Source of the DNA: an alpha proteobacterium AAP38
Lineage (GTDB): Bacteria; Pseudomonadota; Alphaproteobacteria; Azospirillales; Azospirillaceae
Length of the DNA stretch: 64,000 bases
Assembly (NCBI GenBank): GCA_001296005.1
Contig: LJHR01000025.1
Location: forward strand, 1 to 64,000
Direction: 5' to 3'
The stretch's first letter is position 1; every line of letters begins with the position of its first letter. The notes beneath the pieces are model-generated. The model searched no databases. It had not been told where the DNA came from and saw only the letters and a list, made by a program, of their open reading frames with translations. This document shows positions 1-64,000 of this stretch, piece by piece. The translations under genes and the position numbers were made by a program.

Positions 1-530
1 CTCAGGGTCAACCCGTGCCGGATGCTCCTCCTGCCAATGCCGGCACAGCGCAGCCCCACAGCATGCTGGCCGCTGGCGCCAACACCGCGATGGATCCGGT
101 TGGCACGACGCCGGTGCCCGGTCCGGTCGCACCGCCTCAGGGCCAACACGTCCCGGCCTCTGCCCCTGACGGCGCCGGCGTGGCCAACACCACGACCGAT
201 GCGCCCACCGCAGTCCCCGTCGGGGTTACGTTGCCCCAAGGCGAGTTGCTGACGGGCCCTCCCCACCGCGACGCTGGTCCTGCATCGGGCCAAGCATCCT
301 CTTACCCGACCCGGCCAGTAGCCGCCTCGGGTCTACAAGATGAAAGAGATGGCGTCCGACACCTGGATGTCGATCAAACAGGTGACCAAAGTGGTGTGCC
401 CTTGCCAGATAATGCCCGCAGCATTCCAGGCCAAGCGCACCCCGCGCAGCCCCCCATAGCAATGCCAGAGGCTTCCACAGACGGGAGCCTGCGACCACGA
501 GTTCGACCACGGGGCGGGACATCTGATTGA
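1..530 (+). CDS. C-terminal part of an unknown Pro/Ala-rich protein, open at the left edge
   Basis: The frame is open from base 3 leftwards out of the window, so any real gene starts outside it; a GTG at 15 is only an internal codon. The visible 176 residues are rich in Pro, Ala, Gly and Thr, with no fold or motif I recognise, as in disordered tails. From about base 280 the composition changes and the frame may no longer be coding. I cannot assign a function, and a chance open frame in G+C-rich DNA is possible. Confidence 0.3.
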   Translation, partial: QGQPVPDAPPANAGTAQPHSMLAAGANTAMDPVGTTPVPGPVAPPQGQHVPASAPDGAGVANTTTDAPTAVPVGVTLPQGELLTGPPHRDAGPASGQASSYPTRPVAASGLQDERDGVRHLDVDQTGDQSGVPLPDNARSIPGQAHPAQPPIAMPEASTDGSLRPRVRPRGGTSD

Positions 531-632
531 CCATCGTGAAGGTCACATGATATGTTATCTGATTGATATATGATGGTTGTTTTCGCGCTATCGCGCGATT
601 GTTGCAATTGCTGACTGACGAGAGGTAGGCAC

Positions 633-845
633 ATGGGCGCGTGGGAACCAATCATCGGTCTGGTCGTTCTGTTGGCGATCATAGTCGCTTTTTTTGCTGT
701 CGCGTCACGCGCGACGCGACGTAGCGTTGGCAGCGATGGCGGACAAATGCCTATTTCCAACGCGCCGCTGGACCCGAGCAACTTTGGTCCAACGAGTATC
801 AGGTTCACCAGTCCGGGGCTGGCGCAGAAGTTGGGCATGCGCTGA
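633..845 (+). CDS. Small single-span membrane protein, unknown
   Basis: This 70-residue product has one clear hydrophobic helix at residues 6-25 (IIGLVVLLAIIVAFFAVA), followed by a basic patch (SRATRRS) and a polar tail. The pattern fits an inner-membrane protein with its tail in the cytoplasm. An AGAGG-type ribosome site lies about 8 bases before the ATG, and the upstream 100 bases are AT-rich and promoter-like. No family is recognised. It sits between a dubious frame and an insertion-sequence remnant, so it may be a stranded passenger gene. Confidence 0.5.
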   Translation: MGAWEPIIGLVVLLAIIVAFFAVASRATRRSVGSDGGQMPISNAPLDPSNFGPTSIRFTSPGLAQKLGMR

Positions 846-891
846 AAGGCCATCTCCAACACTAAGCGGAGAATATTGTTTCAACCGGATT

Positions 892-931
892 GAACTGTCT
901 GTGTTCTGAGCAAGATAGAACTGTCAGTGTT
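892..931. repeat. Two 14-bp direct repeats at the end of the ISNCY remnant
   Basis: GAACTGTCTGTGTT (892-905) and GAACTGTCAGTGTT (918-931) are 26 bp apart, just outside the 3' end of the transposase fragment. Repeated transposase-binding sites at the termini fit this insertion-sequence group. The spacing and position suggest this is the surviving right end of the element; the other end is missing. Confidence 0.5.
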
Positions 932-1757
932 GGGGCGGGCCGGGTAACGGAGCCGTAGGTGCAGTGGACCGGGTCGCCCCAACACTTGCCGGTTTTGCCT
1001 TGGCCGCTGCATGTTTGTCAGCCGCCCCGGGCCGACCGGGCGGCTTGCATCCCCGCTTTTTGTAGTGGTTGCGTTCGCTGATGCTCTTGACCGTCGGCGC
1101 CGGCATCGTATCCTGCATCTGCTTCACATAGGCCAGAACCTCCGACAGCCGCTTGTTCTCCACGATCTCGGCCTGCGTCACCAGCTGGTTCTTATCAAAG
1201 AACGAGTAGGGCAGGGACTGGCCCCGCCAGCGATACTCCAGCCGGCCATCGGCAAAGGCGTAACTGTCCACATACTGCCCCACCAGACCCCGCGTAACCG
1301 TGTCCTCGACCAGCATCACCCGCCGGCGTTCATAGGACAGCGTCAGTTGCTGCCCGACATACCGCCGCTCCCGTACACACAGGATGTCCCGCAGACGCTC
1401 ATCCGATGCCGTTAGCGGCCGGTGCATGTCTCCAGGCCCCGCCGGCTCCACCGCAAACCGCGCGTTGAACTGCGCCATGAAGCCCGGCAGGAACGCATTG
1501 CCGGCCTCCATGCCGTCGATGCCCGCCAGCCGCAGTTCCTTGACCAGCCCGTCCTGCAAAGTCCGGTTCGCCCGTTCCACCCGGCCCTTGGCCTGACTGG
1601 AATTCGCGCACAGAATCTCGACCCCCAGTTCCGCCAGCGCCCGCCCGAACTGCGTCATCCCCTGGCCACCCTTGGCCTCCTTGCGCGCGACCCGGAAAAC
1701 CGTGTGCTTGTCCGAATGAAAGGCCAGCGGCCGTCCATGCCGCCGCAGATAGGGGTG
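924..1757 (-). pseudogene. ISNCY-family transposase, 5'-truncated
   Basis: The frame encodes the C-terminal half of an rve-type (RNase H fold) transposase. It shows the motif run HPYLRRHGRPLAFHSDKHTV, then GMTQFGRALAELGVEILCA and SQAKGRVERANRTLQD; the last carries the catalytic Glu of the DDE triad in its usual context. It ends in a basic Pro/Ala-rich tail. The upstream end stops exactly where the 1754-1959 repeat element begins, and a stop codon follows within that element, so the N-terminal DNA-binding part and the first Asp are missing. It cannot be functional. Confidence 0.85.
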
Positions 1758-1959
1758 CCGACACGAAAATGCATTTTACGTACCGCTCGTGAGAACGAAT
1801 AATGAACTATGTTGCGAGAATGGAAATAGGCCGTCGCAGTGGGCGCAATCCGTTTTCCGGTAGTGGATCAGCCCCCCAAACATAGTCACCTGTGAGACCG
1901 ATATGTTCCCAGCCAAGTGGAGCGACATGGCGGATCAGTTCCGACTTCGTGTCGGTGCC
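1754..1959. mobile_element. MITE-like element with GCCGACACGAA-type inverted ends
   Basis: The left end GTGCCGACACGAAAATGC (1755-1772) and the right end, read inward as GGCACCGACACGAAG (1959-1945), are inverted copies about 205 bp apart. The left 40 bp also match the ends of the elements at 9169-9336 and 14127-14295, including a shared TACCGCTCGTGAGAAC stretch. There is no transposase inside, so movement in trans would be needed. Its left edge coincides with truncation of the transposase to its left. Confidence 0.55.
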
Positions 1960-1968
1960 ATTGGGGGT

Positions 1969-2164
1969 CACAACATAGAAGGGGCGAAAAGCCACGCTAA
2001 GCAGACAAATGGAGAACAAACAGTTTCTTTTCTTTTTGATTTCATGGCTTGGAGATTGGCGCTCAATGCAGGATCCCGCCCAACTTTGCAACAGAGCCCC
2101 CCGTCGCGGTGGTGGGCAAGTCTGCTCGTGGCTAGTGGGCACGCCGGACCGGTATTGGTGTTGG
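1969..2164. repeat. Solitary B-type element end plus AT-rich filler without a gene
   Basis: CACAACATAGAAGGGGCG at 1969-1986 and the following 24 bases match the B end of the 168-bp element at 14127 (about 85 percent by eye), then similarity stops. It touches the previous element, suggesting nested insertions or a deletion product. No convincing coding frame is visible in the rest of this stretch. Confidence 0.5.
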
Positions 2165-2812
2165 TCACTCCCCGCCTGTGTCGAAGCGGACGATATGGCG
2201 CAGCATGGCACCATCCCTGGTAAGCCAAGTCAGCGACACACCGCCATTGTCGATGGGAACGCTTAAGGAGCCGGCGCACCATCCGGTTGGATCCGCGGCG
2301 ATAAGCGCAGGCTGTGTCGCGAATATCGAATCTGGTCGGATCAACATGTGCACCACATCCGGGATGCGGAAATGGACTCTAGCCATCTGCCCCCAGTGTC
2401 CAGATACATGCGCGGCGCAATCGATGGTCCCGGGATCAGCAGCCCGAACCTGACCATCGGCGTGTTGAAACCGATTCCAAATTGTATCAATCGCAGCCGT
2501 TAAGGGTAGTGACTGAACCATCAGCCGGATGAGTGGCGTGGGTTGCGCTACCAACGCACCACTTGCCAAACCCTGGGCGAGCACATTGGGCCATGCGCTG
2601 CGGAGTCGCTCAACCATGTCGTCGCGGTCGTGGTCGCCCAGCAAAGCGATGGCGCGCAGGTCGTGATCTGACGGTAGCATCTCCCGGTTCACCCCGGCCC
2701 GGATCAAGACCTCCCGACGCTGTCGCAGCCGCGGCAATACTTGGTGCGCGGCCGCCAGGAGATGCTCAATCCGCGGCGATGTGAGGTCAAGGTGGGGCAC
2801 TGTAGCGGTCAT
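2165..2812 (-). CDS. Hypothetical protein downstream of a DUF4407 gene
   Basis: This is a 215-residue soluble protein with an N-terminal helical, Arg-rich segment (residues 1-60) and a mixed C-terminal part containing DPTGWCAGSLSVPIDNGG. I recognise no family. Its ATG overlaps the stop of the upstream membrane gene in an ATGA junction (2809-2812), so translation is coupled and the two products probably work together. Since the upstream gene is 5'-truncated, expression of this pair is uncertain. Confidence 0.6.
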   Translation of the reverse strand: MTATVPHLDLTSPRIEHLLAAAHQVLPRLRQRREVLIRAGVNREMLPSDHDLRAIALLGDHDRDDMVERLRSAWPNVLAQGLASGALVAQPTPLIRLMVQSLPLTAAIDTIWNRFQHADGQVRAADPGTIDCAAHVSGHWGQMARVHFRIPDVVHMLIRPDSIFATQPALIAADPTGWCAGSLSVPIDNGGVSLTWLTRDGAMLRHIVRFDTGGE

Positions 2813-3798
2813 TGCGCGGCTCCCAGATCATCCCCTACGACACGGAATTTTCCAGCCAGGTCGTTGGCCGGCAGCCCCTGGATTGTCACTTCCATCGGTG
2901 CAAAGCGCTGCCCGGCCGCCTTCCGCTTCCGGACACGCTCTCCCCCGAGGCGAGCGTTGAGAACCTCGACTTCAAGTTGATGGATTCGGACCCACTCTTG
3001 GCGGTTGGGCGAAGCACTTTGCGCCATAAAAATCAGCAGGTCGGGCAAAAAGCCGATCAAACCCCAAAACAAGAGGACCGGCCAGGAGCTCGGCTCAGTC
3101 CGCACAATCTCGAGCATGGCTGCCATCTGGCGCGAGGCGCCTTCAATCTTCTTTTCGACCTGGGCGTCGACCTGCTTACCAAGCTCCGTCATCCGGTCGC
3201 GTGCCGCCTCCAGGTTCGTGGCCGTATTACCTAACTGAGTGAGCTCCCGCCGCTTCGCCGCAATCTCGGCCAGCATCGCGTTCGCCGTGGTCTCGTGTCC
3301 GCTCGCCTTAGGTCCGCATGTCTTCACTCGGGTCTGGTTACCCGTGGTGGCACCGTCGCATTCCAGCTTCCACTCCATGCGCTCGTCGATCTCCTGCGTC
3401 GTGAGGTTGGAGATTGCGCGCTTCAGCTCGGCCTCCTTGTCCGCTGCCGCTGCCGCCCGGTTCAGATCTGCCGTCGCCTTGTCCCACTGCGCGGCGAAGA
3501 GGCCGCCGTCTGTGATCAGGGCTGCGTGATAAGTCTCTCCAGCCGTCGCGAGTTTCCTCTTGATGTCGTCTTTGAAGGTTGCGACTGCGGACAGCAAGAA
3601 TGCCAATACAATCACTAAGACCGAGAGTAAGCGTATCTTCCATCTCATTGCGCGAATTCCACCATCGATCACCCCTCTTGATTGAATCAGAAGGTGTTGA
3701 TCCATAGTCCCCAAGGCGACACCAGCGATGGCGCCCATGATCACCGCGCTCATAAGTTCATAGCCGAGCAAGTGGTTGGCGACATTGCTAACATGGGT
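2809..3798 (-). pseudogene. DUF4407-type membrane protein, N-terminus replaced by a repeat element
   Basis: The coherent sequence runs from SNVANHLLGYELM to the stop. It shows hydrophobic segments at SAVIMGAIAGVALGT, SVLVIVLAFLLSAV and PVLLFWGLIGFLPDLLIFM, separated by a long polar, coiled-coil-like region. This layout fits DUF4407 proteins (family from memory). Upstream of base 3798 the frame continues only through the inserted element to an ATG at 3882, which adds a spurious 28-30 residue leader. Family members normally have more N-terminal sequence, so this copy has probably lost its start and first membrane helix. A chimeric product from 3882 is possible but would lack a good ribosome site. 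Confidence 0.6.
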
Positions 3799-4029
3799 GC
3801 CGACACGAAAGTGCACACGGTGTCCGGTTCGATAGAACATTAGCCGAACGGTGGCGGATCGGCTCAAAGGACCTGTCCGCATAACGAAGATTTGCCAGCC
3901 TTGTTCAAACTGTCCGTCAACCGCGCTAAACGGCGGGAAAGCGGAGAAATTGATTTCCGGACGGGATTACGGACAGTCGTTCTTTCTGCGTTCGCAGGAA
4001 CCGGACAACGTGTGCACTTTCGTGTCCGG
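3799..4029. mobile_element. 231-bp MITE-like element with about 30-bp inverted ends
   Basis: The left arm (3799-3830, containing GACACGAAAGTGCACACG then TGTCCGGTTC) is repeated inverted at 3998-4029 with only one or two differences. The left interior (about 3840-3890) is also similar to the interior of the 14127-14295 element (CGAACGGTGGCGGATCGG, then TCCGCATAAC). There is no coding capacity. It separates two genes that are each missing their 5' ends, so it marks a rearrangement point. Confidence 0.7.
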
Positions 4030-4498
4030 ACCCCTCCAGGCCCACGTCGCCAACCCGCTGCTGCTCGTGGACGAGGTCGAGAAATCGGTGGCCAACTCTG
4101 TAAACGGGTCTGCCCAGAACACCCTGCTGTCAATGACCGAGCCGGGTACGGCACAAAGCTACCATGACGAAGGTCTCCGGGCCCGGGTCGACATCTCCCA
4201 TATCACCTGGGCGATGACGGCCAACGTCCTGTCGGCCGTGCCGAAGCCGCTGAAGAGCCGCCTTGCAGTCATCCGTGTCGACCGGCCCGGCCCCGCGTTC
4301 GCTGACCGGACCATCGATCTGGTCTTGGCGGGGATCGCCCGGGAGATGGGCGGCACCGTGGATATGCTGCCCGATCTGCCGCAGATGGTCTTGGACCAGG
4401 TTCGCAAGCATTTCGCCGGCGGTGCCGACCTCCGCCGGGTCAAGGCAGCGCTGCGAGCCGCCGTTTCGCTGCAAATGGACGCCGCAGTCCTGCACTGA
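4030..4498 (+). pseudogene. Lon-like AAA+ ATPase, N-terminal part missing
   Basis: Right after the element the frame encodes NPLLLVDEVEKS, a Walker B in the Lon context, then LLSMTEPGTAQSYHDEGL and WAMTANVLSAVPKPLKSRL (sensor-1 Asn and arginine-finger region), and an AAA lid. The Walker A half and all N-terminal sequence are absent, as is any Lon peptidase domain. It ends 23 bases before the next gene, with which it probably once formed an operon. As it stands it cannot bind ATP. Confidence 0.75.
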
Positions 4499-4521
4499 CG
4501 GCGCAACATGAGGAGGGAACC

Positions 4522-4902
4522 ATGGAACTGGCAAGTCTTTCGTCAGGCGAGAAACGCCGCCTTTCGCGCATTGTTCAAGCCGTCGGCGTTCGCAGCCCGG
4601 AGCAGCCGGACGCAAGGGAAGTCCTGGAGGTGATCGCTGCCGTTGACGCGGGCAGGGGCGGGGAGCTTTCGCTCATGCAGCGCAGCATTCTTTCCCGCAT
4701 CCTGCAGGACTCCGAACCGTACGACCTGCGCTTCTTCCTCGGCAGCGACGAGAGGACGGGCCTGTTCCTCGCAGCGACGGTGAGGCTGGAGCGGCACCTT
4801 AAGGTGGCGGCGTACCAAGCCGCCGCGCTACTGGAGTTCCACCCGGCCGACGTGTTCGCGATCAGGGACGGCAGGGATCCATGGATCGAGCCCTCGGAAT
4901 AG
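4522..4902 (+). CDS. Hypothetical protein following the AAA+ remnant
   Basis: This 126-residue soluble, mostly helical and acidic protein starts MELASLSSGEKRRLSR. GAGGAGGG lies 5-6 bases before the ATG, an excellent ribosome site. It contains no motif I recognise. Its placement 23 bp after the Lon-like ATPase suggests it was that protein's partner, perhaps an adaptor; this is inference from position only. With the upstream gene broken, its promoter may be lost. Confidence 0.6.
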   Translation: MELASLSSGEKRRLSRIVQAVGVRSPEQPDAREVLEVIAAVDAGRGGELSLMQRSILSRILQDSEPYDLRFFLGSDERTGLFLAATVRLERHLKVAAYQAAALLEFHPADVFAIRDGRDPWIEPSE

Positions 4903-4950
4903 GATGGGGGCTGGGAGTACGGGGGGAAGGGGACGACCGTCGTCCGTGCC

Positions 4951-5202
4951 ATCAACTACCCGTCAACTACCGTAACAGGTTGTTTGGAAACACGAATGCG
5001 GTGACGGGCGTGCCGAGCGATTCCTCGCCGTCAACTATCCTGGTCTCCAAGGGGCAGCCTCAGCGACCTGGTGTGCCGTGGCTTTGCCTGTCGCGCCCCG
5101 CCAGCCCTGCCTGTCTGACCTGGCGGTAGGATTGGGACTCTTCGGCGGACCAGGGTGGGGCCTGGGCGCGACCAGATTCAATCAACTACCCATCAACTAC
5201 GG
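4951..5202. repeat. Tandem 11-bp repeats (ATCAACTACCC type) in a 450-bp non-coding gap
   Basis: ATCAACTACCC-GTCAACTACCG lies at 4951-4972, a single GTCAACTATCC at 5030-5040, and ATCAACTACCC-ATCAACTACGG at 5181-5202; the double copies are followed by GTAAC. The 11-bp period equals about one helical turn, as in binding sites for a dimeric or cooperative DNA-binding protein. The same doublet returns at 7428. I see no gene in 4903-5353. Confidence 0.6.
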
Positions 5203-5353
5203 TAACTCCCTGCCATTGCTGGCATATTGTCGCTCTTTCTCCTTTCGCCGTGGCCTTCCATCAACAAAACCGGGTCCGGGACAGCTTCCTGCCAGGCTGG
5301 CCGCCGTCCCTGTCCAAGCTGTGGAGACGTTGCCGCCGCGACCAGGGGACCCG

Positions 5354-6175
5354 TCAATCAGGGGCGCGCGGCTCCTGCCTGCACTTCCGGCAAAAGGCAT
5401 CGGGGTAGTGGCGGACAGCAAAGTTGACGAGCGGATCCCGGACCAGTTCGGGATGGCGGTGGCCAGTCACCCACGCCGGCGGTAAGTCGGCGCGCAGCAT
5501 GAACGTGAAAACCGTCACCGGGACGTCTACGGGCCGGTTGACCTTGATGCGGGTCCATTCCTGGAGCAGCGCCTCCGCAAGCTCCCGCCTGTCGTACTCG
5601 CTCGCTGCTGACAGCGGCAGCCTCACCTTTACCAGCGTGGGTGTTCCCCGACCGCGCAGTTCCTCACATGGGCCGAGGACGCCTACGACCCATTCGCTCC
5701 CGTAGATCAAGTAGTGCCCAGCCTTCTCAACGAGTGCCCGGTCATCCAGGGCGACGTAAAGGCGGCCGGCATCGCCGTTTCTGTAGGGGTTCCGCGCTAT
5801 GCGCTGCTCGATCTCCGGCCTGAACCTCGCGAACGCGTCCTCCTCCCGGACCATCCGCCGCACTTCTTCCTCCAGCCTGTCGGGGTCGTTCCTAAGGAGG
5901 CCGAGCCGGAGATACGTACCGGCGTCGGCCGTCAGGCAGCCGTGGTGCGTCTCGACGAACGCCAGTTTCAGGGCGCTGCCAAGTCGGGTGGTAACTTCCT
6001 CGACATCTATCCTGAATGCTTGCTGGGCTATGCGGGTGCGCCAGTCTGGATCGTCCCAGTGAAGCTTCTTGTACCCAAGGGCTTTCAGATGGCGGATGCC
6101 TCGGTCGTTGAGATACGGGCGGGCCCACCGCGATACTGCCGGCACCCAGGTCTCCGGGTCCTTCCAGTTGATCAC
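5354..6175 (-). CDS. Hypothetical 273-aa protein, divergent to a PIN-like gene
   Basis: I place the start at the GTG at 6175 (VINWKDPETWVPAVSR), with GGAAAGG about 5 bases upstream; the open frame extends further but there only shadows the opposite gene. The product is Arg- and Glu-rich, with a helical N-terminal half (RMVREEDAFARFRPEIEQRI) and a C-terminal part VNRPVDVPVTVFTFMLRAD that looks like a beta core. It ends in a short Cys pair (CRKC). No family is recognised. It is transcribed away from the gene at 6294 across a spacer of about 120 bp, flanked by the 11-bp repeats. Confidence 0.6.
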   Translation of the reverse strand: MINWKDPETWVPAVSRWARPYLNDRGIRHLKALGYKKLHWDDPDWRTRIAQQAFRIDVEEVTTRLGSALKLAFVETHHGCLTADAGTYLRLGLLRNDPDRLEEEVRRMVREEDAFARFRPEIEQRIARNPYRNGDAGRLYVALDDRALVEKAGHYLIYGSEWVVGVLGPCEELRGRGTPTLVKVRLPLSAASEYDRRELAEALLQEWTRIKVNRPVDVPVTVFTFMLRADLPPAWVTGHRHPELVRDPLVNFAVRHYPDAFCRKCRQEPRAPD

Positions 6176-6293
6176 CCGCCCTTTCCATGACGCTCCGGAT
6201 CCCACGCTCCCTCCCGCGCGACGACATACCGATGGCATATTATCCTGGAACCAATTCGCCGTCAGCGCCGACGCACCGACTGGGAAGCGAAGC

Positions 6294-7415
6294 GTGCAGA
6301 TCCTGAAGCCGACCATAATCGCGCCCGATAGCTCGCACTGGGCGAAATGGGCCGACGCGACGCATGCCGCGGACGCTGTCAGGAGAGGGGAGGCGTGGAC
6401 GCTGCATTTGCGTCTGATTGAACGCGGGCGGATCCCGCTGCTGACCTGGCACCACCTGGTGGAGTTGCTCGGGGTGGAGGACGGTCGGACCGCCGAGAGG
6501 CGCATCGCCTTCCTCCAGTCGCTTCCTATGGTCGCCTGGTTCAGCCTCGGCGGGGAAGGGCTTGCGACCATCGCCCAGGTGCTGGCCGCCGAAGCCATGG
6601 CCGCGTGCGAGGGCCATGCGGACCTGATGTCCATCCGCGACAGGACAAGGCAGCTCCTCATGCAGACCGGGCCCGGCCACTGCGCCATTGGCGGCGACGC
6701 GCTATTCTGGAGGGAAGCGAGCCCGTTGTTCCGGGCCAGGAAGTGGCATTCGGACCTCGTTGCCGCGCTGGCACCCCTCAACGTCTTCGACGAGAACAGG
6801 ACCATAGGTGAGCTTTCCCGGCTTGGGTTCTCGTCGCCTGAGGCGAAGAAGGACATGCTCGCCAGGATCAGGCTGAACGTCCTCAGGCAGGCAACGATCG
6901 GCATCGGCGGGGATGCCGCGCGGGCTGAGGCGCTCGCCGACCAGTTCATGGAGCGGGTAGCCGACGGCTTGGCCAAGTCCACGCCTACGGCGCGCGAGTT
7001 CCTGGTCATGAAGCTGGTGGAGCAGGGAGTCGACGAGGAGGAGATCCGCGACGACTGCGTCCTCGCCGACTTGAGCCGTCTGGGGGTTTTCAGGAGCCAG
7101 CTGCGCGAGGTGGCGCCCTATACCGGCCGCTCGTTCGAGGAGCTTAAGCGCGTCCCGATGGAGATGCTGCCGACGCGGGTCGTGAACCACACCCTGCTCG
7201 CACACGGCCAGCCGCGGGAGAGGCGGCCCGGCAGCGACCTCAACGACCGCTACCTCGGCACGTTTGCCGCCTACTGCGACGTCCTATACGTGGACAAGCG
7301 GACGGCCGAGGATTTCCGCCGCGCAATCCGGAAGGAACCCAGGCTGGCCGGGTTGATCGGCGAGATCGCGACGGCTCCCGACTTCGATGCGCTGCTAGGC
7401 AAGTGTGAGGGCTGA
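6294..7415 (+). CDS. Hypothetical protein with PIN-like features
   Basis: The chosen start is the GTG at 6294 (VQILKPTIIAPDSSHWAKWA), with GGGAAG about 6 bases before it; in-frame codons further upstream overlap the divergent gene. The 373-residue product has an early Asp in a hydrophobic strand (IIAPDSSHW) and a late YCDVLYVDKRTAEDF segment. That arrangement resembles PIN-domain nucleases (first acid, then D-x-L-x-x-D-K near the end), but I cannot confirm the full acid set. The middle is helical. If it is a PIN nuclease, the divergent gene at 5354 could be its partner; this is inference. Confidence 0.55.
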   Translation: MQILKPTIIAPDSSHWAKWADATHAADAVRRGEAWTLHLRLIERGRIPLLTWHHLVELLGVEDGRTAERRIAFLQSLPMVAWFSLGGEGLATIAQVLAAEAMAACEGHADLMSIRDRTRQLLMQTGPGHCAIGGDALFWREASPLFRARKWHSDLVAALAPLNVFDENRTIGELSRLGFSSPEAKKDMLARIRLNVLRQATIGIGGDAARAEALADQFMERVADGLAKSTPTAREFLVMKLVEQGVDEEEIRDDCVLADLSRLGVFRSQLREVAPYTGRSFEELKRVPMEMLPTRVVNHTLLAHGQPRERRPGSDLNDRYLGTFAAYCDVLYVDKRTAEDFRRAIRKEPRLAGLIGEIATAPDFDALLGKCEG

Positions 7416-7427
7416 CAGCGGCCCTCC

Positions 7428-7517
7428 ATCAACTACCCATCAACTACCGTATCTATTTGTTTCCATGGAGAGTTTTCTCCTCCCCACTGCCCTGTCGGCA
7501 TTTCCAATCAACTACCC
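7428..7517. repeat. Further copies of the 11-bp tandem repeat
   Basis: ATCAACTACCC-ATCAACTACCG lies at 7428-7449 and a single ATCAACTACCC with a degenerate second unit at 7507-7517. They fill the gap between two convergent genes, so they are unlikely to be ordinary promoter operators here. With the copies at 4951-5202 they bracket the two genes at 5354-7415. Confidence 0.55.
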
Positions 7518-7518
7518 G

Positions 7519-9003
7519 TCATCCAACATCATCCCGGGCCCAGGCCGGGATATAGCGCATCAGCTTCGGGGCGGCCTCCTCGTCGTAGGGCAGGATCGCC
7601 TTGGCTTCCACGGCTTCCTTGATCAGCCTGGATGCAGTCGCCTTGTTCTTTTCTTCGATCCCGAAGCGCTCCCGGACGCTGGAGTTCGTCATGCTTTCCC
7701 GATTGACATACCTTAGGCTGGCATGTTGATAGCAGGCCCGGACCCGGTCCTTCTTGTCCATCTGGGACAGCGGCCGGGGGGCAAGCAGCACGACCCGGGT
7801 GCTGTCACCGACGATCTCGAACAAGGGGGCGGGGAGCTGATAGACCTCGACCTGCGAGACAACCTTGTCGACCCCGCTGCCGCGCTCCTCGCAGATGCCG
7901 AACCGCCGCATCAGCCCAGCCAGCCTCTCATTGCGGGACTGGGGCGGCGTGTCGAGGAAGCGGTCGGGCGCCATAAGCGGCTTGCCAGGGTTGGTGATCT
8001 CCATGCGGTCGGCGAAGATCTCCACCGTCGGCCCTGCGCCGGAGACGGAGAAATCCTGGTGGACGAGCGCGTTCGCGACGAGTTCGCGGACCGCCAGCTC
8101 CGGGTACATCGGGACCGTCTTCCTCAGCGCCGCTCCGATCACCTCGTTTGACGGCACAAGGCCGTTGATGTAGCCGATCAATCCCTCGAAGCCGTTCGCG
8201 TATCCCTTGCCGCCCACCTGCTCCTTGATCGTTTCGACACGGCTGTTGCCCTTGTACTGGATGACCCGCATCGCCTTCCTGGCCAGGCCGGGGAACTCCC
8301 CCAACTTCTTGGCCAGGAGAATGGCGCCCAGGTTGGTGACGCACCAACGGCCGTCGATCCCGCGCGCGATCATCTTCTCGTCGGAGAGCGCCTTGAGAGT
8401 TCCGCTGCGTCCCTCAGGCGGCGGCAGGTCCAGGAGGTCGAAGTACGCTTGGTTGTCGAGCAGGCGGAGGACCTCGACGTCGGTCAGGCCTTCGGCGGCC
8501 AGCCGCTCCTCGAACGGCGTGCGGTCGAACGCGCGCCACAGGGCCTTTTCCTTCTCCGGCTGGTCCTTGAGCTTCTTTCGGTAGGACCCGACTCTGATGT
8601 GGGCCTCCCCGGAAAACCTGACCGGCCTGGACGACGCGGCTGGAACCTCCAGCACGGCGACGGCGTGTCCGTCTACAGTACCCTTTGAGAACCTGAAATC
8701 CAGGCGTGGCTCCAGCATACGGTTAAGCCAACCCTCCAGGTCCTCGTTGCCCTTCGCCTTCGTGGTGGCAGGATCGAATTTCGTGCCGACGATCCTGTGG
8801 GACACATCCTCCACGCCCCAGACCAGGTAGCCGCAAGGCTGACCTACCAGCGCGGCTGCGTTGGATAGGGCAGACAGGTACTCACCTATCTCGTTTGCGT
8901 CCGCCTGGTCCTGCTTGAACTCAACCCATTCGGCCTCTCGCGGCAGGGCGCAAAGCCCTCGCACCAGTTCTTCAAGCTTTTCGGCCGGGGTGGTGGCCAT
9001 CAT
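7519..9003 (-). CDS. AlbA_2 (Schlafen-type) domain ATP-binding regulator
   Basis: The product is 494 residues. The N-terminal 130 residues carry the AlbA_2 signature (EWVEFKQ early, then YLSALSNAAALVGQPCGYLVWGV). A GHKL-type ATP-binding domain follows: ELAVRELVANALVHQDF supplies the N-box Asn, and GSGVDKV the glycine box. The C-terminus is a winged-helix-like region. This is the layout of COG2865 'putative transcriptional regulator / RecG-like' proteins, several of which sit in defence islands. I chose the ATG at 9003 because AGAGGA precedes it by about 5 bases. Whether it regulates genes or acts as an effector is open. Confidence 0.8.
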   Translation of the reverse strand: MMATTPAEKLEELVRGLCALPREAEWVEFKQDQADANEIGEYLSALSNAAALVGQPCGYLVWGVEDVSHRIVGTKFDPATTKAKGNEDLEGWLNRMLEPRLDFRFSKGTVDGHAVAVLEVPAASSRPVRFSGEAHIRVGSYRKKLKDQPEKEKALWRAFDRTPFEERLAAEGLTDVEVLRLLDNQAYFDLLDLPPPEGRSGTLKALSDEKMIARGIDGRWCVTNLGAILLAKKLGEFPGLARKAMRVIQYKGNSRVETIKEQVGGKGYANGFEGLIGYINGLVPSNEVIGAALRKTVPMYPELAVRELVANALVHQDFSVSGAGPTVEIFADRMEITNPGKPLMAPDRFLDTPPQSRNERLAGLMRRFGICEERGSGVDKVVSQVEVYQLPAPLFEIVGDSTRVVLLAPRPLSQMDKKDRVRACYQHASLRYVNRESMTNSSVRERFGIEEKNKATASRLIKEAVEAKAILPYDEEAAPKLMRYIPAWARDDVG

Positions 9004-9168
9004 ACGTCCTCTGAGAATAAACGCGCTGCGAATTCTGCCGGGTTCTAACACGGAACGAAGCCGCAGTACGATGCGAGATGCTGAGGAAGGGGGCAAGGGG
9101 ACTAGAGCTCAGTTCTTGCCACTGCACAATTCCGATCCGTCAATGCATGCCCCCGCCAACGTAGGGGG

Positions 9169-9336
9169 CACGACACGAACGTAAGTTTTATGTACAGCTC
9201 ATGGGAACTTTCCCGGAAAGGTAGCGGATTGCTCAACGGACCTGTTCACAGGTCCGCATAACCGAGATCTGATGGGTAACCAGGAAAGTTCCTCTTTTGT
9301 CCGTTTAGCCGTGGTTTTCATACCTTCTATGTCGCA
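9169..9336. mobile_element. 168-bp MITE-like element, copy 1
   Basis: It begins CACGACACGAACGTAAG and ends TACCTTCTATGTCG, so the termini are short inverted repeats (CACGACA / TGTCG). Across its whole length it aligns with the reverse complement of 14127-14295, at about three-quarters identity by eye, sharing TCCGCATAACCGAG, TCTGATGG and a TTTAGC/CTTAGC block near the B end. It has no coding capacity. With copy 2 in opposite orientation it brackets a 5-kb segment. Confidence 0.7.
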
Positions 9337-9373
9337 CGCCCACGCCAGAAGCGTGTCAGCAGCGGTATCCCGA

Positions 9374-9595
9374 TCACCTGTCCCCCAGGTCCATCCCGTT
9401 GTCCCGTGCTATCCGTTCCATGCTCCGCTGGTAGAGCAGCCAGCCGCCCACCACACCGCCAATCCCTGCCGGGAACAACACCGACCCCATCCAGAAAGCC
9501 GATACGGCCAAGCATACCGCCCCCACAACCCACGCCGCGATAGCGGCAATGAACATCAAGGTCGCGGCCGTCGATATGTGGGGAGGGCCCCTCAC
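9374..9595 (-). CDS. Small two-helix membrane protein
   Basis: The 73-residue product has two hydrophobic helices, LMFIAAIAAWVVGAVCLAVS (about 13-32) and a second through FPAGIGGVVGGWLLY, then a charged tail ending GMDLGDR. It starts with a GTG that overlaps the stop of the upstream endonuclease-fold gene (GTGA at 9592-9595), so it is translationally coupled. It may anchor or protect against the exported partner, but no family is recognised. Confidence 0.6.
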   Translation of the reverse strand: MRGPPHISTAATLMFIAAIAAWVVGAVCLAVSAFWMGSVLFPAGIGGVVGGWLLYQRSMERIARDNGMDLGDR

Positions 9596-10458
9596 CAGAC
9601 CTCGACCGACACCGGGCAGTGGTCCGATACGCGCTTCTTGTCCGCCTTGTCAGTCTCTGCATAAACCAAGATTCCGACGCTGTCGGGTTTGGCCTTAACG
9701 GCCACCGGGCCGCCAAGAACCAGATGGTCAATCAGGTCGGGATACTCGCCGGCCCAGCAGGTGCTGGGCTTGCCTTCGGTGACCAACGCCAGCGGGGCAG
9801 GGCCGTTGTCGAGGACCTGCCACAGCGGGTCGGCCTTGTTGAGCCGGCGGTTGAAGTCGCCGGCGACCAGGAGCGACGCCCCTTCGGCCTGGCGCTGGTC
9901 GATCCAGGCCGACAGGATCGGCATCTGTTCGCCGATCACCGGGCAGGCGTCGTTCTGGCTCTTCGGGCTGAAGCAGCCGGACTTCAGGTGGACTGACAGC
10001 CCGCGCACGTCCCCGCCCGGCAGGTGGAACACGACGTCAACGCCCTTCCGCAGGGACCGGGGTTTGCCGTCGAGCAGGTCCAGCGCCGCCAGGTCAGGCA
10101 TCCGGGTGTATCGGACTGTCTTCCGGACCGCCCAGCCCGCCCTCTGGAAATCCGTCTCGTCGGCCAGCACGATATCGTACTCCGCCGGGTCGAACACCTT
10201 GGCAACCGCCTCAGGCGTGTCGACCTCCTGAAGCGCTACGATGTCGGCGTCCAGTTGCTTGGCATAGGCCTTCAGCCTGTCGAAATCGGTGTCGGTGCGC
10301 TGGTATACGGCCCGTTTCGGATCGACAGTAGGTCCATTGATCTCGTACGCCCGCAGCGTCAGCCAGCCCATGTTCCAGGTCGCGATCTTGGTTTCCTTCC
10401 CCGCGGCGGGCATTGCGCCGAGAAGGGCGGCGAGAAGGAACGGCAGGCGGCGGCGCAT
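9592..10458 (-). CDS. Exported endonuclease/exonuclease/phosphatase-family protein
   Basis: This 288-residue protein starts with a signal peptide (MRRRLPFLLAALLGAMPAAG), so it is probably periplasmic or secreted. It shows the family's metal and active-site motifs in order: IATWNMGW, ALQEVD (metal-binding Glu), SVHLKSGC, GDFNRRL, DLIDHLVL and SDHCPVSVEV (catalytic His near the C-terminus). The fold cleaves phosphodiesters or phosphomonoesters; DNase I-like nucleases and sphingomyelinases belong here, and the substrate cannot be told from sequence. GGAG lies 8 bases before the ATG. The next gene overlaps by 4 bases. Confidence 0.85.
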   Translation of the reverse strand: MRRRLPFLLAALLGAMPAAGKETKIATWNMGWLTLRAYEINGPTVDPKRAVYQRTDTDFDRLKAYAKQLDADIVALQEVDTPEAVAKVFDPAEYDIVLADETDFQRAGWAVRKTVRYTRMPDLAALDLLDGKPRSLRKGVDVVFHLPGGDVRGLSVHLKSGCFSPKSQNDACPVIGEQMPILSAWIDQRQAEGASLLVAGDFNRRLNKADPLWQVLDNGPAPLALVTEGKPSTCWAGEYPDLIDHLVLGGPVAVKAKPDSVGILVYAETDKADKKRVSDHCPVSVEVW

Positions 10459-10928
10459 GGGGTTTCTCCGGTTGGTCCTGGGAGATGGCTACCGGGAAAT
10501 CTGTGATGGTTCAACCTCTGTGCGGACGGGATCGGTGGGGCAGTTTCCGGATCGGATAGCGACTGTTTTGCCAAACCTAGATGCAGGTAACACCCACCCG
10601 ATGGCGATCTCCAATGTTTAACCATCTGATTATAAAGAAGAGTTGCACTTCAAAATAGAATCTACCCGCCTACAAATCAAAAATTGATAATCTGTATTAT
10701 GGAAATACCCGGAGCGGTTTTGGCTGTGTAAAGGACGTCAACGACGTTGGGATTCTGGTACAGTGAGGCACGTCGTGAACAATGATACCCGAGAAACCGG
10801 CCGACAGGATGGTGCCGATTGCCAGCGGGAAAACGAGGAACGAAGGGAATGCGGCGAGCTTCCCGATTGGAGGCGACGGGTTCGGCAGTTTCGCTTGAGG
10901 CGGTCGCCTCCTGCACCAGGATTGGCGA
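10459..10928. other. Non-coding gap, no feature recognised
   Basis: This 470-bp stretch separates two leftward genes. An AT-rich segment at about 10615-10705 could hold a promoter for the exported nuclease gene. I find no convincing frame, repeat or terminator in it. Confidence 0.4.
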
Positions 10929-13886
10929 TCAGCGCTCGAGCCTCACGCGCAAACGTCGTGCACGCTCCTTAAATGCTGCTTCCCCGCCTTCCAGGATATC
11001 GCAGACCTGCCGGCGCATTTCTGCCTCTTCCAAGCCGCCAGAAACGTAGCTTATCGGCGGTAGCTGCCCGTGACTGTGGGTTCCGGCAGTCGCAACGATG
11101 ATCTGGTCTGCGTCGGTGTTTATGACCAGGTTGGCGTTGTGGGTCACCATGATCACCTGGCGCTTGGCCTTGGCGGCGATGAAAAGGCTGACCAGCTCGT
11201 CAAAGATCGACTTCGGGTCAAGGTTCTCTTCTGGTTGATCGATGATAAGCGGTCGATGGTCACTTTCGTCGAGCGCAAGGTATAGCAGCAGTAAAACAAT
11301 GCCGCGCGTGCCTGGAGACAGCTTGGTTATGTCCGTACCTTCATAGTTTATGCTGTATTCAATCTGGACGTGCTCTGTACTGAAAAGCCATTTGGCGAAT
11401 CTCATTAGCCAGTTTCTGTAAGCCTGCGCATCGTTGGCAGGCACGTTCGCTACCGCGGTCAACTCTTCCTGCCAGGCTTCGGTGAACAGCTTCAACGCTT
11501 CGCCGATCGCCGCAACATCGCCCGTCTCCCAGGCTTCTCGCATGTGGCGGTTGGCCCATTGCGCAATAGACCCCTTGCCCTTGAAATCGCCAACCCGCCG
11601 GAGGTCAAACAGCTTCTCACCCAGAGACGCCCATTGCCCGACATCGGCGTGGCGGGTCGCAGAGAAGGACAACTTGCGCAAAGTGCCCTCCGCAGCTTGC
11701 AGCCGATCCACCAGGGGCTTGTATAAGTCGCGCAGCACATGCTCCTTTGCCAGGATCGCCTCAAACACCCGCAAGTAGGTGGTCTGGCGCTCGTCGCTGA
11801 GCTTACGCATGCGATCGGCCGCACCTTCGCAATCTGCGAGAGAAGCTCGAAGTGCTTCGATCTGGGTGTTCTCTTCTGCGATACGCCGCACCAGAGCCGT
11901 GAATTTCTTGGCAGTCTCATTGTCGATGTTGATGAGCCCCTGGAGGCGGCTGACTTCAGCCTCTAGCGTCGCCAGAGCCATGTTCTCCGGCTCATGCCCT
12001 GAAACGATAAATGACACAGTGGGATCCTGAGGCGGCGTTGGCGGAACGCCGCGCCATGAGGCAGCGCTTTTGCTGGCCTTGTCGAGCTTCGCACGCAACG
12101 CCTCGTCAACGTCGCCATGGTACTCGAGGAGAAAGGCCTCCCAGTCACTGTCTTCAAGTCGGGCTGACACGTAGTTTGCTTTAATCTGACGCAACGCCTC
12201 AGGAGCTTTGTTCTGCCGGAAGGCCTTGACCTCGTCTTGTAACGCCAAGACCGAAGTCTCCTGGGTCACAAACCACCGAACATTGGACCGCACCTTCTCC
12301 ATGGCGTTGACGATGACGGTTAGCCGCTCTGCGCGCTCCTCGCTCCCTTTAACGATTAGTTTGTCGCGGTCAGCCTGCAAGGCTTTTACCGTCTGCTCCT
12401 TTTGAATAAGCTGCTGTTTGAGGCCGACAATACGAAGCTTCTTCTCGCGCTCGGCCCCTATCCCGTCGGAAAGCCTCTCAATCGCTTCCTCCTCCCGCTC
12501 ACGCGCGAGATCAAAGCGTGCGGCGCGCAAGCTGAGCAGTTCGTCGAAGTTAAAAGTCCCGTCCTTGTCTGGGTGAGCTTCGAAGATCACCCGCTCGATC
12601 TCGTCCATCAGCGCGTCCGTCACGCCGTCGGCGGAGCAAAGCTCCTCCACGAATTTCTGCGAAAGGTAGCGGGCTCGTGGAAACCGGCCATCGAGTTCGG
12701 AATCATATTCGTAGTCGAGCAACATCCGGCGTGTTGGGTCACCTGTCCCCCAGGCAAGCTCGACGCTGGCGTCCCGGAGCAGGTCCCCGGCCCGTATGAG
12801 GAAGGAGGCAGCGCTAAGGTGTTCCGATGCGGCATCGCACCCCGCCGCGATGGCGTCGGCAAGCGCCGTCTTTCCCGAACCGCGCGCGCCGATGATGGCG
12901 ACCAACCCTGGATTCAGCGTCAACGTCGGGGTCGCGGCCCAGGTCGCGTCCTTAATCTCGACGCGCGAGATGACATGTGACGGGATTGCCCGCATGGGTG
13001 GGATGATACCTACGAAAGCGCGACCCTCAGGATCGATCACAGCTTGGCGCAGCGTATCGAACTGGGCCGCACCCTTGACCCAGGAATAGCGATTTCCATC
13101 CGGAGTCCCCACCTTATCCGTTGCGTGCGCGTCGCTCCCGTGCAAGCAAGGCTTTAAGGCACCATAGCGCGAGCGTATCTCCGCTGGGGACAGCGCCCTA
13201 CGGCCCAGCCAGAAATCGCGTTGGCTGGCACTGCTCGCAAAAATGACATGGGCGAACTTCTCGACTTCGGCCCGCAACACGCCTTCCGACTCCCCGCGCA
13301 TCCCGCCGGTACCGTCATGCTCGCTTCCTGCAACGGCTATGAGGATGTTCTTGCGTGCCCAAGCCACGGCTCGGTAAACCTCGACCAACTGTTCGAAGCT
13401 TACCTTGAACTGCGTCGCACCACGCACGAGTGCCGCCCGACCGCTTAGGTTGGGATCAACCTTGCTACCGAGGCGGGCGAGGTCGCCCGGCGTGCATGTA
13501 TAACGATCTTCATCTGCATCGAACGTCAGTTGCTGCAAAAATCGCCGTGCTGCGCCGACATGATCAGGATCTTCGGGGCTGACCAGAAGATGACAGTTAA
13601 CCCAATTCCCCTTTATCGTTCCGAATCCGAGACGAAGCTCAACGTTAGGAAAGATCAAATCTACATTGGCAAGGCGTCCGTCGTCGATCTTTGCGCTTCT
13701 GACCCGTTCATAGGTGTCTAAAAGGTAGTAATCGGTGACGCCAAGTGCCCGAATAGCCGGCGTAGCTTCCTCGATTTTTGTGAGATACTCTTCCCACGAA
13801 TCCGTGCCCTTGAACTGGTCGTTGAGAACCGTACCAGGTGCATGAACATGCGGCTCCCAGCGAAGCCAACGTGACCCAGAATTCAC
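10929..13886 (-). CDS. TrlF-like PHP-domain SMC-type ATPase
   Basis: The 985-residue product begins with a PHP phosphoesterase-like domain: WEPHVHAPGT gives the H-x-H pair, GVTDYYL follows, and GSDAHATD appears near residue 250. An ABC/SMC-type ATPase split by a long coiled coil follows: Walker A GARGSGKTA at about 330, the coiled coil at about 430-700, signature LSPGTRGIVLLLL, Walker B LIIDQPEENLDP near 880, and the H-loop VIMVTHNANL. This architecture is that of TrlF-family AAA-like ATPases, associated with phage-defence loci. The GTG start at 13886 is preceded by AAGGGGGGAAGC. The PHP acids look intact, so nucleolytic activity controlled by ATP is plausible. Confidence 0.85.
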   Translation of the reverse strand: MNSGSRWLRWEPHVHAPGTVLNDQFKGTDSWEEYLTKIEEATPAIRALGVTDYYLLDTYERVRSAKIDDGRLANVDLIFPNVELRLGFGTIKGNWVNCHLLVSPEDPDHVGAARRFLQQLTFDADEDRYTCTPGDLARLGSKVDPNLSGRAALVRGATQFKVSFEQLVEVYRAVAWARKNILIAVAGSEHDGTGGMRGESEGVLRAEVEKFAHVIFASSASQRDFWLGRRALSPAEIRSRYGALKPCLHGSDAHATDKVGTPDGNRYSWVKGAAQFDTLRQAVIDPEGRAFVGIIPPMRAIPSHVISRVEIKDATWAATPTLTLNPGLVAIIGARGSGKTALADAIAAGCDAASEHLSAASFLIRAGDLLRDASVELAWGTGDPTRRMLLDYEYDSELDGRFPRARYLSQKFVEELCSADGVTDALMDEIERVIFEAHPDKDGTFNFDELLSLRAARFDLAREREEEAIERLSDGIGAEREKKLRIVGLKQQLIQKEQTVKALQADRDKLIVKGSEERAERLTVIVNAMEKVRSNVRWFVTQETSVLALQDEVKAFRQNKAPEALRQIKANYVSARLEDSDWEAFLLEYHGDVDEALRAKLDKASKSAASWRGVPPTPPQDPTVSFIVSGHEPENMALATLEAEVSRLQGLINIDNETAKKFTALVRRIAEENTQIEALRASLADCEGAADRMRKLSDERQTTYLRVFEAILAKEHVLRDLYKPLVDRLQAAEGTLRKLSFSATRHADVGQWASLGEKLFDLRRVGDFKGKGSIAQWANRHMREAWETGDVAAIGEALKLFTEAWQEELTAVANVPANDAQAYRNWLMRFAKWLFSTEHVQIEYSINYEGTDITKLSPGTRGIVLLLLYLALDESDHRPLIIDQPEENLDPKSIFDELVSLFIAAKAKRQVIMVTHNANLVINTDADQIIVATAGTHSHGQLPPISYVSGGLEEAEMRRQVCDILEGGEAAFKERARRLRVRLER

Positions 13887-14126
13887 CGCTTCCCCCCTTC
13901 GCAGTTGGCATGCATCAATCGCAGCAGGGATTTCCCGCCTTGCTACAACTTAAAACAATTCTATGGGCGCGGAATCATGATTCTAGGTACCTTCCGCAAG
14001 CTGCTGCGACGCCAAACGAACGCATCACGACCTGGACGCCTCCGGGAACCCTTTGTGATGCCGTTGCCGGAGCGGAATTTGGGTTTTACGGCTCCGCCCT
14101 GGCGGTTTTCCGCCGCATCACGGGGA

Positions 14127-14295
14127 CACGACATAGAAGGGGTGAAAACCCATGCTAAGCAGACAAAAAGTGAACGACTCCAGTTGTCCATCAGACCTCG
14201 GTTATGCGGATAGGTGAACAGGCGTATTGATCCGATCCGCCACCGTTCCGTGAACGTTCTCACGAGCGGTACATAAAGCTCACTTTCGTGTCGTG
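14127..14295. mobile_element. 168-bp MITE-like element, copy 2 (inverted)
   Basis: It begins CACGACATAGAAGGGGTG and ends CACTTTCGTGTCGTG. The termini are inverted (CACGACA / TGTCGTG, extended by GGGGA and ATCCC). Read on the minus strand it matches copy 1 at 9169-9336 from end to end. It lies in the 494-bp gap between the TrlF gene and the three-gene operon; the rest of that gap (13887-14126, 14296-14395) shows no gene. Confidence 0.7.
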
Positions 14296-14395
14296 ATCCC
14301 AGCACCGCTGCCGCATCCGACAAAAGAAAGGGAAATCCTTATTCCTTGACCCAACCATGAACCTCACCTCATAACTCAAGGTGAATTACTTCGTG

Positions 14396-17300
14396 ATGAA
14401 AATCCCTAGTTGGTTGTGTTTTGAAATCAACATGCTTGAGTTGAGCAACCTAATGGAACGAGAACGTCGAAAACAACGCCTAATCGAGCTAGAGGGGATT
14501 TTTCACGCAGCCAGGACTGGACCCGGCTCATCACCGTTCCTGCCCGAAATCCCGCTGAGTACGTCGTTTCTCGAAGAAGCTTGCGATCTCGTGCAGCGGT
14601 TTCCCCTTAATCTGTTGTTCAACCAGACCCCGACAATCGCAGTCTGGTCAATCCTATACCCCTTGTCCGTCAACTATGGGGGAGCCTCAAAGGAGGTTTA
14701 CGCCCACATCGGCTCTTTCCTGGAACAGTCCTTCGATGACGAGGCGACCAGGGACGATTTGAAACAGCATTTCCGCAGAACGGCGCGATCCTTGGGACTA
14801 CCGGTCTCTGGAAACCAGCCAACCGAGCTCTTCTTCGCGCCGCTCGGGCCGGCCCGACAGCAAATGGCGGACCTCGCAGACGCGTTTGTTTACGCGACGA
14901 TCCGGTTTGGTCCGCCGGCGATTGAGGACACTACGGCGGCTCGTCAGTGGCAGCGCCGAGCACTGCTCGAACGGTGCCCCGCTCATACCCGGCTTCGGGC
15001 GACTATCGCCTTTGACACCTCCGCATGGTGCTCGCGTAGATTTGAGGCATGGCGCAAGGGTCGTGACCCGATAACGGAGAACGAACGTCACCTTTTTGAC
15101 GCTTACACGGCAGCGGCAGGGGTTTATGGCCGGGGACGGATCGACCTCGTTGGCCCGCCACAGCTGTGTTGGTCTGTCGATCGGCTAACCCTGGAGGCGG
15201 AACCCTCGCCCTCGCCGCAAAGGCTGAAGCTCGGCGCTTTCCCAACTTCCATCAAAGGAGGTTGCCGGATTACCGTCCCCCACCCCTGGCCCCGCGAGGT
15301 TGAGTGGGGATACGGCAAGACGTCGCAGCCGGTGCGGATCGCTCCGAACTGGGGCGAGGCGCTCCTGTTTGATGCAGATACGGGCCGGCTCCTTACCCGA
15401 ATCTGTGCAGACCAGCGCGAGATTGAGGTCTCCGCAGCACATCTAGTCATTCTAACGCCTGACGAGTTTGAGAGCCCGTCCTTCGGGCCCGCAATCCCGG
15501 CCAGGGATCCCGCATTCAAGGTCGCTTGGGTGGACGCGGGCGAAACGCTTCGGTTCGAAGATGGCCGGGACCTTCGGTTCGCCGCCCCCCGGGAGGAGGC
15601 AATCTGGATCGACGGGACCGTAATCGGACGCGACGGAAGCAGGGCGCTCTACAGCTGCGACGGGGCTTTGAGCCTGAAGATTGATCCAGAGATCGGCGGC
15701 AGCGCCCGGATCATCCGGATGCGGATGGGGTGCCTCACCCGTTTCGTGTCGATCGAGGCGGGCGTGGATAGAATGGTATGTGTTCCATTCGTAGATTTCG
15801 GCCTTTCAACGCTGTCTACGCCAGGAGAGGCAGTATTTGAAGTCCTCGCGCCTGGCGCCATCCGGGATGGGGGGGCTCGCCCGACCCTGACCACCCGGTG
15901 CTGGATCTGGCCGGGGCTGAGGACTCCTCAGGGGGACCTGAGCGGTGTAACTCTTCCGAGCAATCTCGTTAAGGCACACTGTGCCGGGTTGCGGGTGGTT
16001 GACGGGATTGTCAGCGTCGATCCGGAGGCAGATGAAGAGACACCGATCCTCGGTCTTTCCGAGCGCGATCGCGTCCATGAGTTCCACTTAAGCGCCCGCA
16101 GCGAGAAACTATGGCATAACCGTATCGAGCGGGGGGACCGAGTATTCGTGCCTCGCGGTGGTCTCATCATCATGGGCCATGAAAATCGCCACGATACCCT
16201 CACGCTCCGCTCGCCGGACCGAACTGCCGCGCTTCTCGTCCTCGGTCGCGAAACTCGACGCCCATTTCATCTGAGGCAGACCCTTGAGATCGGTGCGGGC
16301 CAGCTGCGGAGCCCGATCGACGGAGATGATCGGATCGCCCTTATTCGGGGAACAGGACGCGTGGAGGTCTTGGCGCGGCTTCGACGGCGGACCGACCCTA
16401 CCCAGCTTCTCCTGACGGAGGGCCTGGATCAAATCTGTCTCTCGATGGCCCTTTCAGCCCCTTATGATGCGATCAGAATCCTGATTGAGGAGCCCTCCGG
16501 GCCGGGGTGTGTCGGAGAGACCGCGTTCGGACGCGAACCCGTCAGCGTTCCGGCCCTGCCCGGCACCCAAGTGGGATATGATCCAGACACGCGTCAGCTC
16601 TCCATCACTTTTGTCAGGTCAGACCTGCCAACGCCCGCACGTGCCACCTTCCAGCTTCGACGAGAGCGGGAGGATTTTAAGGATGTGCGTGACGCTCGCG
16701 GGGCTCTGATCGCGATCGGTCTGTCAGGTCTGCCGCAACGGGCGGATACGCGTCAGCTTATCGAGGTCGCGCGCCTCCTGTCAGAACCCGAGCCGGACGA
16801 CCTCTCGGGAAAGCTTAGAGCGTCCCTCACGCCGGCTTACCGGGAAGCGATCCGGACGGTCAGTGGGACATCACCGTTTTTGGGGCGCGTGCGTGGGCTC
16901 CTCTCTGTTGCCAGGTCGAACGGCGCGCCGCCACGCCATGATTTGGTCGCAGCAGTGCCTTGGCTCTTTGAGGCCGGGCTGCACGCATTCACTGGAATCT
17001 CGGTCGAGAAAGGGCTCGCACCCCTCCAAACTATGGCGGAACGTCCGGCCCCCAACCCGGCCCCAAGCCTTAAAGGGGATGCTCCCCTTGAGGTTTGGCT
17101 GAGCCGTGTCTCGTCTGGGGATCAGGTCCCGCGTGCGTTTCTCGCAGACGAGCTTCAGCGCGGATTTCGCGTACTCCGTTGGCGGCTCAAGGAGACGGAC
17201 CTACATGACTTGGTACGAGAAGGGCCGATCGGGACAAATGTTCGGCTCGTGTCCTCTGCACATATTGCGGAACTGGAACAGATCCGCTCATTCGACGTCG

Positions 17301-17527
17301 GGGGTGGAGGGGATCCGCTTCCTGCCAGGATAGCGGTCCAGATTGAACGGTTTGCGCGCGCCTGCGCACAGAGACGGGCTCAAACCTTTATTGATCACAC
17401 CGCCTTCCGGACCGGGCTCTCGGTTGATGAGATCGGTTTTATTCTGACCCTGATGATCCGGGCAGGAATAGAGATCTTCGCCTATTTTCGCGCCCTCTGG
17501 GCGCATGCTGAGAAGGATGGTGATTAG
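14396..17527 (+). CDS. Large unknown protein, first gene of a helicase operon
   Basis: The product is about 1043 residues if it starts at the ATG at 14396; GTG codons at 14381 and 14393 are in frame, and AAGGTG at 14378-14383 is the only ribosome-site candidate. I recognise no domain. The first 230 residues are helical with a Trp/Arg-rich stretch (CSRRFEAWRKGRDP). Residues 250-800 look beta-rich, with repeated short strands and many Gly-Asp turns. The last 230 residues are helical again. No signal peptide, membrane segment or P-loop is visible. Three bases separate its stop from the helicase start, so the products are made together. Its place beside a DUF1998 helicase recalls accessory proteins such as DruH, but I see no motif that proves homology. 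Confidence 0.75.
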   Translation: MKIPSWLCFEINMLELSNLMERERRKQRLIELEGIFHAARTGPGSSPFLPEIPLSTSFLEEACDLVQRFPLNLLFNQTPTIAVWSILYPLSVNYGGASKEVYAHIGSFLEQSFDDEATRDDLKQHFRRTARSLGLPVSGNQPTELFFAPLGPARQQMADLADAFVYATIRFGPPAIEDTTAARQWQRRALLERCPAHTRLRATIAFDTSAWCSRRFEAWRKGRDPITENERHLFDAYTAAAGVYGRGRIDLVGPPQLCWSVDRLTLEAEPSPSPQRLKLGAFPTSIKGGCRITVPHPWPREVEWGYGKTSQPVRIAPNWGEALLFDADTGRLLTRICADQREIEVSAAHLVILTPDEFESPSFGPAIPARDPAFKVAWVDAGETLRFEDGRDLRFAAPREEAIWIDGTVIGRDGSRALYSCDGALSLKIDPEIGGSARIIRMRMGCLTRFVSIEAGVDRMVCVPFVDFGLSTLSTPGEAVFEVLAPGAIRDGGARPTLTTRCWIWPGLRTPQGDLSGVTLPSNLVKAHCAGLRVVDGIVSVDPEADEETPILGLSERDRVHEFHLSARSEKLWHNRIERGDRVFVPRGGLIIMGHENRHDTLTLRSPDRTAALLVLGRETRRPFHLRQTLEIGAGQLRSPIDGDDRIALIRGTGRVEVLARLRRRTDPTQLLLTEGLDQICLSMALSAPYDAIRILIEEPSGPGCVGETAFGREPVSVPALPGTQVGYDPDTRQLSITFVRSDLPTPARATFQLRREREDFKDVRDARGALIAIGLSGLPQRADTRQLIEVARLLSEPEPDDLSGKLRASLTPAYREAIRTVSGTSPFLGRVRGLLSVARSNGAPPRHDLVAAVPWLFEAGLHAFTGISVEKGLAPLQTMAERPAPNPAPSLKGDAPLEVWLSRVSSGDQVPRAFLADELQRGFRVLRWRLKETDLHDLVREGPIGTNVRLVSSAHIAELEQIRSFDVGGGGDPLPARIAVQIERFARACAQRRAQTFIDHTAFRTGLSVDEIGFILTLMIRAGIEIFAYFRALWAHAEKDGD

Positions 17528-17530
17528 GCC

Positions 17531-20500
17531 ATGAGCACATTGAACCCAAACACCTTCCGCGATCAGCTGAACATGGTCCTTGGCCGATATATCGCTACGT
17601 CCTCCCCTCTCAACGAGGTCCGTTCCCCCCATCTCGCAGCGGCGGTTCGGGATAAGATCGAGGGGCTTAACTTCGTCAAGGGGCCTTTTGTCGAGACTCT
17701 TCCGGATTTCGAGAAAGGGACTTCGCTTGAGGGGCTCCATGCAGAGGGGGTTCTGGCACCCGCTTGGTCCGCCTTCGCTGAGAACGCGCCCTTCGTCTGG
17801 CGCCGGTCGTTACACGCCCACCAGGAAACTGCGGTCAGACGAGCCGAGAATTATCTTGTCGCCACTGGGACAGGCTCGGGGAAGACGGAGAGCTTCCTCT
17901 ACCCACTCATCAACGATATCCTCACACGGGGCAATCTCCATCGGCCCGGCGTCCGCGCGATCCTGGTCTACCCTCTGAACGCGCTGGCAAATGATCAACT
18001 GAACCGAATAGCTCGGCTCCTCTTTCGTGATCTGGGGGATCCGGGGATAACGCTCGGTCGATACACCGGCCAAGTGAAGGCGAGAGCGACGCGGGAGGAG
18101 GAGATCTCTCGCTTGCGGTCAAGCCCGAGCTTTATCGACTCCTTTGGGGACGACGCAGACGTGCCGGACAACTGGCTCCTGTCCCGGTCAGAGATGCGGG
18201 CGCGTCCTCCGCATATCCTGCTCACAAACTACGCGATGCTGGAGCACATTCTGCTCCTCCCGACCAATCGTCCGCTGCTCGCTGGCGCAGACCTGAGGTG
18301 GATCGTACTTGACGAAATTCACACCTATGCGGGTGCTCAGGCGATTGAGGTCTCCTTCCTGCTGCGCCGGCTAAAGGCACATCTAGGGATCCCGGACAGT
18401 CAGGTTCGATGTGTCGGAACCTCTGCCTCCCTGGACCCAGGGCGCAAGGCGGAGCTTTCCGACTTCGCGTCTCGTCTGTTTGGGGAACCATTCGCGGGGG
18501 CCAGTTCCGTTATCACATCAGCCCGAAAAGCCCACCCGTCGCTCCAGAGGGAGGCGAACCCCAGTGGGCTCGGCCCGGACCTCTGGGCGAAGGCTCGAAA
18601 CCTTGCGGAACTGTCGCGAGATGCAGCGCATAATCAAACCCCATTGACGATCGAGGATTGGAATGCGGAGGCGACTCTGGCCGGTCTGCAGGCGCTCTGC
18701 CTTGAGGATGCACCATCGATCGGGGACGCGCTGATCTCCCGGCTTTCCGCGTTTACGGAGGTCCATCGGCTCGCGCACCGGCTTGAAGGGGGGGCGGTCC
18801 CGTTGGAGGTGCTGGCCGAGGAAACGTTCCCGGACGCGGGCGAGAAGGCCGTTCTGGCGTTGATCGGGCTCATCTCCATCGGGGTGCTCGCGGTGAGTGA
18901 GGACAACGCCGTGTTTCCGCTCCTCCCGGCGCGTTACCACCTGATCTCCCGCGCGCCGGACCGGACCGCGATCACCTTTGACGCGAACGCCCCGGAGAAT
19001 ATCGGGGAGGTCGTGATCGGTGCGGACCGCGGGGCGGATGAACGTCCCGCGTACGAGCTTTATGTGTGCCGCAACTGCGGTGAAGCGTATGTCGAGGCTT
19101 GGGATGACGGGGTACGGCTCACCCAGACCCCTGGAGGGATCCGCCATCTGTTACGCCTCAGGCCAGGCGGTCACACTCTTGAAGAGGAGGATGAAGAGGA
19201 CGGGGTGCAGGACGCCACGCATATCCTGCATATCGACCCGCTGTCAGGGGAGCCAATGCCCGAAGCGGACGCTCGGGCCGTTGCGGTGGAGGACGTCCCC
19301 CTTGAGGAGGACCCGGACGACGGAAAACGGTACCTGAAGCGTTGCGCCGCCTGCAATCACCGGTCTGCCCGCCATAGCGAACCGGTCACTACCGTCCGCC
19401 CCGGTGATGAGGCGATCGCCGCCGTTGCAGCCCAGACCTTGCTGGAGGCGATGCCGGAACGGGCGATGGGGCAATCCCCACCAATGGGGGGGCGTAATCT
19501 GCTCACCTTTTCCGACAATCGACAGGACGCCGCCTTCTTCGCCCCCTTCTTTGAGCGTACCTCGCGCGAACAGGCGATTCGTGGCGCGATACTGCGGTCG
19601 GTTGAAACGGGCGGACGGACGGATATCGACAATCTTGTCGGAGCCGTCGTGCGGGAGCTGCGCTCAGACGGGCTGCGCTTGTATCGCCCGGGGGTGCTCC
19701 CGGAGCTGGAGACCGGTCTTAATGAGCAGGCGCGTCTGAAAGCGCTCATCGCCGCGGAGCTTACGGTCTTCGGCCGCGGTCGTCTCAGCCTTGAGGGATT
19801 CGGGCTTATCCGGGTCGACTATGCGGCCCTTCAGCGGCCCGTTGAGCAGGTTAGGCGGGTGATGCCGGATGCGATGAGGCCCTACGCGGAACCGTTCGTA
19901 CGTTATCTCCTGAAGGCCATCCGCGAGCACCGAGCGATCTCAGACAAGCAGTCCGGGATGATTGACTTGACCGATGAGTCTATCTGGACCCGGATCGCGT
20001 CACAGAGCGCCCGTTGTGTCACCTTGGAGCGGAACCCGCATACGACGCTACCGCTGAGTCTGATCCCGTCCGCAGGGCACCAGAACCGGTTCACGGATTT
20101 GCTCTGCCGGATGGCGCGGGCCTGCGGCGTTGATCTAGGAGATAATCAAATTCGGGACATCATTACCCAGTTCTGGAAGGGGATTGAGCACCCAAAAGCA
20201 ATGACGGCTCCACATGGGGTGGGACGAGGCCTTAAGCTCGACCGGGATCTTCTTATCGTCGCGGGTCGTGACCTGCCTCTGTTCCAATGCACCTCCTGCG
20301 GTGCCCGGACTCAATTCGACACAGCGGGCGTCTGTCAGTCCATGCGGTGCGACGGAGCCCTTCAGGAGATCCCGCCAACCAAACGCGAACGGATGAATGC
20401 CACGAACCATTATGTGGCCCGGTACCGCGAACACCCTCAGATGGGGATTGCTCGGGAGCACACGGCCGCGATCACGGCGGAGGTCCGGTTAAACATTGAG

Positions 20501-22471
20501 GACGGGTTCAAGTCTGGTGAGATCAACCTTCTTTCCTGCACGACAACGATGGAGATGGGAGTCGACCTGGGCGATCTTGAGGCGGTACTATGCAAGAACG
20601 TCCCTCCATCGATCGCAAATTATCAGCAGCGCGCCGGTCGGGCTGGGCGACGGGCCCAGGTTGCCCCGATCGTGCTTACGACGGCCCGATCCGGAAGGTT
20701 TGACAGGGCCGTCTTTGAGGGGTTCTCAGAGTATCTCCATACCCAACCCATTATTCCGTACCTCAGCCTCGATAACGCCGGCTTTTTCCAGCGTCACCAG
20801 ATCTCGATGGTGTTGTCCGGATTTCTGGAGCGCCGCCTTTCCGAGTATACGCGTCCTGGGTCCCCCCGGCTCCGAGACGTGTTCGCGGAGGCATTGACGA
20901 AAGAGGCCCGAGAGAGGTGGAATCAGAGCTTAGAGAGTTGGTTAAGCGATGCTAAAGCAGATATTACCGCCGCAGCGGAGCTCGCGAACCGTTTACCTCC
21001 CGCGCTCTCAGGGATCGGTCTGGACGTTAGTCGGCTTCAGGAGGTGTTCAGATCACGCCTGACGCATTTTGCGGACATGGCATGGGGCCGTTTCGGTCTC
21101 ATTCAGGAGGCCATTGATGAGCTTGAGGATCAGCGTAAACAGCTCGCGTCCACGGAGGCGGACAAGCTGATCCGGGTCGACCGGGCGCTGACCGCGCTCC
21201 GAACGCAACAACGCCTCTATATGAACCAGTTCCTGATCGACCAGCTGTCCAGGCGGGCGATCATCCCGACCTACTCGTTCCCGGTCCATTCGGTCTCCCT
21301 TGAGGTGTTGAACACGGTCGGCCAGACCTCTGACACGGCCGTGCTTGAGCTGGATCGGGACGGGTCGATCGGAATCGCCGAATATGCCCCAGGGGCCGAA
21401 ATCGTCGCCGGCGGGCGGGTCTGGACCAGCGCGGGGATCTCCAAGCGATCAAGATTTACCGGGGACGACACCTATATCGACCGCGCTAGATATAGGGTCT
21501 GTGGGACGTGCCGGTCCCCACAAATCACCCCTCAAGGGGCGGAGCCGGAGCCGAATTGTCCGCAATGCGGCGATCCGTTCCAGAGGGTTCAGCGGCTTCG
21601 GAACTTTGTCCGTCCACACGGGTTCATTACCTCAGTGACTGACGGTCAGGGGCGGGACCCTGGGGCGAGCCGGATCAAGCCAACCGTGTCAGATGAGGCG
21701 CTTCTTCTCACGGAGGCGCCCCGTTCGAAATACCTCCCCACGGATCTCCCCGGCGTCCTCACCTTCCATGCTCCCGGGTCAAACCGGCCGGACAGGGAGT
21801 TGGGTCGGATCCTCACCGTCAATCGCGGCCGTCACCGCGGTGGTTTTGCGTGGTGTTCCTGCTGTGAACACGCCATCCCCGTCTTCGGGGCGGGACCTGA
21901 AGCGGCTTGGCAACAGACGACACTCCTCCCGGCTCACCTCAATCCGAGAAGCGGACAGCCGTGCCGTCATGACCCGCGCAATCAGGTCTGGCCGATTGAT
22001 CTCGCCCACGTCTTTGAGACAGATGTCCGGGGGCTCCTCTTTGAAGGGGCCCCAAGAGATCCGTCCGGTACGATGATTCAGTCGGCGCCCTCGCTTGACC
22101 GTACCCTCCAGGAAGCGCTGCGGCTCGGCGCCGCGGAGCTCCTAGAGACAGACCCGCGGGACCTTCGCGCCATCACTCAGCGCCTGAACGGCTGTCTCGT
22201 CGTGGTGCTCTATGATTCCGTCTCTGGCGGCGCCGGGTATGCGACCCGGCTCACTAACGAACCGGGATATCTCGCCCGCGACCTCTTCCTGGCCGCCCGA
22301 AACGTCCTCAATTGTCCGAATCCGGATTGTAAGACGAGTTGCACCCGGTGCCTGAACGACTATTCCAACCAACGATACTGGCCTGATTTTGAGCGACGCC
22401 CTGCACAGGCCTGGATAGAGACAATCCTGCTGGAATCGGGCGAGAAGATTGAACCGGAGTGGAGCAAATGA
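17531..22471 (+). CDS. DEAD/DEAH-box helicase with DUF1998-type C-terminus
   Basis: The 1646-residue product has an N-terminal superfamily 2 helicase core: Walker A GTGSGKTE at 113-120, DEIH box LDEIHTYAG near 261, motif III VGTSASL. The second RecA lobe has TTTMEMGVDLGDL and QRAGRAGRR near 1032. Several Cys pairs suggest zinc ribbons (CRNCGEAY; CAACNH; CTSCG with a later CDGAL; CGTC with CPQCGD; CSCC). The C-terminus has YDSVSGGAGYATRL and the Cys4 set CPNPDCKTSCTRCL, as in DUF1998/MrfA-like helicases. Helicases of this class are cores of Druantia (DruE) and DISARM. The 250-residue insertion between lobes, with acidic EEEDEEDG, is unusual. It translocates on or remodels nucleic acid with ATP; the target is unknown. 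Confidence 0.9.
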   Translation: MSTLNPNTFRDQLNMVLGRYIATSSPLNEVRSPHLAAAVRDKIEGLNFVKGPFVETLPDFEKGTSLEGLHAEGVLAPAWSAFAENAPFVWRRSLHAHQETAVRRAENYLVATGTGSGKTESFLYPLINDILTRGNLHRPGVRAILVYPLNALANDQLNRIARLLFRDLGDPGITLGRYTGQVKARATREEEISRLRSSPSFIDSFGDDADVPDNWLLSRSEMRARPPHILLTNYAMLEHILLLPTNRPLLAGADLRWIVLDEIHTYAGAQAIEVSFLLRRLKAHLGIPDSQVRCVGTSASLDPGRKAELSDFASRLFGEPFAGASSVITSARKAHPSLQREANPSGLGPDLWAKARNLAELSRDAAHNQTPLTIEDWNAEATLAGLQALCLEDAPSIGDALISRLSAFTEVHRLAHRLEGGAVPLEVLAEETFPDAGEKAVLALIGLISIGVLAVSEDNAVFPLLPARYHLISRAPDRTAITFDANAPENIGEVVIGADRGADERPAYELYVCRNCGEAYVEAWDDGVRLTQTPGGIRHLLRLRPGGHTLEEEDEEDGVQDATHILHIDPLSGEPMPEADARAVAVEDVPLEEDPDDGKRYLKRCAACNHRSARHSEPVTTVRPGDEAIAAVAAQTLLEAMPERAMGQSPPMGGRNLLTFSDNRQDAAFFAPFFERTSREQAIRGAILRSVETGGRTDIDNLVGAVVRELRSDGLRLYRPGVLPELETGLNEQARLKALIAAELTVFGRGRLSLEGFGLIRVDYAALQRPVEQVRRVMPDAMRPYAEPFVRYLLKAIREHRAISDKQSGMIDLTDESIWTRIASQSARCVTLERNPHTTLPLSLIPSAGHQNRFTDLLCRMARACGVDLGDNQIRDIITQFWKGIEHPKAMTAPHGVGRGLKLDRDLLIVAGRDLPLFQCTSCGARTQFDTAGVCQSMRCDGALQEIPPTKRERMNATNHYVARYREHPQMGIAREHTAAITAEVRLNIEDGFKSGEINLLSCTTTMEMGVDLGDLEAVLCKNVPPSIANYQQRAGRAGRRAQVAPIVLTTARSGRFDRAVFEGFSEYLHTQPIIPYLSLDNAGFFQRHQISMVLSGFLERRLSEYTRPGSPRLRDVFAEALTKEARERWNQSLESWLSDAKADITAAAELANRLPPALSGIGLDVSRLQEVFRSRLTHFADMAWGRFGLIQEAIDELEDQRKQLASTEADKLIRVDRALTALRTQQRLYMNQFLIDQLSRRAIIPTYSFPVHSVSLEVLNTVGQTSDTAVLELDRDGSIGIAEYAPGAEIVAGGRVWTSAGISKRSRFTGDDTYIDRARYRVCGTCRSPQITPQGAEPEPNCPQCGDPFQRVQRLRNFVRPHGFITSVTDGQGRDPGASRIKPTVSDEALLLTEAPRSKYLPTDLPGVLTFHAPGSNRPDRELGRILTVNRGRHRGGFAWCSCCEHAIPVFGAGPEAAWQQTTLLPAHLNPRSGQPCRHDPRNQVWPIDLAHVFETDVRGLLFEGAPRDPSGTMIQSAPSLDRTLQEALRLGAAELLETDPRDLRAITQRLNGCLVVVLYDSVSGGAGYATRLTNEPGYLARDLFLAARNVLNCPNPDCKTSCTRCLNDYSNQRYWPDFERRPAQAWIETILLESGEKIEPEWSK

Positions 22472-25400
22472 ACGATAGCAGGCCCATTGGCGATCTGCAG
22501 TCCCGATCTTCGACTGCTTCCGGGTCTCAAACGCCCCCCGCACCGGTAATCATGGCCAACTGGTCTCCGCAGAACTGGGAGGTGCCTACCAGCTTTACGA
22601 ATTTCCCGATCCTGGAGCTGTGCCCCGCCGCACCGAAACTCCTCGCTGAGGCCGGTTATCTCTCACTACGGGACCTTAAGGCGATCATCGCAAGGTTCGA
22701 GCTGGATCTGGACGTTCGGGATCAGATCGGCGTCTATCGTCACCTGCTGGAGTTAGCTCAGTCCGCTCCGTGGGTGTTCCCGGTCGTGGAAACGGTGGCC
22801 GCTGAGAACCGTGGTCGACAGAGCGGCCAGAAGTCACGAAAGAAGTCGGTCCCGGACCATGTCCTTTTGAAAATGCCGCTCTCGAAGTTTCGCTTGAAGT
22901 CCCGTCCGGAATTGCATGGGCGTCTCAGCGAGCTGTTGGCCCGACCTGTCGGTTCGGATTTGAGCTTGGCTGCCTTCTTCGAGTACGCGATCATCTCGTT
23001 CGAGGTGATGAGCAAGGTGCAAAGCCTTAGATCCTTGACGGATGAAGCAATACGCCTCTTCCGGGTGAGAGCACCAGGGGATGAGCTCCGCGATCTGCTC
23101 GGAAGCCTAGATCAGGTGACTGACTGGGCGACGCATGCGGACCGGATCATTGCCTATGTAGAGCAGAATCCGGAAAAGGTGACCGCTCTGCTTCATGATC
23201 ACGCGCTCCGGACCGCCCGCGCACTCGCATCGATAGCGTCTACGCTGACGGATCCAGTGGACCTGCTCAGGGTCGGCAAAATATTCGGCGTGGCCGGGCG
23301 TTTAGCCAGTGTTCTGAATACACCGAGAGGGGAGGATGTGCTCACCCGAATTCTGGGGCTCGGCCTTGAGTGTGATCCTGATAAGGTTGGGGATGAAATG
23401 CTCTCCTTCCTGTCCTCTGCTCTGAATTCCGGGCTCGAATCCAGTGTTCGGCGCCTCGAACACAAAATCTCGGAGCTAGAGGAGGAAGTGGCGGAACTGA
23501 AGAAGTCGATCGCAACCGCTGTTTCAGGAGAGAACTATAAGCAGGCAGGCGAACTGAGCGCCCGCGCTGCGACGGAAAAGGAGACGTTGGTCGCCCTTGT
23601 CCAAACAAAAGAGAATATTTTCACCCTCGTCGCAGAGGTTCTTGCGGGAGCCATAAATGACCACCAAGCTGTTTTGTTGGAGCTTCAAATCCTGCTGTCC
23701 GAAACGGATGAGGTCTTGAACACAGCCGTCACCGGCTGTAAGCGGAACGAGCCTACTGACGATAAAGGCCCCGACGACACGATTGAGGATCAGGCATACG
23801 ATCACCAGCCCTCCGCTGAGCCTCGGGGTCCGGAGTTTCACCCTGATGCCCTCGAGGTGAGCGCGGATGATGGATCGTCACCCGATCCCATTGAGCACGG
23901 TGAGGAAAGTAAAGAAGAAGAACGGGAAGAGGATAACGCGGGAAAAGGGGTGCCGGACCGAGAGATAGATTCTCAGGTAACCGACATCTATAACTCGGAG
24001 CACCGCCTCAAGGCCGCCCCCGTTCCGGTTCCAGCCTTGGCTAGCCTGATCGATCGGGGTTTCCTCGCCATCGCCTTTGACGCAGCATCTACACTCGAGG
24101 CGAACGGATATTTCTGGCCGATCCAAGCGGCGGTCCTAAAGGTCGCCGCTGCAAGCCGGGCACCGCTAAGAGGTTATGGAGAGGAGAAACACCGTTTCCT
24201 CGAGATCACCACCACGGCCAGATCAGCAATTGACTCGGAACTGAACTCAACAGTGTTGTTGGCGGCACTGTTGCGGCCGGCCCTCATGGACCCCTCCTTA
24301 GGGTTAAGAAGCGGCCTGACCGCCCTTTGCTGGGGAAGCACCGGAACGCATCTTCGGCAAATCGCGGAAGCGATCGCTGATTTGGATTACGAATTTCCGC
24401 CAGACCCTGATGAACTCGCTCGCCTCTCCGGCATCCAGTCCGTGCCGCAGAAGCAGCGGATCGCTGGGAAGCTCCTGAAGTGGCGGGAAGCGGCTTCGAC
24501 GCGCACCTCAAGATGGCCATTCGCCACCAGTTTCATGCATCACGTCGTTTCTGACGTGGGGTTGATCGGCACCGCTGTAGCCGCCATAGCATCCGATCGA
24601 CCGGATGCTATGGAGCGGGCGCGTCACGCGATTGACAGGTTATCCTCCCCAGCCGAGATCGACGCCGCTGCTGAGGAATTCGGGTCGCGAACCGGGCGAG
24701 GTTCATCGCAACTTTATGAGAGAGGGAGGGAGTACCTGGAGCGGCAGTTCGACGAAGCGCTCGGCCTGCTTCACGGCTGGATCCGTGCCTCCACACGAGA
24801 GGGGGGGGATCGGCAGAGGTCTGAAGCCCGTCATCGCACAATGATCAGCAACTTGGACTCCCGCCTCGAAAAAGCATCTGAGGGCCTCGCGCATGATCTA
24901 ATGAGGTACGAGGGGACGATTGAGGGGGCCGTGATTGGCTGGGTCCGGCGTCAGATTGACGAGATGAGCTGTCTTCTTCGTGGAGAGCACACCCCGACCT
25001 ACCCGACCCTGGACGAGGCCCTGAAAGCGGAACGCGATCTCCTTCCCGCTGCGATAAGGTCTACCCTCGACGCGTCTGAAAACGCCTTTGAGCAGTTCTC
25101 GGAGGTCCTGCGTACCGACAGCGTACCAGACCCTGAGGAGGCCTATCGTCGCGCCCGAGTGGAGGGTGCATTCGAGACGGCGTTGCGGCTCATTGACCGC
25201 TTCGGCTTGGACTGCCGCGATGATCTGTACAAGGGTAAGGCAAGTTTCTCAGACCTATGGATCCAACGTATTGAGCGTTGTGAACAGAGCCTTAAGACGC
25301 TGGCCAAGATCGACTATAAGCATCAGAGAGAGATCACGCAGCATCTTAGCTGGTGTGAGATCATGCGGTCCCGGCTTGAGGCGCTCCGGACCGGGTCTGA

Positions 25401-28400
25401 TATCCGCGATTTGGCCGAGATCCCGTCTGGGCTCGAAGATCTTGACAATGTGGTCCGCCAGATTGAGGTCAATATCCGACAGGATCAGATGGCCCGGATC
25501 GAACAATATCGGACGGATCAGAATACCGATGAGGCGGATGCACTGAAGGAGAGCCTCCAGACGCTTGCGGCCGGGGCGATTGAAGACCGGATCGCGCAGC
25601 TTCGCGACGGTCGTTCCGCCGCAGTGTTTGAAACGGATCTGGCCGGTCTCGTCCGTGAATTCAACGAAAAATTCCTTAACCTAGCCTCAAGTGACGTTTG
25701 GCCTGTGACAGAGGAGGTCTGGGCGTCTGCCGTTTCCGCAGTGGGACCTCTGCATATCGACGAGGGCCGGCGGACGGCCGGGCTTGAACTGGTGGGACTG
25801 TATCGGGACATCGCGAAATCGATCACGTCCCGAGCCCCTAATAGGACGAAGCTGCAGCGCCTCTTTGAGGAGATCGGATATGAGGAGGTGAAGATTCACA
25901 TCCTTAGTCCCGTCGGTCGCTCCGCCTGGAGCGTAGACCTGTCAGGCACGATTCGGGCCGGTGCAACGGAGGAATGGTTCCTCCCCCCAATGTTCGGGTC
26001 CCGCGCGGTCGGAGGGATCAGACTTCTTCTGATCGGCCCGGACACTCTCCCAGAGATGATCATAAAGCAGCTGTCTCCGGATATCGGGGCGATCCTGCTC
26101 TTTGCCGGGGTAATTGACCGGGCGAAGCGGCATGAGCTCGCACAGGGGCTCCGCGCGGGGGCGATCCCCGCACTCCTTATCGATGAGGCACTCATCGCGT
26201 TTGCGGCCACGAGACGCGAGGCCAGAGCCCGTACGATTTTTGAGTGCGGCCTCCCTTATGGTCGGGTCGAGCCCTATACGACTGATGCGGGCCGTCTCCC
26301 CCCGGAGATGTTCTTCGGGCGCGGTGAAGAGATCCGACTCATTATGTCAAAGACGGCAAGCGGCTGTCTCGTGTATGGGGGGCGCCAACTGGGCAAGTCC
26401 GCCCTTTTGGGCCATATCGCCCGGACACAACACGCCCCGGAAGACGATCGGATCGTCGTCAGCCGTGAGGTTCGGTCTCTAGGTAACTCAGAGGAGACTT
26501 CCGAGATCTGGGCCCATCTCGCCTTGATGCTCTCTCCGGATGTGGTGAGGCCGGCGAGCAGGACCGCTGGGGAGGTTGAAAGGGACATTACCGAATGGAC
26601 GATCCTGAAGCCGCGTGGGCGCATCGTCGCTATGTTTGACGAGGCAGACCGGTTCATGGATGCGGACACAAAGGATGACTATCCGGAGCTCGCGCGGCTG
26701 AAGAAGCTCATGGAGGACACCAACCGGGCGTTCAAGGTCGTGTTCGCAGGCCTTCATAATGTCCAGAGAATGTACCGTCAGCCGAATTCCCCGCTGGCCC
26801 ATCTTGGGGAGCCGATCTGTATAGGCCCCCTGAACCGGACCGCGGCGGACAAACGGGCCGCGTATGACCTAGTTGTAAAACCGATGCGAGCCGCCGGTTT
26901 TTGTTTTGAGAGCCACGAAGCGGTTGAGCAGATCCTCTCTTGGGCGAACTATTATCCATCCCTCGTACAAGAGTACATGAAAGGGCTGCTTGCGACCTTG
27001 CATGGGACTGGGAGCGGAAAAGCCTACAGGCTGACCGACAACGGTCCGCTGTGGCCGGTCGAGACGGCGATGCTCTTCTCTCATCGGACCTTCGGGCAAA
27101 TCGAAGGCCGGATCCGCGACAAATTCCACCTCACCCTGAACCTCGACCCCCGTTACGCGCTCGTCGCCTACACGCTCGGGCGGCTTATCGTTGAGGGGAA
27201 GGAGTATGAGGCTCGGGTAAACGGGCTTGAACCGGCCGAGCTTCTGGATGAGGCGAGACCGTTCTGGCCGAAAGCCTCCGAAATACCCTCAGTTGCCGCG
27301 TTCGAGGCTCTTCTTGAGGAGCTTTTCGATCTGGGCATCCTTGGGCGTGTGCCTGTGCCTGAAACGAAGCGGTACCGATATCTGCTCGGGACCCGACAGG
27401 TCCTGACGATGCTCGGCTCCGAGACAGATATTTATCACGCGCTTCAGGCTATCGAGGAGAAGGATCCCGCCGTGACCTACGACCGAGCCCTTCATCGGCG
27501 ACGTTTCAGGCTCAGGAACGGCGCGGGGCCTGATGACTGGGGGTACGCCCCACTCACGGACCTCCAGATTGAGCGGTTCTTTCACCAAGACGCACTCCCC
27601 GTGCAGATCGTCTGCGGGCTTGAGATGCTCGGCCTCAGCAAGGTCGGGGTTTCTCTTAAACGGATTGTAGAGAGCGGTCGTCTCCCCGGTGGACCCGAGA
27701 AAGGGATGTTGGTCGAAATCGCGAAGAATTCGAAAGAGCTACGGGTTCTAGTTGATCATAAGTCTACTGCGGGTCAGCTTCGATCAGTGGTGCTCTTCGT
27801 GCCTGACACCGCTGATCAGGCGGATCAGGTGACCAGATGGCTTGAGCGTCAACCGGCCGTTATTGACCGGAGCGTCTTGCCGATCCTGATACTTGATGCT
27901 GCGGATAAGGAGATGCGGAATTTCGCAATAGCGCGGTCCGGAGAGACTCAGTTTCTGAAGCCCTGGGGGGCCGAGATGGTTCGGATGCATCTCCATCAGA
28001 ACGAGCAGATGGAGCTGGACACCAAACCGATCCGGGACACAATTATGGCCGCCACGGGCGGAGTGCCGGTCGAGGTAACAAAGCTTATCCGGGAACTCCG
28101 AACGCAGAGCGACCCGATCTCGTTCCTTACAGCATGGCACCCCGACATCGGGGTGCCCGACCGCCTCTTTGATGCTGCGGAGGGAAAGGCCCTAAAACTG
28201 TTGGACCTCTATGACGGGAAGGACTTCGACTTCATAAATGAACTTGTTCGAGAAGAGACCGGTGAGGATATCGTGTCCGTCGGCCCCGACCTGCTCGCGA
28301 TGGGATTGCTCTCAGATTGGAGGCCGCGAGAAAGGCGCATCCGACGCTCTGCCTTGGGTGATCTGATCTCACGTATGATGCAACGAGAACATAATCCTCC

Positions 28401-28416
28401 GATCAACCGGGTATGA
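22468..28416 (+). CDS. Giant coiled-coil P-loop ATPase, third gene of the helicase operon
   Basis: The ATG at 22468 overlaps the helicase stop (ATGA), with GGAG just upstream; the product is 1982 residues. A helix-hairpin-like segment (LAEAGYLSLRDLKAII) lies near residue 60. A coiled coil follows at about 325-400 (RLEHKISELEEEVAELKKSI), then an acidic linker (ESKEEEREEDNAG), long helical repeats, and a P-loop module: Walker A GGRQLGKSALL near 1303 and Walker B VAMFDEADRFMD near 1389, with VVFAGLHNVQRMY as sensor region. This resembles the ORC/Cdc6-STAND group of ATPases. The C-terminal 400 residues contain a winged-helix-like end. I infer a sensor or loader working with the helicase; no nuclease motif is visible. 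Confidence 0.8.
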   Translation: MNDSRPIGDLQSRSSTASGSQTPPAPVIMANWSPQNWEVPTSFTNFPILELCPAAPKLLAEAGYLSLRDLKAIIARFELDLDVRDQIGVYRHLLELAQSAPWVFPVVETVAAENRGRQSGQKSRKKSVPDHVLLKMPLSKFRLKSRPELHGRLSELLARPVGSDLSLAAFFEYAIISFEVMSKVQSLRSLTDEAIRLFRVRAPGDELRDLLGSLDQVTDWATHADRIIAYVEQNPEKVTALLHDHALRTARALASIASTLTDPVDLLRVGKIFGVAGRLASVLNTPRGEDVLTRILGLGLECDPDKVGDEMLSFLSSALNSGLESSVRRLEHKISELEEEVAELKKSIATAVSGENYKQAGELSARAATEKETLVALVQTKENIFTLVAEVLAGAINDHQAVLLELQILLSETDEVLNTAVTGCKRNEPTDDKGPDDTIEDQAYDHQPSAEPRGPEFHPDALEVSADDGSSPDPIEHGEESKEEEREEDNAGKGVPDREIDSQVTDIYNSEHRLKAAPVPVPALASLIDRGFLAIAFDAASTLEANGYFWPIQAAVLKVAAASRAPLRGYGEEKHRFLEITTTARSAIDSELNSTVLLAALLRPALMDPSLGLRSGLTALCWGSTGTHLRQIAEAIADLDYEFPPDPDELARLSGIQSVPQKQRIAGKLLKWREAASTRTSRWPFATSFMHHVVSDVGLIGTAVAAIASDRPDAMERARHAIDRLSSPAEIDAAAEEFGSRTGRGSSQLYERGREYLERQFDEALGLLHGWIRASTREGGDRQRSEARHRTMISNLDSRLEKASEGLAHDLMRYEGTIEGAVIGWVRRQIDEMSCLLRGEHTPTYPTLDEALKAERDLLPAAIRSTLDASENAFEQFSEVLRTDSVPDPEEAYRRARVEGAFETALRLIDRFGLDCRDDLYKGKASFSDLWIQRIERCEQSLKTLAKIDYKHQREITQHLSWCEIMRSRLEALRTGSDIRDLAEIPSGLEDLDNVVRQIEVNIRQDQMARIEQYRTDQNTDEADALKESLQTLAAGAIEDRIAQLRDGRSAAVFETDLAGLVREFNEKFLNLASSDVWPVTEEVWASAVSAVGPLHIDEGRRTAGLELVGLYRDIAKSITSRAPNRTKLQRLFEEIGYEEVKIHILSPVGRSAWSVDLSGTIRAGATEEWFLPPMFGSRAVGGIRLLLIGPDTLPEMIIKQLSPDIGAILLFAGVIDRAKRHELAQGLRAGAIPALLIDEALIAFAATRREARARTIFECGLPYGRVEPYTTDAGRLPPEMFFGRGEEIRLIMSKTASGCLVYGGRQLGKSALLGHIARTQHAPEDDRIVVSREVRSLGNSEETSEIWAHLALMLSPDVVRPASRTAGEVERDITEWTILKPRGRIVAMFDEADRFMDADTKDDYPELARLKKLMEDTNRAFKVVFAGLHNVQRMYRQPNSPLAHLGEPICIGPLNRTAADKRAAYDLVVKPMRAAGFCFESHEAVEQILSWANYYPSLVQEYMKGLLATLHGTGSGKAYRLTDNGPLWPVETAMLFSHRTFGQIEGRIRDKFHLTLNLDPRYALVAYTLGRLIVEGKEYEARVNGLEPAELLDEARPFWPKASEIPSVAAFEALLEELFDLGILGRVPVPETKRYRYLLGTRQVLTMLGSETDIYHALQAIEEKDPAVTYDRALHRRRFRLRNGAGPDDWGYAPLTDLQIERFFHQDALPVQIVCGLEMLGLSKVGVSLKRIVESGRLPGGPEKGMLVEIAKNSKELRVLVDHKSTAGQLRSVVLFVPDTADQADQVTRWLERQPAVIDRSVLPILILDAADKEMRNFAIARSGETQFLKPWGAEMVRMHLHQNEQMELDTKPIRDTIMAATGGVPVEVTKLIRELRTQSDPISFLTAWHPDIGVPDRLFDAAEGKALKLLDLYDGKDFDFINELVREETGEDIVSVGPDLLAMGLLSDWRPRERRIRRSALGDLISRMMQREHNPPINRV

Positions 28417-28595
28417 ACGGCTGAAATAGGCTCATGGATACCCATCCCGCCAACCTCCCTGTACCCCTCCAGGACACCAGCAGATAGCAGCTACGGGTCA
28501 CCCCGCTGGCACCAGAGTACCCCTCCCTCTTGCACCTGGTGGCTCTGCTGCAGGAGGGCGGGCTGATCGTCTCCGCACAGCTTATCAACTTCCGA

Positions 28596-28614
28596 TGCCG
28601 ATCCGGTTTCGGCA
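28596..28614. terminator. Possible terminator hairpin after the three-gene operon
   Basis: TGCCGA (28596-28601) and TCGGCA (28609-28614) form a 6-bp stem with a 7-base loop; a short T run (GTTTTT) follows about 8 bases later. It lies 180 bases after the operon stop and 46 before the next gene. The stem is short, so this is tentative. The rest of 28417-28659 shows no gene. Confidence 0.3.
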
Positions 28615-28659
28615 TAGTGGATGTTTTTCCGAAAATGATCACTACTAGGAGGTCAATTC

Positions 28660-29160
28660 ATGTTGCCACCGTCACCCACTTCCTCCCCGTCACCCCACCA
28701 TTACCGTGATCTACTTGTTGCCAGCGGATGGCTGCAAGTCGCGGCGGGCGCGGGCGGAACTGTCCACCATCTCCCTGCTGCACCGATCGTTGTGAAAGTG
28801 TCCGAGGGAGATTCCGCTTATCTTGCGTACATTGCCTATGCAAATGCACACCCCAGCCCCTGTGTGCCCTGCGCCACCGTCATCTACAGCGGGCACTCTG
28901 GGGTCTTTGATTGGGCGGTCACCCACGTTGAGCATTTGAAGCCGCTTACACCGCAAGCCGCCAGTGCCGTGGAATCCTGGTGGGCTGCGTACTTACACGC
29001 TAAGAGGACCAATGGATCTTTGCCCGAACCCAGTGAATGGAGCATCCTGGCAGATCACCTCAAGAGCATAGCAGTCGCAAACAATGCTGGCTACGATATG
29101 AAACCTGACAATGCGATGCTCCGCGGAGACGTCGTGGTATTCACTGACCCACTCTTTTAA
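28660..29160 (+). CDS. Compact protein-kinase-like protein
   Basis: The 166-residue product contains an intact kinase catalytic-loop pattern near residue 146, D-M-K-P-D-N in YDMKPDNAMLRGD, followed by VVVFTDPLF where DFG would be. Near residue 45 it has PIVVKVSEGDSAYLAY, matching the ATP-binding Lys strand, preceded by a Gly-rich AGAGG turn. The chain ends right after the DFG-like position, so the C-lobe activation and substrate segments are missing; it is far shorter than a normal kinase (about 250 residues). An AGGAGGT ribosome site lies 6 bases before the ATG. It may be a minimal kinase, a pseudokinase or a truncated gene. Confidence 0.6.
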   Translation: MLPPSPTSSPSPHHYRDLLVASGWLQVAAGAGGTVHHLPAAPIVVKVSEGDSAYLAYIAYANAHPSPCVPCATVIYSGHSGVFDWAVTHVEHLKPLTPQAASAVESWWAAYLHAKRTNGSLPEPSEWSILADHLKSIAVANNAGYDMKPDNAMLRGDVVVFTDPLF

Positions 29161-29252
29161 GCCGGATCATGCCCTGCCGACCGACGGCGAGGGCAACAGC
29201 AGCAGAAAAGCCATACTGCTCACCCAAATTCTTTTCCTCAGCCTCACCCAAA

Positions 29253-32200
29253 TCACAAGCTGAGCTCGACGTCATGATAATGCTGTGGGGTGCTGGTCGA
29301 GGTGGCAACCGCGCCATGCGGAACCGGCGCCGCCGTAGGACCCGCCTGCGGCCCCTGCATTGGCGGGGTCCGCCCGAGCCCGGCCTGAGGACCCGCCATC
29401 CCTCCGATCCACCGATCCAGAATATCATTCTCCCGAGCGAGTGGATGGCCAACGCCCATCAACGCTGAGCTGGCTACACCGGTTTGCGCCTCCAGCAGCT
29501 TGGTGAGCCCCTTGAGGTCATCGACATAGAGCTTTGCCTGAATGCGGGCCCGCGACATCACGACATAGAACGATTGCTGGTTGGCGAGCTTGTTGTCCGC
29601 GGCCGCCAGTGCTCCCCAGACCGCGGTTGTCGTCGCTCCCTGCGATGCGTAGACCGTGCGCGCATAATCGTAGTCCATGTGACGCAGCGCCGCGTCGTTG
29701 ACGTCGAACTGCCCGATCCGGCCATCGTCAAAGCGGATGCGGACGGTTCGGCCATCGACTTCGACCACGTCTGCACGCCGGCCGTTGACGGTGCCGGCGA
29801 CCTTGTCGTTGTTGGTCCATCGAATCCGTTCACCGGCTCCGATCTGCCGCTGCACCACCTCGTATACGGCCACCTTGGCGCAGTGATTCGCGTCGCCCGG
29901 CTTCCAATCGATCACCCGGTCTCCATGCCGCAGGCTGACCGTCCCGGCCGCCTGGTCGACACGAACGACGGTTAGGTATTCATCTTTGCGGATGGCGGCA
30001 CCGCCCAGTCCGCTTACGAAGCGAACCACATCGCCGGCCTTATAGTTCGACGCCAAGGTAGATTGTGCCCGGGTGAACGACTTGTTTCTTAACGCCATCA
30101 CGGTGGCCTGCTGAGCGCCAATCTCACCTTTCGCCGTAAGCCCCTCGTGAATCTCGTGGTTGATCGCGTCGCGCGTGAAGCGCGCTGGCGCCACGATCAT
30201 GACCTTGCCCACGGCTCGATCCGCCTGTGGCAGGTCCAGCCAGTCGGCGGCAATCCGGCTGGCAATGCTCAATCGGGACGCCGGATCTTCCTCGGTGCCG
30301 ACCTGGATGATGTTGTCCGCCCCAACTTTGGCCAACGCCAGGGCCACCTTCCCTTCCGAAGCCGCATAAACGCCGCTCCGCAGATCCTCCTCCGTCTGGC
30401 GCTGGATGTCCGTCATATAGACGGTGGCCATCCCGGATCGCTGCATGATGTCGAAGGGCCTGCCCGCCTCCACGCTCCGCAGCTGCTTCACGTCGCCCAA
30501 GGTGATCGATCGCGCTCCGACCACTTCGACGATCCGCACCAAGTCGGCCATCTGACGATTGGACTCCATGGAGCCCTCATCTACGATGATGACCGTCCGC
30601 CCGAACTCATCCCTCAGGCCCTCCAACTGTGCCGGCGACGCCTCCCCCCTGGCAACGTAGCCAAACTCCTGTAGGAACGATTGCAGCGTTGCCGCATCGA
30701 TGCCGGCACCGTCCGACAATTCCTTGACCGCAGCGGTGGATGGCGCCAGCCCCAGCACCTGGCTTCCCGCGAGCCTGATACCGTCAACCACCGCCCGGGT
30801 CATTGTCGTCTTCCCGACGCCGGCGAGCCCCTGCACAGCCACAAACCTGTCGCGCGTGGCCAACAGGAAGTTGGCGACTTCAGACTGTTCGGCGTTGAGC
30901 GGGTGTTGGGCGATGAGATCAGTCCGTTCCGCCTGGTCCAGCAGTGGCGCGATGGCGCCCTTGCCCCGCCGGATGTGATCCACTGCCGCCTTTTCCGCGA
31001 CAAGGGCTTCCGGAGTGGTGAAGTAGCGTTCGTTGCTCCGCCCCTTGTCCGAGCCATGGGGGTTGCCGGCAGGGATCAGTGTCCCCTCCTTCTCCGCAAC
31101 CACCACTGCTTGTTCGATTTCATCGACATTGTGGCTGCCAAAGCCAGCTTGCATTGCCGCTTTCAGCACATCGCCGCGGCTGAATACCGCTTCGCGTTCC
31201 GCCAAATGGGCGATGGCATATTCCAGCGCCGGCGGCAATGACGACCGCGGAACCTCGGGCGCCTCCTGACGCTGCTGGCTTGCCGAGGCGGTGGCCTTGT
31301 CGCCCGTGTTGGCAAGGATGGACCTTATGGCCGCATGTCGGTCGTCAACGACCAGGCGAACGTCCATGCGCGCGCGCGAAAGGTTGACATAGAAGCTCCG
31401 GATCGAGTTGAGGAAGCGTTCACGGCTGTTGATCGCAATGATCGCGCGACCCGCTGTCAGCCCCTGTGCCCGGAACGTCGTCTGGACATGGTCGTGATCG
31501 ATATGCCGCAACTCGCCGGCAGAATGGTCCAGGGACACCAGCCGGCCGTCCTGAAGGCGGACGGTGGCCATCCTATCATCGATCTGCTCGACATTGCCCG
31601 TAGCACCGCCATCGATCTTCCGGCCGGCATCCCTGACCGTCCAACGGATCTTGTCCCCTGCCATAAGGGCAAGCTCGCGCCGCTCGAAGATCTGCACTGC
31701 TTCGCCCCGACGGACCTCCCGCCCGTCCGGATCCCAACTGACGGTATTACCGTCCTTCGTCTGGAGATGGACCTGATTTGTCGGCGCATCAACCCGCAGC
31801 ACCTCCAGATGGTCGCCGGCCGCGATGCCCAGGCTTCGGATTGGACGCGTGAAGCGCACAACCTGGCCGGCGGCATAGTTGCCGGCGACACGGGTCCGCA
31901 CCTTCGTGGTGTTGGTGTTGGCCAGCACGCCGATCGTGCGCTCCGCGCCATGAAGTTGGCCCTCCTGCTTCAGTACATCGCGCATCCCCGACGTGACGGC
32001 GCTCCGCGTGGTATTTGATGGCGCGATTACGACGGAGGTGGCTCTTTCTTCCGGTGGCAGATCGGCCCAGCTCGCAACAGTGGCGTTTGCAACAGCATTG
32101 CGGACTGCGGCACCGACCGCGGCACCATTCAAACCGGTCACGTCAGCCTTTGCCTCGACGATGCGACCCTCTCCCAGAAGCCGGAAGGCACGCGCCACGT

Positions 32201-34268
32201 TGCCATCAATGGACGCGTAAACAGCGTCGCGGGTCTCAGGCGTCTGTTGTCGCCGGATTTCCGTCAAGGTGGCCGTGGTCATGCCGGCGTCCTGTGCCTG
32301 CTCGAACGGCGCACCTGCTTCAATGGCACCGAGCTGCCTGATATCGCCGGCGTAAACGACACGCGGAATCTGCAACGCTGTCGCCACGCGGTTTAGGTCT
32401 CGCATCTGCGCCGTCGATAGCCGCCCCGCCTCATCCACCAGCAGAACGACGTCCTTCATCCGCGCCCGCATTTCCCTGAGGCCAGCTTCGGTATAGCGCC
32501 CCCGAACGACCCCTCCGAATTTAGTCAGGAAGCTCGCAACCGTGCGGGCGTCGAAGCCGTCCTCTTCGAGGCGCCGGACCATGGACGTCTGCGGTGCCAG
32601 CGCCAGGACCTGCTTGCCGTGCCCATCTGCGACAGCCTGCACAGCCTGGAAGAGCGTGGTCTTGCCGGTGCCCGCCCACCCTTGCAGCCCGACGAACCGA
32701 TCTCTGCTGCCCGTGATCACCAGGGCAGCGGTTCGAGCTTCCCCGGAGATACCCGCGTTATCCAGGATCGAGCTGGAGCCTTCGGACGAAGCCAGCGGCG
32801 ATACCGCTCCCCTGCCGTCGTCTATGAGTCGCAAGGTCTCCTGCTCCGTCTCCAGCGCCGCTCCGGTCGTTACCATTCCGGCCTTGGCCATCTCGGGATG
32901 AACGGCCGGCAAGATGACGTTCTTCTCCGTGAGGGTGGCAACGGCTTGGTCTATGTCATGCAACGAGAATTTCCCCAGCCCAGAGCTAAGGACAGCCGCC
33001 TTTAGGTTGCTCAGGCTGAACACGCTGCTGCGTTCGCTAAGATCCGCCAATCCGTAAAGCACCGCATCCATTGCCGTGTCGCGCCGGATGCCGGCGGCGA
33101 GAGCAAGCGGGTCAGATGTGGATAGCTCAGCCGATGCACCCAGGGCGGCACGCCAGCGGGCAACCAGAGCCGTCATCGCTGCCGTCACTTTCGACAGGAG
33201 GGTTGGCGCCTTTGTGTCTATTGTTGGAATGGGCGTGACGGTGGCCACCGTCTCCGCTCCCCGGTCTTGCGTCCGGCCAAGCTGATCCTGTTCGTAGCCC
33301 AGCTTCTTGGTGATGATCTGCCAAGCCTCCATGAGCCGATCCAGTCCGACAGACTGTTTTGCCCGGCGTGTCGCAACAGCGGCATTCGCAGCCGCCGTGG
33401 CATCAGCCCGTCCCCATGCCTTTAACTGCGCCTTGATCTCCTGGCGCCTGGTGCTGAATGTCTCGCACAGCTCCTTAGGCACGCCGGCGACCTCGAACAG
33501 CCCATCGTCGCTGGTGCGCTCCACCCCATATCCCAGGGCCGTCAGCGACTTCGCAAGATGCGATCGATAGATCTGGCCGACCAGCATCTTGTTTGAATAG
33601 ATCGATGGATTATGCAGGCTTCTCCAGCTGCCATCCGCGTCCCGGACCATGTTCGCAACGACGGCGTGCGTGTGCAGTTGCGGCTCCAGATTCCGGCTTG
33701 CCTCCTCCCGGAACAGGGCAGCCACCATGTCCTGGCCGGTCGTGACCTCCATGACGCCGTCGACCGATTTGCGTGTCTCCAGGACATTCTTCTCCAGGTA
33801 CGCCAGCGCCGACGCGACAGCCTCATCATGGGCTTCAAGAACCGCCCGGTCCCCTTTTACCAACGCCAGAACCGACACCGACTTTGGCGCACTGAATGTC
33901 AAGTCGATGCCAGGTACATGCAGGCGCTCCATGGCGCCATCGGGACCCTTCACTGTGCGGCCCAACTGCGGGCCGCCGGGCACCCGGCCCTCTAGCACGG
34001 CGCGGAACATGTCCTGATCGACCGGTCCCGACAGGCCCGCAGCGGCAGCACCGGCACCATACCATGTGCTCGCGCGCAGCTCTGCACCGGTCACCGGTCC
34101 ACCACCACCGCTTACGCCAATGCCAGCCGACGATGGCCCGCAATCGGGACCGCCACTCTCGGTATCGACGGCGCCGCCCTGGCCCTTGGAGTAGTAGTCG
34201 CCAGCCTTAGCACCTTTATAGTAGCTGGCCGCCTGGGCGCTGGAACTGAGTGTCGATACTGACAGCAT
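29253..34268 (-). CDS. trwC: MobF conjugative relaxase-helicase (TrwC/TraI-like)
   Basis: The 1671-residue protein nicks oriT, stays covalently bound to the strand and unwinds it for transfer. The relaxase domain shows paired tyrosines at 16/17 and 25/26, the GIDLTFSAPKSVSVLALVK segment and the metal-binding PQLHTHAVVANM. Two RecD-like helicase modules follow, with Walker A GWAGTGKTT near 530 and GLAGVGKTT near 1148; both also keep the QLGAIEAG or QLRSVEAG motif and a C-terminal helicase block (LSRARM, MSRARI). Most relatives have only one intact helicase motor. GAGG lies 6 bases before the ATG, and the coupling protein gene ends 8 bases upstream, as in the trwABC arrangement of R388. Confidence 0.93.
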   Translation of the reverse strand: MLSVSTLSSSAQAASYYKGAKAGDYYSKGQGGAVDTESGGPDCGPSSAGIGVSGGGGPVTGAELRASTWYGAGAAAAGLSGPVDQDMFRAVLEGRVPGGPQLGRTVKGPDGAMERLHVPGIDLTFSAPKSVSVLALVKGDRAVLEAHDEAVASALAYLEKNVLETRKSVDGVMEVTTGQDMVAALFREEASRNLEPQLHTHAVVANMVRDADGSWRSLHNPSIYSNKMLVGQIYRSHLAKSLTALGYGVERTSDDGLFEVAGVPKELCETFSTRRQEIKAQLKAWGRADATAAANAAVATRRAKQSVGLDRLMEAWQIITKKLGYEQDQLGRTQDRGAETVATVTPIPTIDTKAPTLLSKVTAAMTALVARWRAALGASAELSTSDPLALAAGIRRDTAMDAVLYGLADLSERSSVFSLSNLKAAVLSSGLGKFSLHDIDQAVATLTEKNVILPAVHPEMAKAGMVTTGAALETEQETLRLIDDGRGAVSPLASSEGSSSILDNAGISGEARTAALVITGSRDRFVGLQGWAGTGKTTLFQAVQAVADGHGKQVLALAPQTSMVRRLEEDGFDARTVASFLTKFGGVVRGRYTEAGLREMRARMKDVVLLVDEAGRLSTAQMRDLNRVATALQIPRVVYAGDIRQLGAIEAGAPFEQAQDAGMTTATLTEIRRQQTPETRDAVYASIDGNVARAFRLLGEGRIVEAKADVTGLNGAAVGAAVRNAVANATVASWADLPPEERATSVVIAPSNTTRSAVTSGMRDVLKQEGQLHGAERTIGVLANTNTTKVRTRVAGNYAAGQVVRFTRPIRSLGIAAGDHLEVLRVDAPTNQVHLQTKDGNTVSWDPDGREVRRGEAVQIFERRELALMAGDKIRWTVRDAGRKIDGGATGNVEQIDDRMATVRLQDGRLVSLDHSAGELRHIDHDHVQTTFRAQGLTAGRAIIAINSRERFLNSIRSFYVNLSRARMDVRLVVDDRHAAIRSILANTGDKATASASQQRQEAPEVPRSSLPPALEYAIAHLAEREAVFSRGDVLKAAMQAGFGSHNVDEIEQAVVVAEKEGTLIPAGNPHGSDKGRSNERYFTTPEALVAEKAAVDHIRRGKGAIAPLLDQAERTDLIAQHPLNAEQSEVANFLLATRDRFVAVQGLAGVGKTTMTRAVVDGIRLAGSQVLGLAPSTAAVKELSDGAGIDAATLQSFLQEFGYVARGEASPAQLEGLRDEFGRTVIIVDEGSMESNRQMADLVRIVEVVGARSITLGDVKQLRSVEAGRPFDIMQRSGMATVYMTDIQRQTEEDLRSGVYAASEGKVALALAKVGADNIIQVGTEEDPASRLSIASRIAADWLDLPQADRAVGKVMIVAPARFTRDAINHEIHEGLTAKGEIGAQQATVMALRNKSFTRAQSTLASNYKAGDVVRFVSGLGGAAIRKDEYLTVVRVDQAAGTVSLRHGDRVIDWKPGDANHCAKVAVYEVVQRQIGAGERIRWTNNDKVAGTVNGRRADVVEVDGRTVRIRFDDGRIGQFDVNDAALRHMDYDYARTVYASQGATTTAVWGALAAADNKLANQQSFYVVMSRARIQAKLYVDDLKGLTKLLEAQTGVASSALMGVGHPLARENDILDRWIGGMAGPQAGLGRTPPMQGPQAGPTAAPVPHGAVATSTSTPQHYHDVELSL

Positions 34269-34276
34269 TGGATGCC

Positions 34277-36256
34277 TCAGATAATGTCCATGTCATTGAG
34301 AACGGCCTGCGTGTCAGGTCGCTTCTCTGGTCCTGAATCCGGACGCTTTCCCTCACCTAACTGGTCCTCGCCCTTCTGCACCTCACCCCCAGCACCATGT
34401 TCACGGGCCTCAATATTAGGCAGCAACGCTTGCTCACCACTGTCACGTTCTCCTTCATCGTCCTCCATACGCTCTGCAAGTGATTCCCTCATGAAGAGGT
34501 CACGGCGCAGCACGAAACTGGGAGCAACTGAGGGATAGGATTTGTACGGAATGACGATCTTGCCGACGGGTATTCCTTGAGGCATGCGGACGTAACAATG
34601 ACCGTCGGGTAGGTCCTGAATGTCTGAGGCGAGCGCCAGCAGCTCCTTCTCGCGCTGTTCGTTCAGCGCCACGGAATCACGGGAATCAACCGCTCCATAA
34701 GTCACGGTCTCACGGTAATCCAACACCGTTCTTTCACCAATCTGATCCGAGCACCACTTCGCTACTTCTCCGTCGCCAGTGGAGAAGATGAACCTCGTGC
34801 GCCAGTTGCCAGAAATCGCCTTCGCACGCTTCTCGCCATAGATCGCCTCCATCTGCGGAAAGTTCTGAATCCCGGCAACGGGACAGGCGCCCTTCTGCCG
34901 TGTCTCGGCTGTCAGTGCCTCATAAGAAGGTATTTCCTGTAGGCTTGGCAGCTCGTCCGTGATGATCCAGATGCGCCGCGTGGACGAGGAAGGCAGGGTC
35001 AACAGCCCGTTGACAATGATCTCCAACCAAGCCGTGATTAGCGGCCTCATCGTGGCATGCAGGTCGCCACGGGAGGGGAGAAACAGAAAACCTCCACCTT
35101 CATCTGCCTCAAGCCAGCGCCGGATACTGAACCGTTCCCTATCCATCGGCAATCGGTCCAACGGGTCAAGCCAAGTTGCCAGCACAGCGCGAAAGCCAAG
35201 GGCTTGCTTTGGTGCCTTTGCATCCACCAATGAAGATGCCGTAGTCCCCTTCAGGAGCTTGGCCATCTGATCGATGGGCATCTTGAGAAGACCAGTGATA
35301 AGCGTCTCGTTGGACGGATTCTTGGTGCGCAGAACCTGCTGGCCAACCTTGTCAAAAAGGATGCGGGCGCCCTGGATCCAGAGCGGATCACCGCCTTGTG
35401 ATTTGTCAGGCATATAGGCGGTGGCAATGGACATCAGGTCTGTGGGCAGGAGGACGTCATCAAACAGGTTCCAGGATGGAGAGCGATTGTCGAAGGGATT
35501 GAGGATGACATCCTTCTTTGGGTCATAGAATGCTTCGACGAAGGTTCCCATCTTGTCGTACACGACCGCCCGATCGCCACTGGCCCGGATCCATTCAAGC
35601 AGGCGGTTCAGCGCTACCGTCTTGCCCACGCCAACAGCCCCGATAAAGACGATACCCTTCGTCTCGTCGCCCATCGTCAGCGGTAGTTCACCGATGTGAA
35701 CAACGGGGGTCCGGCGCTCCTTCGGGAAACTGCGATTGTGCTTCCTGATAGCCTTGATGAAGGCCCTCGGTGACGCCGCCAGTAGGCTACCTTGCAAGTG
35801 CCGACGTCGTGCCAGGGACGATCCGCGCAGAGTGAAGTAGATCGCAAGCAGGCAGCAGAGAAGTGCCGCTATGAGGGCGCTTACCTTGAATGCGGAAATC
35901 AATTCACCTTTAACTTGACCGGCTACCTGGCGCACGCCCGGATGTGTCAGCAGCTCACGGGCCGTTACGTCCACGCGCGAACCGTCGGGACGGACAAAGC
36001 CAACCATTCCGTCCGCGCTACCTGACCAATCATGCTGCAAGTAGGCATAGAAATAGGACCGAGCGACGCTGCGTTGATAGGTGTCTGTTCTGTCCATGAA
36101 CCGGTAGATCCCGACACCAATGATGATCCACACGCTGATGAAAATTAGGAACTTGCAGACCTGCCAGAACATGGCCAGCGAGTGGTGTGTAACCTGACCG
36201 CCACGAATGAAGTGCTTGACGCCATTCGCCTTGTCCGCAGCTTCCTTCTTAGCCAT
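34277..36256 (-). CDS. trwB: Type IV coupling protein (TrwB/TraD-like)
   Basis: The 659-residue inner-membrane ATPase links the relaxosome to the secretion channel. It has two N-terminal membrane helices (about 33-48, WIIIGVGIYRF, and about 118-140, ALIAALLCCLLAIYFTL) enclosing a periplasmic loop. The motor domain carries Walker A GAVGVGKTVAL and Walker B IWIITDELPSLQ, with FSTGDGEVAKW downstream. A charged, disordered C-terminal tail (GERDSGEQ through VLNDMDII) is where such proteins contact the relaxosome. Its start overlaps the end of the RHH gene by 8 bases. The mating-pair genes it would need are outside the window. Confidence 0.93.
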   Translation of the reverse strand: MAKKEAADKANGVKHFIRGGQVTHHSLAMFWQVCKFLIFISVWIIIGVGIYRFMDRTDTYQRSVARSYFYAYLQHDWSGSADGMVGFVRPDGSRVDVTARELLTHPGVRQVAGQVKGELISAFKVSALIAALLCCLLAIYFTLRGSSLARRRHLQGSLLAASPRAFIKAIRKHNRSFPKERRTPVVHIGELPLTMGDETKGIVFIGAVGVGKTVALNRLLEWIRASGDRAVVYDKMGTFVEAFYDPKKDVILNPFDNRSPSWNLFDDVLLPTDLMSIATAYMPDKSQGGDPLWIQGARILFDKVGQQVLRTKNPSNETLITGLLKMPIDQMAKLLKGTTASSLVDAKAPKQALGFRAVLATWLDPLDRLPMDRERFSIRRWLEADEGGGFLFLPSRGDLHATMRPLITAWLEIIVNGLLTLPSSSTRRIWIITDELPSLQEIPSYEALTAETRQKGACPVAGIQNFPQMEAIYGEKRAKAISGNWRTRFIFSTGDGEVAKWCSDQIGERTVLDYRETVTYGAVDSRDSVALNEQREKELLALASDIQDLPDGHCYVRMPQGIPVGKIVIPYKSYPSVAPSFVLRRDLFMRESLAERMEDDEGERDSGEQALLPNIEAREHGAGGEVQKGEDQLGEGKRPDSGPEKRPDTQAVLNDMDII

Positions 36257-36587
36257 TGACGCCCCCGTTTCCGATCAGGTTCTGCTGTCTAATCAAACCA
36301 TCAACCTCTTTGCGGATTGCGACCGCTTGATCTTCGCTGAGACCAGATTCCAGCGCCTTCCAGGACAGGAGAGCCGCCCTCAGCATCAGCCGCTCGGCGA
36401 GGTTCGTGGGGAACGATCCTGTCCTCTGCTCGGGTGCGGGATATGCGCCCGTTATTCCATACTGGACGAGGTCGCGTATCCAGCTTGACGTGTCACGATA
36501 GCCTAGGGATTTCGCCTTCGAAGCCGCTGCGGCCCACTCGTCATCTGTCATTCTGATTGTTCGAGATATCCGGATACCGTCCGACAT
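36249..36587 (-). CDS. Ribbon-helix-helix relaxosome accessory protein (TrwA-like)
   Basis: The 112-residue protein begins with a ribbon-helix-helix pattern: a basic strand RISRTIRMTDDEW, then two helices to SSWIRDLVQYGI. The C-terminal half is helical. Proteins of this kind bind oriT, help the relaxase nick and repress their own operon. Its position, first in an RHH, coupling protein, relaxase order, matches trwA of R388. I chose the ATG at 36587 with GGTGG five bases upstream; a TTG at 36599 is also in frame. Confidence 0.8.
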   Translation of the reverse strand: MSDGIRISRTIRMTDDEWAAAASKAKSLGYRDTSSWIRDLVQYGITGAYPAPEQRTGSFPTNLAERLMLRAALLSWKALESGLSEDQAVAIRKEVDGLIRQQNLIGNGGVNG

Positions 36588-36599
36588 GTCGCCCACCAA

Positions 36600-36800
36600 C
36601 TCAACCGATTATTCCGAACCTTTTAGCATTTCTGCGGGTTGTATCAAACGCAATACGTTGCCATGCAAAGCGCAATTCAACGCATGGCGTTTTTATTGCC
36701 TAAAAACAACATGTTATACGCAGCGTAGCTGCATCAGGTGTGAGAAAACCCCGTATCCCGTAGGCCAACCCCTCTCATGGTTTCAATCGCTCACCCATCC
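36600..36800. other. Candidate origin of transfer (oriT) and promoter of the mobilisation operon
   Basis: This AT-richer non-coding stretch lies directly upstream of the RHH gene, the position of oriT in trwABC-type plasmids. It contains an inverted repeat GCCATGC (36660-36666) / GCATGGC (36682-36688) followed by a T run, and an AGGTGTGAG stretch near 36749 that recalls the GGTGTG core of MobF nic sites. The nic assignment is a guess. I see no gene between 36600 and 37400. Confidence 0.45.
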
Positions 36801-36990
36801 GTCCCCGGCCGCTTTCAAGCGTGATATGGGCAGGGTATGGGGCAGCCGGCGCCCCAGGGAGGAATTGACGCCTGGCATCGGTTCCGCAGCAGGCGAAGCG
36901 GTGCCGTTCCCCACGCCATACCAGCCGTGTGGATGCAATTCCGTCTCAAAGGCGTCGGTTGCCTGCGATCTCCATCGCACCTTGGTATAG

Positions 36991-37125
36991 ACCGCGATGA
37001 TATCCACAGGCCGCAGGGATCCAGCCCGTCCGAACGCCCTCTCCGCGTGCACGGACTGGCGGGCTAGATCCCGTCCGTGTGGCGACGAAGTCGGCGCGCG
37101 GGCGGCCTGTGGATATCATCGCGGT
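36991..37125. repeat. 24-bp perfect inverted repeat with DnaA-box-like cores
   Basis: The 24 bases at 36991-37014 recur as an exact reverse complement at 37102-37125, 87 bp apart. Each arm contains ATATCCACA (37000-37008 and, inverted, 37108-37116), one mismatch from the DnaA box TTATCCACA. Such a pair between oriT and the small genes could be a replication-initiator, partition or single-strand-origin site. Confidence 0.65.
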
Positions 37126-37183
37126 CGTTCGGCTCGCCCAGCCGCTGGAGCAGACCGTCGATGCCATCCGCACCATTGGCCGT

Positions 37184-37226
37184 CCACATATCCATAGGGA
37201 GACCGCGTCGCCCTGTGGATATGTGG
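37184..37226. repeat. 16-bp inverted repeat with the same core
   Basis: The arm CCACATATCCATAGGG (37184-37199) and its reverse complement with one mismatch (37211-37226) enclose an 11-bp spacer. The cores ATATCCATA and TGTGGATAT match those of the 36991-37125 repeat, giving four related sites within 240 bp. The shorter spacer would allow a hairpin. Confidence 0.65.
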
Positions 37227-37400
37227 GCGGGCATCGTTCGCAGAAGCCGTGATGCCGAGCTTTCATCTGGGAGCCCGGCAGGGCGGGCCGCGGGGTGGCC
37301 GAAGGCCGGGGCCCCAGGGTCGCCGCCGGGCGCCGGTTCTTCTGACGCGAAAAGCCGGCAAGGAGCAGTTACCCACTCCCGCCGGCTTTGCGACACGCCC

Positions 37401-37610
37401 CTAGAACCCGCTGTCGTCCTCGTCGCGGTAGTACGCCCCGCAGGACCCGCAACGCACGGTCCGGTGCCGGTCGATCGACCCGCCATTGCAGCTTTCCCAT
37501 GACCGCATCACAGCCGAGCCGGCACAGCAACCGCAGTCACAGGGCCATTCGTCATCGTCCAATGTGAACCCACCCGGCTCAATCGTGCTGCTCCCGTAAA
37601 CCATCGTCAT
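37401..37610 (-). CDS. Small Cys-rich (zinc-ribbon-like) protein
   Basis: The 69-residue product has Cys sets CDCGCC, one C in WESC, and CGSC, enough for one or two zinc sites, and an acidic end (YYRDEDDSGF). The C-terminal RCGSCGAYYRDED looks like the second knuckle of a zinc ribbon. I start it at the ATG at 37610 because GGAG lies 6 bases upstream; an ATG at 37622 is in frame. The 90-bp hairpin element at 37681-37770 lies just upstream and may form its leader. Function unknown. Confidence 0.55.
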   Translation of the reverse strand: MTMVYGSSTIEPGGFTLDDDEWPCDCGCCAGSAVMRSWESCNGGSIDRHRTVRCGSCGAYYRDEDDSGF

Positions 37611-37680
37611 TGTCGTCTCCATCGTTGTTCGTTGCCATCGTCTTGATGACTGAACCCCCTCTTCACGCAGGCCGGGCAGG

Positions 37681-37770
37681 GTCAATGACGCCGAAGGCGC
37701 CGCGGAGCGGGACGCGGGGGAGCCATTTTTTTCGCTTGCGGAAAAAATTGGGGGTACCGCGCATCATTGA
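37681..37770 (-). promoter_or_regulatory. 90-bp structured repeat element, copy 1 (leader candidate)
   Basis: This element recurs at 46133-46221 with about 85-90 percent identity by eye. The outer ends TCAATGA / TCATTGA are inverted, and an inner stem (ATTTTTTT.. to ..AAAAAAT) closes on a conserved TCGCTTGCGG core. Where this copy has a T:A pair, the other has G:C, a compensatory change. It lies 71 bp upstream of a small minus-strand gene. It is labelled minus because of that gene; the true strand of action is inferred. Confidence 0.55.
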
Positions 37771-37960
37771 CGCTGACCGGAATGCGCGACACCATCGGAA
37801 GTCAGAGAGAGGATACTTCACCCCCCGGCGGGTGGGGATGCAGGGGAGGGGCGCCGCGAGCCCCTCCCCGCCCACGGTGCCGCCACACAGCCGCAATGAA
37901 GTGGAACTCAGCGTTGTCGGGTGATAGCTTCCGCCATCCAATCACACGAAGGATTTCACA

Positions 37961-38191
37961 ATGGCCCCTCAGCGCAAACGTCCCGGCTCCCCGTCCGTCC
38001 TTGAGGAACTGGCGGCACTCGACCGTCAGGAAGCTGACCTTGCCGCCCGGCGGCGAGAGCTCAAGGAACGACGTGTGACGGAGATTGGAAAGGCATTTGA
38101 GGCGGCGGGCCTGCTGGGTATCAACGATGCTCAATTGAGCCGGATCATTGATGCCGCGAAGGACCTGGTGAAGCAAGTTCCCGCACCGTGA
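37961..38191 (+). CDS. Small TraC-like conjugation accessory protein
   Basis: The 76-residue product has a basic N-terminus, a helix rich in Arg/Glu/Ala (LDRQEADLAARRRELKERR) and then EIGKAFEAAGLLGINDAQL. The layout fits the small TraC/TraD proteins of rhizobial plasmids, whose AGL motif follows a coiled coil. AAGGA lies 10 bases before the ATG. It stands next to the mobilisation region but is transcribed away from it. The assignment rests on general pattern, so TraC is tentative. Confidence 0.6.
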   Translation: MAPQRKRPGSPSVLEELAALDRQEADLAARRRELKERRVTEIGKAFEAAGLLGINDAQLSRIIDAAKDLVKQVPAP

Positions 38192-38229
38192 TGTGACCAC
38201 TGACCGTCGCACCATCGACCCAAATGATG

Positions 38230-38256
38230 AAGGCCTCCGCTTTACACGGGGGCCTT
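38230..38256 (+). terminator. Hairpin terminator after the TraC-like gene
   Basis: AAGGCCTCC (38230-38238) pairs with GGGGGCCTT (38248-38256), a G+C-rich stem of 8-9 bp with a 9-base loop, followed by CTCTC rather than a clean T run. It lies between convergent genes, so it could act on both strands. Confidence 0.55.
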
Positions 38257-38310
38257 CTCTCATCGGAACTAACGGTCCGCTACACGGTTTTTCCGGGTCC
38301 CAGGTCCTCC

Positions 38311-38898
38311 TTAAGCCGCTTCCAGGTCTGCGATATCATCGCACCCATAGTAGCGCGACTCGGTATCGGATAGACGCGCACTGAGGGCAGCGTAGTCCTC
38401 AACCGTCGTCCGCAACAGGCCGTAGAGGAAGTGCTGCACGTAGTCCTCATTGAGGTGCTTTTCCTCGGGGATGTAGTAGTTCTTCCGGACGGTCCTGGCA
38501 GGCCCATCGACGTCATGTCGGAACCCGTTGAGCGTCGTCGTGCGTTCGTAGCTCGACCCTTCACAGTCGGAGCAGGTGGAGACCGTAACCGTCACGATAC
38601 CGCCGTGCGTCTCGCTGTAGAAGCGGCGCGTGTAACGTTGCTTCAGGATGGCAAAGTCTACATCCTGTTCGACCTCTACGTCCTCAATGTCAAAGCAAGG
38701 CGACAGCAACGACAGCCGTCCCTGCGCCTGGAGGATGTCCCGCACCACCTGGCTGTCACGGGCCTCCAGCAATGCGAACTGGAAGTTGCGATCATCCTGG
38801 GCTTCCAGTTCACCGATCAGAGCGAACGCGACAGCCCTTGCACGGTAGAACTCTGGCGTGCCGTTGATAAGCTCGCGGTTGCTGCTGGTGCTGATCAT
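38311..38898 (-). CDS. Hypothetical plasmid protein
   Basis: The 195-residue soluble protein starts at the ATG at 38898 (MISTSSNRELINGTPEFYRA), preceded by GGAAG; the longer frame upstream is not needed. It has an acidic segment (FDIEDVEVEQDVDFAIL), a Cys pair in STCSDCEGSSYERTTTL that might bind a metal, and an acidic C-terminus. No family is recognised. It is the last gene of the leftward plasmid cluster. Confidence 0.6.
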   Translation of the reverse strand: MISTSSNRELINGTPEFYRARAVAFALIGELEAQDDRNFQFALLEARDSQVVRDILQAQGRLSLLSPCFDIEDVEVEQDVDFAILKQRYTRRFYSETHGGIVTVTVSTCSDCEGSSYERTTTLNGFRHDVDGPARTVRKNYYIPEEKHLNEDYVQHFLYGLLRTTVEDYAALSARLSDTESRYYGCDDIADLEAA

Positions 38899-39339
38899 TT
38901 CCGGCTTCCTTTCCTTTAATTGCTGCCGATGCGCATGCATCGGCGGCTGCCAGCCGGCGAGGCGGGGAGGCAAGTGGAAGGGATCGCCGGAGAGGAGGGG
39001 GATCACCCACCCGAAGGGCGGCCGGCGTGCCGGCCGGCTCGCAACGGAGCGTAGCGAAGTGAGAGCTGGGGATACCTCTCCGGCGACGACGGCGCAGCCG
39101 GCGCTTGTCCCTTCTGCGCGCCAGGGGCGAAGCCCCTTAGCAGCCGGCGCCGGCAGGCGCTTCTATCTGGAGAAGCCACCAGCCCGACGGCTTCGATGAA
39201 AGGCTCTGCGGCCACATCTTGGACCCGGCCGCAGGCCAGGAAGGCCCCTTCCCCACCGCCAAAACCAGATCACCAACGCCCACTGGTCCTTCTCCGCGGG
39301 ATCAGCCTGTGTTGCCGATGCGCGCGTGGACGATGTGCA
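38899..39339. other. Non-coding gap
   Basis: About 440 bp between two leftward genes. The sequence is G+C-rich with short imperfect repeats (CGGCCGGC near 39023), and the overlapping frames on both strands look like chance. I see no terminator or promoter that I would defend. Confidence 0.4.
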
Positions 39340-40161
39340 TCATTGCCGCCCCCCGACTTGTGAGCTTCGCTCCAGCAGAAACTTCGTCCAGGACCATCGC
39401 CGGCCGAGGCCCTGGACGGTCCGCAGGCCGCGCCGATGCGCCCTCACCTCCATCTCCATCGCGATCGCCGCCAGGTCAGGATGATTACCCTGCAACCACA
39501 CAACCTCCGGCTCCTTGCTGGCCGGGCACATAAAGCACGCGGACTTCAAGGGTACCGGCAGACCAGCCGCCCGGATCTCGTCCTCGCAGCGCTGGCGGTC
39601 CCAGCCCCACTCGACCAGCGGGTATTCGTACCGGTGGCCGGGAGGCCGCTTGCCGACGGCGTTGCTTATCCGCTTCGCGTCTTTGGGACCGGCATTGTAG
39701 CCGATCATCTTTGTGATGGTTGGGCCGTGGGCCCATCTCAGGCGGCGGGAATGCCAACCGAAATGCCGGCGGCAGAAGGCCCATTGCGGGTCGACCTTCC
39801 ACTTCAGCGAACAGCTGTGCCTGCCGTAGGCGAGGCTGGGCAGAACCGATTTCCGCAGGCACTCGCCATGCAGACTGGTGTCGCCGGCACGTGGGCTGTT
39901 GCGCTTGACCCGCGTGATTGCGGGCATGCCACGCTGGATCAGCCACCCGTCCATGATGTCGAGATAGGCATAGGTCTGTGGCTTCTCCGAGCCGGTGTCC
40001 GCGAACAGGATCAGGTCGACCTGGCGGCCGCATTTGTGGAGCCCGACCAGGAGGGCCGTGCTATCGACGCCGCCGCCGTAGGCGACCACCACCGGTTCAC
40101 GGCCTACTGGGGCGTCAACGGGGCGCAGAAGGGCGTTCGCGCAAGCTGCCAAGCGCGGCAT
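39340..40161 (-). CDS. PP-loop ATPase of the PAPS-reductase/DndC-like type
   Basis: The 273-residue product has the PP-loop VVAYGGGVDSTALLVGL, where GGGVDS replaces the usual SGGxDS, then LILFADTGSEKPQTY and later ACFMCPASK, a Cys pair typical of phage- and plasmid-borne PAPS-reductase-like proteins. Members adenylate a substrate for sulfur or nucleotide chemistry. No dnd or other DNA-modification partner is adjacent, so a phosphorothioation role is not supported. GAGG lies 7 bases before the ATG. Confidence 0.8.
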   Translation of the reverse strand: MPRLAACANALLRPVDAPVGREPVVVAYGGGVDSTALLVGLHKCGRQVDLILFADTGSEKPQTYAYLDIMDGWLIQRGMPAITRVKRNSPRAGDTSLHGECLRKSVLPSLAYGRHSCSLKWKVDPQWAFCRRHFGWHSRRLRWAHGPTITKMIGYNAGPKDAKRISNAVGKRPPGHRYEYPLVEWGWDRQRCEDEIRAAGLPVPLKSACFMCPASKEPEVVWLQGNHPDLAAIAMEMEVRAHRRGLRTVQGLGRRWSWTKFLLERSSQVGGRQ

Positions 40162-40360
40162 AATAAACCTCGTGATGGTATGGCGTGCGTCAGGGCGCCC
40201 GGCCGGCTGTGCCGACAGCGGGCGGAGAGATCGCGGTCAGATACCCAGATCCTTTGGGCTCAGGGTGCTGCCGAGAGGTGTATCGGTAACCACCAACCGA
40301 TGTGCTGGTGGCCAGAATCTGGTCAGTGTCGGCACGACCGCATCGCACCGATCGGCATCG

Positions 40361-40903
40361 TCATGCGGCAACCGCCCGCCGTTGGCGCGGAGCGGAGCCA
40401 GCGGCGTTGCTGACAGTGTCGTTGCCTGCCAGCTGGTGTTTCTCCAGCACGCGGATGCCGACTTCGGACAGTTCACAGACCTGCTCGGCAAAGGGGCCCT
40501 TAGGCCACCGGGCCCACCGCAGAGCGACGACGCGTCCGACGAGCGACGGGTTCGCAGGGCCCGTGATCAGGAACCGGTGCTGGCCATGCTTCACCTTCCG
40601 CACGGCGCCGCCCTGGATCTCCTGGAGGGCTTTCAGTTGCTCCCTTGTGGGCTTCTCGTCGGCGGGGCTCCCGGCGCGCGGGACGAAGTGCTTGTAGAGC
40701 CAGCTGTTCCCGAACTCATTGCGGAGCGCTTGCAGGGTGGCGCCCATGGTCGGCGCCGGCCCCTGCCAGAGGCGGGCATTGTACCAGAACGTCATCACCA
40801 GCGTGTCCTTCCAGCGCCGGCCATGTTCGTCGGCGAAGGCCTCTATGGCGTCGTGTTCTTCATCGGTCAGGTCGCGATAGCTCATGTTCATTGCTCGTTG
40901 CAT
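40361..40903 (-). CDS. Hypothetical plasmid protein
   Basis: The 180-residue product begins with an acidic helix (LTDEEHDAIEAFADEHGRRW) and has an aromatic-rich middle (MTFWYNARLWQG). Its C-terminal half reads like a small beta domain (HRFLITGPANPSLVGRVVALRW) ending in a basic tail. Starts at 40903, 40891 and 40885 are all in frame and none has a strong ribosome site. Unknown function, one gene downstream of another unknown in the same direction. Confidence 0.5.
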   Translation of the reverse strand: MQRAMNMSYRDLTDEEHDAIEAFADEHGRRWKDTLVMTFWYNARLWQGPAPTMGATLQALRNEFGNSWLYKHFVPRAGSPADEKPTREQLKALQEIQGGAVRKVKHGQHRFLITGPANPSLVGRVVALRWARWPKGPFAEQVCELSEVGIRVLEKHQLAGNDTVSNAAGSAPRQRRAVAA

Positions 40904-40918
40904 GAAGGTGCTGAAAGG

Positions 40919-41347
40919 TCAATGGAGCGGCGGGCCGCCGTTGTGACCGAGCTGCCAGTTGACCGGTCGCAGGTCGGTGCCCGCCTCGATGCAGAGGGGA
41001 TCGTAGTAGTACGGTCTCCGGCCAAGCTCGCGCTCCTCCAGTTCGGCGACGAACAGCGGGAACCGCTGTAGCAGATGCCGGCGAAGGTTCTGGCGCCGCG
41101 TGGCCGCCTTGCGCTCTGCCGACCACCGCCGCGGCTCGAGGTAAATGCACGTCCACCCGTAGTTCCAGCCGGACGCAAGCCTCACCTTCGGCCTGTGCTC
41201 TTCCTGGACGGCGCGCTCATAGGCGCGATCCAGCACGGTGCAGGTCCAGACGAGCCGGCCATCGATAGTGTCCGTATCCGCCGGAGGCTGGGTATATGGG
41301 TTGAGCCAGCCGACCGTAAGGACGCTCATCAGGGAGGACCGGGACAT
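40919..41347 (-). CDS. Hypothetical plasmid protein
   Basis: The 142-residue product starts at the ATG at 41347 (MSRSSLMSVLTVGWLNPYT), with AGGAG 8 bases before it; the longer frame upstream is a shadow. It is Trp/Tyr/Arg-rich, with a basic stretch (RRWSAERKAATRRQNLRR) that could bind nucleic acid, and ends HNGGPPLH, a tail seen on many uncharacterised proteins. No family is recognised. Confidence 0.55.
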   Translation of the reverse strand: MSRSSLMSVLTVGWLNPYTQPPADTDTIDGRLVWTCTVLDRAYERAVQEEHRPKVRLASGWNYGWTCIYLEPRRWSAERKAATRRQNLRRHLLQRFPLFVAELEERELGRRPYYYDPLCIEAGTDLRPVNWQLGHNGGPPLH

Positions 41348-41367
41348 AGCGGGGTCTCCTAGCCTGG

Positions 41368-41553
41368 TCAGGCTGCCCGGATCAGGCGATAGCCCTGATC
41401 GCGAGCCGCACGGAGCTTCGCCAGGGCGGCGGCGACACCCTGCTGTTCCGTGTCGTCTTCGAACTCGCCCATGAAGTCCATGGCAAAGGTGAGGGCGGCA
41501 GCCACCTCGGCTTCTGGGATGTCGCTGACGGCGATGCTGGGCTGGTCGGACAT
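41368..41553 (-). CDS. Small acidic hypothetical protein
   Basis: The 61-residue product (MSDQPSIAVSDIPEAEVAAA...) is acidic and helical, with no motif. CGGAG lies 7 bases before the ATG at 41553. It sits 20 bp upstream of the next leftward gene, inside the coupled plasmid cluster. Confidence 0.55.
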   Translation of the reverse strand: MSDQPSIAVSDIPEAEVAAALTFAMDFMGEFEDDTEQQGVAAALAKLRAARDQGYRLIRAA

Positions 41554-41588
41554 GTGGATACTCCGAGAGAAAGGGGGCGAACGGGAGT

Positions 41589-41942
41589 TTAGGCCAGTGC
41601 CTGGACGGGGCTGCGCCAGCGGCTCCACCAGCTGGCGCCAGCGGTATCGGCCTCTTCGTGCACCAGGTGCAGCGTGGTGCCACCCTGGGCGAGACGCAGC
41701 TGGAGGATGCGCCAATAATGCTGTCGGCGGTCGGGCGTGAAGGCACAGCGTATCTCCACCTCGCGATGGTCCCCGCCGGGCGCCAGGGCGAGCTCCAGGG
41801 ACTGGAGCAATGCCCAGCACCTGGCGGCCGCCAGCGTAGGCGCGCGCTCCGGCAGGTAGGTGGCGGTGCGGGAACCCGCCTTAATCGTCACCAGGAATCC
41901 GCAGGCGGCGCGCTGCACATCGATATTTATCTGGATCTTCAT
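41589..41942 (-). CDS. Hypothetical protein in the coupled cluster
   Basis: The 117-residue product starts MKIQINIDVQRAACGFLVTI, an early beta strand pair, and continues with an Ala/Leu-rich helix and a Trp-rich end (ASWWSRWRSPVQ). Its ATG overlaps the stop of the preceding 41-residue frame (ATGA at 41939-41942), and no good ribosome site precedes it, which argues for coupled translation. Unknown function. Confidence 0.6.
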   Translation of the reverse strand: MKIQINIDVQRAACGFLVTIKAGSRTATYLPERAPTLAAARCWALLQSLELALAPGGDHREVEIRCAFTPDRRQHYWRILQLRLAQGGTTLHLVHEEADTAGASWWSRWRSPVQALA

Positions 41943-42064
41943 GGCGTCACCAGGGCAATGGCTTCGATCCGGAGGCCGTCCGGGGCCCAGCTCGTAGCGG
42001 CCGCCGGCAGGGCGGGGAGAAGGGCCGTCACACAGACGGCGATCTGGGCGATAGAGAGCTGCAT
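41939..42064 (-). CDS. 41-aa signal-peptide-like small protein
   Basis: This short frame starts with ATG directly after the stop of the upstream gene (TGA at 42065-42067), with GGAGGAG just before it. It ends in an ATGA overlap with the next gene. The sequence MQLSIAQIAVCVTALLPALP then AAATSW looks like a signal peptide with a cleavage site, leaving a tail of about 17 residues. It could be a real small exported peptide or a leader that couples translation of its neighbours. Confidence 0.5.
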   Translation of the reverse strand: MQLSIAQIAVCVTALLPALPAAATSWAPDGLRIEAIALVTP

Positions 42065-42379
42065 TCACTCCTCCGGACGGTGGTTGAGAGACGGATCGAC
42101 GATCTTCGACAGCGTGCGCTGAAGGTCGGTAGGCCCCGTATCGAGTGCGTCAACGCGATCCTGGTACAGGCGCGTCCGCATCTCTATGGACAGGGCGTGG
42201 TAGGGCGCGAGGGCTGCCGCCAGCGCATCGATCGACAGCACTTCCCTGCTGCTGGCACCAACCCACAGGTGGACGTGATCCCGCGGGCCGCTGGTGACGA
42301 TCCCGAAGAAGGTGGACAGAGGACGATCCCAACCGACGGCGATACGGTAGCGTCCCTCTTTCAGTTCATGGCGGCTCAT
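42065..42379 (-). CDS. Hypothetical protein in the coupled cluster
   Basis: The 104-residue product starts at the ATG at 42379 (MSRHELKEGRYRIAVGWDRP), which overlaps the toprim gene stop in ATGA fashion (42376-42379). The N-terminal half reads as beta strands (YRIAVGWDRPLSTFFGIV) and the rest as helix with a polar end. No family is recognised. Coupling to the toprim gene suggests a role in the same process, perhaps plasmid DNA handling. Confidence 0.6.
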   Translation of the reverse strand: MSRHELKEGRYRIAVGWDRPLSTFFGIVTSGPRDHVHLWVGASSREVLSIDALAAALAPYHALSIEMRTRLYQDRVDALDTGPTDLQRTLSKIVDPSLNHRPEE

Positions 42380-43416
42380 GCGGCGATCCTTTCCTGCACC
42401 AGGTGCTGGTAGAATCTGCGGATCCGCGCGGCGACGGCCTGCGGGCCGAGCTTGAGCAGGTCCTCGTTCCAATCCTTCAGCACGGGCCGAGCCCGGATGA
42501 TGACGAGACCCTCCCGGTCCTGAAGGCGCTCGACCAGACGCTCGAATGCCTTGTCGCCTGCATCGTCGTTGTCCGCCCCGACGAGCAGGATCCTGGTGCC
42601 GACGGGAATATCCATCTCGCCCAGGTGCCCGGCCGACGAAGCGGCCCAGACGGCCAGCTCCGGCAAGGGCGTGGCCACAGCAGCGCCGTCCTCCACCGCC
42701 TCGGTGGTGAACAGCACCCGGACGTCCCGGCCCTGCAAGCGGCAGGCCGCACCATAGATGTCGCCGAGCGACATCTTCGGATCGGGCATGTCGGCCTTAC
42801 CACCGTCCTGGCTCAGATAGATCCGGTGGATGCCGGCGAACCGCCCGTGCAGGTCCTGGAAGCGGGCAATGAGCGCCGGCCCCCTGCCCGTGTGCTGGAC
42901 ACCCTTCTCGCCCGGACGGGTCTTTTGCCACCATCCCCACCAGCAGCTGGCGTCGAAAGCCAGGTTGAAGAGGTGCCGGCCAATGCCACGGCGCAGGAGA
43001 TACCGCGCGCCCAGGGTGTTGCGCAGGTTGCGGGTGCCGCGCCAGATCCTCTGGGCCAAAGCCTGCAGCTCCGCCGTGGACTTGACGGGTCCCTTGGGCT
43101 TGGCCCGGAACTCCTCCGGCACCGGCAGGCGCAGGATCTCGCGCAGACGCTGCTTCGTGCGCAACCAATCATGCCCACCGCTGGCAAGATGCACCAGGTT
43201 GAGGATATCACCGTGGCAGGTACCGTCGGCATAGTCCCGGAACCGGCCCTTGGCCAGGTTAACCTTCAGGCTGTCGCCGGCATCGCCACCGATGTTGCCG
43301 ACGCAGAAGCTGCGACCGGCCACACATCCGTTGGGAAACAGATGAGCGCAGACATGCAGGGCGTTTTCACGGGCCTGCGCTGCTAAGTCGGATAATTCAG
43401 GATCACTGAATGCCAT
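42376..43416 (-). CDS. Toprim-domain plasmid protein (primase-like)
   Basis: The 346-residue product carries a C-terminal toprim domain: VRVLFTTEAVEDGAAVATPL supplies the first Glu, and ILLVGADNDDAGDKAFERL the D-x-D pair. The N-terminal half has a Cys/His segment (CVAGRSFCVGNIGGDAG) and KGRFRDYADGTCHGDIL, as in plasmid and phage primase-type proteins with a DUF7146-like N-terminus. It would make primers or process DNA during replication or transfer. No helicase motif is present. The ATG at 43416 overlaps the previous gene by 14 bases. Confidence 0.82.
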   Translation of the reverse strand: MAFSDPELSDLAAQARENALHVCAHLFPNGCVAGRSFCVGNIGGDAGDSLKVNLAKGRFRDYADGTCHGDILNLVHLASGGHDWLRTKQRLREILRLPVPEEFRAKPKGPVKSTAELQALAQRIWRGTRNLRNTLGARYLLRRGIGRHLFNLAFDASCWWGWWQKTRPGEKGVQHTGRGPALIARFQDLHGRFAGIHRIYLSQDGGKADMPDPKMSLGDIYGAACRLQGRDVRVLFTTEAVEDGAAVATPLPELAVWAASSAGHLGEMDIPVGTRILLVGADNDDAGDKAFERLVERLQDREGLVIIRARPVLKDWNEDLLKLGPQAVAARIRRFYQHLVQERIAA

Positions 43417-43687
43417 GATCACCACCCTCATATTCGGCCAGGAGATCGGCTGGATCGACCTGGCGCATATGTCTGTATCTGGTTGGTGCGAGGTCCCGGA
43501 CATGACGCCCGATCCCTGGGCCTGAGCAGCACTGGAAGTCTGGATGGCGCTGCATGAGCGCCAGGTCGCCATCAATGTGGGTGATTACCCAGCCTCTGCC
43601 GGCACGCGGGTCGCGCTCGTTCAAGATGTCGACGACATCACCCACCGCGAGAGGAAACCGAATATCCAGTAGCAACGAAAGCACCAT
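43403..43687 (-). CDS. Hypothetical protein, first gene of the leftward plasmid cluster
   Basis: The 94-residue product is a small beta-type protein (VVDILNERD, GWVITHIDGDLALMQRH) without a recognised motif. It overlaps the toprim gene by 14 bases. Upstream (43690-43800) the DNA is strongly AT-rich and likely holds the promoter for the cluster down to about 39.3 kb. Confidence 0.5.
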   Translation of the reverse strand: MVLSLLLDIRFPLAVGDVVDILNERDPRAGRGWVITHIDGDLALMQRHPDFQCCSGPGIGRHVRDLAPTRYRHMRQVDPADLLAEYEGGDHGIQ

Positions 43688-43875
43688 TAACTAGAGAACA
43701 CCAACACGATTACTATAACAAAACACCAATAAAGAGAGAAGCAATTAAAAACCTCAAGAAAAGTAATATTACCTAGCAACTTGGCATGACAAATTCTCTC
43801 ATTTTTGGTGAGCCAGAGCATTTATTTGCTGACATTCGAGCGTAGCGAGAAATGGCTATCAATGGGGTGTTTGCT

Positions 43876-44077
43876 TCATTTTCGGAGCCTGCCGTCGCGT
43901 GGATTCTGAAGCGCTGGCGGAGAGGGGGGCGGCAAATGGGAAAGGGAGGGTAGCTCGGTTGCGGCTGGCGCGGGGCCGGAGGACCTGCGACGGACGCGGC
44001 CGCGCTGCCTGACCGGCATTTGCTGCCCCCCTCGCCGCCAGCGCATCCACGCGAGCGACGGCAGGCTTCGAAAATGA
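43876..44077. repeat. Long imperfect palindrome, arms of about 60 bp
   Basis: The plus-strand bases 43876-43938 recur inverted at 44017-44077. Both arms contain AGCCTGCCGTCGC, then GCGTGGAT, GCGCTGGCGG, GAGGGGGGC and GCAAATG, in the same order with a few gaps. The spacer is about 78 bp. It lies in a non-coding gap between the leftward plasmid cluster and the RHH gene, and a transcript across it would fold into a long hairpin. The minus frame across it (start about 44207) looks like a by-product. Confidence 0.7.
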
Positions 44078-44182
44078 CAACGAACATCTCGTCGGGCGCC
44101 AGCCCGACACCGCATCTCAGCACCAGGTGGGCAGCGCCGACGAAGAAACTTGTTTTCACGGCCATAGCCGCGCCCCTCTCCA

Positions 44183-44204
44183 TATGGTATATATATCTAC
44201 CATA
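44183..44204. promoter_or_regulatory. Palindromic operator upstream of the RHH gene
   Basis: TATGGTA (44183-44189) and TACCATA (44198-44204) are perfect inverted repeats around an AT core, 20 bases before the ATG at 44224. The size and AT content fit a binding site for the dimeric RHH protein encoded downstream, so autorepression is likely. This is inferred from position and symmetry. Confidence 0.6.
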
Positions 44205-44223
44205 CACCTCGCGTTGCTAGATT

Positions 44224-44580
44224 ATGCCACCCCTTCGTAAGCCCCCAACATTGTCTCAGCCACCTGAACCTCACCCGCTGTTTCAGGCTATCGACCTGTC
44301 GCAGAAAACGAGAATTCGGAATATTCAACTTCATGGCCGGCGAACTTCGTTGCGCCTTGAGCCAGCGTTCTGGGATACCATTGAGCTAATCGCGGAAACG
44401 GAGAAACGGTCACTCACCGAGGTGCTGAACGTGCTGGACGTCAAGCGGGGTGCGGCCTCCCTGACAGGAGCGATCCGGATTTTCTGCGTGAACTATTTCC
44501 TCCTCCAGGCCCCATCCCTCCCCGTCACGACGGGTGAGCTGGTGGAGATGGGGCAGAACCAGGCGGCCGCCAGCGAATAA
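44224..44580 (+). CDS. Ribbon-helix-helix transcriptional regulator (RHH_4-like)
   Basis: The 118-residue product has the RHH_4 pattern: HGRRTSLRLEPAFWDTIELI, then helix LTEVLNVLDVKRGAASLTGAI. The basic strand contacts DNA and the two helices dimerise. A 40-residue N-terminal extension precedes it. The palindrome at 44183 lies just upstream, fitting autoregulation. No strong ribosome site is visible. Confidence 0.75.
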   Translation: MPPLRKPPTLSQPPEPHPLFQAIDLSQKTRIRNIQLHGRRTSLRLEPAFWDTIELIAETEKRSLTEVLNVLDVKRGAASLTGAIRIFCVNYFLLQAPSLPVTTGELVEMGQNQAAASE

Positions 44581-44636
44581 CGCGCGTCCCGCAGGCTGAT
44601 GGGCACTGGCCGGCACTGCGGCCGGGAGCAGCCCCC

Positions 44637-44746
44637 GTCCGAACCCTACGCGATAGCCCGAGACCCGCCTGCGGGGCTCGGCAGTTCTTAGGGTCTGGCG
44701 CGGCCCATAGGCCGCGGTGGACCCTTAGAACTGGTACCGTTCGGAC
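44637..44746. other. Cruciform-like structured region
   Basis: An outer stem GTCCGAAC (44637-44644) / GTTCGGAC (44739-44746) encloses two further hairpins: CCGAG / CTCGG (44658-44681) and GTTCTTAGGGTC (44684-44695) / GACCCTTAGAAC (44720-44731), the second with an inner GCGGCC / GGCCGC stem. A 110-bp multi-stem structure in a non-coding gap suggests a structured RNA, a single-strand origin or a recombination site. I do not recognise the type. Confidence 0.6.
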
Positions 44747-44792
44747 AACCGGCGGCTCCGAAGGAGACGCCGGTTGCCCCGCCTTGGCGGGG
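44747..44792. terminator. Pair of G+C-rich hairpins between convergent genes
   Basis: AACCGGCG (44747-44754) / CGCCGGTT (44768-44775) and CCCCGCC (44777-44783) / GGCGGGG (44786-44792) form two adjacent stems. They lie between the RHH gene and the convergent HMCES/YedK gene. No T run follows the first stem, so a bidirectional terminator is likely but unproven. Confidence 0.45.
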
Positions 44793-44846
44793 CGGCCCCC
44801 CCATACTCCTTGTTGCCTTCTGTGTTTCAGGCCCTGCCCTATCCGA

Positions 44847-45521
44847 CTATTCCGGCAAAGGGTCCAGAAGATCGGGGCTGTTGTTCTTCACGGACCCGAC
44901 TTTCACATCGACCTTCCAGACCTGCATCAGTTCGGCCGGCAAGGTCTTCAACACGCTGTCCGGCATCGCGTTCGGAATCTCGCCCAGCCAGGTGGACCAG
45001 GCACTTTCAGGCAGTATCATCGGCATCCGATCATGAACATCCTGGACCAGTTCATTCGGCTTGCCGGTGATGACAGTGAACGACCGCAGAACCTCGTTTC
45101 CTGCGAGCTTCTTCCACTCCCACAGGCCCGCCACGGCGAATGGCTCCCGACCCCGTAGGGCAAAGGCGTAGGGCTGTTTGACGTTCCCCAGCTTCTTCCA
45201 CTCGTAGAAGGCGTTCATCGGTACCAAACACCGCTGGCCACGCTGGAACGGGTTCCGGAACATCGGCTTCTCTAGCAGCGTCTCCGCCCTGGCGTTGGTT
45301 GGCTGGGGCCCACGGTTGGCAGGATCGGCCCATGAAGGCACCAGACCCCATTGCAGCAGATCCAGGTGCCGCGTGCCGTCCTTGGGATGCAGACGGACCA
45401 CCGGCAGGGCCTGGGTGGGCGCGGCGTTGTAATTCGGATCGAAATTGACCAGCGGGTTTGATGTCCCGAACAGGGACCGCAGATCGATGGGTGCAGCGGT
45501 GATCGCGTATCGTCCGCACAT
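44847..45521 (-). CDS. yedK: SOS-associated abasic-site peptidase (HMCES/YedK)
   Basis: The 224-residue product starts MCGRYAITAAP, so Cys2 is exposed after Met removal and can form the thiazolidine crosslink to an abasic site in single-stranded DNA. The NYNAAPTQALPVV, NARAETL, FYEW (Glu) and HDRMPMIL (His) motifs of the SRAP family are all present. I start it at 45521 because the catalytic Cys must be residue 2; the open frame runs 29 codons further. It fits the DNA-damage theme of the imuA-imuB-dnaE2 operon on the same plasmid. Confidence 0.93.
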   Translation of the reverse strand: MCGRYAITAAPIDLRSLFGTSNPLVNFDPNYNAAPTQALPVVRLHPKDGTRHLDLLQWGLVPSWADPANRGPQPTNARAETLLEKPMFRNPFQRGQRCLVPMNAFYEWKKLGNVKQPYAFALRGREPFAVAGLWEWKKLAGNEVLRSFTVITGKPNELVQDVHDRMPMILPESAWSTWLGEIPNAMPDSVLKTLPAELMQVWKVDVKVGSVKNNSPDLLDPLPE

Positions 45522-45641
45522 GCTGTTCTCGTACTGGCTCCAGAGGCTTTCACCGGTCAACCATTCTTGCACCAGATTGGCGGCACCAATTCCGTGGACA
45601 AGGTCCATGCTCTGCGCCTGATGAACATGGGTAATGGCCGC

Positions 45642-45836
45642 CTAGTCACCGCCCATCCGCCGCAGAACGCCGTCCAGCAATCGTTCGGCGGCGACCGCCT
45701 GCCAGAACAGACGCTCCACCTTATCCTCCAGGGTGCGGATCTCTCGCTCTCCGCCGGCCCCTTCCTTTCCTTCCGCCAGGTCCATGAACGTCCCACTGGC
45801 AAATGCGGCGTGGTCATGTCGCGGAGCCGTCACCAT
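45642..45836 (-). CDS. Small hypothetical protein
   Basis: The 64-residue product (ATG at 45836) is mostly one charged helix (REIRTLEDKVERLFWQAVAAE) with coiled-coil character. There is no good ribosome site, and no family is recognised. It lies upstream of the HMCES gene in the same direction. It may be a real small plasmid gene or chance. Confidence 0.35.
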   Translation of the reverse strand: MVTAPRHDHAAFASGTFMDLAEGKEGAGGEREIRTLEDKVERLFWQAVAAERLLDGVLRRMGGD

Positions 45837-45928
45837 ACGATGTTCTGTTTTTGTTCTCAACCCCACCAAAAGAGCGCAACAACCGCCACCCGCCCAGAAG
45901 GAGCAGGTGGCGGCCTGAAAGAGGGGGC

Positions 45929-46072
45929 TCACCGCCCCCAGCTGGCCTCCAGCGCTGAGACAACCGCGTCCAGATCCGGATCGCTCTGACGGGGCGGGAG
46001 GGCAGCCTGCCGGCGGAAGGCCTCGTCGCTGTCGCCGTCGATCAGGATGGTGTCGTTGTCGAAATGGCTCAT
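45929..46072 (-). CDS. Small acidic protein with structured leader
   Basis: The 47-residue product (MSHFDNDTILIDGDSDEAFR...) is very acidic, with no motif. GGAG lies 6 bases before the ATG at 46072. The second copy of the 90-bp hairpin element sits 61 bp upstream, as at the other site, which argues that both are real, similarly regulated genes. The longer frame upstream reads through the element and is not the gene. Confidence 0.5.
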   Translation of the reverse strand: MSHFDNDTILIDGDSDEAFRRQAALPPRQSDPDLDAVVSALEASWGR

Positions 46073-46132
46073 GGTCTGCTCCATCTGCTGAAGTGGTAGA
46101 TGGGCAGGCCGCTGGGCGGGGGAAGCGGACGG

Positions 46133-46221
46133 GTCAATGACGCCGAAGGCGCCGCGCAGCGGGGCGTGGGGGAGCCGATTTTGTCGCTTGCGGCAAAATT
46201 GGGGGCACCGCGCATCATTGA
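46133..46221 (-). promoter_or_regulatory. 90-bp structured repeat element, copy 2
   Basis: It matches copy 1 (37681-37770) along its whole length. Its inner stem pairs ATTTTG with CAAAAT around the TCGCTTGCGG core, where copy 1 pairs T:A; the outer TCAATGA / TCATTGA ends are conserved. It stands 61 bp before a small minus-strand gene. No gene other than that one uses this interval. Confidence 0.55.
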
Positions 46222-46399
46222 GGCGGCCGCTTCCCTCGCTCACACTCAGCCCCTCTGCCGCGCAAGCTTTTGCACCGACGTCAACGCTGCGTGCCCCGGC
46301 TGGGCCGCACTGCGCGTCCAGGATCTGCACGAGGACTAGACCAGCGCCGGCGGGGTGAGGCGCACGGGGCCGACCTGACGGCCGACCCCGCGCACCGCG

Positions 46400-46720
46400 T
46401 CAGTCGCGCGACCAGATGAGGCACAGGACGTCCTCGTCATCCTGCCCGGGCTGGCGGCCCATGTTGCCATACAGCGTTTGGGGCAGTTCGGGGGCGTCCA
46501 GCTTGAAGGACAGGTAGGGGGTGCCGTTGGTCCGGGACGTCTTGCGCCAGACCGCGCCGGCCTCGAAACCGGTGGAGGCGAAGATGCGGAAGTGGGGGCC
46601 ATTGGGGCCGGGATTGTCCAGGGGAACGATGTCGATCTCCGCCCGGACGGTGAGGGTCTTGAGGTTGCCGCGATAGCTGCCGTCTTCATTCTTGCGAACG
46701 GTGCCGATGATCGTGGACAT
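46400..46720 (-). CDS. DUF736-family protein
   Basis: The 106-residue protein starts MSTIIGTVRKNEDGSYRG and contains TLTVRAEIDIVPLD, PHFRIFASTGFEAGAVW and TNGTPYLSFKLDAPELP, the hallmarks of DUF736, a common small protein of alphaproteobacterial plasmids and integrative elements. AGGAG lies 8 bases before the ATG. Its role is unknown; it is often linked to transfer and replication genes. Confidence 0.88.
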   Translation of the reverse strand: MSTIIGTVRKNEDGSYRGNLKTLTVRAEIDIVPLDNPGPNGPHFRIFASTGFEAGAVWRKTSRTNGTPYLSFKLDAPELPQTLYGNMGRQPGQDDEDVLCLIWSRD

Positions 46721-47345
46721 GGGTGCTTCTCCTGGGTTCTGGCGACACCAGCGTCGCCGCGTGCCCCGACGTCATGCGGCAGGATGGCGGATGACCATTG
46801 CGTCGTAGCGGGCCGGGCTTGCGCCCCCGCGTGGCTGCAAGCCATGCGAAGGGGTGCGGGCAGGGCCTGGCGTCCGGCGCGATGGTTGTCCGACAGAAAG
46901 GCGCATAGTCGAAAAGGGCCACGGCGGCGTCGGTGTCGCTCGACCCTGGCATGCTCAACCAGGACTGCGAATTGGCCCGGTCACCCGGATGACGACCGCG
47001 CCTACCAGCACCGCTGATACTACCACCCGGCGGATCCGCGTCGGCCACCAGCACCCTACCGGCTCTGGCCCCTTGCCTCTACACGCCCGCTGGGCGGGGC
47101 CAGTGCCGTTGGCCAACCACCGACAATCGACCGCCGACCACCGACCACCGTCGCGCTCGTCAAGAGGATCACCGGCCACGGCAGGAGCTTCTGGCCACCA
47201 GAACCGGCCCGGCGGGGCTGCAAGGTCAATCTTCCAGGCGGGCTCGTCAACCGACCCGATGCACGGGCTTACCAAGCTGCTGCCCCTTGTTGCACGGCAT
47301 CGCCCGGCAGCGTAGAAAAGGGCATACTTAAGTCCTGGGGGAATC
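46721..47345. other. Non-coding gap of about 600 bp
   Basis: The overlapping open frames on both strands have no ribosome sites or recognisable composition. A run of short GACCACC-type repeats lies near 47130-47150. GGGGGAATC at the right end is the ribosome site of the next gene. Confidence 0.4.
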
Positions 47346-47810
47346 ATGCGGCATTTTCTCGTCTCACTGGTCACCGCGGCGACCGTCATTGGGTCGGTGC
47401 CGGCATTGGCCGCACCGGATCCAGCGCTGGTGGAACGCGAGCTGCTGAAGGAAGCGTGCGAGACCAAGGAGAAGACCACCCCGACGGCCGGCGCCAAGGC
47501 CGACCTCTACGATTATCGGTTGACCGTCTCCCTCTCCAGTGCGATCCACTTGATGATGCAGGACACGGCTTTCGACGGGCCGTCCTGGCGGAAGACACTG
47601 GACTGCGAGGGCAACCGCGCCTTGGCCGCGCGCATCACCGGCGGCAAGGTCGAACTGCGGTTCCAGGCCCTGGTGCCGTATCCCGATCCAGCAAAGAAGG
47701 ATCCGCGATATGTCGCCTTCACCGACAGCTTTGCCCTGACGGACCTGAAGAAGGGCGCTATCACGCGCAAGAAAGGCGGGATCACCTACAGCTTCGCGCT
47801 GAAGACCTGA
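47346..47810 (+). CDS. Exported hypothetical protein
   Basis: The 154-residue product has a signal peptide (MRHFLVSLVTAATVIGSVPALA) and so is probably periplasmic. The mature part has two Cys (EACETKE, TLDCEGN) that could form a disulfide and a basic beta-rich end (KKGGITYSFALKT). GGGGG precedes the ATG by 4 bases. No family is recognised. Confidence 0.65.
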   Translation: MRHFLVSLVTAATVIGSVPALAAPDPALVERELLKEACETKEKTTPTAGAKADLYDYRLTVSLSSAIHLMMQDTAFDGPSWRKTLDCEGNRALAARITGGKVELRFQALVPYPDPAKKDPRYVAFTDSFALTDLKKGAITRKKGGITYSFALKT

Positions 47811-47828
47811 TTGTCGAACGTTCGACAA
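47811..47828. repeat. 18-bp perfect palindrome directly after a stop codon
   Basis: TTGTCGAACGTTCGACAA is a perfect palindrome that begins at the base after the TGA of the exported protein gene. With no loop, it is more likely a protein-binding or recombination site than a terminator. Confidence 0.5.
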
Positions 47829-48060
47829 CGACATCTCTTAGAGCCCTATCGAAAATTATTCTGTTTATTAACAGTGCATTACCTTGATATCCTTTCCCCT
47901 CTAGGCTTCAGGGCCCTTCCCAGAATCAACCAAGCGTCCAGGATGTGAACTGATACTATCCGCACTATGCCTGTGCTATGCTACGCCGACATCCAAGACC
48001 GCGATGGAACACCCCTAGCGCTGACCAGGTTCAGCAAGTCTTTTGAAAGCATCTGGCGTA

Positions 48061-48222
48061 GACCCATTCAGGTTTTCGCTTGCAGTTCCAGGGCAATAGG
48101 TCTGCGATGGCCTTGCTGGATGGTCTTGGATGCGGGAGAGGGCGCCGGCGAGCCCGGCTTGGGGATCGACATCGTTGAGCTTTGCGGTCTCGATCAGGGT
48201 AAGCGCTTCGCAAGACAGTGAG
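48061..48222 (-). pseudogene. IS66-family transposase C-terminal remnant, frameshifted
   Basis: Read on the minus strand, EALTLIETAKLNDVDPQAGL and AGALSRIQDHPA are followed, after a frameshift, by KAIADLLPWNCK. This is the C-terminal signature of IS66 TnpC (LxTAKLNxVDPxAWLxxVLxRIxDHP...LLPWNW). Only about 55 codons remain. The rest of 47829-48287 is AT-rich with no gene. Confidence 0.8.
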
Positions 48223-48287
48223 GCATTTCCATTTATTGGAGAAAAAGACCATAAAATAAATAAAATATAAATATCTGAATTATCACA

Positions 48288-49304
48288 CTATAATGATAAA
48301 TAAAATGCCGCAAATACCAATAATATAGCCAACCACCCCGGCGCATATCGAAACAACATCACATGCATTCTCCTATTTGATTTGTCTATATTTTCAATTA
48401 CAGCCAAACGTTTCTCAAGTCCGAAAATCAGTGCCTTTTGCTCAACATGAGTATGCTCCAAATCACTGATCTGACTGGCACATTTATTCAATCCAGCCTC
48501 TGCCTCCTCCGCTCGATCAATCAGTGCGCGATTGCGGCGATCTATCTCATCCAGCCGATCCATCGCGGCCCGTGACTGTTGCTCCAACTCGGCATTGCGT
48601 TCAGCATAAGTGGTTTGGCGCTGCGCAAGGTGATCCAACTGATCAGCAAGAGCTTGCATATGATTGTTGAGCGCCTTTAATTGCCCGATTACCTGTTGTC
48701 GGCCCTCATCCAGAGTTACCAATTGTGTGCTAACCAGATCATCATGGCTCTGCTTTTCCTCACGCCACGCTTCGTGGTCAATTAGGCGCAACTCGTGGCT
48801 GTCCACCATATCCTGCTGCTGAATCTGGTCGAACACCTGCTGCTGCAGTTGGGCAAGGAAATTCCTGACGACCGCCTTCTGGTTGTCATCAAGGGTACGA
48901 GTGTCTGCCGCAACCATCGCGATCTTATTGACTAATGCCTCATTGAAGCCCTGGAGAACACGATTCTTCTGGGTCATCACCTTCAGGATCAATCGAACCA
49001 CCTTCAAGATGACTCCCTGACTTGCCCCCAAGCCTTTCACCATGATGGCAAGTTCTTTGTCGGTGCCGCCCGACAACCCCGCTGTCATTTGGCTCCACCA
49101 ACTCCGGTTATCCAGCGCATCCGCCAGTGATTCGGCTTCCGCGTATACGTCTGAACTCGTCCTTGCCGCCTGTTCTATAGCCCGCACAGCCTCTTCCAGT
49201 TCATCTGCGAAGTCCCGAATTTGCTTCTGGTCCACAGCGGTCAGAATCCCGTTCGCGCGCGGCAATAGAACCGGAAGGCCAGCGGGTTTGGCATGCATGC
49301 TCAT
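48288..49304 (-). CDS. Coiled-coil protein with C-terminal membrane anchor
   Basis: The 338-residue product is helical throughout, with coiled-coil stretches at about 20-75 and 190-300 (LKALNNHMQALADQLDHLAQ and ALIDRAEEAEAGLNKCASQI) and one C-terminal membrane helix (WLAILLVFAAFYLSL). The body should lie in the cytoplasm, anchored at its tail. It follows the GIY-YIG gene by 15 bp in the same direction. The pairing suggests a membrane-tethered sensor or anchor for a nuclease; function is inferred. Confidence 0.7.
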   Translation of the reverse strand: MSMHAKPAGLPVLLPRANGILTAVDQKQIRDFADELEEAVRAIEQAARTSSDVYAEAESLADALDNRSWWSQMTAGLSGGTDKELAIMVKGLGASQGVILKVVRLILKVMTQKNRVLQGFNEALVNKIAMVAADTRTLDDNQKAVVRNFLAQLQQQVFDQIQQQDMVDSHELRLIDHEAWREEKQSHDDLVSTQLVTLDEGRQQVIGQLKALNNHMQALADQLDHLAQRQTTYAERNAELEQQSRAAMDRLDEIDRRNRALIDRAEEAEAGLNKCASQISDLEHTHVEQKALIFGLEKRLAVIENIDKSNRRMHVMLFRYAPGWLAILLVFAAFYLSL

Positions 49305-49319
49305 GAGTATCTTCTCGAA

Positions 49320-50852
49320 TTAGGGGCGGGCAATGAGCAGGGTAGCGGGGTCTATCGGCTGAATTGGCTCATGGGCCGACAACGTACGAGTATAGGCTTG
49401 CATCTGGATCATAATCTTCCGTTCCGAGCCAACGTATTCGCCTAGGTCGCCAATCATCGCCAGTTCATTTTCAGCCAGGACGATGAGTTGCTCGCACGCG
49501 GCGCGCTCAGCCTGGAGCGCATCGACGAAACCGAGCTTGAATGCGATGACCGCGTCGATGATCCGTGTAACGAAGCCCTGCAGGGCATGGGTGGAAATAC
49601 CAAATCCCACCGCAGTGACGGCAGCAGAGATGTAGGGCGCAAACGGGGCCAACGCACCGCCCGTCTGGGCCGTCAGCCACTTTTCCACGATCAGGTCCAG
49701 CGAGTCCCAGACCACCAGCGAGCCGCTGATGATCACGGTTTCACTGATTTTGCGCACGAGTTCCTCGCGGGACATCGTCTGCGCGCCTTTGTAGAGCTGC
49801 CAGCTATTGTTGGCGAGGTCGAAGATGTTGCGGGCCAGATTGTATATCTGGCCAATGGTCTTGGACAACGCGTTGACGATGAACTCCACGATGCCCCGCA
49901 GCAACCGTAGCGGGTTCTCCACCACATTGCGCAGTACCGCGAGAATCTTGGTGAGCATGCGGTCAATACGAACCCTGATCTTCGCGGAGCCGCCACCCAG
50001 CACGTCCACCAACTCGTCCTTGATCGCCTTGATCGCAGTCGTGGTCAGTTGTTCGAAGATATCATAGCCGACGTTCTTGAAGGCCTCACCAGCGGCTCCC
50101 GACACGAGCTTCACCGTCGTGCCCGAGGAGTCCTTCATCTTCTTGGCCTCCTGGTTGCTTCGTGTGCCCTGTTCCGTCGCCAACTCCTGCCTGGCATTTA
50201 TAAGCGTGCCGGAATTCTCCCTGATCAGGTGGGCTTCTATTGCCGCAGCCGTTTCTGTGGATTCCGTGACGATAAATTTTACGGTGCAGCCTTCCTTCAT
50301 CACATCGGCCAGCTTATAGGGCGCTGTCCCTTCCTTTTGGCCCTGCTTGTAACTGTTGAAGTGGCCGGCGTTCCACCGTGCCTGCATATTTCCGCTGTCC
50401 CCTACATAGACAGGTTCGTTGTTACGGTCGTAAACGACATAGACACCTGGAAGATTGGGCATCTTCTGCTTGAAATCATCCGGGCGTTTGCCGCCCTCTA
50501 TCCTGAACTCGCCGTCGAATTTCATTGTTTTCAGCGATGAGATACCGTGCGTAAAGCTCTTCTGGATCATCTCCTTCCAGGCTTGGCCACGATTCGCGAC
50601 ATCCATTGCCGACTGGGCCGAGGCGGCCTTCAGTGCTTCCTTCGCCTCGGCGCCGACATCCGTTTGTTTGGCGTTCGGCTTGGCATTGCGCTTGTTCCGG
50701 TAACCCGCTACCAGCTTCCGGGTCATGTTTTCGATGGCGCGATCTACAATCAGGTTAGCCATGGGCGGCAGAGTCGCCAAGACTGCTTCTTGAGCGTTAT
50801 TAAGCGTTTTTCCGCTGGAGCAACTTCTGGGTTCTTGAACCTCGATCATCAC
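49320..50852 (-). CDS. GIY-YIG nuclease-domain protein with helical membrane-associated C-terminus
   Basis: The 510-residue product has a GIY-YIG domain at about 130-210: LPGVYVVYD (GIY position), VYVGDSGNMQARWN (YIG position with Arg) and AAIEAHLIREN with the metal-binding Glu. The C-terminal 280 residues are helical with long hydrophobic stretches (GALAPFAPYISAAVTAVGFG and ALQGFVTRIIDAVIAFKLGF), probably membrane-inserting. Such nucleases cut DNA; fused to a hydrophobic part, this looks like an effector of a conflict system. AAGGAG lies 7 bases before the GTG at 50852; an ATG is the next codon. Confidence 0.72.
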   Translation of the reverse strand: MMIEVQEPRSCSSGKTLNNAQEAVLATLPPMANLIVDRAIENMTRKLVAGYRNKRNAKPNAKQTDVGAEAKEALKAASAQSAMDVANRGQAWKEMIQKSFTHGISSLKTMKFDGEFRIEGGKRPDDFKQKMPNLPGVYVVYDRNNEPVYVGDSGNMQARWNAGHFNSYKQGQKEGTAPYKLADVMKEGCTVKFIVTESTETAAAIEAHLIRENSGTLINARQELATEQGTRSNQEAKKMKDSSGTTVKLVSGAAGEAFKNVGYDIFEQLTTTAIKAIKDELVDVLGGGSAKIRVRIDRMLTKILAVLRNVVENPLRLLRGIVEFIVNALSKTIGQIYNLARNIFDLANNSWQLYKGAQTMSREELVRKISETVIISGSLVVWDSLDLIVEKWLTAQTGGALAPFAPYISAAVTAVGFGISTHALQGFVTRIIDAVIAFKLGFVDALQAERAACEQLIVLAENELAMIGDLGEYVGSERKIMIQMQAYTRTLSAHEPIQPIDPATLLIARP

Positions 50853-50934
50853 GCGTTCTCTCCTTGTTCAAATTCTCAAGAGTGGCGGCGCGAGCCCTGT
50901 CTCGCCATTCTGCTCGTCCATCTTCGCTCGAACT

Positions 50935-51888
50935 TCATCTGTTGCTAGACAGCAGAGGCCATCCTATGATTTCCGCGATGCCGCCGAAGCTCATGACCCA
51001 GGCGCCGAGTTCTTTCTCGCTGGTCGTCGTCATGGTGATTTCAAGGCTGCCGTCCGGGAGATCCTTCGTCTCCTGGTCATCGCTCCAGACACGGTCGCGC
51101 ACGTAGTCGGCGGCTGTCGCTCCAAACCTGACTGTGACCCGCCTCGGCTCATGCCAGGCGAGGCCGAAGGGCTTGGTCCCACCGTCGGCAGCGTCGAAGG
51201 CAAAGTACTCTCCCGTCGGGATGACGCCGTCGATCCTGTGCAGTGAGAACGTCGTCGGTCGGCCCGGCAACAGGGACCCCTCATCAAGCTGGTGTCCCTG
51301 GACATAGAGCGTCCCCGACATCGCCAGAATCTTCCCCGGTGCGTACCGGTAGACGCGGGATGCACTCACACCGGACCGGCGATACGAGACCTTGCATACC
51401 TGCCGACGGCCGATTGCCTCCCTGAGTATCGTGACCGTTGCCATGTGGGGCGTGTAGTCGATGTACCCCTTAGAACGGAAGCCGATCGGCATCCCTAGCT
51501 TCTGGGGGCTTCCTTCCCCGAGTTGGACGGCGAGCGACGTCAGCGTCCGGTCGATGCGCCCGACGACGTCCTCAGGAAGATGGGGAGCAGCGAGATCGCG
51601 GCACGTTGCAAGGAAGCGCAGTTCTTCAAACGAAAAGCCCAACGCCTTTTCCTCTGATCGTGTCCTGAAGCGGAAGTACCGGCGCCGACCCTCCATGCCT
51701 TTCTCGATATATGCGTCCTTCCCAACATGCCCCTCGATAACGCTGACCATCCGGTTGATTGCCTGGGGCGAACGTCCCAACCGGACGGCCAGGTCAGCCA
51801 AGTAGTGCCGCCGGCCCTGGAGGGTCAGAATTTGGTACAGCACAAGCAACCTGTCGCCAGGGAGCGTATCGTTGGCCTTTGGCGGCAT
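50935..51888 (-). CDS. WYL-domain transcriptional regulator
   Basis: The 317-residue product has an N-terminal winged HTH (YLADLAVRLGRSPQAINRMVSVIE), a WYL domain (RRQVCKVSYRRSG with RVYRYAPGKILAMSGTLYVQG) and a C-terminal WCX-like end (PRRVTVRF through TSEKELGAWVMSFGG). WYL regulators such as BrxR and CapW commonly head defence operons and respond to nucleic acid or nucleotide ligands. It precedes the GIY-YIG gene by 82 bp in the same direction, so it probably controls that operon. Confidence 0.85.
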   Translation of the reverse strand: MPPKANDTLPGDRLLVLYQILTLQGRRHYLADLAVRLGRSPQAINRMVSVIEGHVGKDAYIEKGMEGRRRYFRFRTRSEEKALGFSFEELRFLATCRDLAAPHLPEDVVGRIDRTLTSLAVQLGEGSPQKLGMPIGFRSKGYIDYTPHMATVTILREAIGRRQVCKVSYRRSGVSASRVYRYAPGKILAMSGTLYVQGHQLDEGSLLPGRPTTFSLHRIDGVIPTGEYFAFDAADGGTKPFGLAWHEPRRVTVRFGATAADYVRDRVWSDDQETKDLPDGSLEITMTTTSEKELGAWVMSFGGIAEIIGWPLLSSNR

Positions 51889-51989
51889 TTCGTCCAGGTC
51901 GTTATGGCATTCAGATATGGAGGCCCTAGTAATTCATAGGGCACAATCCGGGGTGGTGCAAGCGGCTCATGAGACGCCGAAGCGGGTTA

Positions 51990-52103
51990 CTATTCCGGGC
52001 GGCGACTGCCGTCGGCGTCCAGCACAACATGGTCGCTTACAAAACGTCCAAAGCCGTAGAGCGCGAAGCTCGCGATGCATACCCAGCCGACAATCCTTGC
52101 CAT
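51990..52103 (-). CDS. 37-aa single-span membrane microprotein
   Basis: The frame encodes MARIVGWVCIASFALYGFGR then a short acidic/basic tail. One hydrophobic helix spans about residues 3-19. AAGGAG is placed six bases before the ATG, a near-ideal ribosome site, which strongly supports translation. It lies upstream of the WYL gene in the same direction. It could be a toxin-like or regulatory membrane peptide; no family is recognised. Confidence 0.55.
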   Translation of the reverse strand: MARIVGWVCIASFALYGFGRFVSDHVVLDADGSRRPE

Positions 52104-52634
52104 ATCTATCTCCTTCTGCTCGTCACTCCGAACATGCTGTACTGCGATGCCCCCAGATTCCGGGAGGTGTAGACAGATGTTCCAACTTTTCAGCAGGCGA
52201 TGGGTAAGGTGCCACCCCGCACTCAACCCCAGAGCTGACCGTATTCAGATTGAACCTGTCGCCGACAGAAAGTATAACGCGCCCAGCCAGCATCGCCTCC
52301 GATGCAAGGGATTGGTTCGGCATATCCATCGAGCCCCGGCAAGATGCGTGCCACAAAGCGGAGGTTTTGCGGCCCGAGGCAACTCAATGCACGTGCGCTT
52401 GCGGTTCGAGTATGCGGACGTCGTCAACGTAAAGCCCCCGGGGAAAGCCCTCCGACTACCCGCCCAAGCGTATCTCGATAGACGATCAGCTTCAGATCCA
52501 GCGTGGACTTCAGGTCACTCGGAGGACGGCCAGTGGCACATATACCCTGAGTGTGAATTAATGGGCTGCTCTCGACGTCGTATCAATTCTTGTACATCCG
52601 CCGTATATCAGCCGCCCTCGGCCGCTTGTCAGCA
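52104..52634. other. Non-coding gap of about 530 bp
   Basis: Only overlapping frames without ribosome sites are visible. The leftward microprotein gene starts at its left border and the XRE regulator gene ends at its right border, so promoter sequence for the former must lie here. I see no repeat or hairpin that stands out. Confidence 0.4.
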
Positions 52635-53282
52635 TCAATCCTCGTAACGACATATATCGGCAGTATCCCAGACAGCACCAGACGGCCGACGAGGCTCAAC
52701 CGGCTTCTTGTTCGTCGAACCGGGCGGGCGGCCACGGCGGCGCGGTAGTTCTTCTGCAGCGTCGGGGATTGAAGACAGGGCCGCCTCCGCCAAGACAGGT
52801 TCTGGTTCCCGGACAGGCTGCGACACTGGCCCAGTCACCTTGGCCTCACCGTGTGCAGGGACAATGTCAGCCCTTACGTCCATTTCAAGGGCTCTCAGCA
52901 GCCCCGAGACCGTATCCGCTACCTCCGGCGGCGCGCCGCGCCAAGCCCGCAGCAGATCCAGCTCGCGACGGGACAGGATGCAGGACAGGTCCGCGGTGCC
53001 TCGCCCCGGAAGAGGACGCTGTACTTCAGCTTCGAAGCCATCGAAAAAGAACATCATGGGCACGTCGAGGATGTCTGCCAGCCGATAGAGTTTGCCGACA
53101 GAAACCCGATTGGAGCCACCCTCATACTTCTGGACCTGCTGGAAGGTAATACCCAGAGCTTTGGCCAGGTCAGATTGGCTCATGCCGAGCAAGGCGCGGC
53201 GCAAACGGATACGGCTAGCAACGTGGTTCTCCACCAGCGCCTCAGCGGCGTTCGCGGCATCGTTCTTCGAGCGACGGGGCAT
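52635..53282 (-). CDS. XRE-family regulator with AT-hook-like tail
   Basis: The 215-residue product has a Cro/CI-type HTH at about 25-80 (RRALLGMSQSDLAKALGITF, QKYEGGSNRVSVGKLYRLAD), typical of alphaproteobacterial XRE regulators. A disordered linker follows, then ELPRRRGRPPGSTNKK, a match to the AT-hook RGRP core. It is divergent from the ABC-3C operon across a 314-bp gap (53283-53596) with no other gene, and may repress it. Confidence 0.85.
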   Translation of the reverse strand: MPRRSKNDAANAAEALVENHVASRIRLRRALLGMSQSDLAKALGITFQQVQKYEGGSNRVSVGKLYRLADILDVPMMFFFDGFEAEVQRPLPGRGTADLSCILSRRELDLLRAWRGAPPEVADTVSGLLRALEMDVRADIVPAHGEAKVTGPVSQPVREPEPVLAEAALSSIPDAAEELPRRRGRPPGSTNKKPVEPRRPSGAVWDTADICRYED

Positions 53283-53596
53283 TGTAAATCCTGGGATGCT
53301 TGAGCGGCTGGTCGAAATCTACATTCCTTGGCAGCGGGGGCGCTATAGGGTGTTCCGTGGGCCGAGTAGTGAAATGGCCGACAAGGGGGCCGGAAGCGGA
53401 AGGGCCGGTTTTCGGTGACGGGAGAACCCAAAACAGCCGTTCGCTTCGAACTCGCCCCTGATGGTAGCTTGGGCATCTTGACGTCTGAACTAGCATGACA
53501 GGTGCATCGTCGTGGATTTTTTCAAGTATATGGATTATTGCTGCAACGGAAGGGCATTGGATTGCGCCACGCATCCGTGATGGAGATGTTTCGAGG

Positions 53597-54721
53597 GTGA
53601 GCAAGTCGGCAAGCAATTTAACATTGACAGCTTTGCCCACGCCTTCACCCTGGCCTGGGGCTAACGCTCGCTTGCTCGGCGTCGGCGCCGGATTGCCCGT
53701 GTCGAAGTTGGATCGATTAGCGGCCTTCGACGACAAAGAATTTGAGCGTCTCGTGCTTGAGTGGGGCAATGACTACCTCAAAACCAAAATGCCGGGTGTA
53801 TTCGAAGTACAACTCCGAGGCGGTGCGGGAGACAAGGGCCGTGATGTCGTGGTCTGGTTCGATCCTCCTGGCTCGCCAGGGCGCCGGTGGCATCTATATC
53901 AATGCAAGCACTACGCCGCCGCGCTCGGCACGGGGACGGCCTTCGAAGAGATTGGCAAGGTCCTGCACTACACCCATATTGGGAACTACACGTCCCCGGA
54001 AGAATACTGGTTTGTCACTCATAAGGGCGTGACCTCACCGCTTCAGGACCTGCTCGACGATCCCTCCGCGATGCGGGCCGAAATCTTGAAAAACTGGGCC
54101 ACCCACTGCCGGACCAAAATCACGTCGACGACAGCCATCGAGCTGACGCCGGACCTGAGAGCCCATATCGAGTCTTTTGAATTTGGCATCTTTCGAGCCA
54201 AGCAGCCGCTCGACTTGATTACCGAGCACGAGAAGACCCGCTATCACCTCATGGTTTTCGGTGCCCCTTTGATTCTTCGACCGCCGCCGAAGGCTCCACC
54301 GTCCACCGTCGCCCCCCAGGAAGCTGGCTATGTCGCTCAAATGCTGAGTGCCATCGGCCACAAGCTCGGTGTGAAAGTGACAGGCACGGCGGCGTTCGCG
54401 CACCTGCCCAATCTCATGCGCCTATTTGATCGCTCACGCCTCACGTTCTATTCTGCTGAGGGCCTAAGGGAACTTGCCCGTGACCAAATGGCTGACATGG
54501 CATACTTCGACACGCTGCTAGATGAGTTCTGCGATGGCCTCTATCATCATTACAGTGATCCTGAGCGCCTTGGTCTTGATCGCATCATCGACACGGTCAA
54601 AGCGTCTCAGGCACTACAGTTGAGCGCTCACGTCCTGACGCCGCATGTCGTGCCCAATGATCGGGAAGGCATGTGTCATCAGATGGCAAATGACAAACGT
54701 GTCGATTGGTGCGCGCCATGA
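53597..54721 (+). CDS. ABC-3C component with restriction-endonuclease-like N-terminus
   Basis: The N-terminal domain has the PD-(D/E)xK pattern: GDKGRDVVVWFD gives the acid (Asp83 from this start), and WHLYQCKHY gives Q-x-K (Gln102, Lys104), as in Mrr-like nucleases. The C-terminal half is an all-helical ABC-3C-type region. The GTG at 53597 is a tentative start; an ATG at 53495 is in frame but has no ribosome site. It is followed, with an ATGA overlap, by the middle component and then a DUF3732 ATPase, so it should be the effector that cuts DNA when the ATPase is triggered. Confidence 0.75.
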   Translation: MSKSASNLTLTALPTPSPWPGANARLLGVGAGLPVSKLDRLAAFDDKEFERLVLEWGNDYLKTKMPGVFEVQLRGGAGDKGRDVVVWFDPPGSPGRRWHLYQCKHYAAALGTGTAFEEIGKVLHYTHIGNYTSPEEYWFVTHKGVTSPLQDLLDDPSAMRAEILKNWATHCRTKITSTTAIELTPDLRAHIESFEFGIFRAKQPLDLITEHEKTRYHLMVFGAPLILRPPPKAPPSTVAPQEAGYVAQMLSAIGHKLGVKVTGTAAFAHLPNLMRLFDRSRLTFYSAEGLRELARDQMADMAYFDTLLDEFCDGLYHHYSDPERLGLDRIIDTVKASQALQLSAHVLTPHVVPNDREGMCHQMANDKRVDWCAP

Positions 54722-55218
54722 TCGACCGCCCCTCCTACCCTCGGCCTTTCAACACACCGCTTGAATGCGGCCTGCGTATCCTTTTTATTTTGGATGCACA
54801 GCGTGATCGGCCCGCCGACTTGCAGCGCCTCGTTTCATACGACTATCTCCTTGTTCATTCAGGCGACGTGCCGGGAGGACCATCCAGCCTCCATCCGGCC
54901 GTGCCTTTTCGTGGAAGCGAATTATTGGTCAAACGCGACCTGGTCAATGCAGGCCTTAACCAGATGCACTCGCGAGAACTTCTAAAAAAATCGTTCGATA
55001 CCTCTGGCATACTCTATTATTCAACGCAGCTTACAAGCGCTTTTCTGGCCCTGCTGCACACAGCTTACGCTGAGGCATTACGCGAACGCGCCGAATGGGT
55101 TGTCAGCAACTTCGGGAACTTCGCGGATTCTGACCTCAACGCTTTTATGTCGCAGAACATTGGGCGTTGGGGTGGAGAATTCGACCGTCTCATTGCGCTT
55201 AGGGAGCTCGAGTTCTAA
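54718..55218 (+). CDS. ABC-3C middle component
   Basis: The 166-residue helical protein starts at the ATG at 54718, overlapping the effector stop by 4 bases. It contains FNTPLECGLRILFILDA and YDYLLVHSGDVPGGPSSLHP, a pattern I associate with the small middle component that links the effector to the ATPase in three-component ABC systems. It ends one base before the next ATG. It has no catalytic motif. Confidence 0.75.
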   Translation: MIDRPSYPRPFNTPLECGLRILFILDAQRDRPADLQRLVSYDYLLVHSGDVPGGPSSLHPAVPFRGSELLVKRDLVNAGLNQMHSRELLKKSFDTSGILYYSTQLTSAFLALLHTAYAEALRERAEWVVSNFGNFADSDLNAFMSQNIGRWGGEFDRLIALRELEF

Positions 55219-55219
55219 C

Positions 55220-57064
55220 ATGCTTCAGGTCCGCAAAATCCTGCTGCGCGGCAAGGGCGTTCTCGATGCCGAGATCGACTTCACGACTGGAGGCAATATC
55301 GTCGCTGGTGATTCAGATACCGGCAAGAGCTATCTATTACGCTGCCTAGACTACATCTTTGGCGCTGATGAGATGGCGAAGCGCATTCCGGAAGCCGAAC
55401 CCTATTCCACACTGTTCGTGCAATTCGAGAACAGTTCTGGTGAAATCCTCACAATCGAGCGCCATCTGTCGGGCGGGGACTTGGCAGCCCACTACTGCTT
55501 GATCGAGGACATCAAGCAAAGGGGCAAGGTTCTTAGCGCGAAGCGGTCAGGCAAAAGTCGGGCATTTGACGTCACCGAGGCGCTCCTCGCCTTCGCCGGC
55601 ATATCGGAAGCCGTGTTGCGCAAGAACGATCGGGGCACTGTTCAGCGCCTCACGCTGCGGCTCCTCATGCCGACCGTGCTGGTCGATGAGATCAGTATTA
55701 TCGACGAGGTCTCGCCTGTTCTCGGTAAGGCAGGCTTTGACGAAACTGCTCGCAAACGCATGTTCGCCTACATGCTCACCGGTAAGGATGACGACGGCAT
55801 AATTGAGGCAGATAAGGCGGAGATCGCCAGAGCGCGTCTAACGGCCCAGATCGGTATCATAGGCAATCTGCTGGAGCCGATAGAAAAACGTTTGAGCCAG
55901 CAGCCGGCATCCGACGAGGACACTATTGATAAGGTCGACACGGCAATCGCCCGTTTGTCTGCTTCGTTGGCTGAAATCTCTGGAGAACGTGCTGAACTAC
56001 AAGCAGAACGGCTGAAGGCGACACAAACGCTCCAGCGCGCGCAGTCGCAGACCGTTGCCTCTGATGAGCTGCTTACGCGCTACCGTTTGCTCGACGCTCG
56101 ATATGGCTCCGACCTCAATAGGCTCGATTTCGTGAGCGAGGGAGCTCACTTCTTCGAAGGCCTGCAAGCGGTCGCCTGTCCGTTGTGCGAACAGCCGATG
56201 ACCGACGAGCATGCTCATGCGGCGCTGTCGATCTTGGGTGTCATGGAGTCGGCTCGCGCCGAGGCCGCCAAGATACTGGGGCAGAAGAAGGACCTCGCTG
56301 CCGCCATCCAGACCTTGGAAGCCATCAAAGCGAAGCACGAGAAAGAGGGTGCCTCGGCGAGCGCCACGCTTGAGCGGACAGACAGAAGGATCGCAGAGGT
56401 TATAGCACCAGCCATGAGGTTTACTACCAAACGTTTAGAAACGTTAGTAGCGCGTCGCATAGAATTGGAGGGACGTCGCGCAGATGAGGAGCAGGCGCAG
56501 ACGTTGCGAACGTTGCGATCGGATCTTGAGGGGGCCGGCGGCAGCAAAACCCCGAAACGCGAATGGGAGTCACTTCCGTCCATCGCGCTTCGCGATCTGT
56601 GCATGCAGATCGAGGCAGTCCTCAAGGAATGGGAATGGAAAGGTGAAGGCCGCGTCGAGTTCGACAAGGATGCCTTCGATATTGTGGTCGACGGTCAGGC
56701 TCGCCAGTCCCATGGTAAGGGGGTGCGTGCCGTTCTTCATTCTGCCTTCGTCATTGGTTTGCTGCGGTATTGCAAGAAGGACGGCCGACCTCACCTGGGC
56801 ATGGTCATGATTGACTCTCCGTTGACCAGCTATAAGAAGAACATCCCGGGTAGGGCTGCCAATACCTCTAAGGATGGGCCGGTACACGAGGGCATCGAGG
56901 CGGCATTCTGGAAATCTCTGACTTCGGTTGATCCAGCTTTGCAGATCATTATCGTCGAGAACAAGGAACCACCGAAAGCGGTCGCGGATGCGGTGAAATA
57001 TCACTGGTTTGCTGGAGAGTTTGCCCAGCTTGGCGACCGCAGGGCATTTATCCCCGACCGGTAA
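55220..57064 (+). CDS. DUF3732 SMC-like ATPase (ABC-3C)
   Basis: The 614-residue product has an N-terminal ATPase half with Walker A GDSDTGKSYLL near 32. A coiled-coil middle carries a Rad50-type zinc-hook CPLCEQP near 320, and the C-terminal half has Walker B GMVMIDSPLTSYKK near 529. It is the DUF3732 member of an ABC three-component conflict system: it probably senses or clamps DNA and licenses the partner nuclease. It follows the middle component directly. Confidence 0.88.
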   Translation: MLQVRKILLRGKGVLDAEIDFTTGGNIVAGDSDTGKSYLLRCLDYIFGADEMAKRIPEAEPYSTLFVQFENSSGEILTIERHLSGGDLAAHYCLIEDIKQRGKVLSAKRSGKSRAFDVTEALLAFAGISEAVLRKNDRGTVQRLTLRLLMPTVLVDEISIIDEVSPVLGKAGFDETARKRMFAYMLTGKDDDGIIEADKAEIARARLTAQIGIIGNLLEPIEKRLSQQPASDEDTIDKVDTAIARLSASLAEISGERAELQAERLKATQTLQRAQSQTVASDELLTRYRLLDARYGSDLNRLDFVSEGAHFFEGLQAVACPLCEQPMTDEHAHAALSILGVMESARAEAAKILGQKKDLAAAIQTLEAIKAKHEKEGASASATLERTDRRIAEVIAPAMRFTTKRLETLVARRIELEGRRADEEQAQTLRTLRSDLEGAGGSKTPKREWESLPSIALRDLCMQIEAVLKEWEWKGEGRVEFDKDAFDIVVDGQARQSHGKGVRAVLHSAFVIGLLRYCKKDGRPHLGMVMIDSPLTSYKKNIPGRAANTSKDGPVHEGIEAAFWKSLTSVDPALQIIIVENKEPPKAVADAVKYHWFAGEFAQLGDRRAFIPDR

Positions 57065-57238
57065 CGAGCCTGCTGAATTTTGCAACAAGAAATTTTGCAT
57101 TGAAGACTGAAATCGCAGCCATATGGGATTTTGAGCTCAATAAATCTGGTTCTGCTTTTCTCTTTGCTGATTTCCGCCACCGAGAATGTCCGCTGTTAAG
57201 CTTCGCATGGTCCGGTTTGAATGTCGGGCAAGGAGCGC

Positions 57239-60200
57239 TTACCGGAAGTCCCTCGACGCAACCCGCAGCTGACCACCAAGTTGCCCACCCGCCTCCGGCA
57301 CCTTCTCCAGTTCCTCCGTGATATCCGTCACTTTTTGCACGATCAGGTGGACCACCTCACCTTCCCTCTGCACCCTGCCCTTCGCAGCCATCAACTGCGC
57401 TCCCAGGATCTCCCGCCGGTACTTCTCAAACCGGTCCTTCCATACGATCAGGTTCGCAGCGCCGGTCCCGTCCTCCACCGTGATGAACAAAACCCCGCTG
57501 GCCGTGCCCGGCTGCTGCCTCACCAGCACCAGCCCGGCGATCTCAACCCATTTGCCATCGGCTGATTCCATTGCCTCCCGACAGGTCACCATCCCCCGGT
57601 GCCCCAGTTCCGCCCTGAGGAACCCCACCGGGTGGCCCTTCAGCGACAGTCCCGTTCGGACATAATCCTCCATCACCTCGCGACCGGCCGCCATCGGCCT
57701 CAACCCAACCTCCGGCTCAACCATCTCCGGCACCGCCTGGCTTTCCCGTGCTGCTGCCGCCGCAAAGAGAGGCAGCGGATCGTCCCTGAGCCCCTTGATC
57801 GCCCACAGCGCCTCGCGTCGGGCAAGCCCCAGCCCCGGCCGGAATGCATCCGCCTCGGCCAGCCTCACCAACTCAGCCTGCGGCACACCCGCCCGCCGCC
57901 ACAGATCGTCGACCGACACATAATTCCGGTCTGCCCGGGCCAATACGATCGACGCTGCATGGGCGTTCGCCAGACCCTTGACCATCCGCATGCCGAGCCT
58001 GACCGCCAGCCGCATCTCGTCGCCGGTTTCCTCCAGCGTGCAGTCCCACCGGGAAGCGTTGATGCAGACCGGCCTGACCTCAACGCCATGTTCCTCCGCA
58101 TCCCGCACGATCTGGGCCGGGGCGTAGAAACCCATGGGCTGGCTGTTCAGCAGCGAGGCGCAGAACACATCGGGGTGCCAGCATTTCAGCCAGGCGCTGG
58201 CATAGGCGATCAGCGCGAAGCTGGCGGCATGGCTCTCCGGGAAGCCGTAGCTGCCGAAGCCCTCCAGCTGCCTGAAGGTCTGCTCCGCGAATTCCGGGGC
58301 GTAGCCGTTGGCCACCATGCCCTCGATCAGCTTGTCGCGGAACTTCGACACTCCGCCCGTCATCTTGAAGGTGGCCATGGACTTGCGCAGCATGTCCGCC
58401 TCGCCAGGGGAGAAGCCCGCGCATTCGATGGCCACCCGCATGGCCTGCTCCTGGAAGAGCGGCACGCCCAGGGTCTTGCCCAACACCTTCTCCAGCTCCG
58501 GTGTCGGGTACTCCACCGGCTCCAACCCCTCCCGCCGACGCAGATAGGGGTGGACCATGTCGCCCTGGATCGGTCCGGGCCGGACGATGGCCACCTCGAT
58601 GACCAGATCGTAGAAGGTGCGCGGCTTCAGGCGGGGCAGCATGGACATCTGCGCTCGGCTTTCGATCTGGAAGGTGCCGAGCGTGTCGGCCTTGCGGATC
58701 ATGGCGTAGGTTCTCGGGTCCTCTGCCGGGATGGTCGCCAGGTCCAGCCGGATGCCCTTGTGGTCGGCCAGCAGGTCCAGCCCCTTGCGCATGCAACTCA
58801 GCATGCCGAGCGCCAGTAGATCGACCTTCATGAACTTCAGCGCATCGATGTCATCCTTGTCCCATTCGATTACCTGCCGATCCTTCATGGCCGCCGGTTC
58901 GATCGGCACCAGATCGTCCAGCCGGTCGTGCGTCAGCACGAAGCCACCGGGATGCTGCGACAGATGCCGGGGAAAGCCCGTGAGCTGCCGGGCGAGGTCC
59001 AACGACAGGCGCAGTCGCCGGTCGGTCAGGTCAAGGCCAAGCCCCTTCAGGCGCTCGTCGTCCAGCCCCTCCTCCGACCAGCCCCAGACCTGGCCCGATA
59101 GCATGCGGACAAGGTCCTCGGGCAGGCCCAGGGCCTTGCCCACGTCCCGCAAGGCACCCTTCGTCCTGTACCGGATGACGGTGGAGCACAGCGCAGCCCG
59201 GTCGCGGCCATAGGTGTCGAAGACCCACTGCATGACGGTCTCGCGCCGTTCATGCTCGAAGTCGACGTCAATGTCCGGCGGTTCCCGCCGCTCCTCGCTG
59301 ACGAACCGCTCGAAGAGCAGATCGTTGCGGGCGGGATCGATGCTGGTAATGCCCAGCACGTAGCAGACGGCGGAGTTCGCCGCCGACCCGCGCCCTTGGC
59401 AGAGGATGCCCTGGGAGCGCGCGTAGCGGACGATGCTGTTCACCGTCAGGAAATAGGGGGCGTAGTCCAGCTTCTCGATCAGCGCCAGTTCATGGCGCAG
59501 GGTGGCCGCCACCTCCTCGGGCAGCCCTTCGGGATACCGGTCCCCTGCCCCCTCCCAGGTCAGCGCCTCCAGCGTCTGCTGCGGCGTCAGCCGGGGATCG
59601 TCCCGCTCCTCCGGATACTGGTAGGTCAGCTCGCCCAGGCTGAATCGGCACTGCTCGATGATCTCCAGGCTTCGGGCCAGCGCCTCGGGATACCGGCCGA
59701 ACAGCCGGTGCATCTCCTCGGGCGGCTTAAGGTACCGGTCGGCATGGCGTTCACGTTGCGCCCCCAATTGGTCGATCACGCTGTTGCGCCGGATGCAGGA
59801 GAGAACGTCCTGGAGAATGCGCCGACCGGGATCGTGGAACAGCACGTCGTTGGTCACGACGGTGGGCACGCGCATGCGGGCGGCCAGGTTCGACAACTCG
59901 TGAAGGCGCAGCTGGTCGTTCGGGCGGCGGCGCAGCGTCAGGGCCAGATAGGCCCGGTCACCGAAGGTCTCCCGCAGCCGCCTGAGACGGCGACCGCACT
60001 CCTCGTCCGCCTGGTCGGGCACCAGGACCGCCAGCAGCCCCTCCGCATGGGCGGCGACATCCGCCCAGTCCAGGCGGCATTTGCCTTTGCCCCCGCGGGC
60101 CTTGCCCAGCGAGAGGAGGCGGCACAGCCGGGAATAGGCGGGCCGGTCGGTGGGATAGACCAGCAGGGCGGTGCCATCGGCCAGATCCAGGTGGCACCCC

Positions 60201-60400
60201 ACGACGAGGCGCACGCCGGTCGATTTGGATGCTTCCCAGGCCCGGACCATGCCGGCCAAGGAGTTGCGGTCAACGACGGCCAGGGCCTCGATGCCCAGGT
60301 GGGCGGCCGTAACGAACAACTCCTCGGCAGACGATGCGCCCCTCAAGAAGGAGAACTGCGTGGTGACCTGAAGCTCGGCATAGCGCGGCCCTGGGTTCAT
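57239..60400 (-). CDS. dnaE2: Error-prone DNA polymerase DnaE2
   Basis: The 1053-residue product is a C-family polymerase: PHP domain at the N-terminus ([17 protein letters not shown]), [15 protein letters not shown] and [14 protein letters not shown] with the catalytic Asp residues near 375-380, helix-hairpin-helix and OB fold later ([20 protein letters not shown]). DnaE2 does translesion synthesis with ImuA and ImuB. The start is the ATG at 60400, which overlaps the ImuB stop (ATGA at 60397-60400); the open frame upstream is not the gene. Confidence 0.95.
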
Positions 60401-61920
60401 CCGAAGATCCCATGCAGGAACCAGCGGTGAGAGCCCGTGGCCGGGTCCTCGCCATCCCCGGCCCGGTAGACCCAGTAGCGTTCGCCGGCATCGTCCTCCA
60501 CCCGGAAATAGTCGCGGACGGCCTCCAGCTCGGCGTCGCGCCGCCACCATTCCCCGAAGACCCGCTCCGGCCCGTCGGCCCGTCGCACCCGGCGGCGGAC
60601 GCCCCGCCAGGTAAAGGAGGCTGGCGGGTGGTCGGGCAGTAGCGCGACGGTCTCGATGGGCTCGGGCCGCGCCAGCAGCCGGGCCGGCCGGGGCCAATGG
60701 TCGGGCCAGCCCGTCCCTGTGTCAGGTGCCATGGCAGGGATGCGCTGCACGGACCTTTCGGGTACGTCGCTGGCGACGGCGGCGATCCGGTAGACCGCCC
60801 GCCCGCCAATGCGGTTGGCCAACGTATCGACGAGACCGGACACGTCCGGCCGGGCCACCTCGACCAGGGAACTGACAGCCTGCTTCATCTCCAGCGGTTC
60901 GGCGATGGCGGCCACCAGGACCATGGCCTCGATCCCGAAGCCGGGATCGATGGTCTCGATCTTATCGCAGAGCAGCCGGGTCAGGCGCCAGACGTCCCGC
61001 GTGGGTAGAGCCATGCCAACGCGCACGGCCTGGAGGCGGCTATCGACGCGGTGGACCAGCAGGTCCAGCCGACGGGCACCCAGGCCGCGTTCCTCCAGCG
61101 CCAAGCACAGGTCGGCGACCAGCTTGCCGATGTAGCGCGCGATGGTCTCGGCCGCCGCGATCGGTTCCGCGAACGCGCGGCGGGCTTCGACTTGGTCGGC
61201 GGGCCGGACGGGGTCGAAGGGTTCGGACGCCTCCCCCAGCGCCTGGTCGATCCGGCGGGCCAGTTGTGGCCCGAAGCGCAGGGCCAGCGGGGCGCGCGGC
61301 TGGCGCTGCAGGTCGCCCACGGTCCTGAAACCCAATGTGCGGAGATCGCCGGCCATTGCCGGCGGCAGGCGAAGGGCCTCCAGCGGCAGGGGTGACAGCA
61401 ACGACAGGCCCCGGCCTGGGTCGGCCACGAAGATGGGTCTGGCCAAATACCGCGCGAAGGCATGGGCGGCCCCCCAGCTGTCGGCCACGGCGGCCCGGGC
61501 CTCGACACCTGACATGGCCAGCCGGCCGACCAGGGACTCCAGCATGGTCTCCTCGCCGCCATGCAGATGATCGGCTCCGGTGGTGTCGATGACGATGCCG
61601 TCTGGCGGATCGGCGGCGACCAGCGGGGAGAACCGTTGGAGAATCCACAGCGCCAGCCGATGAAGTCCTTCCTGGTCTGCCTGCGGTGCGGCCTCATTGA
61701 CCGCCAATCCCGGCACAAGGACCTGGGCCTTGGTGAGCGCCATGCCGGGGCGCAGTCCGGCCTCCAGTGCCGCCTGGCAGCAAGCCGTCACCATGCGTCG
61801 ATTGCGGACGCGGCCTGCCAGGACCAGCGGTCGGTCAGCTGGCGGCGCTGCGTCCCCAGCCGCCCGCCGTAGCCGGTCGATCGGCCAGTTCGGCAGGTAG
61901 AGCGAGACGACCCTGTTCAT
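60397..61920 (-). CDS. imuB: ImuB, Y-family polymerase-like mutasome protein
   Basis: The 507-residue product starts [20 protein letters not shown], where the catalytic acid of active Y-family polymerases is replaced, as in all ImuB proteins. The palm and finger segments ([31 protein letters not shown]) and a C-terminal extension with beta-clamp-binding potential follow. It does not polymerise but bridges ImuA and DnaE2 to the clamp. Its ATG at 61920 lies inside the end of imuA, an 86-base overlap. Confidence 0.93.
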
Positions 61921-62587
61921 CGCAGGCCTCCAGTTCGAAATCGGCGCTCTCCCCGGCGCGGGCCCGGACCAGCTCGACCAGCCATCGGTGCCGTCCCACA
62001 CCCGGCACAGGCAGGGGGGCCGACGGCAGCGTCGACACCCGCCAGCGCGTGACGGCGGAGGTCGGCTGGCCGAAGTCGGCGGCATCCGCCTGTCGGCGCC
62101 AACGGCGGAGCGCGATGCCGATGGTCCGCTTGCCTTCCACCGCCAGCTGGAGGCGCCGCGACGCGGTCATGTTGAGCGCCGCGACCTCCGCCACGACGGC
62201 CCCCAGGCTGCCGTGGCGCAGCGCTTCCTCGGTACAGGCCAGCACCGTCTTGTCATCGCCGGCCTCCACGTAGATGACGCGGTCGGGCGGCAGGCCGGCC
62301 TGGGCCAGCGACGGGGCAAACAGGTCCGGCTGGGTGCAGATCCAAAAGACCGGCCCCTCGGTGCGGGCCGCAATGCCGGCGCTGAACAGCGCCGCTGCCG
62401 CGCCGTCGACGGTTCCCGGCCCGCCACCCGCCACCTCGTGGAGCGCACCCAGGGCCAGCCCGCCGCCGGGCAGCTTGGCGTCGAGGACGGGCAGCCCAAA
62501 GGGCAGCACGCCGCCTTCCTGGCGCGACTGGCCTTCGATCCGGGCGATCTGCGCGCGCAGGGACGCTATGGCGGATGCGTTCCGCAA
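61835..62587 (-). CDS. imuA: ImuA, RecA/SulA-like mutasome protein
   Basis: The 250-residue product has the RecA-like strand order with GGGLALGALHEVAGG at the P-loop position and FWICTQPDLFAPSLAQAGL downstream. It regulates RecA and recruits DnaE2. It starts at a TTG at 62587; AGGAG six bases upstream decides this start. It is first in the imuA-imuB-dnaE2 operon and lies behind a LexA box. Confidence 0.92.
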   Translation of the reverse strand: MRNASAIASLRAQIARIEGQSRQEGGVLPFGLPVLDAKLPGGGLALGALHEVAGGGPGTVDGAAAALFSAGIAARTEGPVFWICTQPDLFAPSLAQAGLPPDRVIYVEAGDDKTVLACTEEALRHGSLGAVVAEVAALNMTASRRLQLAVEGKRTIGIALRRWRRQADAADFGQPTSAVTRWRVSTLPSAPLPVPGVGRHRWLVELVRARAGESADFELEACDEQGRLALPAELADRPATAGGWGRSAAS

Positions 62588-62608
62588 GGAGGGCTCCTAA
62601 GGAAAATC

Positions 62609-62623
62609 GTTCCCTATATGTTC
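62609..62623 (-). promoter_or_regulatory. LexA (SOS) box of the imuA operon
   Basis: GTTC at 62609-62612 and GTTC at 62620-62623 are spaced by exactly 7 bases (CCTATAT), the alphaproteobacterial LexA motif. It lies 22-36 bases upstream of the imuA start, placing the operon under SOS control. The gene reads away on the minus strand, where it appears as GAAC-N7-GAAC. Confidence 0.88.
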
Positions 62624-62666
62624 TCTGTCTCCCCGGGCGAGTCAAGGGCATTGAAGACCCAACATA

Positions 62667-62704
62667 AGCGTCAGCCATGGGCAAGACGGCCCACAGTTGA
62701 CGCT
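62667..62704. other. Hairpin between the SOS operon and the replication region
   Basis: AGCGTCA (62667-62673) and TGACGCT (62698-62704) are inverted, with TGGGC / GCCCA forming an inner stem. No T run follows. It lies about 270 bp past the 3' end of the leftward repA gene, so it is probably not that gene's terminator. Confidence 0.4.
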
Positions 62705-62779
62705 CAGGGAGGAAGCTGCCGAATTATAGGTGTTCCTCAAACCGTCGTTTGGCGGACCTGGAAAGCCGTTCCCGGTCTA

Positions 62780-62817
62780 TCCGCTTAGCGTGGTTTTCCG
62801 CCCCTTCTATGCCGTGC
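62780..62817. repeat. B-type element end
   Basis: Read inward on the minus strand from 62817, CACGGCATAGAAGGGGCG and the following GAAAACCACGCTAAGC match the B end of the 168-bp element. The rest of that element is not clearly present to the left, so this is a remnant. Confidence 0.5.
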
Positions 62818-62850
62818 CCTCTATAGAGGACAAGGACGGTCTACAGGATC

Positions 62851-62984
62851 GGTCGGTAAAGTCCAATGCTCGAAAGACCTGAGATCTCCCCGCGCCAAAA
62901 GCTGTCCTGATCTAAGCAACCGATAACGACAGCTGGTCGGTAAAGTCCAAGTTCCCTGCCCTACAGGATTGGACTTTACCGACC
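62851..62984. repeat. Iterons downstream of repA (origin of replication part)
   Basis: GGTCGGTAAAGTCCAA occurs at 62851-62866 and 62935-62950, and inverted at 62969-62984. The last copy overlaps the end of repA: its GGTCGGTAA encodes the final Gly-Arg-stop. Iterons bind the initiator and control copy number. Confidence 0.8.
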
Positions 62985-63890
62985 AATACCCAGCTTGCTG
63001 ATCGGCGGTGGCGAAGGAAACAGGGTCACCCCTTCCTTGGCGTCCAGGTCGATCCTGGATTCTGGGTAGGCTGCTATCGCCATTTTCAGGGAACCGGTGA
63101 ACTCCGGCTTAAAGTGCTTCATTTCCGCATAACCGGCGCCAAATTGCTGGAATAGGCTGGTCCAGGACAGCTTTGTTGGTCGGTCCAGGCTGTGCAGCCG
63201 ATAAGCCAGCCAGATATACGCATCGAGTGCCATGGACTTGTTGCTGATCTGTCGGATGGCGCTCTCAAGGACGGGAACCGGATGGTCTTTTAGCGCCCGA
63301 AAAAAGGTCTCCGAGAGTTCCACCGTTTCTGGGAACATCTCGCTCTGCCGGCCATCCGCGGAAAAGGCAATGTCGCGGGACACAATGCCTTCCTTGGCCC
63401 GTACCTCCCGGCCTTCGGGAAGGTCCCAGAAGAACTGCAAGACGGATCTGCTGATCCTGTTAGCCTGGTCACGCACGTCCTTATAGGTCTTTCCACCGAC
63501 CGACATGCCCATTCGTTCCAGCCAGTCGGCCATCGATCGACCCAGTTCCACTTCCCGGCAGCCGGTCTGCAGAGCGCGTGTCTGCAGATAAAGCAGGATC
63601 ATGCGGGCACGTGATCCATACGGGACGCCAACATAAGTCCCCGTCCGATCAACGCCGGACTGAACAACAAGCGTGATTTTGTGGCCCTTGCGTACCCAGG
63701 TCGATTCATCAATCCGACGGTGCGGAAGCGCTGTCAGGCAGAATCCCGAATAGCTGATGCCGAGCCGTTCGTTTTCGTCTGCCATGACTTCGGCTGCGAT
63801 TTCGATGATGCGCCGCTCTTCCTTGCTGCTGGCGGTGGCGAGCAAGGTGTCACGTCCATGCTGAGTGATCTGTTGGTGTATGTCAGCCAT
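62976..63890 (-). CDS. repA: Plasmid replication initiator RepA
   Basis: The 304-residue product has the RepA_C pattern of broad plasmid initiators: GISYSGFCLTALPHRRID, VGVPYGSRARMILLYLQTRA, MGMSVGGKTYKDVRDQANRI, then SKLGIGR. It binds iterons and opens the origin. I start it at the ATG at 63890 (MADIHQQI); an upstream in-frame start gives 12 extra residues. Iterons lie on both sides. Confidence 0.88.
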   Translation of the reverse strand: MADIHQQITQHGRDTLLATASSKEERRIIEIAAEVMADENERLGISYSGFCLTALPHRRIDESTWVRKGHKITLVVQSGVDRTGTYVGVPYGSRARMILLYLQTRALQTGCREVELGRSMADWLERMGMSVGGKTYKDVRDQANRISRSVLQFFWDLPEGREVRAKEGIVSRDIAFSADGRQSEMFPETVELSETFFRALKDHPVPVLESAIRQISNKSMALDAYIWLAYRLHSLDRPTKLSWTSLFQQFGAGYAEMKHFKPEFTGSLKMAIAAYPESRIDLDAKEGVTLFPSPPPISKLGIGR

Positions 63891-63927
63891 GGCGGTGATC
63901 GTGCTGCGGTGCGCGTGGTCTGTCAAA

Positions 63928-63998
63928 TTGGACTTTACCGACCGGGGCTAGTTGAAGGTTAATAGATTCTAACTATTAGTATAGTCGGTAAAGTCCAG
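63928..63998. repeat. Iterons upstream of repA
   Basis: An inverted copy (TTGGACTTTACCGACC, 63928-63943) and a direct copy at 63983-63998 with two end mismatches flank an AT-rich stretch (TTAATAGATTCTAACTATTAG), which may be the melting region and repA promoter. More copies probably continue past the right edge. Confidence 0.75.
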
Positions 63999-64000
63999 GG

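What the first reader, a model, noticed from the sequence alone, without database searches (positions are those of the whole stretch)
14396..28416. Three-gene, 14-kb operon around a DUF1998 helicase: candidate new defence system
Seen: three same-strand genes with a 3-bp gap and an ATGA overlap; the middle one carries DEAD/DEAH helicase motifs plus a C-terminal Cys4 DUF1998-like end, the third a coiled coil and a Walker A/B pair near 1303/1389, and the first has no recognised domain. Known: DUF1998 helicases are cores of Druantia (DruE), DISARM (split as DrmA and DrmB) and MrfAB. Inference: neither partner shows the methyltransferase, nuclease or Dru-type signatures I would expect, so this may be a distinct Druantia-like type in which a giant P-loop protein replaces the known accessories.
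Basis: partly seen in the sequence, partly recalled or inferred. Interest (0 to 1): 0.85.

Follow-up and report, generated by a model that had tools for sequence, protein, structure and literature searches.

The report
STAND-switch, DruE-like helicase three-gene system
Three neighbouring bacterial genes, inherited together in many relatives, look like an undescribed anti-virus system that joins a Druantia-like DNA helicase pair to a giant immune-switch ATPase, each part without the nuclease-like piece that its relatives carry.

Summary
The operon is real: P1 (14396-17527, 1043 aa), P2 (17531-22471, 1646 aa, DruE-clade DUF1998 helicase), P3 (22468-28416, 1982 aa). The trio recurs, same order and strand, in 22 of 80 genome loci fetched through P2; protein distances correlate at r 0.976-0.981.

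P1 is a new family in DruH's position (helical / Ig-like / helical model, pLDDT 90.5) but matches no DruH profile. P3 is a STAND-type ATPase.

Two results were unexpected. (1) Most related P1-P2 pairs without P3 carry about 360 extra residues on P2, a PLD-fold (MIT_C-like) tail: 23 of 25 tail-less P2 have P3, 0 of 27 tailed ones do. On the tree this is essentially one event. (2) Outside the trio, P3 relatives sit beside a homologous partner in 9 of 11 loci, with a HEPN-like R-x4-H end in 7; 21 trios and the window lack it downstream.

So the trio looks like a merger of a Druantia-like pair and a STAND module, each without its usual nuclease-like part. Defence function rests on family and neighbourhood; the mechanism is inferred. 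It fails at least one defining feature of Druantia I-IV, DISARM and ARMADA. It may overlap the 'Druantia III-B' helicase branch (Bell et al. 2025), whose sequences were out of reach.

The parts
14396..17527 (+). P1, 1043 aa: new family in the position of DruH; predicted helical (1-243), tandem Ig-like beta domains (256-776), helical (785-1041)
   Evidence: no family match above cutoff; AF2 pLDDT 90.5; best structure matches are mostly Ig/FN3-type proteins, low TM; homologues upstream of P2
17531..22471 (+). P2, 1646 aa: DruE-clade (YprA/MrfA family) SF2 helicase with MZB/DUF1998 Zn domain, ending 35 aa after the Cys4 motif, without the C-terminal PLD-like tail of most pair-type relatives
   Evidence: sequence; PADLOC DruE3 544 bits, DruE1 544; relatives
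22468..28416 (+). P3, 1982 aa: STAND-type P-loop ATPase (core about 1160-1660) with a long N-terminal half of unknown fold and an alpha/beta C-terminal part
   Evidence: (top match 2qen, P. abyssi PABY2304, TM 0.63 on the target)
26377..26400 (+). Walker A of P3 (GGRQLGKS, residues 1304-1311)
   Evidence: invariant in 22 of 22 sequences
26638..26643 (+). Walker B acidic pair of P3 (D1391 E1392)
   Evidence: invariant in 22 of 22 sequences

Best explanation
A three-gene defence system of the DruE/YprA helicase family. Shown: P1-P2-P3 are inherited as a unit; P2 is a DruE-clade helicase without the PLD-like tail; P3 is a STAND-type ATPase with intact Walker motifs; most P3 relatives examined go with an HEPN-like protein that is missing here. 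Inferred: P1, built like DruH with Ig-like domains, recognises an infection cue (a phage structural protein or a DNA-bound complex). P2 loads on phage DNA with exposed single strands and translocates. P3 is the ATP-driven switch that, once triggered, oligomerises and drives or licenses P2 in place of the tail. Phage DNA would then be blocked by unwinding or translocation and destroyed by host nucleases, or by a cryptic activity in P3's unmodelled N-terminal half. The confidence is for 'defence system in which P3 stands in for the lost tail'; the step-by-step mechanism is nearer 0.3.
For: Trio in 22 of 80 genome loci plus the window, 19 at under 90% P2 identity (window included); distance correlations 0.976-0.981 over 22 trios. 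A Sinorhizobium plasmid remnant keeps P1 pieces and the P3 C-terminus in the same order. Tail only 27, P3 only 23, neither 2, both 0; the tail is PLD-fold (MIT_C at E<=1 in 13 of 33, best 7e-5; PDB 2ymb E 1.6e-5). The P3 core resembles STAND/AAA and NLR ATPases. P3 relatives have the HEPN-like partner in 9 of 11 loci, two of these also fused to pPIWI_RE parts, which fits an ATPase with exchangeable partners; none downstream of 21 trios and the window. Defence neighbours: TrlF and Schlafen-like genes in the window; CBASS-, AbiJ- and WYL-type genes near other trio-clade loci (no control set). Druantia III and ARMADA are proven defence systems (PMC13192584, PMC12458937, read in part).
Against: Tail loss and P3 gain coincide only once on the tree: of two independent pairs that differ in the tail, one shows the exchange and the other no change in P3, too few for a test. 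L124 lost the tail without P3; L083 has neither. No effector activity is visible in P3; Pfam, PADLOC and PDB sequence searches give nothing convincing in its N-terminal half (best ABC_tran_CTD at E 0.015, below cutoff). No experiment exists.
Confidence: 0.55

Rival explanations
1. P1-P2 is the complete Druantia-like restriction unit, and P3 is a separate guard: an NLR-like STAND protein that watches P1-P2 or a phage anti-Druantia factor and triggers growth arrest when they are disabled.
For: STAND/NLR resemblance of the core; in Methylocystis (L016) a P3-partner pair lies beside DruH-DruE, and in G053 (L055) beside a DruE-type gene, without being merged with them.
Against: Trio P3 lacks the HEPN-like partner that would be the obvious killer; trio P2 lacks the tail that most other P1-P2 pairs keep, so P1-P2 here may not be complete alone.
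Confidence: 0.2
2. It is a lineage of 'Druantia Type III-B', the DruE branch of Bell et al. 2025 that mostly lacks a nuclease, and so largely known.
For: That paper says helicases of its separate 'Druantia Type III-like' branch most often have no nuclease domain and occasionally PLD domains; that this branch is the 'III-B' of its Figure 3 legend is my reading. P2 scores best with DruE3.
Against: P1 fails the DruH models; the P2 clade is apart from the 3 DruE3 rows used, though with long branches; in the paper's main text 'ATPase' occurs once and 'third gene' never.
Confidence: 0.2
3. It is a DNA repair or element-maintenance module (MrfAB-like), not a defence system.
For: MrfA shares the family and works in repair (PMC12458937, introduction); a T4CP gene and a relaxase-like ORF nearby suggest a mobile element.
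Against: Patchy distribution (P1 in 2 of 385 class genomes, window's included), defence-type neighbours, best match to DruE models.
Confidence: 0.05

Closest known systems
Druantia type III (DruH-DruE)
   Same: Large accessory gene followed by a DUF1998 helicase, near-overlapping; P1 has the same overall plan (helical, Ig-like, C-terminal domain) as described for DruH in PMC13192584
   Different: No sequence match between P1 and DruH; P2 lacks the C-terminal nuclease part; a third giant STAND ATPase is added; P2 forms a separate clade
Druantia 'Type III-B' helicase branch (PMC12458937)
   Same: DruE-like helicase, usually without nuclease domain
   Different: Could not be compared directly; no ATPase partner in the parts of the paper read
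ARMADA I/II
   Same: DruE-like helicase core
   Different: [quoted passage not shown] neither is among the three genes or the 10 other window ORFs scanned
P3 + HEPN-like pairs and the P3-pPIWI_RE fusions (one paper search, listing only)
   Same: P3-type ATPase, over most of its length in 7 of 11 relatives
   Different: HEPN-like partner, or pPIWI_RE, instead of P1-P2
STAND ATPases (archaeal PABY2304/SSO1545; NLR-type)
   Same: P-loop ATPase fold, Walker A/B
   Different: P3 is far larger; its sensor and effector parts are unidentified

Membership tests
Druantia type III | DruE-family helicase with DUF1998/MZB | tested here: met
   PADLOC DruE3 544 bits, DruE1 544; Pfam MZB 41 bits
Druantia type III | DruH (YjiT family) partner | tested here: not met
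   P1: 0 PADLOC and 0 NCBIfam hits at E<=1; hhalign of 3, 53, 20 and 73 P1-type sequences against 7 DruH: none. Positive control L016 DruH hits 9 DruH3 models and NF038336 at 574 bits. Structural homology: not decided
Druantia type III | C-terminal nuclease part on DruE | tested here: not met
   P2 ends 35 aa after the Cys4 motif (sequence; relatives)
Druantia types I, II, IV | DruA-D, or DruM/F/G, or DruF+DruL partners | tested here: not met
   P1 0 PADLOC hits, P3 only JetC3 at E 0.26. Type IV and part of type II composition from PMC8565338, the rest recalled; I did not list which Dru models PADLOC holds
Druantia Type III-B branch | helicase groups with GIH50614.1 | not testable with these tools
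   sequence not held
DISARM | split DrmA/DrmB, methylase, PLD nuclease | tested here: not met
   helicase and DUF1998 in one ORF; no methylase or PLD match in the three genes
[quoted passage not shown]
   P1 and P3 match neither; the two ArmC rows fall apart from P2
STAND/AAA P-loop ATPase (P3) | Walker A, Walker B and STAND-type fold | tested here: met
   Pfam scores mostly weak
P3 + HEPN-like pair | HEPN-like partner next to P3 | tested here: not met
   none in 385-1271 bp after P3 in 21 trios (L078 has only 31 bp) nor in 6 kb after P3 in the window, with 5 of 5 controls found from 400 bp; none in the window's genome; present in 9 of 11 non-trio loci
Anti-phage defence system | protection against phage | not testable with these tools
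   needs plating

The most novel reading that the evidence does not exclude
Two defence systems, a DruE-like helicase pair and a STAND + HEPN-like pair, merged into one after each lost its own nuclease-like part. The result stops phage with no dedicated nuclease: a STAND switch controls a DNA translocase.
Probability: 0.3. Interest if true: 0.85.

Novelty: new variant of a known kind. Interest (0 to 1): 0.72.

Why it matters
It would be the first DruE-family system tied to a STAND (NLR-like) ATPase that I know of, and a case in which likely intermediate arrangements still exist: P1-P2 with tail, P3 with HEPN-like partner, both kinds of module side by side (L016, L055), and the merged trio. It makes testable whether a defence helicase can act without a nuclease, and whether STAND ATPases are exchangeable switches for different effectors. 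It also brings a P1 family of 72 homologues; the members put to the PADLOC, NCBIfam and Pfam libraries gave no match above cutoff.

Tried and rejected
P1 = DruH by sequence: rejected. P1 = DruH by structure: inconclusive. P3 as chance neighbour: rejected. A repeated trade of tail for P3: cannot be tested; the tail changes 4 times and P3 twice, and of two independent pairs one shows the exchange and one does not. P1 alone in genome contigs and viral contigs gave nothing; a P2 region between the helicase motifs worked. A HEPN-like R..H pattern in the window's own proteins: none in P3, one match each in P1 and P2, not checked further.
Full report
OBSERVATION. The three ORFs stand as described, with a 3-bp gap and an ATGA overlap. 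P2 carries DEAD, Helicase_C and MZB domains; P1 matches nothing above cutoff; P3 shows AAA_22/AAA_16 below cutoff. PADLOC scores P2 best with DruE3 (544 bits) and DruE1 (544), finds nothing for P1 at E<=1, and gives only a JetC3 match at E 0.26 for P3.

RELATIVES. P1 is rare: only the window's own genome among 145 relatives, and 2 of 385 genomes of the class, window included. Single-protein scans with P1 found nothing. A scan with a region of P2 shared with two relatives (A5) found 208 relatives in genome contigs, of which the best 80 were kept, and 2 viral contigs. By phmmer, 22 of the 80 hold P1-P2-P3 in this order on one strand (P3 cut by the contig end in L078). One is a Chloroflexi-labelled MAG (L076), whose P2 is nearly identical to that of Salipiger, so transfer or mis-binning is possible. 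With the window, 19 trios differ by more than 10% in P2. With a P1 profile, 42 of the 82 loci (viral contig L149 included) hold a P1-P2 pair without P3; L083, a trio-clade member without P3, is counted there. The other 18 have a broken, cut or missing P2 or P1 and were not classed. Some pair loci end too soon for P3 to be seen; these were left out of the counts below.

ONE UNIT. Over 22 trios (window included, full-length P3 only) pairwise distances correlate at r = 0.980 (P1/P2), 0.976 (P2/P3) and 0.981 (P1/P3); 0 of 999 permutations reached these. Spacing is tight: P1/P2 overlap by 4 bp in 15 of 22 fetched trios, and P2/P3 distances run from -160 to 72 bp, counted from the longest possible starts. 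A Sinorhizobium medicae plasmid keeps a broken P1 (44-49% identity), then an IS21, then the C-terminal quarter of P3 (49%), in the same order; no P2 was found in the 34 kb read.

THE MISSING TAIL. Most complete pair-type P2 proteins run about 1970 aa and carry about 360 residues after the Cys4 motif (L102 and L124 do not); trio P2 proteins end 29-42 residues after it. Among 52 rows with both traits known: tail without P3 27, P3 without tail 23, neither 2 (L083, L124), both 0. L102 and L121, with short or cut tails, could not be scored for P3. The tail has the signature DPY...FHDR...GID, matches MIT_C (phospholipase D-like) at E<=1 in 13 of 33 members, best 7e-5, and MITD1 in the PDB at E 1.6e-5. 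Whether it is catalytic is not known. On the P2 tree the 24 trio-clade rows form one group inside tail-bearing relatives. On a tree without tail columns the least number of changes is 4 for the tail and 2 for P3; of two independent pairs differing in the tail one shows the exchange and one does not. The association is therefore one ancient event, kept afterwards, not a repeated trade. Long branches make the place of the outside rows unsure.

P1. The model (63 sequences, pLDDT 90.5, pTM 0.73) is helical at 1-243, beta-rich at 256-776 and helical at 785-1041. The best PDB matches are Ig-domain proteins and the viral ones include Ig/FN3-type phage proteins, all with low TM over the whole model. 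DruH is described as having a helical N-terminal region, three Ig-like domains at 257-748 and a C-terminal domain (PMC13192584, passages), so the plan is alike; but no profile comparison links them, while a true DruH passes the same PADLOC and NCBIfam libraries easily. In L135 a P1-type protein has two copies of the DruH N-terminal region in front of it (48 and 62 bits), a further hint of shared function. I hold P1 to be the functional counterpart of DruH, not a proven homologue.

P3. The C-terminal half (1060-1982; pLDDT 80.1, pTM 0.55) is best matched by the archaeal STAND-type ATPase 2qen (TM 0.63 on the target), with ORC/Cdc6 proteins, 2fna (0.60), NRC2 and CED-4 further down. Walker A and B are invariant in 22 of 22. 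Pfam sees AAA_16 in 21, ATPase_2 in 20 and AAA_22 in 13 of 22 members at E<=1. Nothing convincing identifies the N-terminal half. In 7 of 11 non-trio relatives the match to the trio profile begins at position 257-429, so roughly the first 300 residues look particular to the trio.

P3 ELSEWHERE. In 11 distinct non-trio P3 loci examined, 9 have a homologous partner gene just downstream (L013, L014, L015 = L057, L016, L053, L054, L055, L056, L058), not L017 and not L059, whose contig ends about 0.4 kb later. Four of these nine built the profile. Seven of the nine show R-x4-H near the C-terminus (RNxxAH in six, RHKLAH in L056); in L015 and L058 my pattern found it only elsewhere. Five aligned partners share an invariant RNxxAHxxP end, and Pfam hints at HEPN families in three, below cutoff. 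This supports, and does not prove, a HEPN RNase. The partner profile finds nothing among the called ORFs of L069-L150, nothing in the 385-1271 bp after P3 in 21 trios or the 6 kb after P3 in the window, with 5 of 5 controls (one of them outside the profile) found from 400 bp, and nothing in the window's own genome. In a 385-genome sample of the class, P3 at E<=1e-15 was found in the window's genome and in G115 only, and the partner in G115 only, 0.8 kb from its P3 match; a looser search found P3 in 10 of 145 relatives. Two of the nine P3 relatives are fused to pPIWI_RE domains (X, MID and RNaseH in L058, part of RNaseH in L015). In L016 the order is P3 relative, partner, DruH, DruE; in L055 it is P3 relative, partner, then a convergent DruE-type gene. 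Such neighbourhoods show how the trio could have arisen.

MECHANISM. Shown: unit inheritance, helicase family, STAND-type fold, absence of the tail and of the HEPN-like partner. From the literature: DruE engages DNA intermediates with single-stranded parts and DruH is the likely sensor (PMC13192584, abstract beginning and passages). Inferred: P1 senses, P3 switches, P2 acts on DNA. What destroys the phage genome is open: host nucleases after unwinding, a hidden activity in P3's N-terminal half, or none.

CONTEXT. Upstream and divergent lies a TrlF-family ATPase (NF045780, 660 bits), then an Exo_endo_phos gene and a Schlafen-AlbA/HATPase gene; downstream are a relaxase-like ORF (my reading of the sequence) and a T4CP. 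Among 66 neighbour proteins of trio-clade loci, 32 PADLOC families match at 1e-8 or better, CBASS-type SAVED-HNH, E1-E2 and JAB among the 25 shown, each in one protein; Pfam finds AbiJ, Abi_C, integrases and transposases. No control set was scanned, so this is not a test of enrichment.

NOVELTY. Searches of the paper library showed no listing whose title or abstract beginning describes a DUF1998 helicase with a STAND ATPase; only 15 of 32, 15 of 22 and 12 of 91 papers were listed, most subscription papers are not held, and supplements were out of reach. The nearest work is Bell et al. 2025 (PMC12458937), whose III-B branch may include P2. Hence new variant of a known kind.

Noticed in passing
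L013:12549-19468, L014:10404-17677, L054:3723-10429, L055:7316-13718, L053:744-5053: Two-gene modules: P3-type STAND ATPase plus a ~375-aa partner with a HEPN-like RNxxAH end; possible undescribed defence pair.
   Followed up: partly
L058:7428-17195 (-): A 3256-aa protein joining pPIWI_RE domains (X, MID, RNaseH) to a P3-type STAND ATPase.
   Followed up: partly
L135:3827-8446: P1-type protein with two copies of the DruH N-terminal region fused in front.
   Followed up: partly
L016:5112-25364: UvrD helicase, P3 relative, HEPN-like partner, DruH and DruE side by side on a Methylocystis plasmid.
   Followed up: partly
window 10929-13886 (-): TrlF-family AAA-like ATPase divergent from the operon (NF045780, 660 bits), itself a likely defence gene.
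   Followed up: no
window 7519-9096 (-), 9592-10458 (-): Schlafen AlbA_2 / HATPase_c_4 protein and an Exo_endo_phos protein beside it.
   Followed up: no
window 29253-36256 (-): 1671-aa relaxase-like ORF (by reading) followed by a TrwB/TraD-type coupling protein: the operon lies in or near a conjugative element.
   Followed up: no
L012:5587-9185: SIR2-family gene among three TIR-domain genes near the trio remnant on the Sinorhizobium plasmid.
   Followed up: no
L060:5296-11686: Short DruE-like helicase (1406 aa) preceded by a 725-aa gene not identified here; perhaps another DruE-type system.
   Followed up: no
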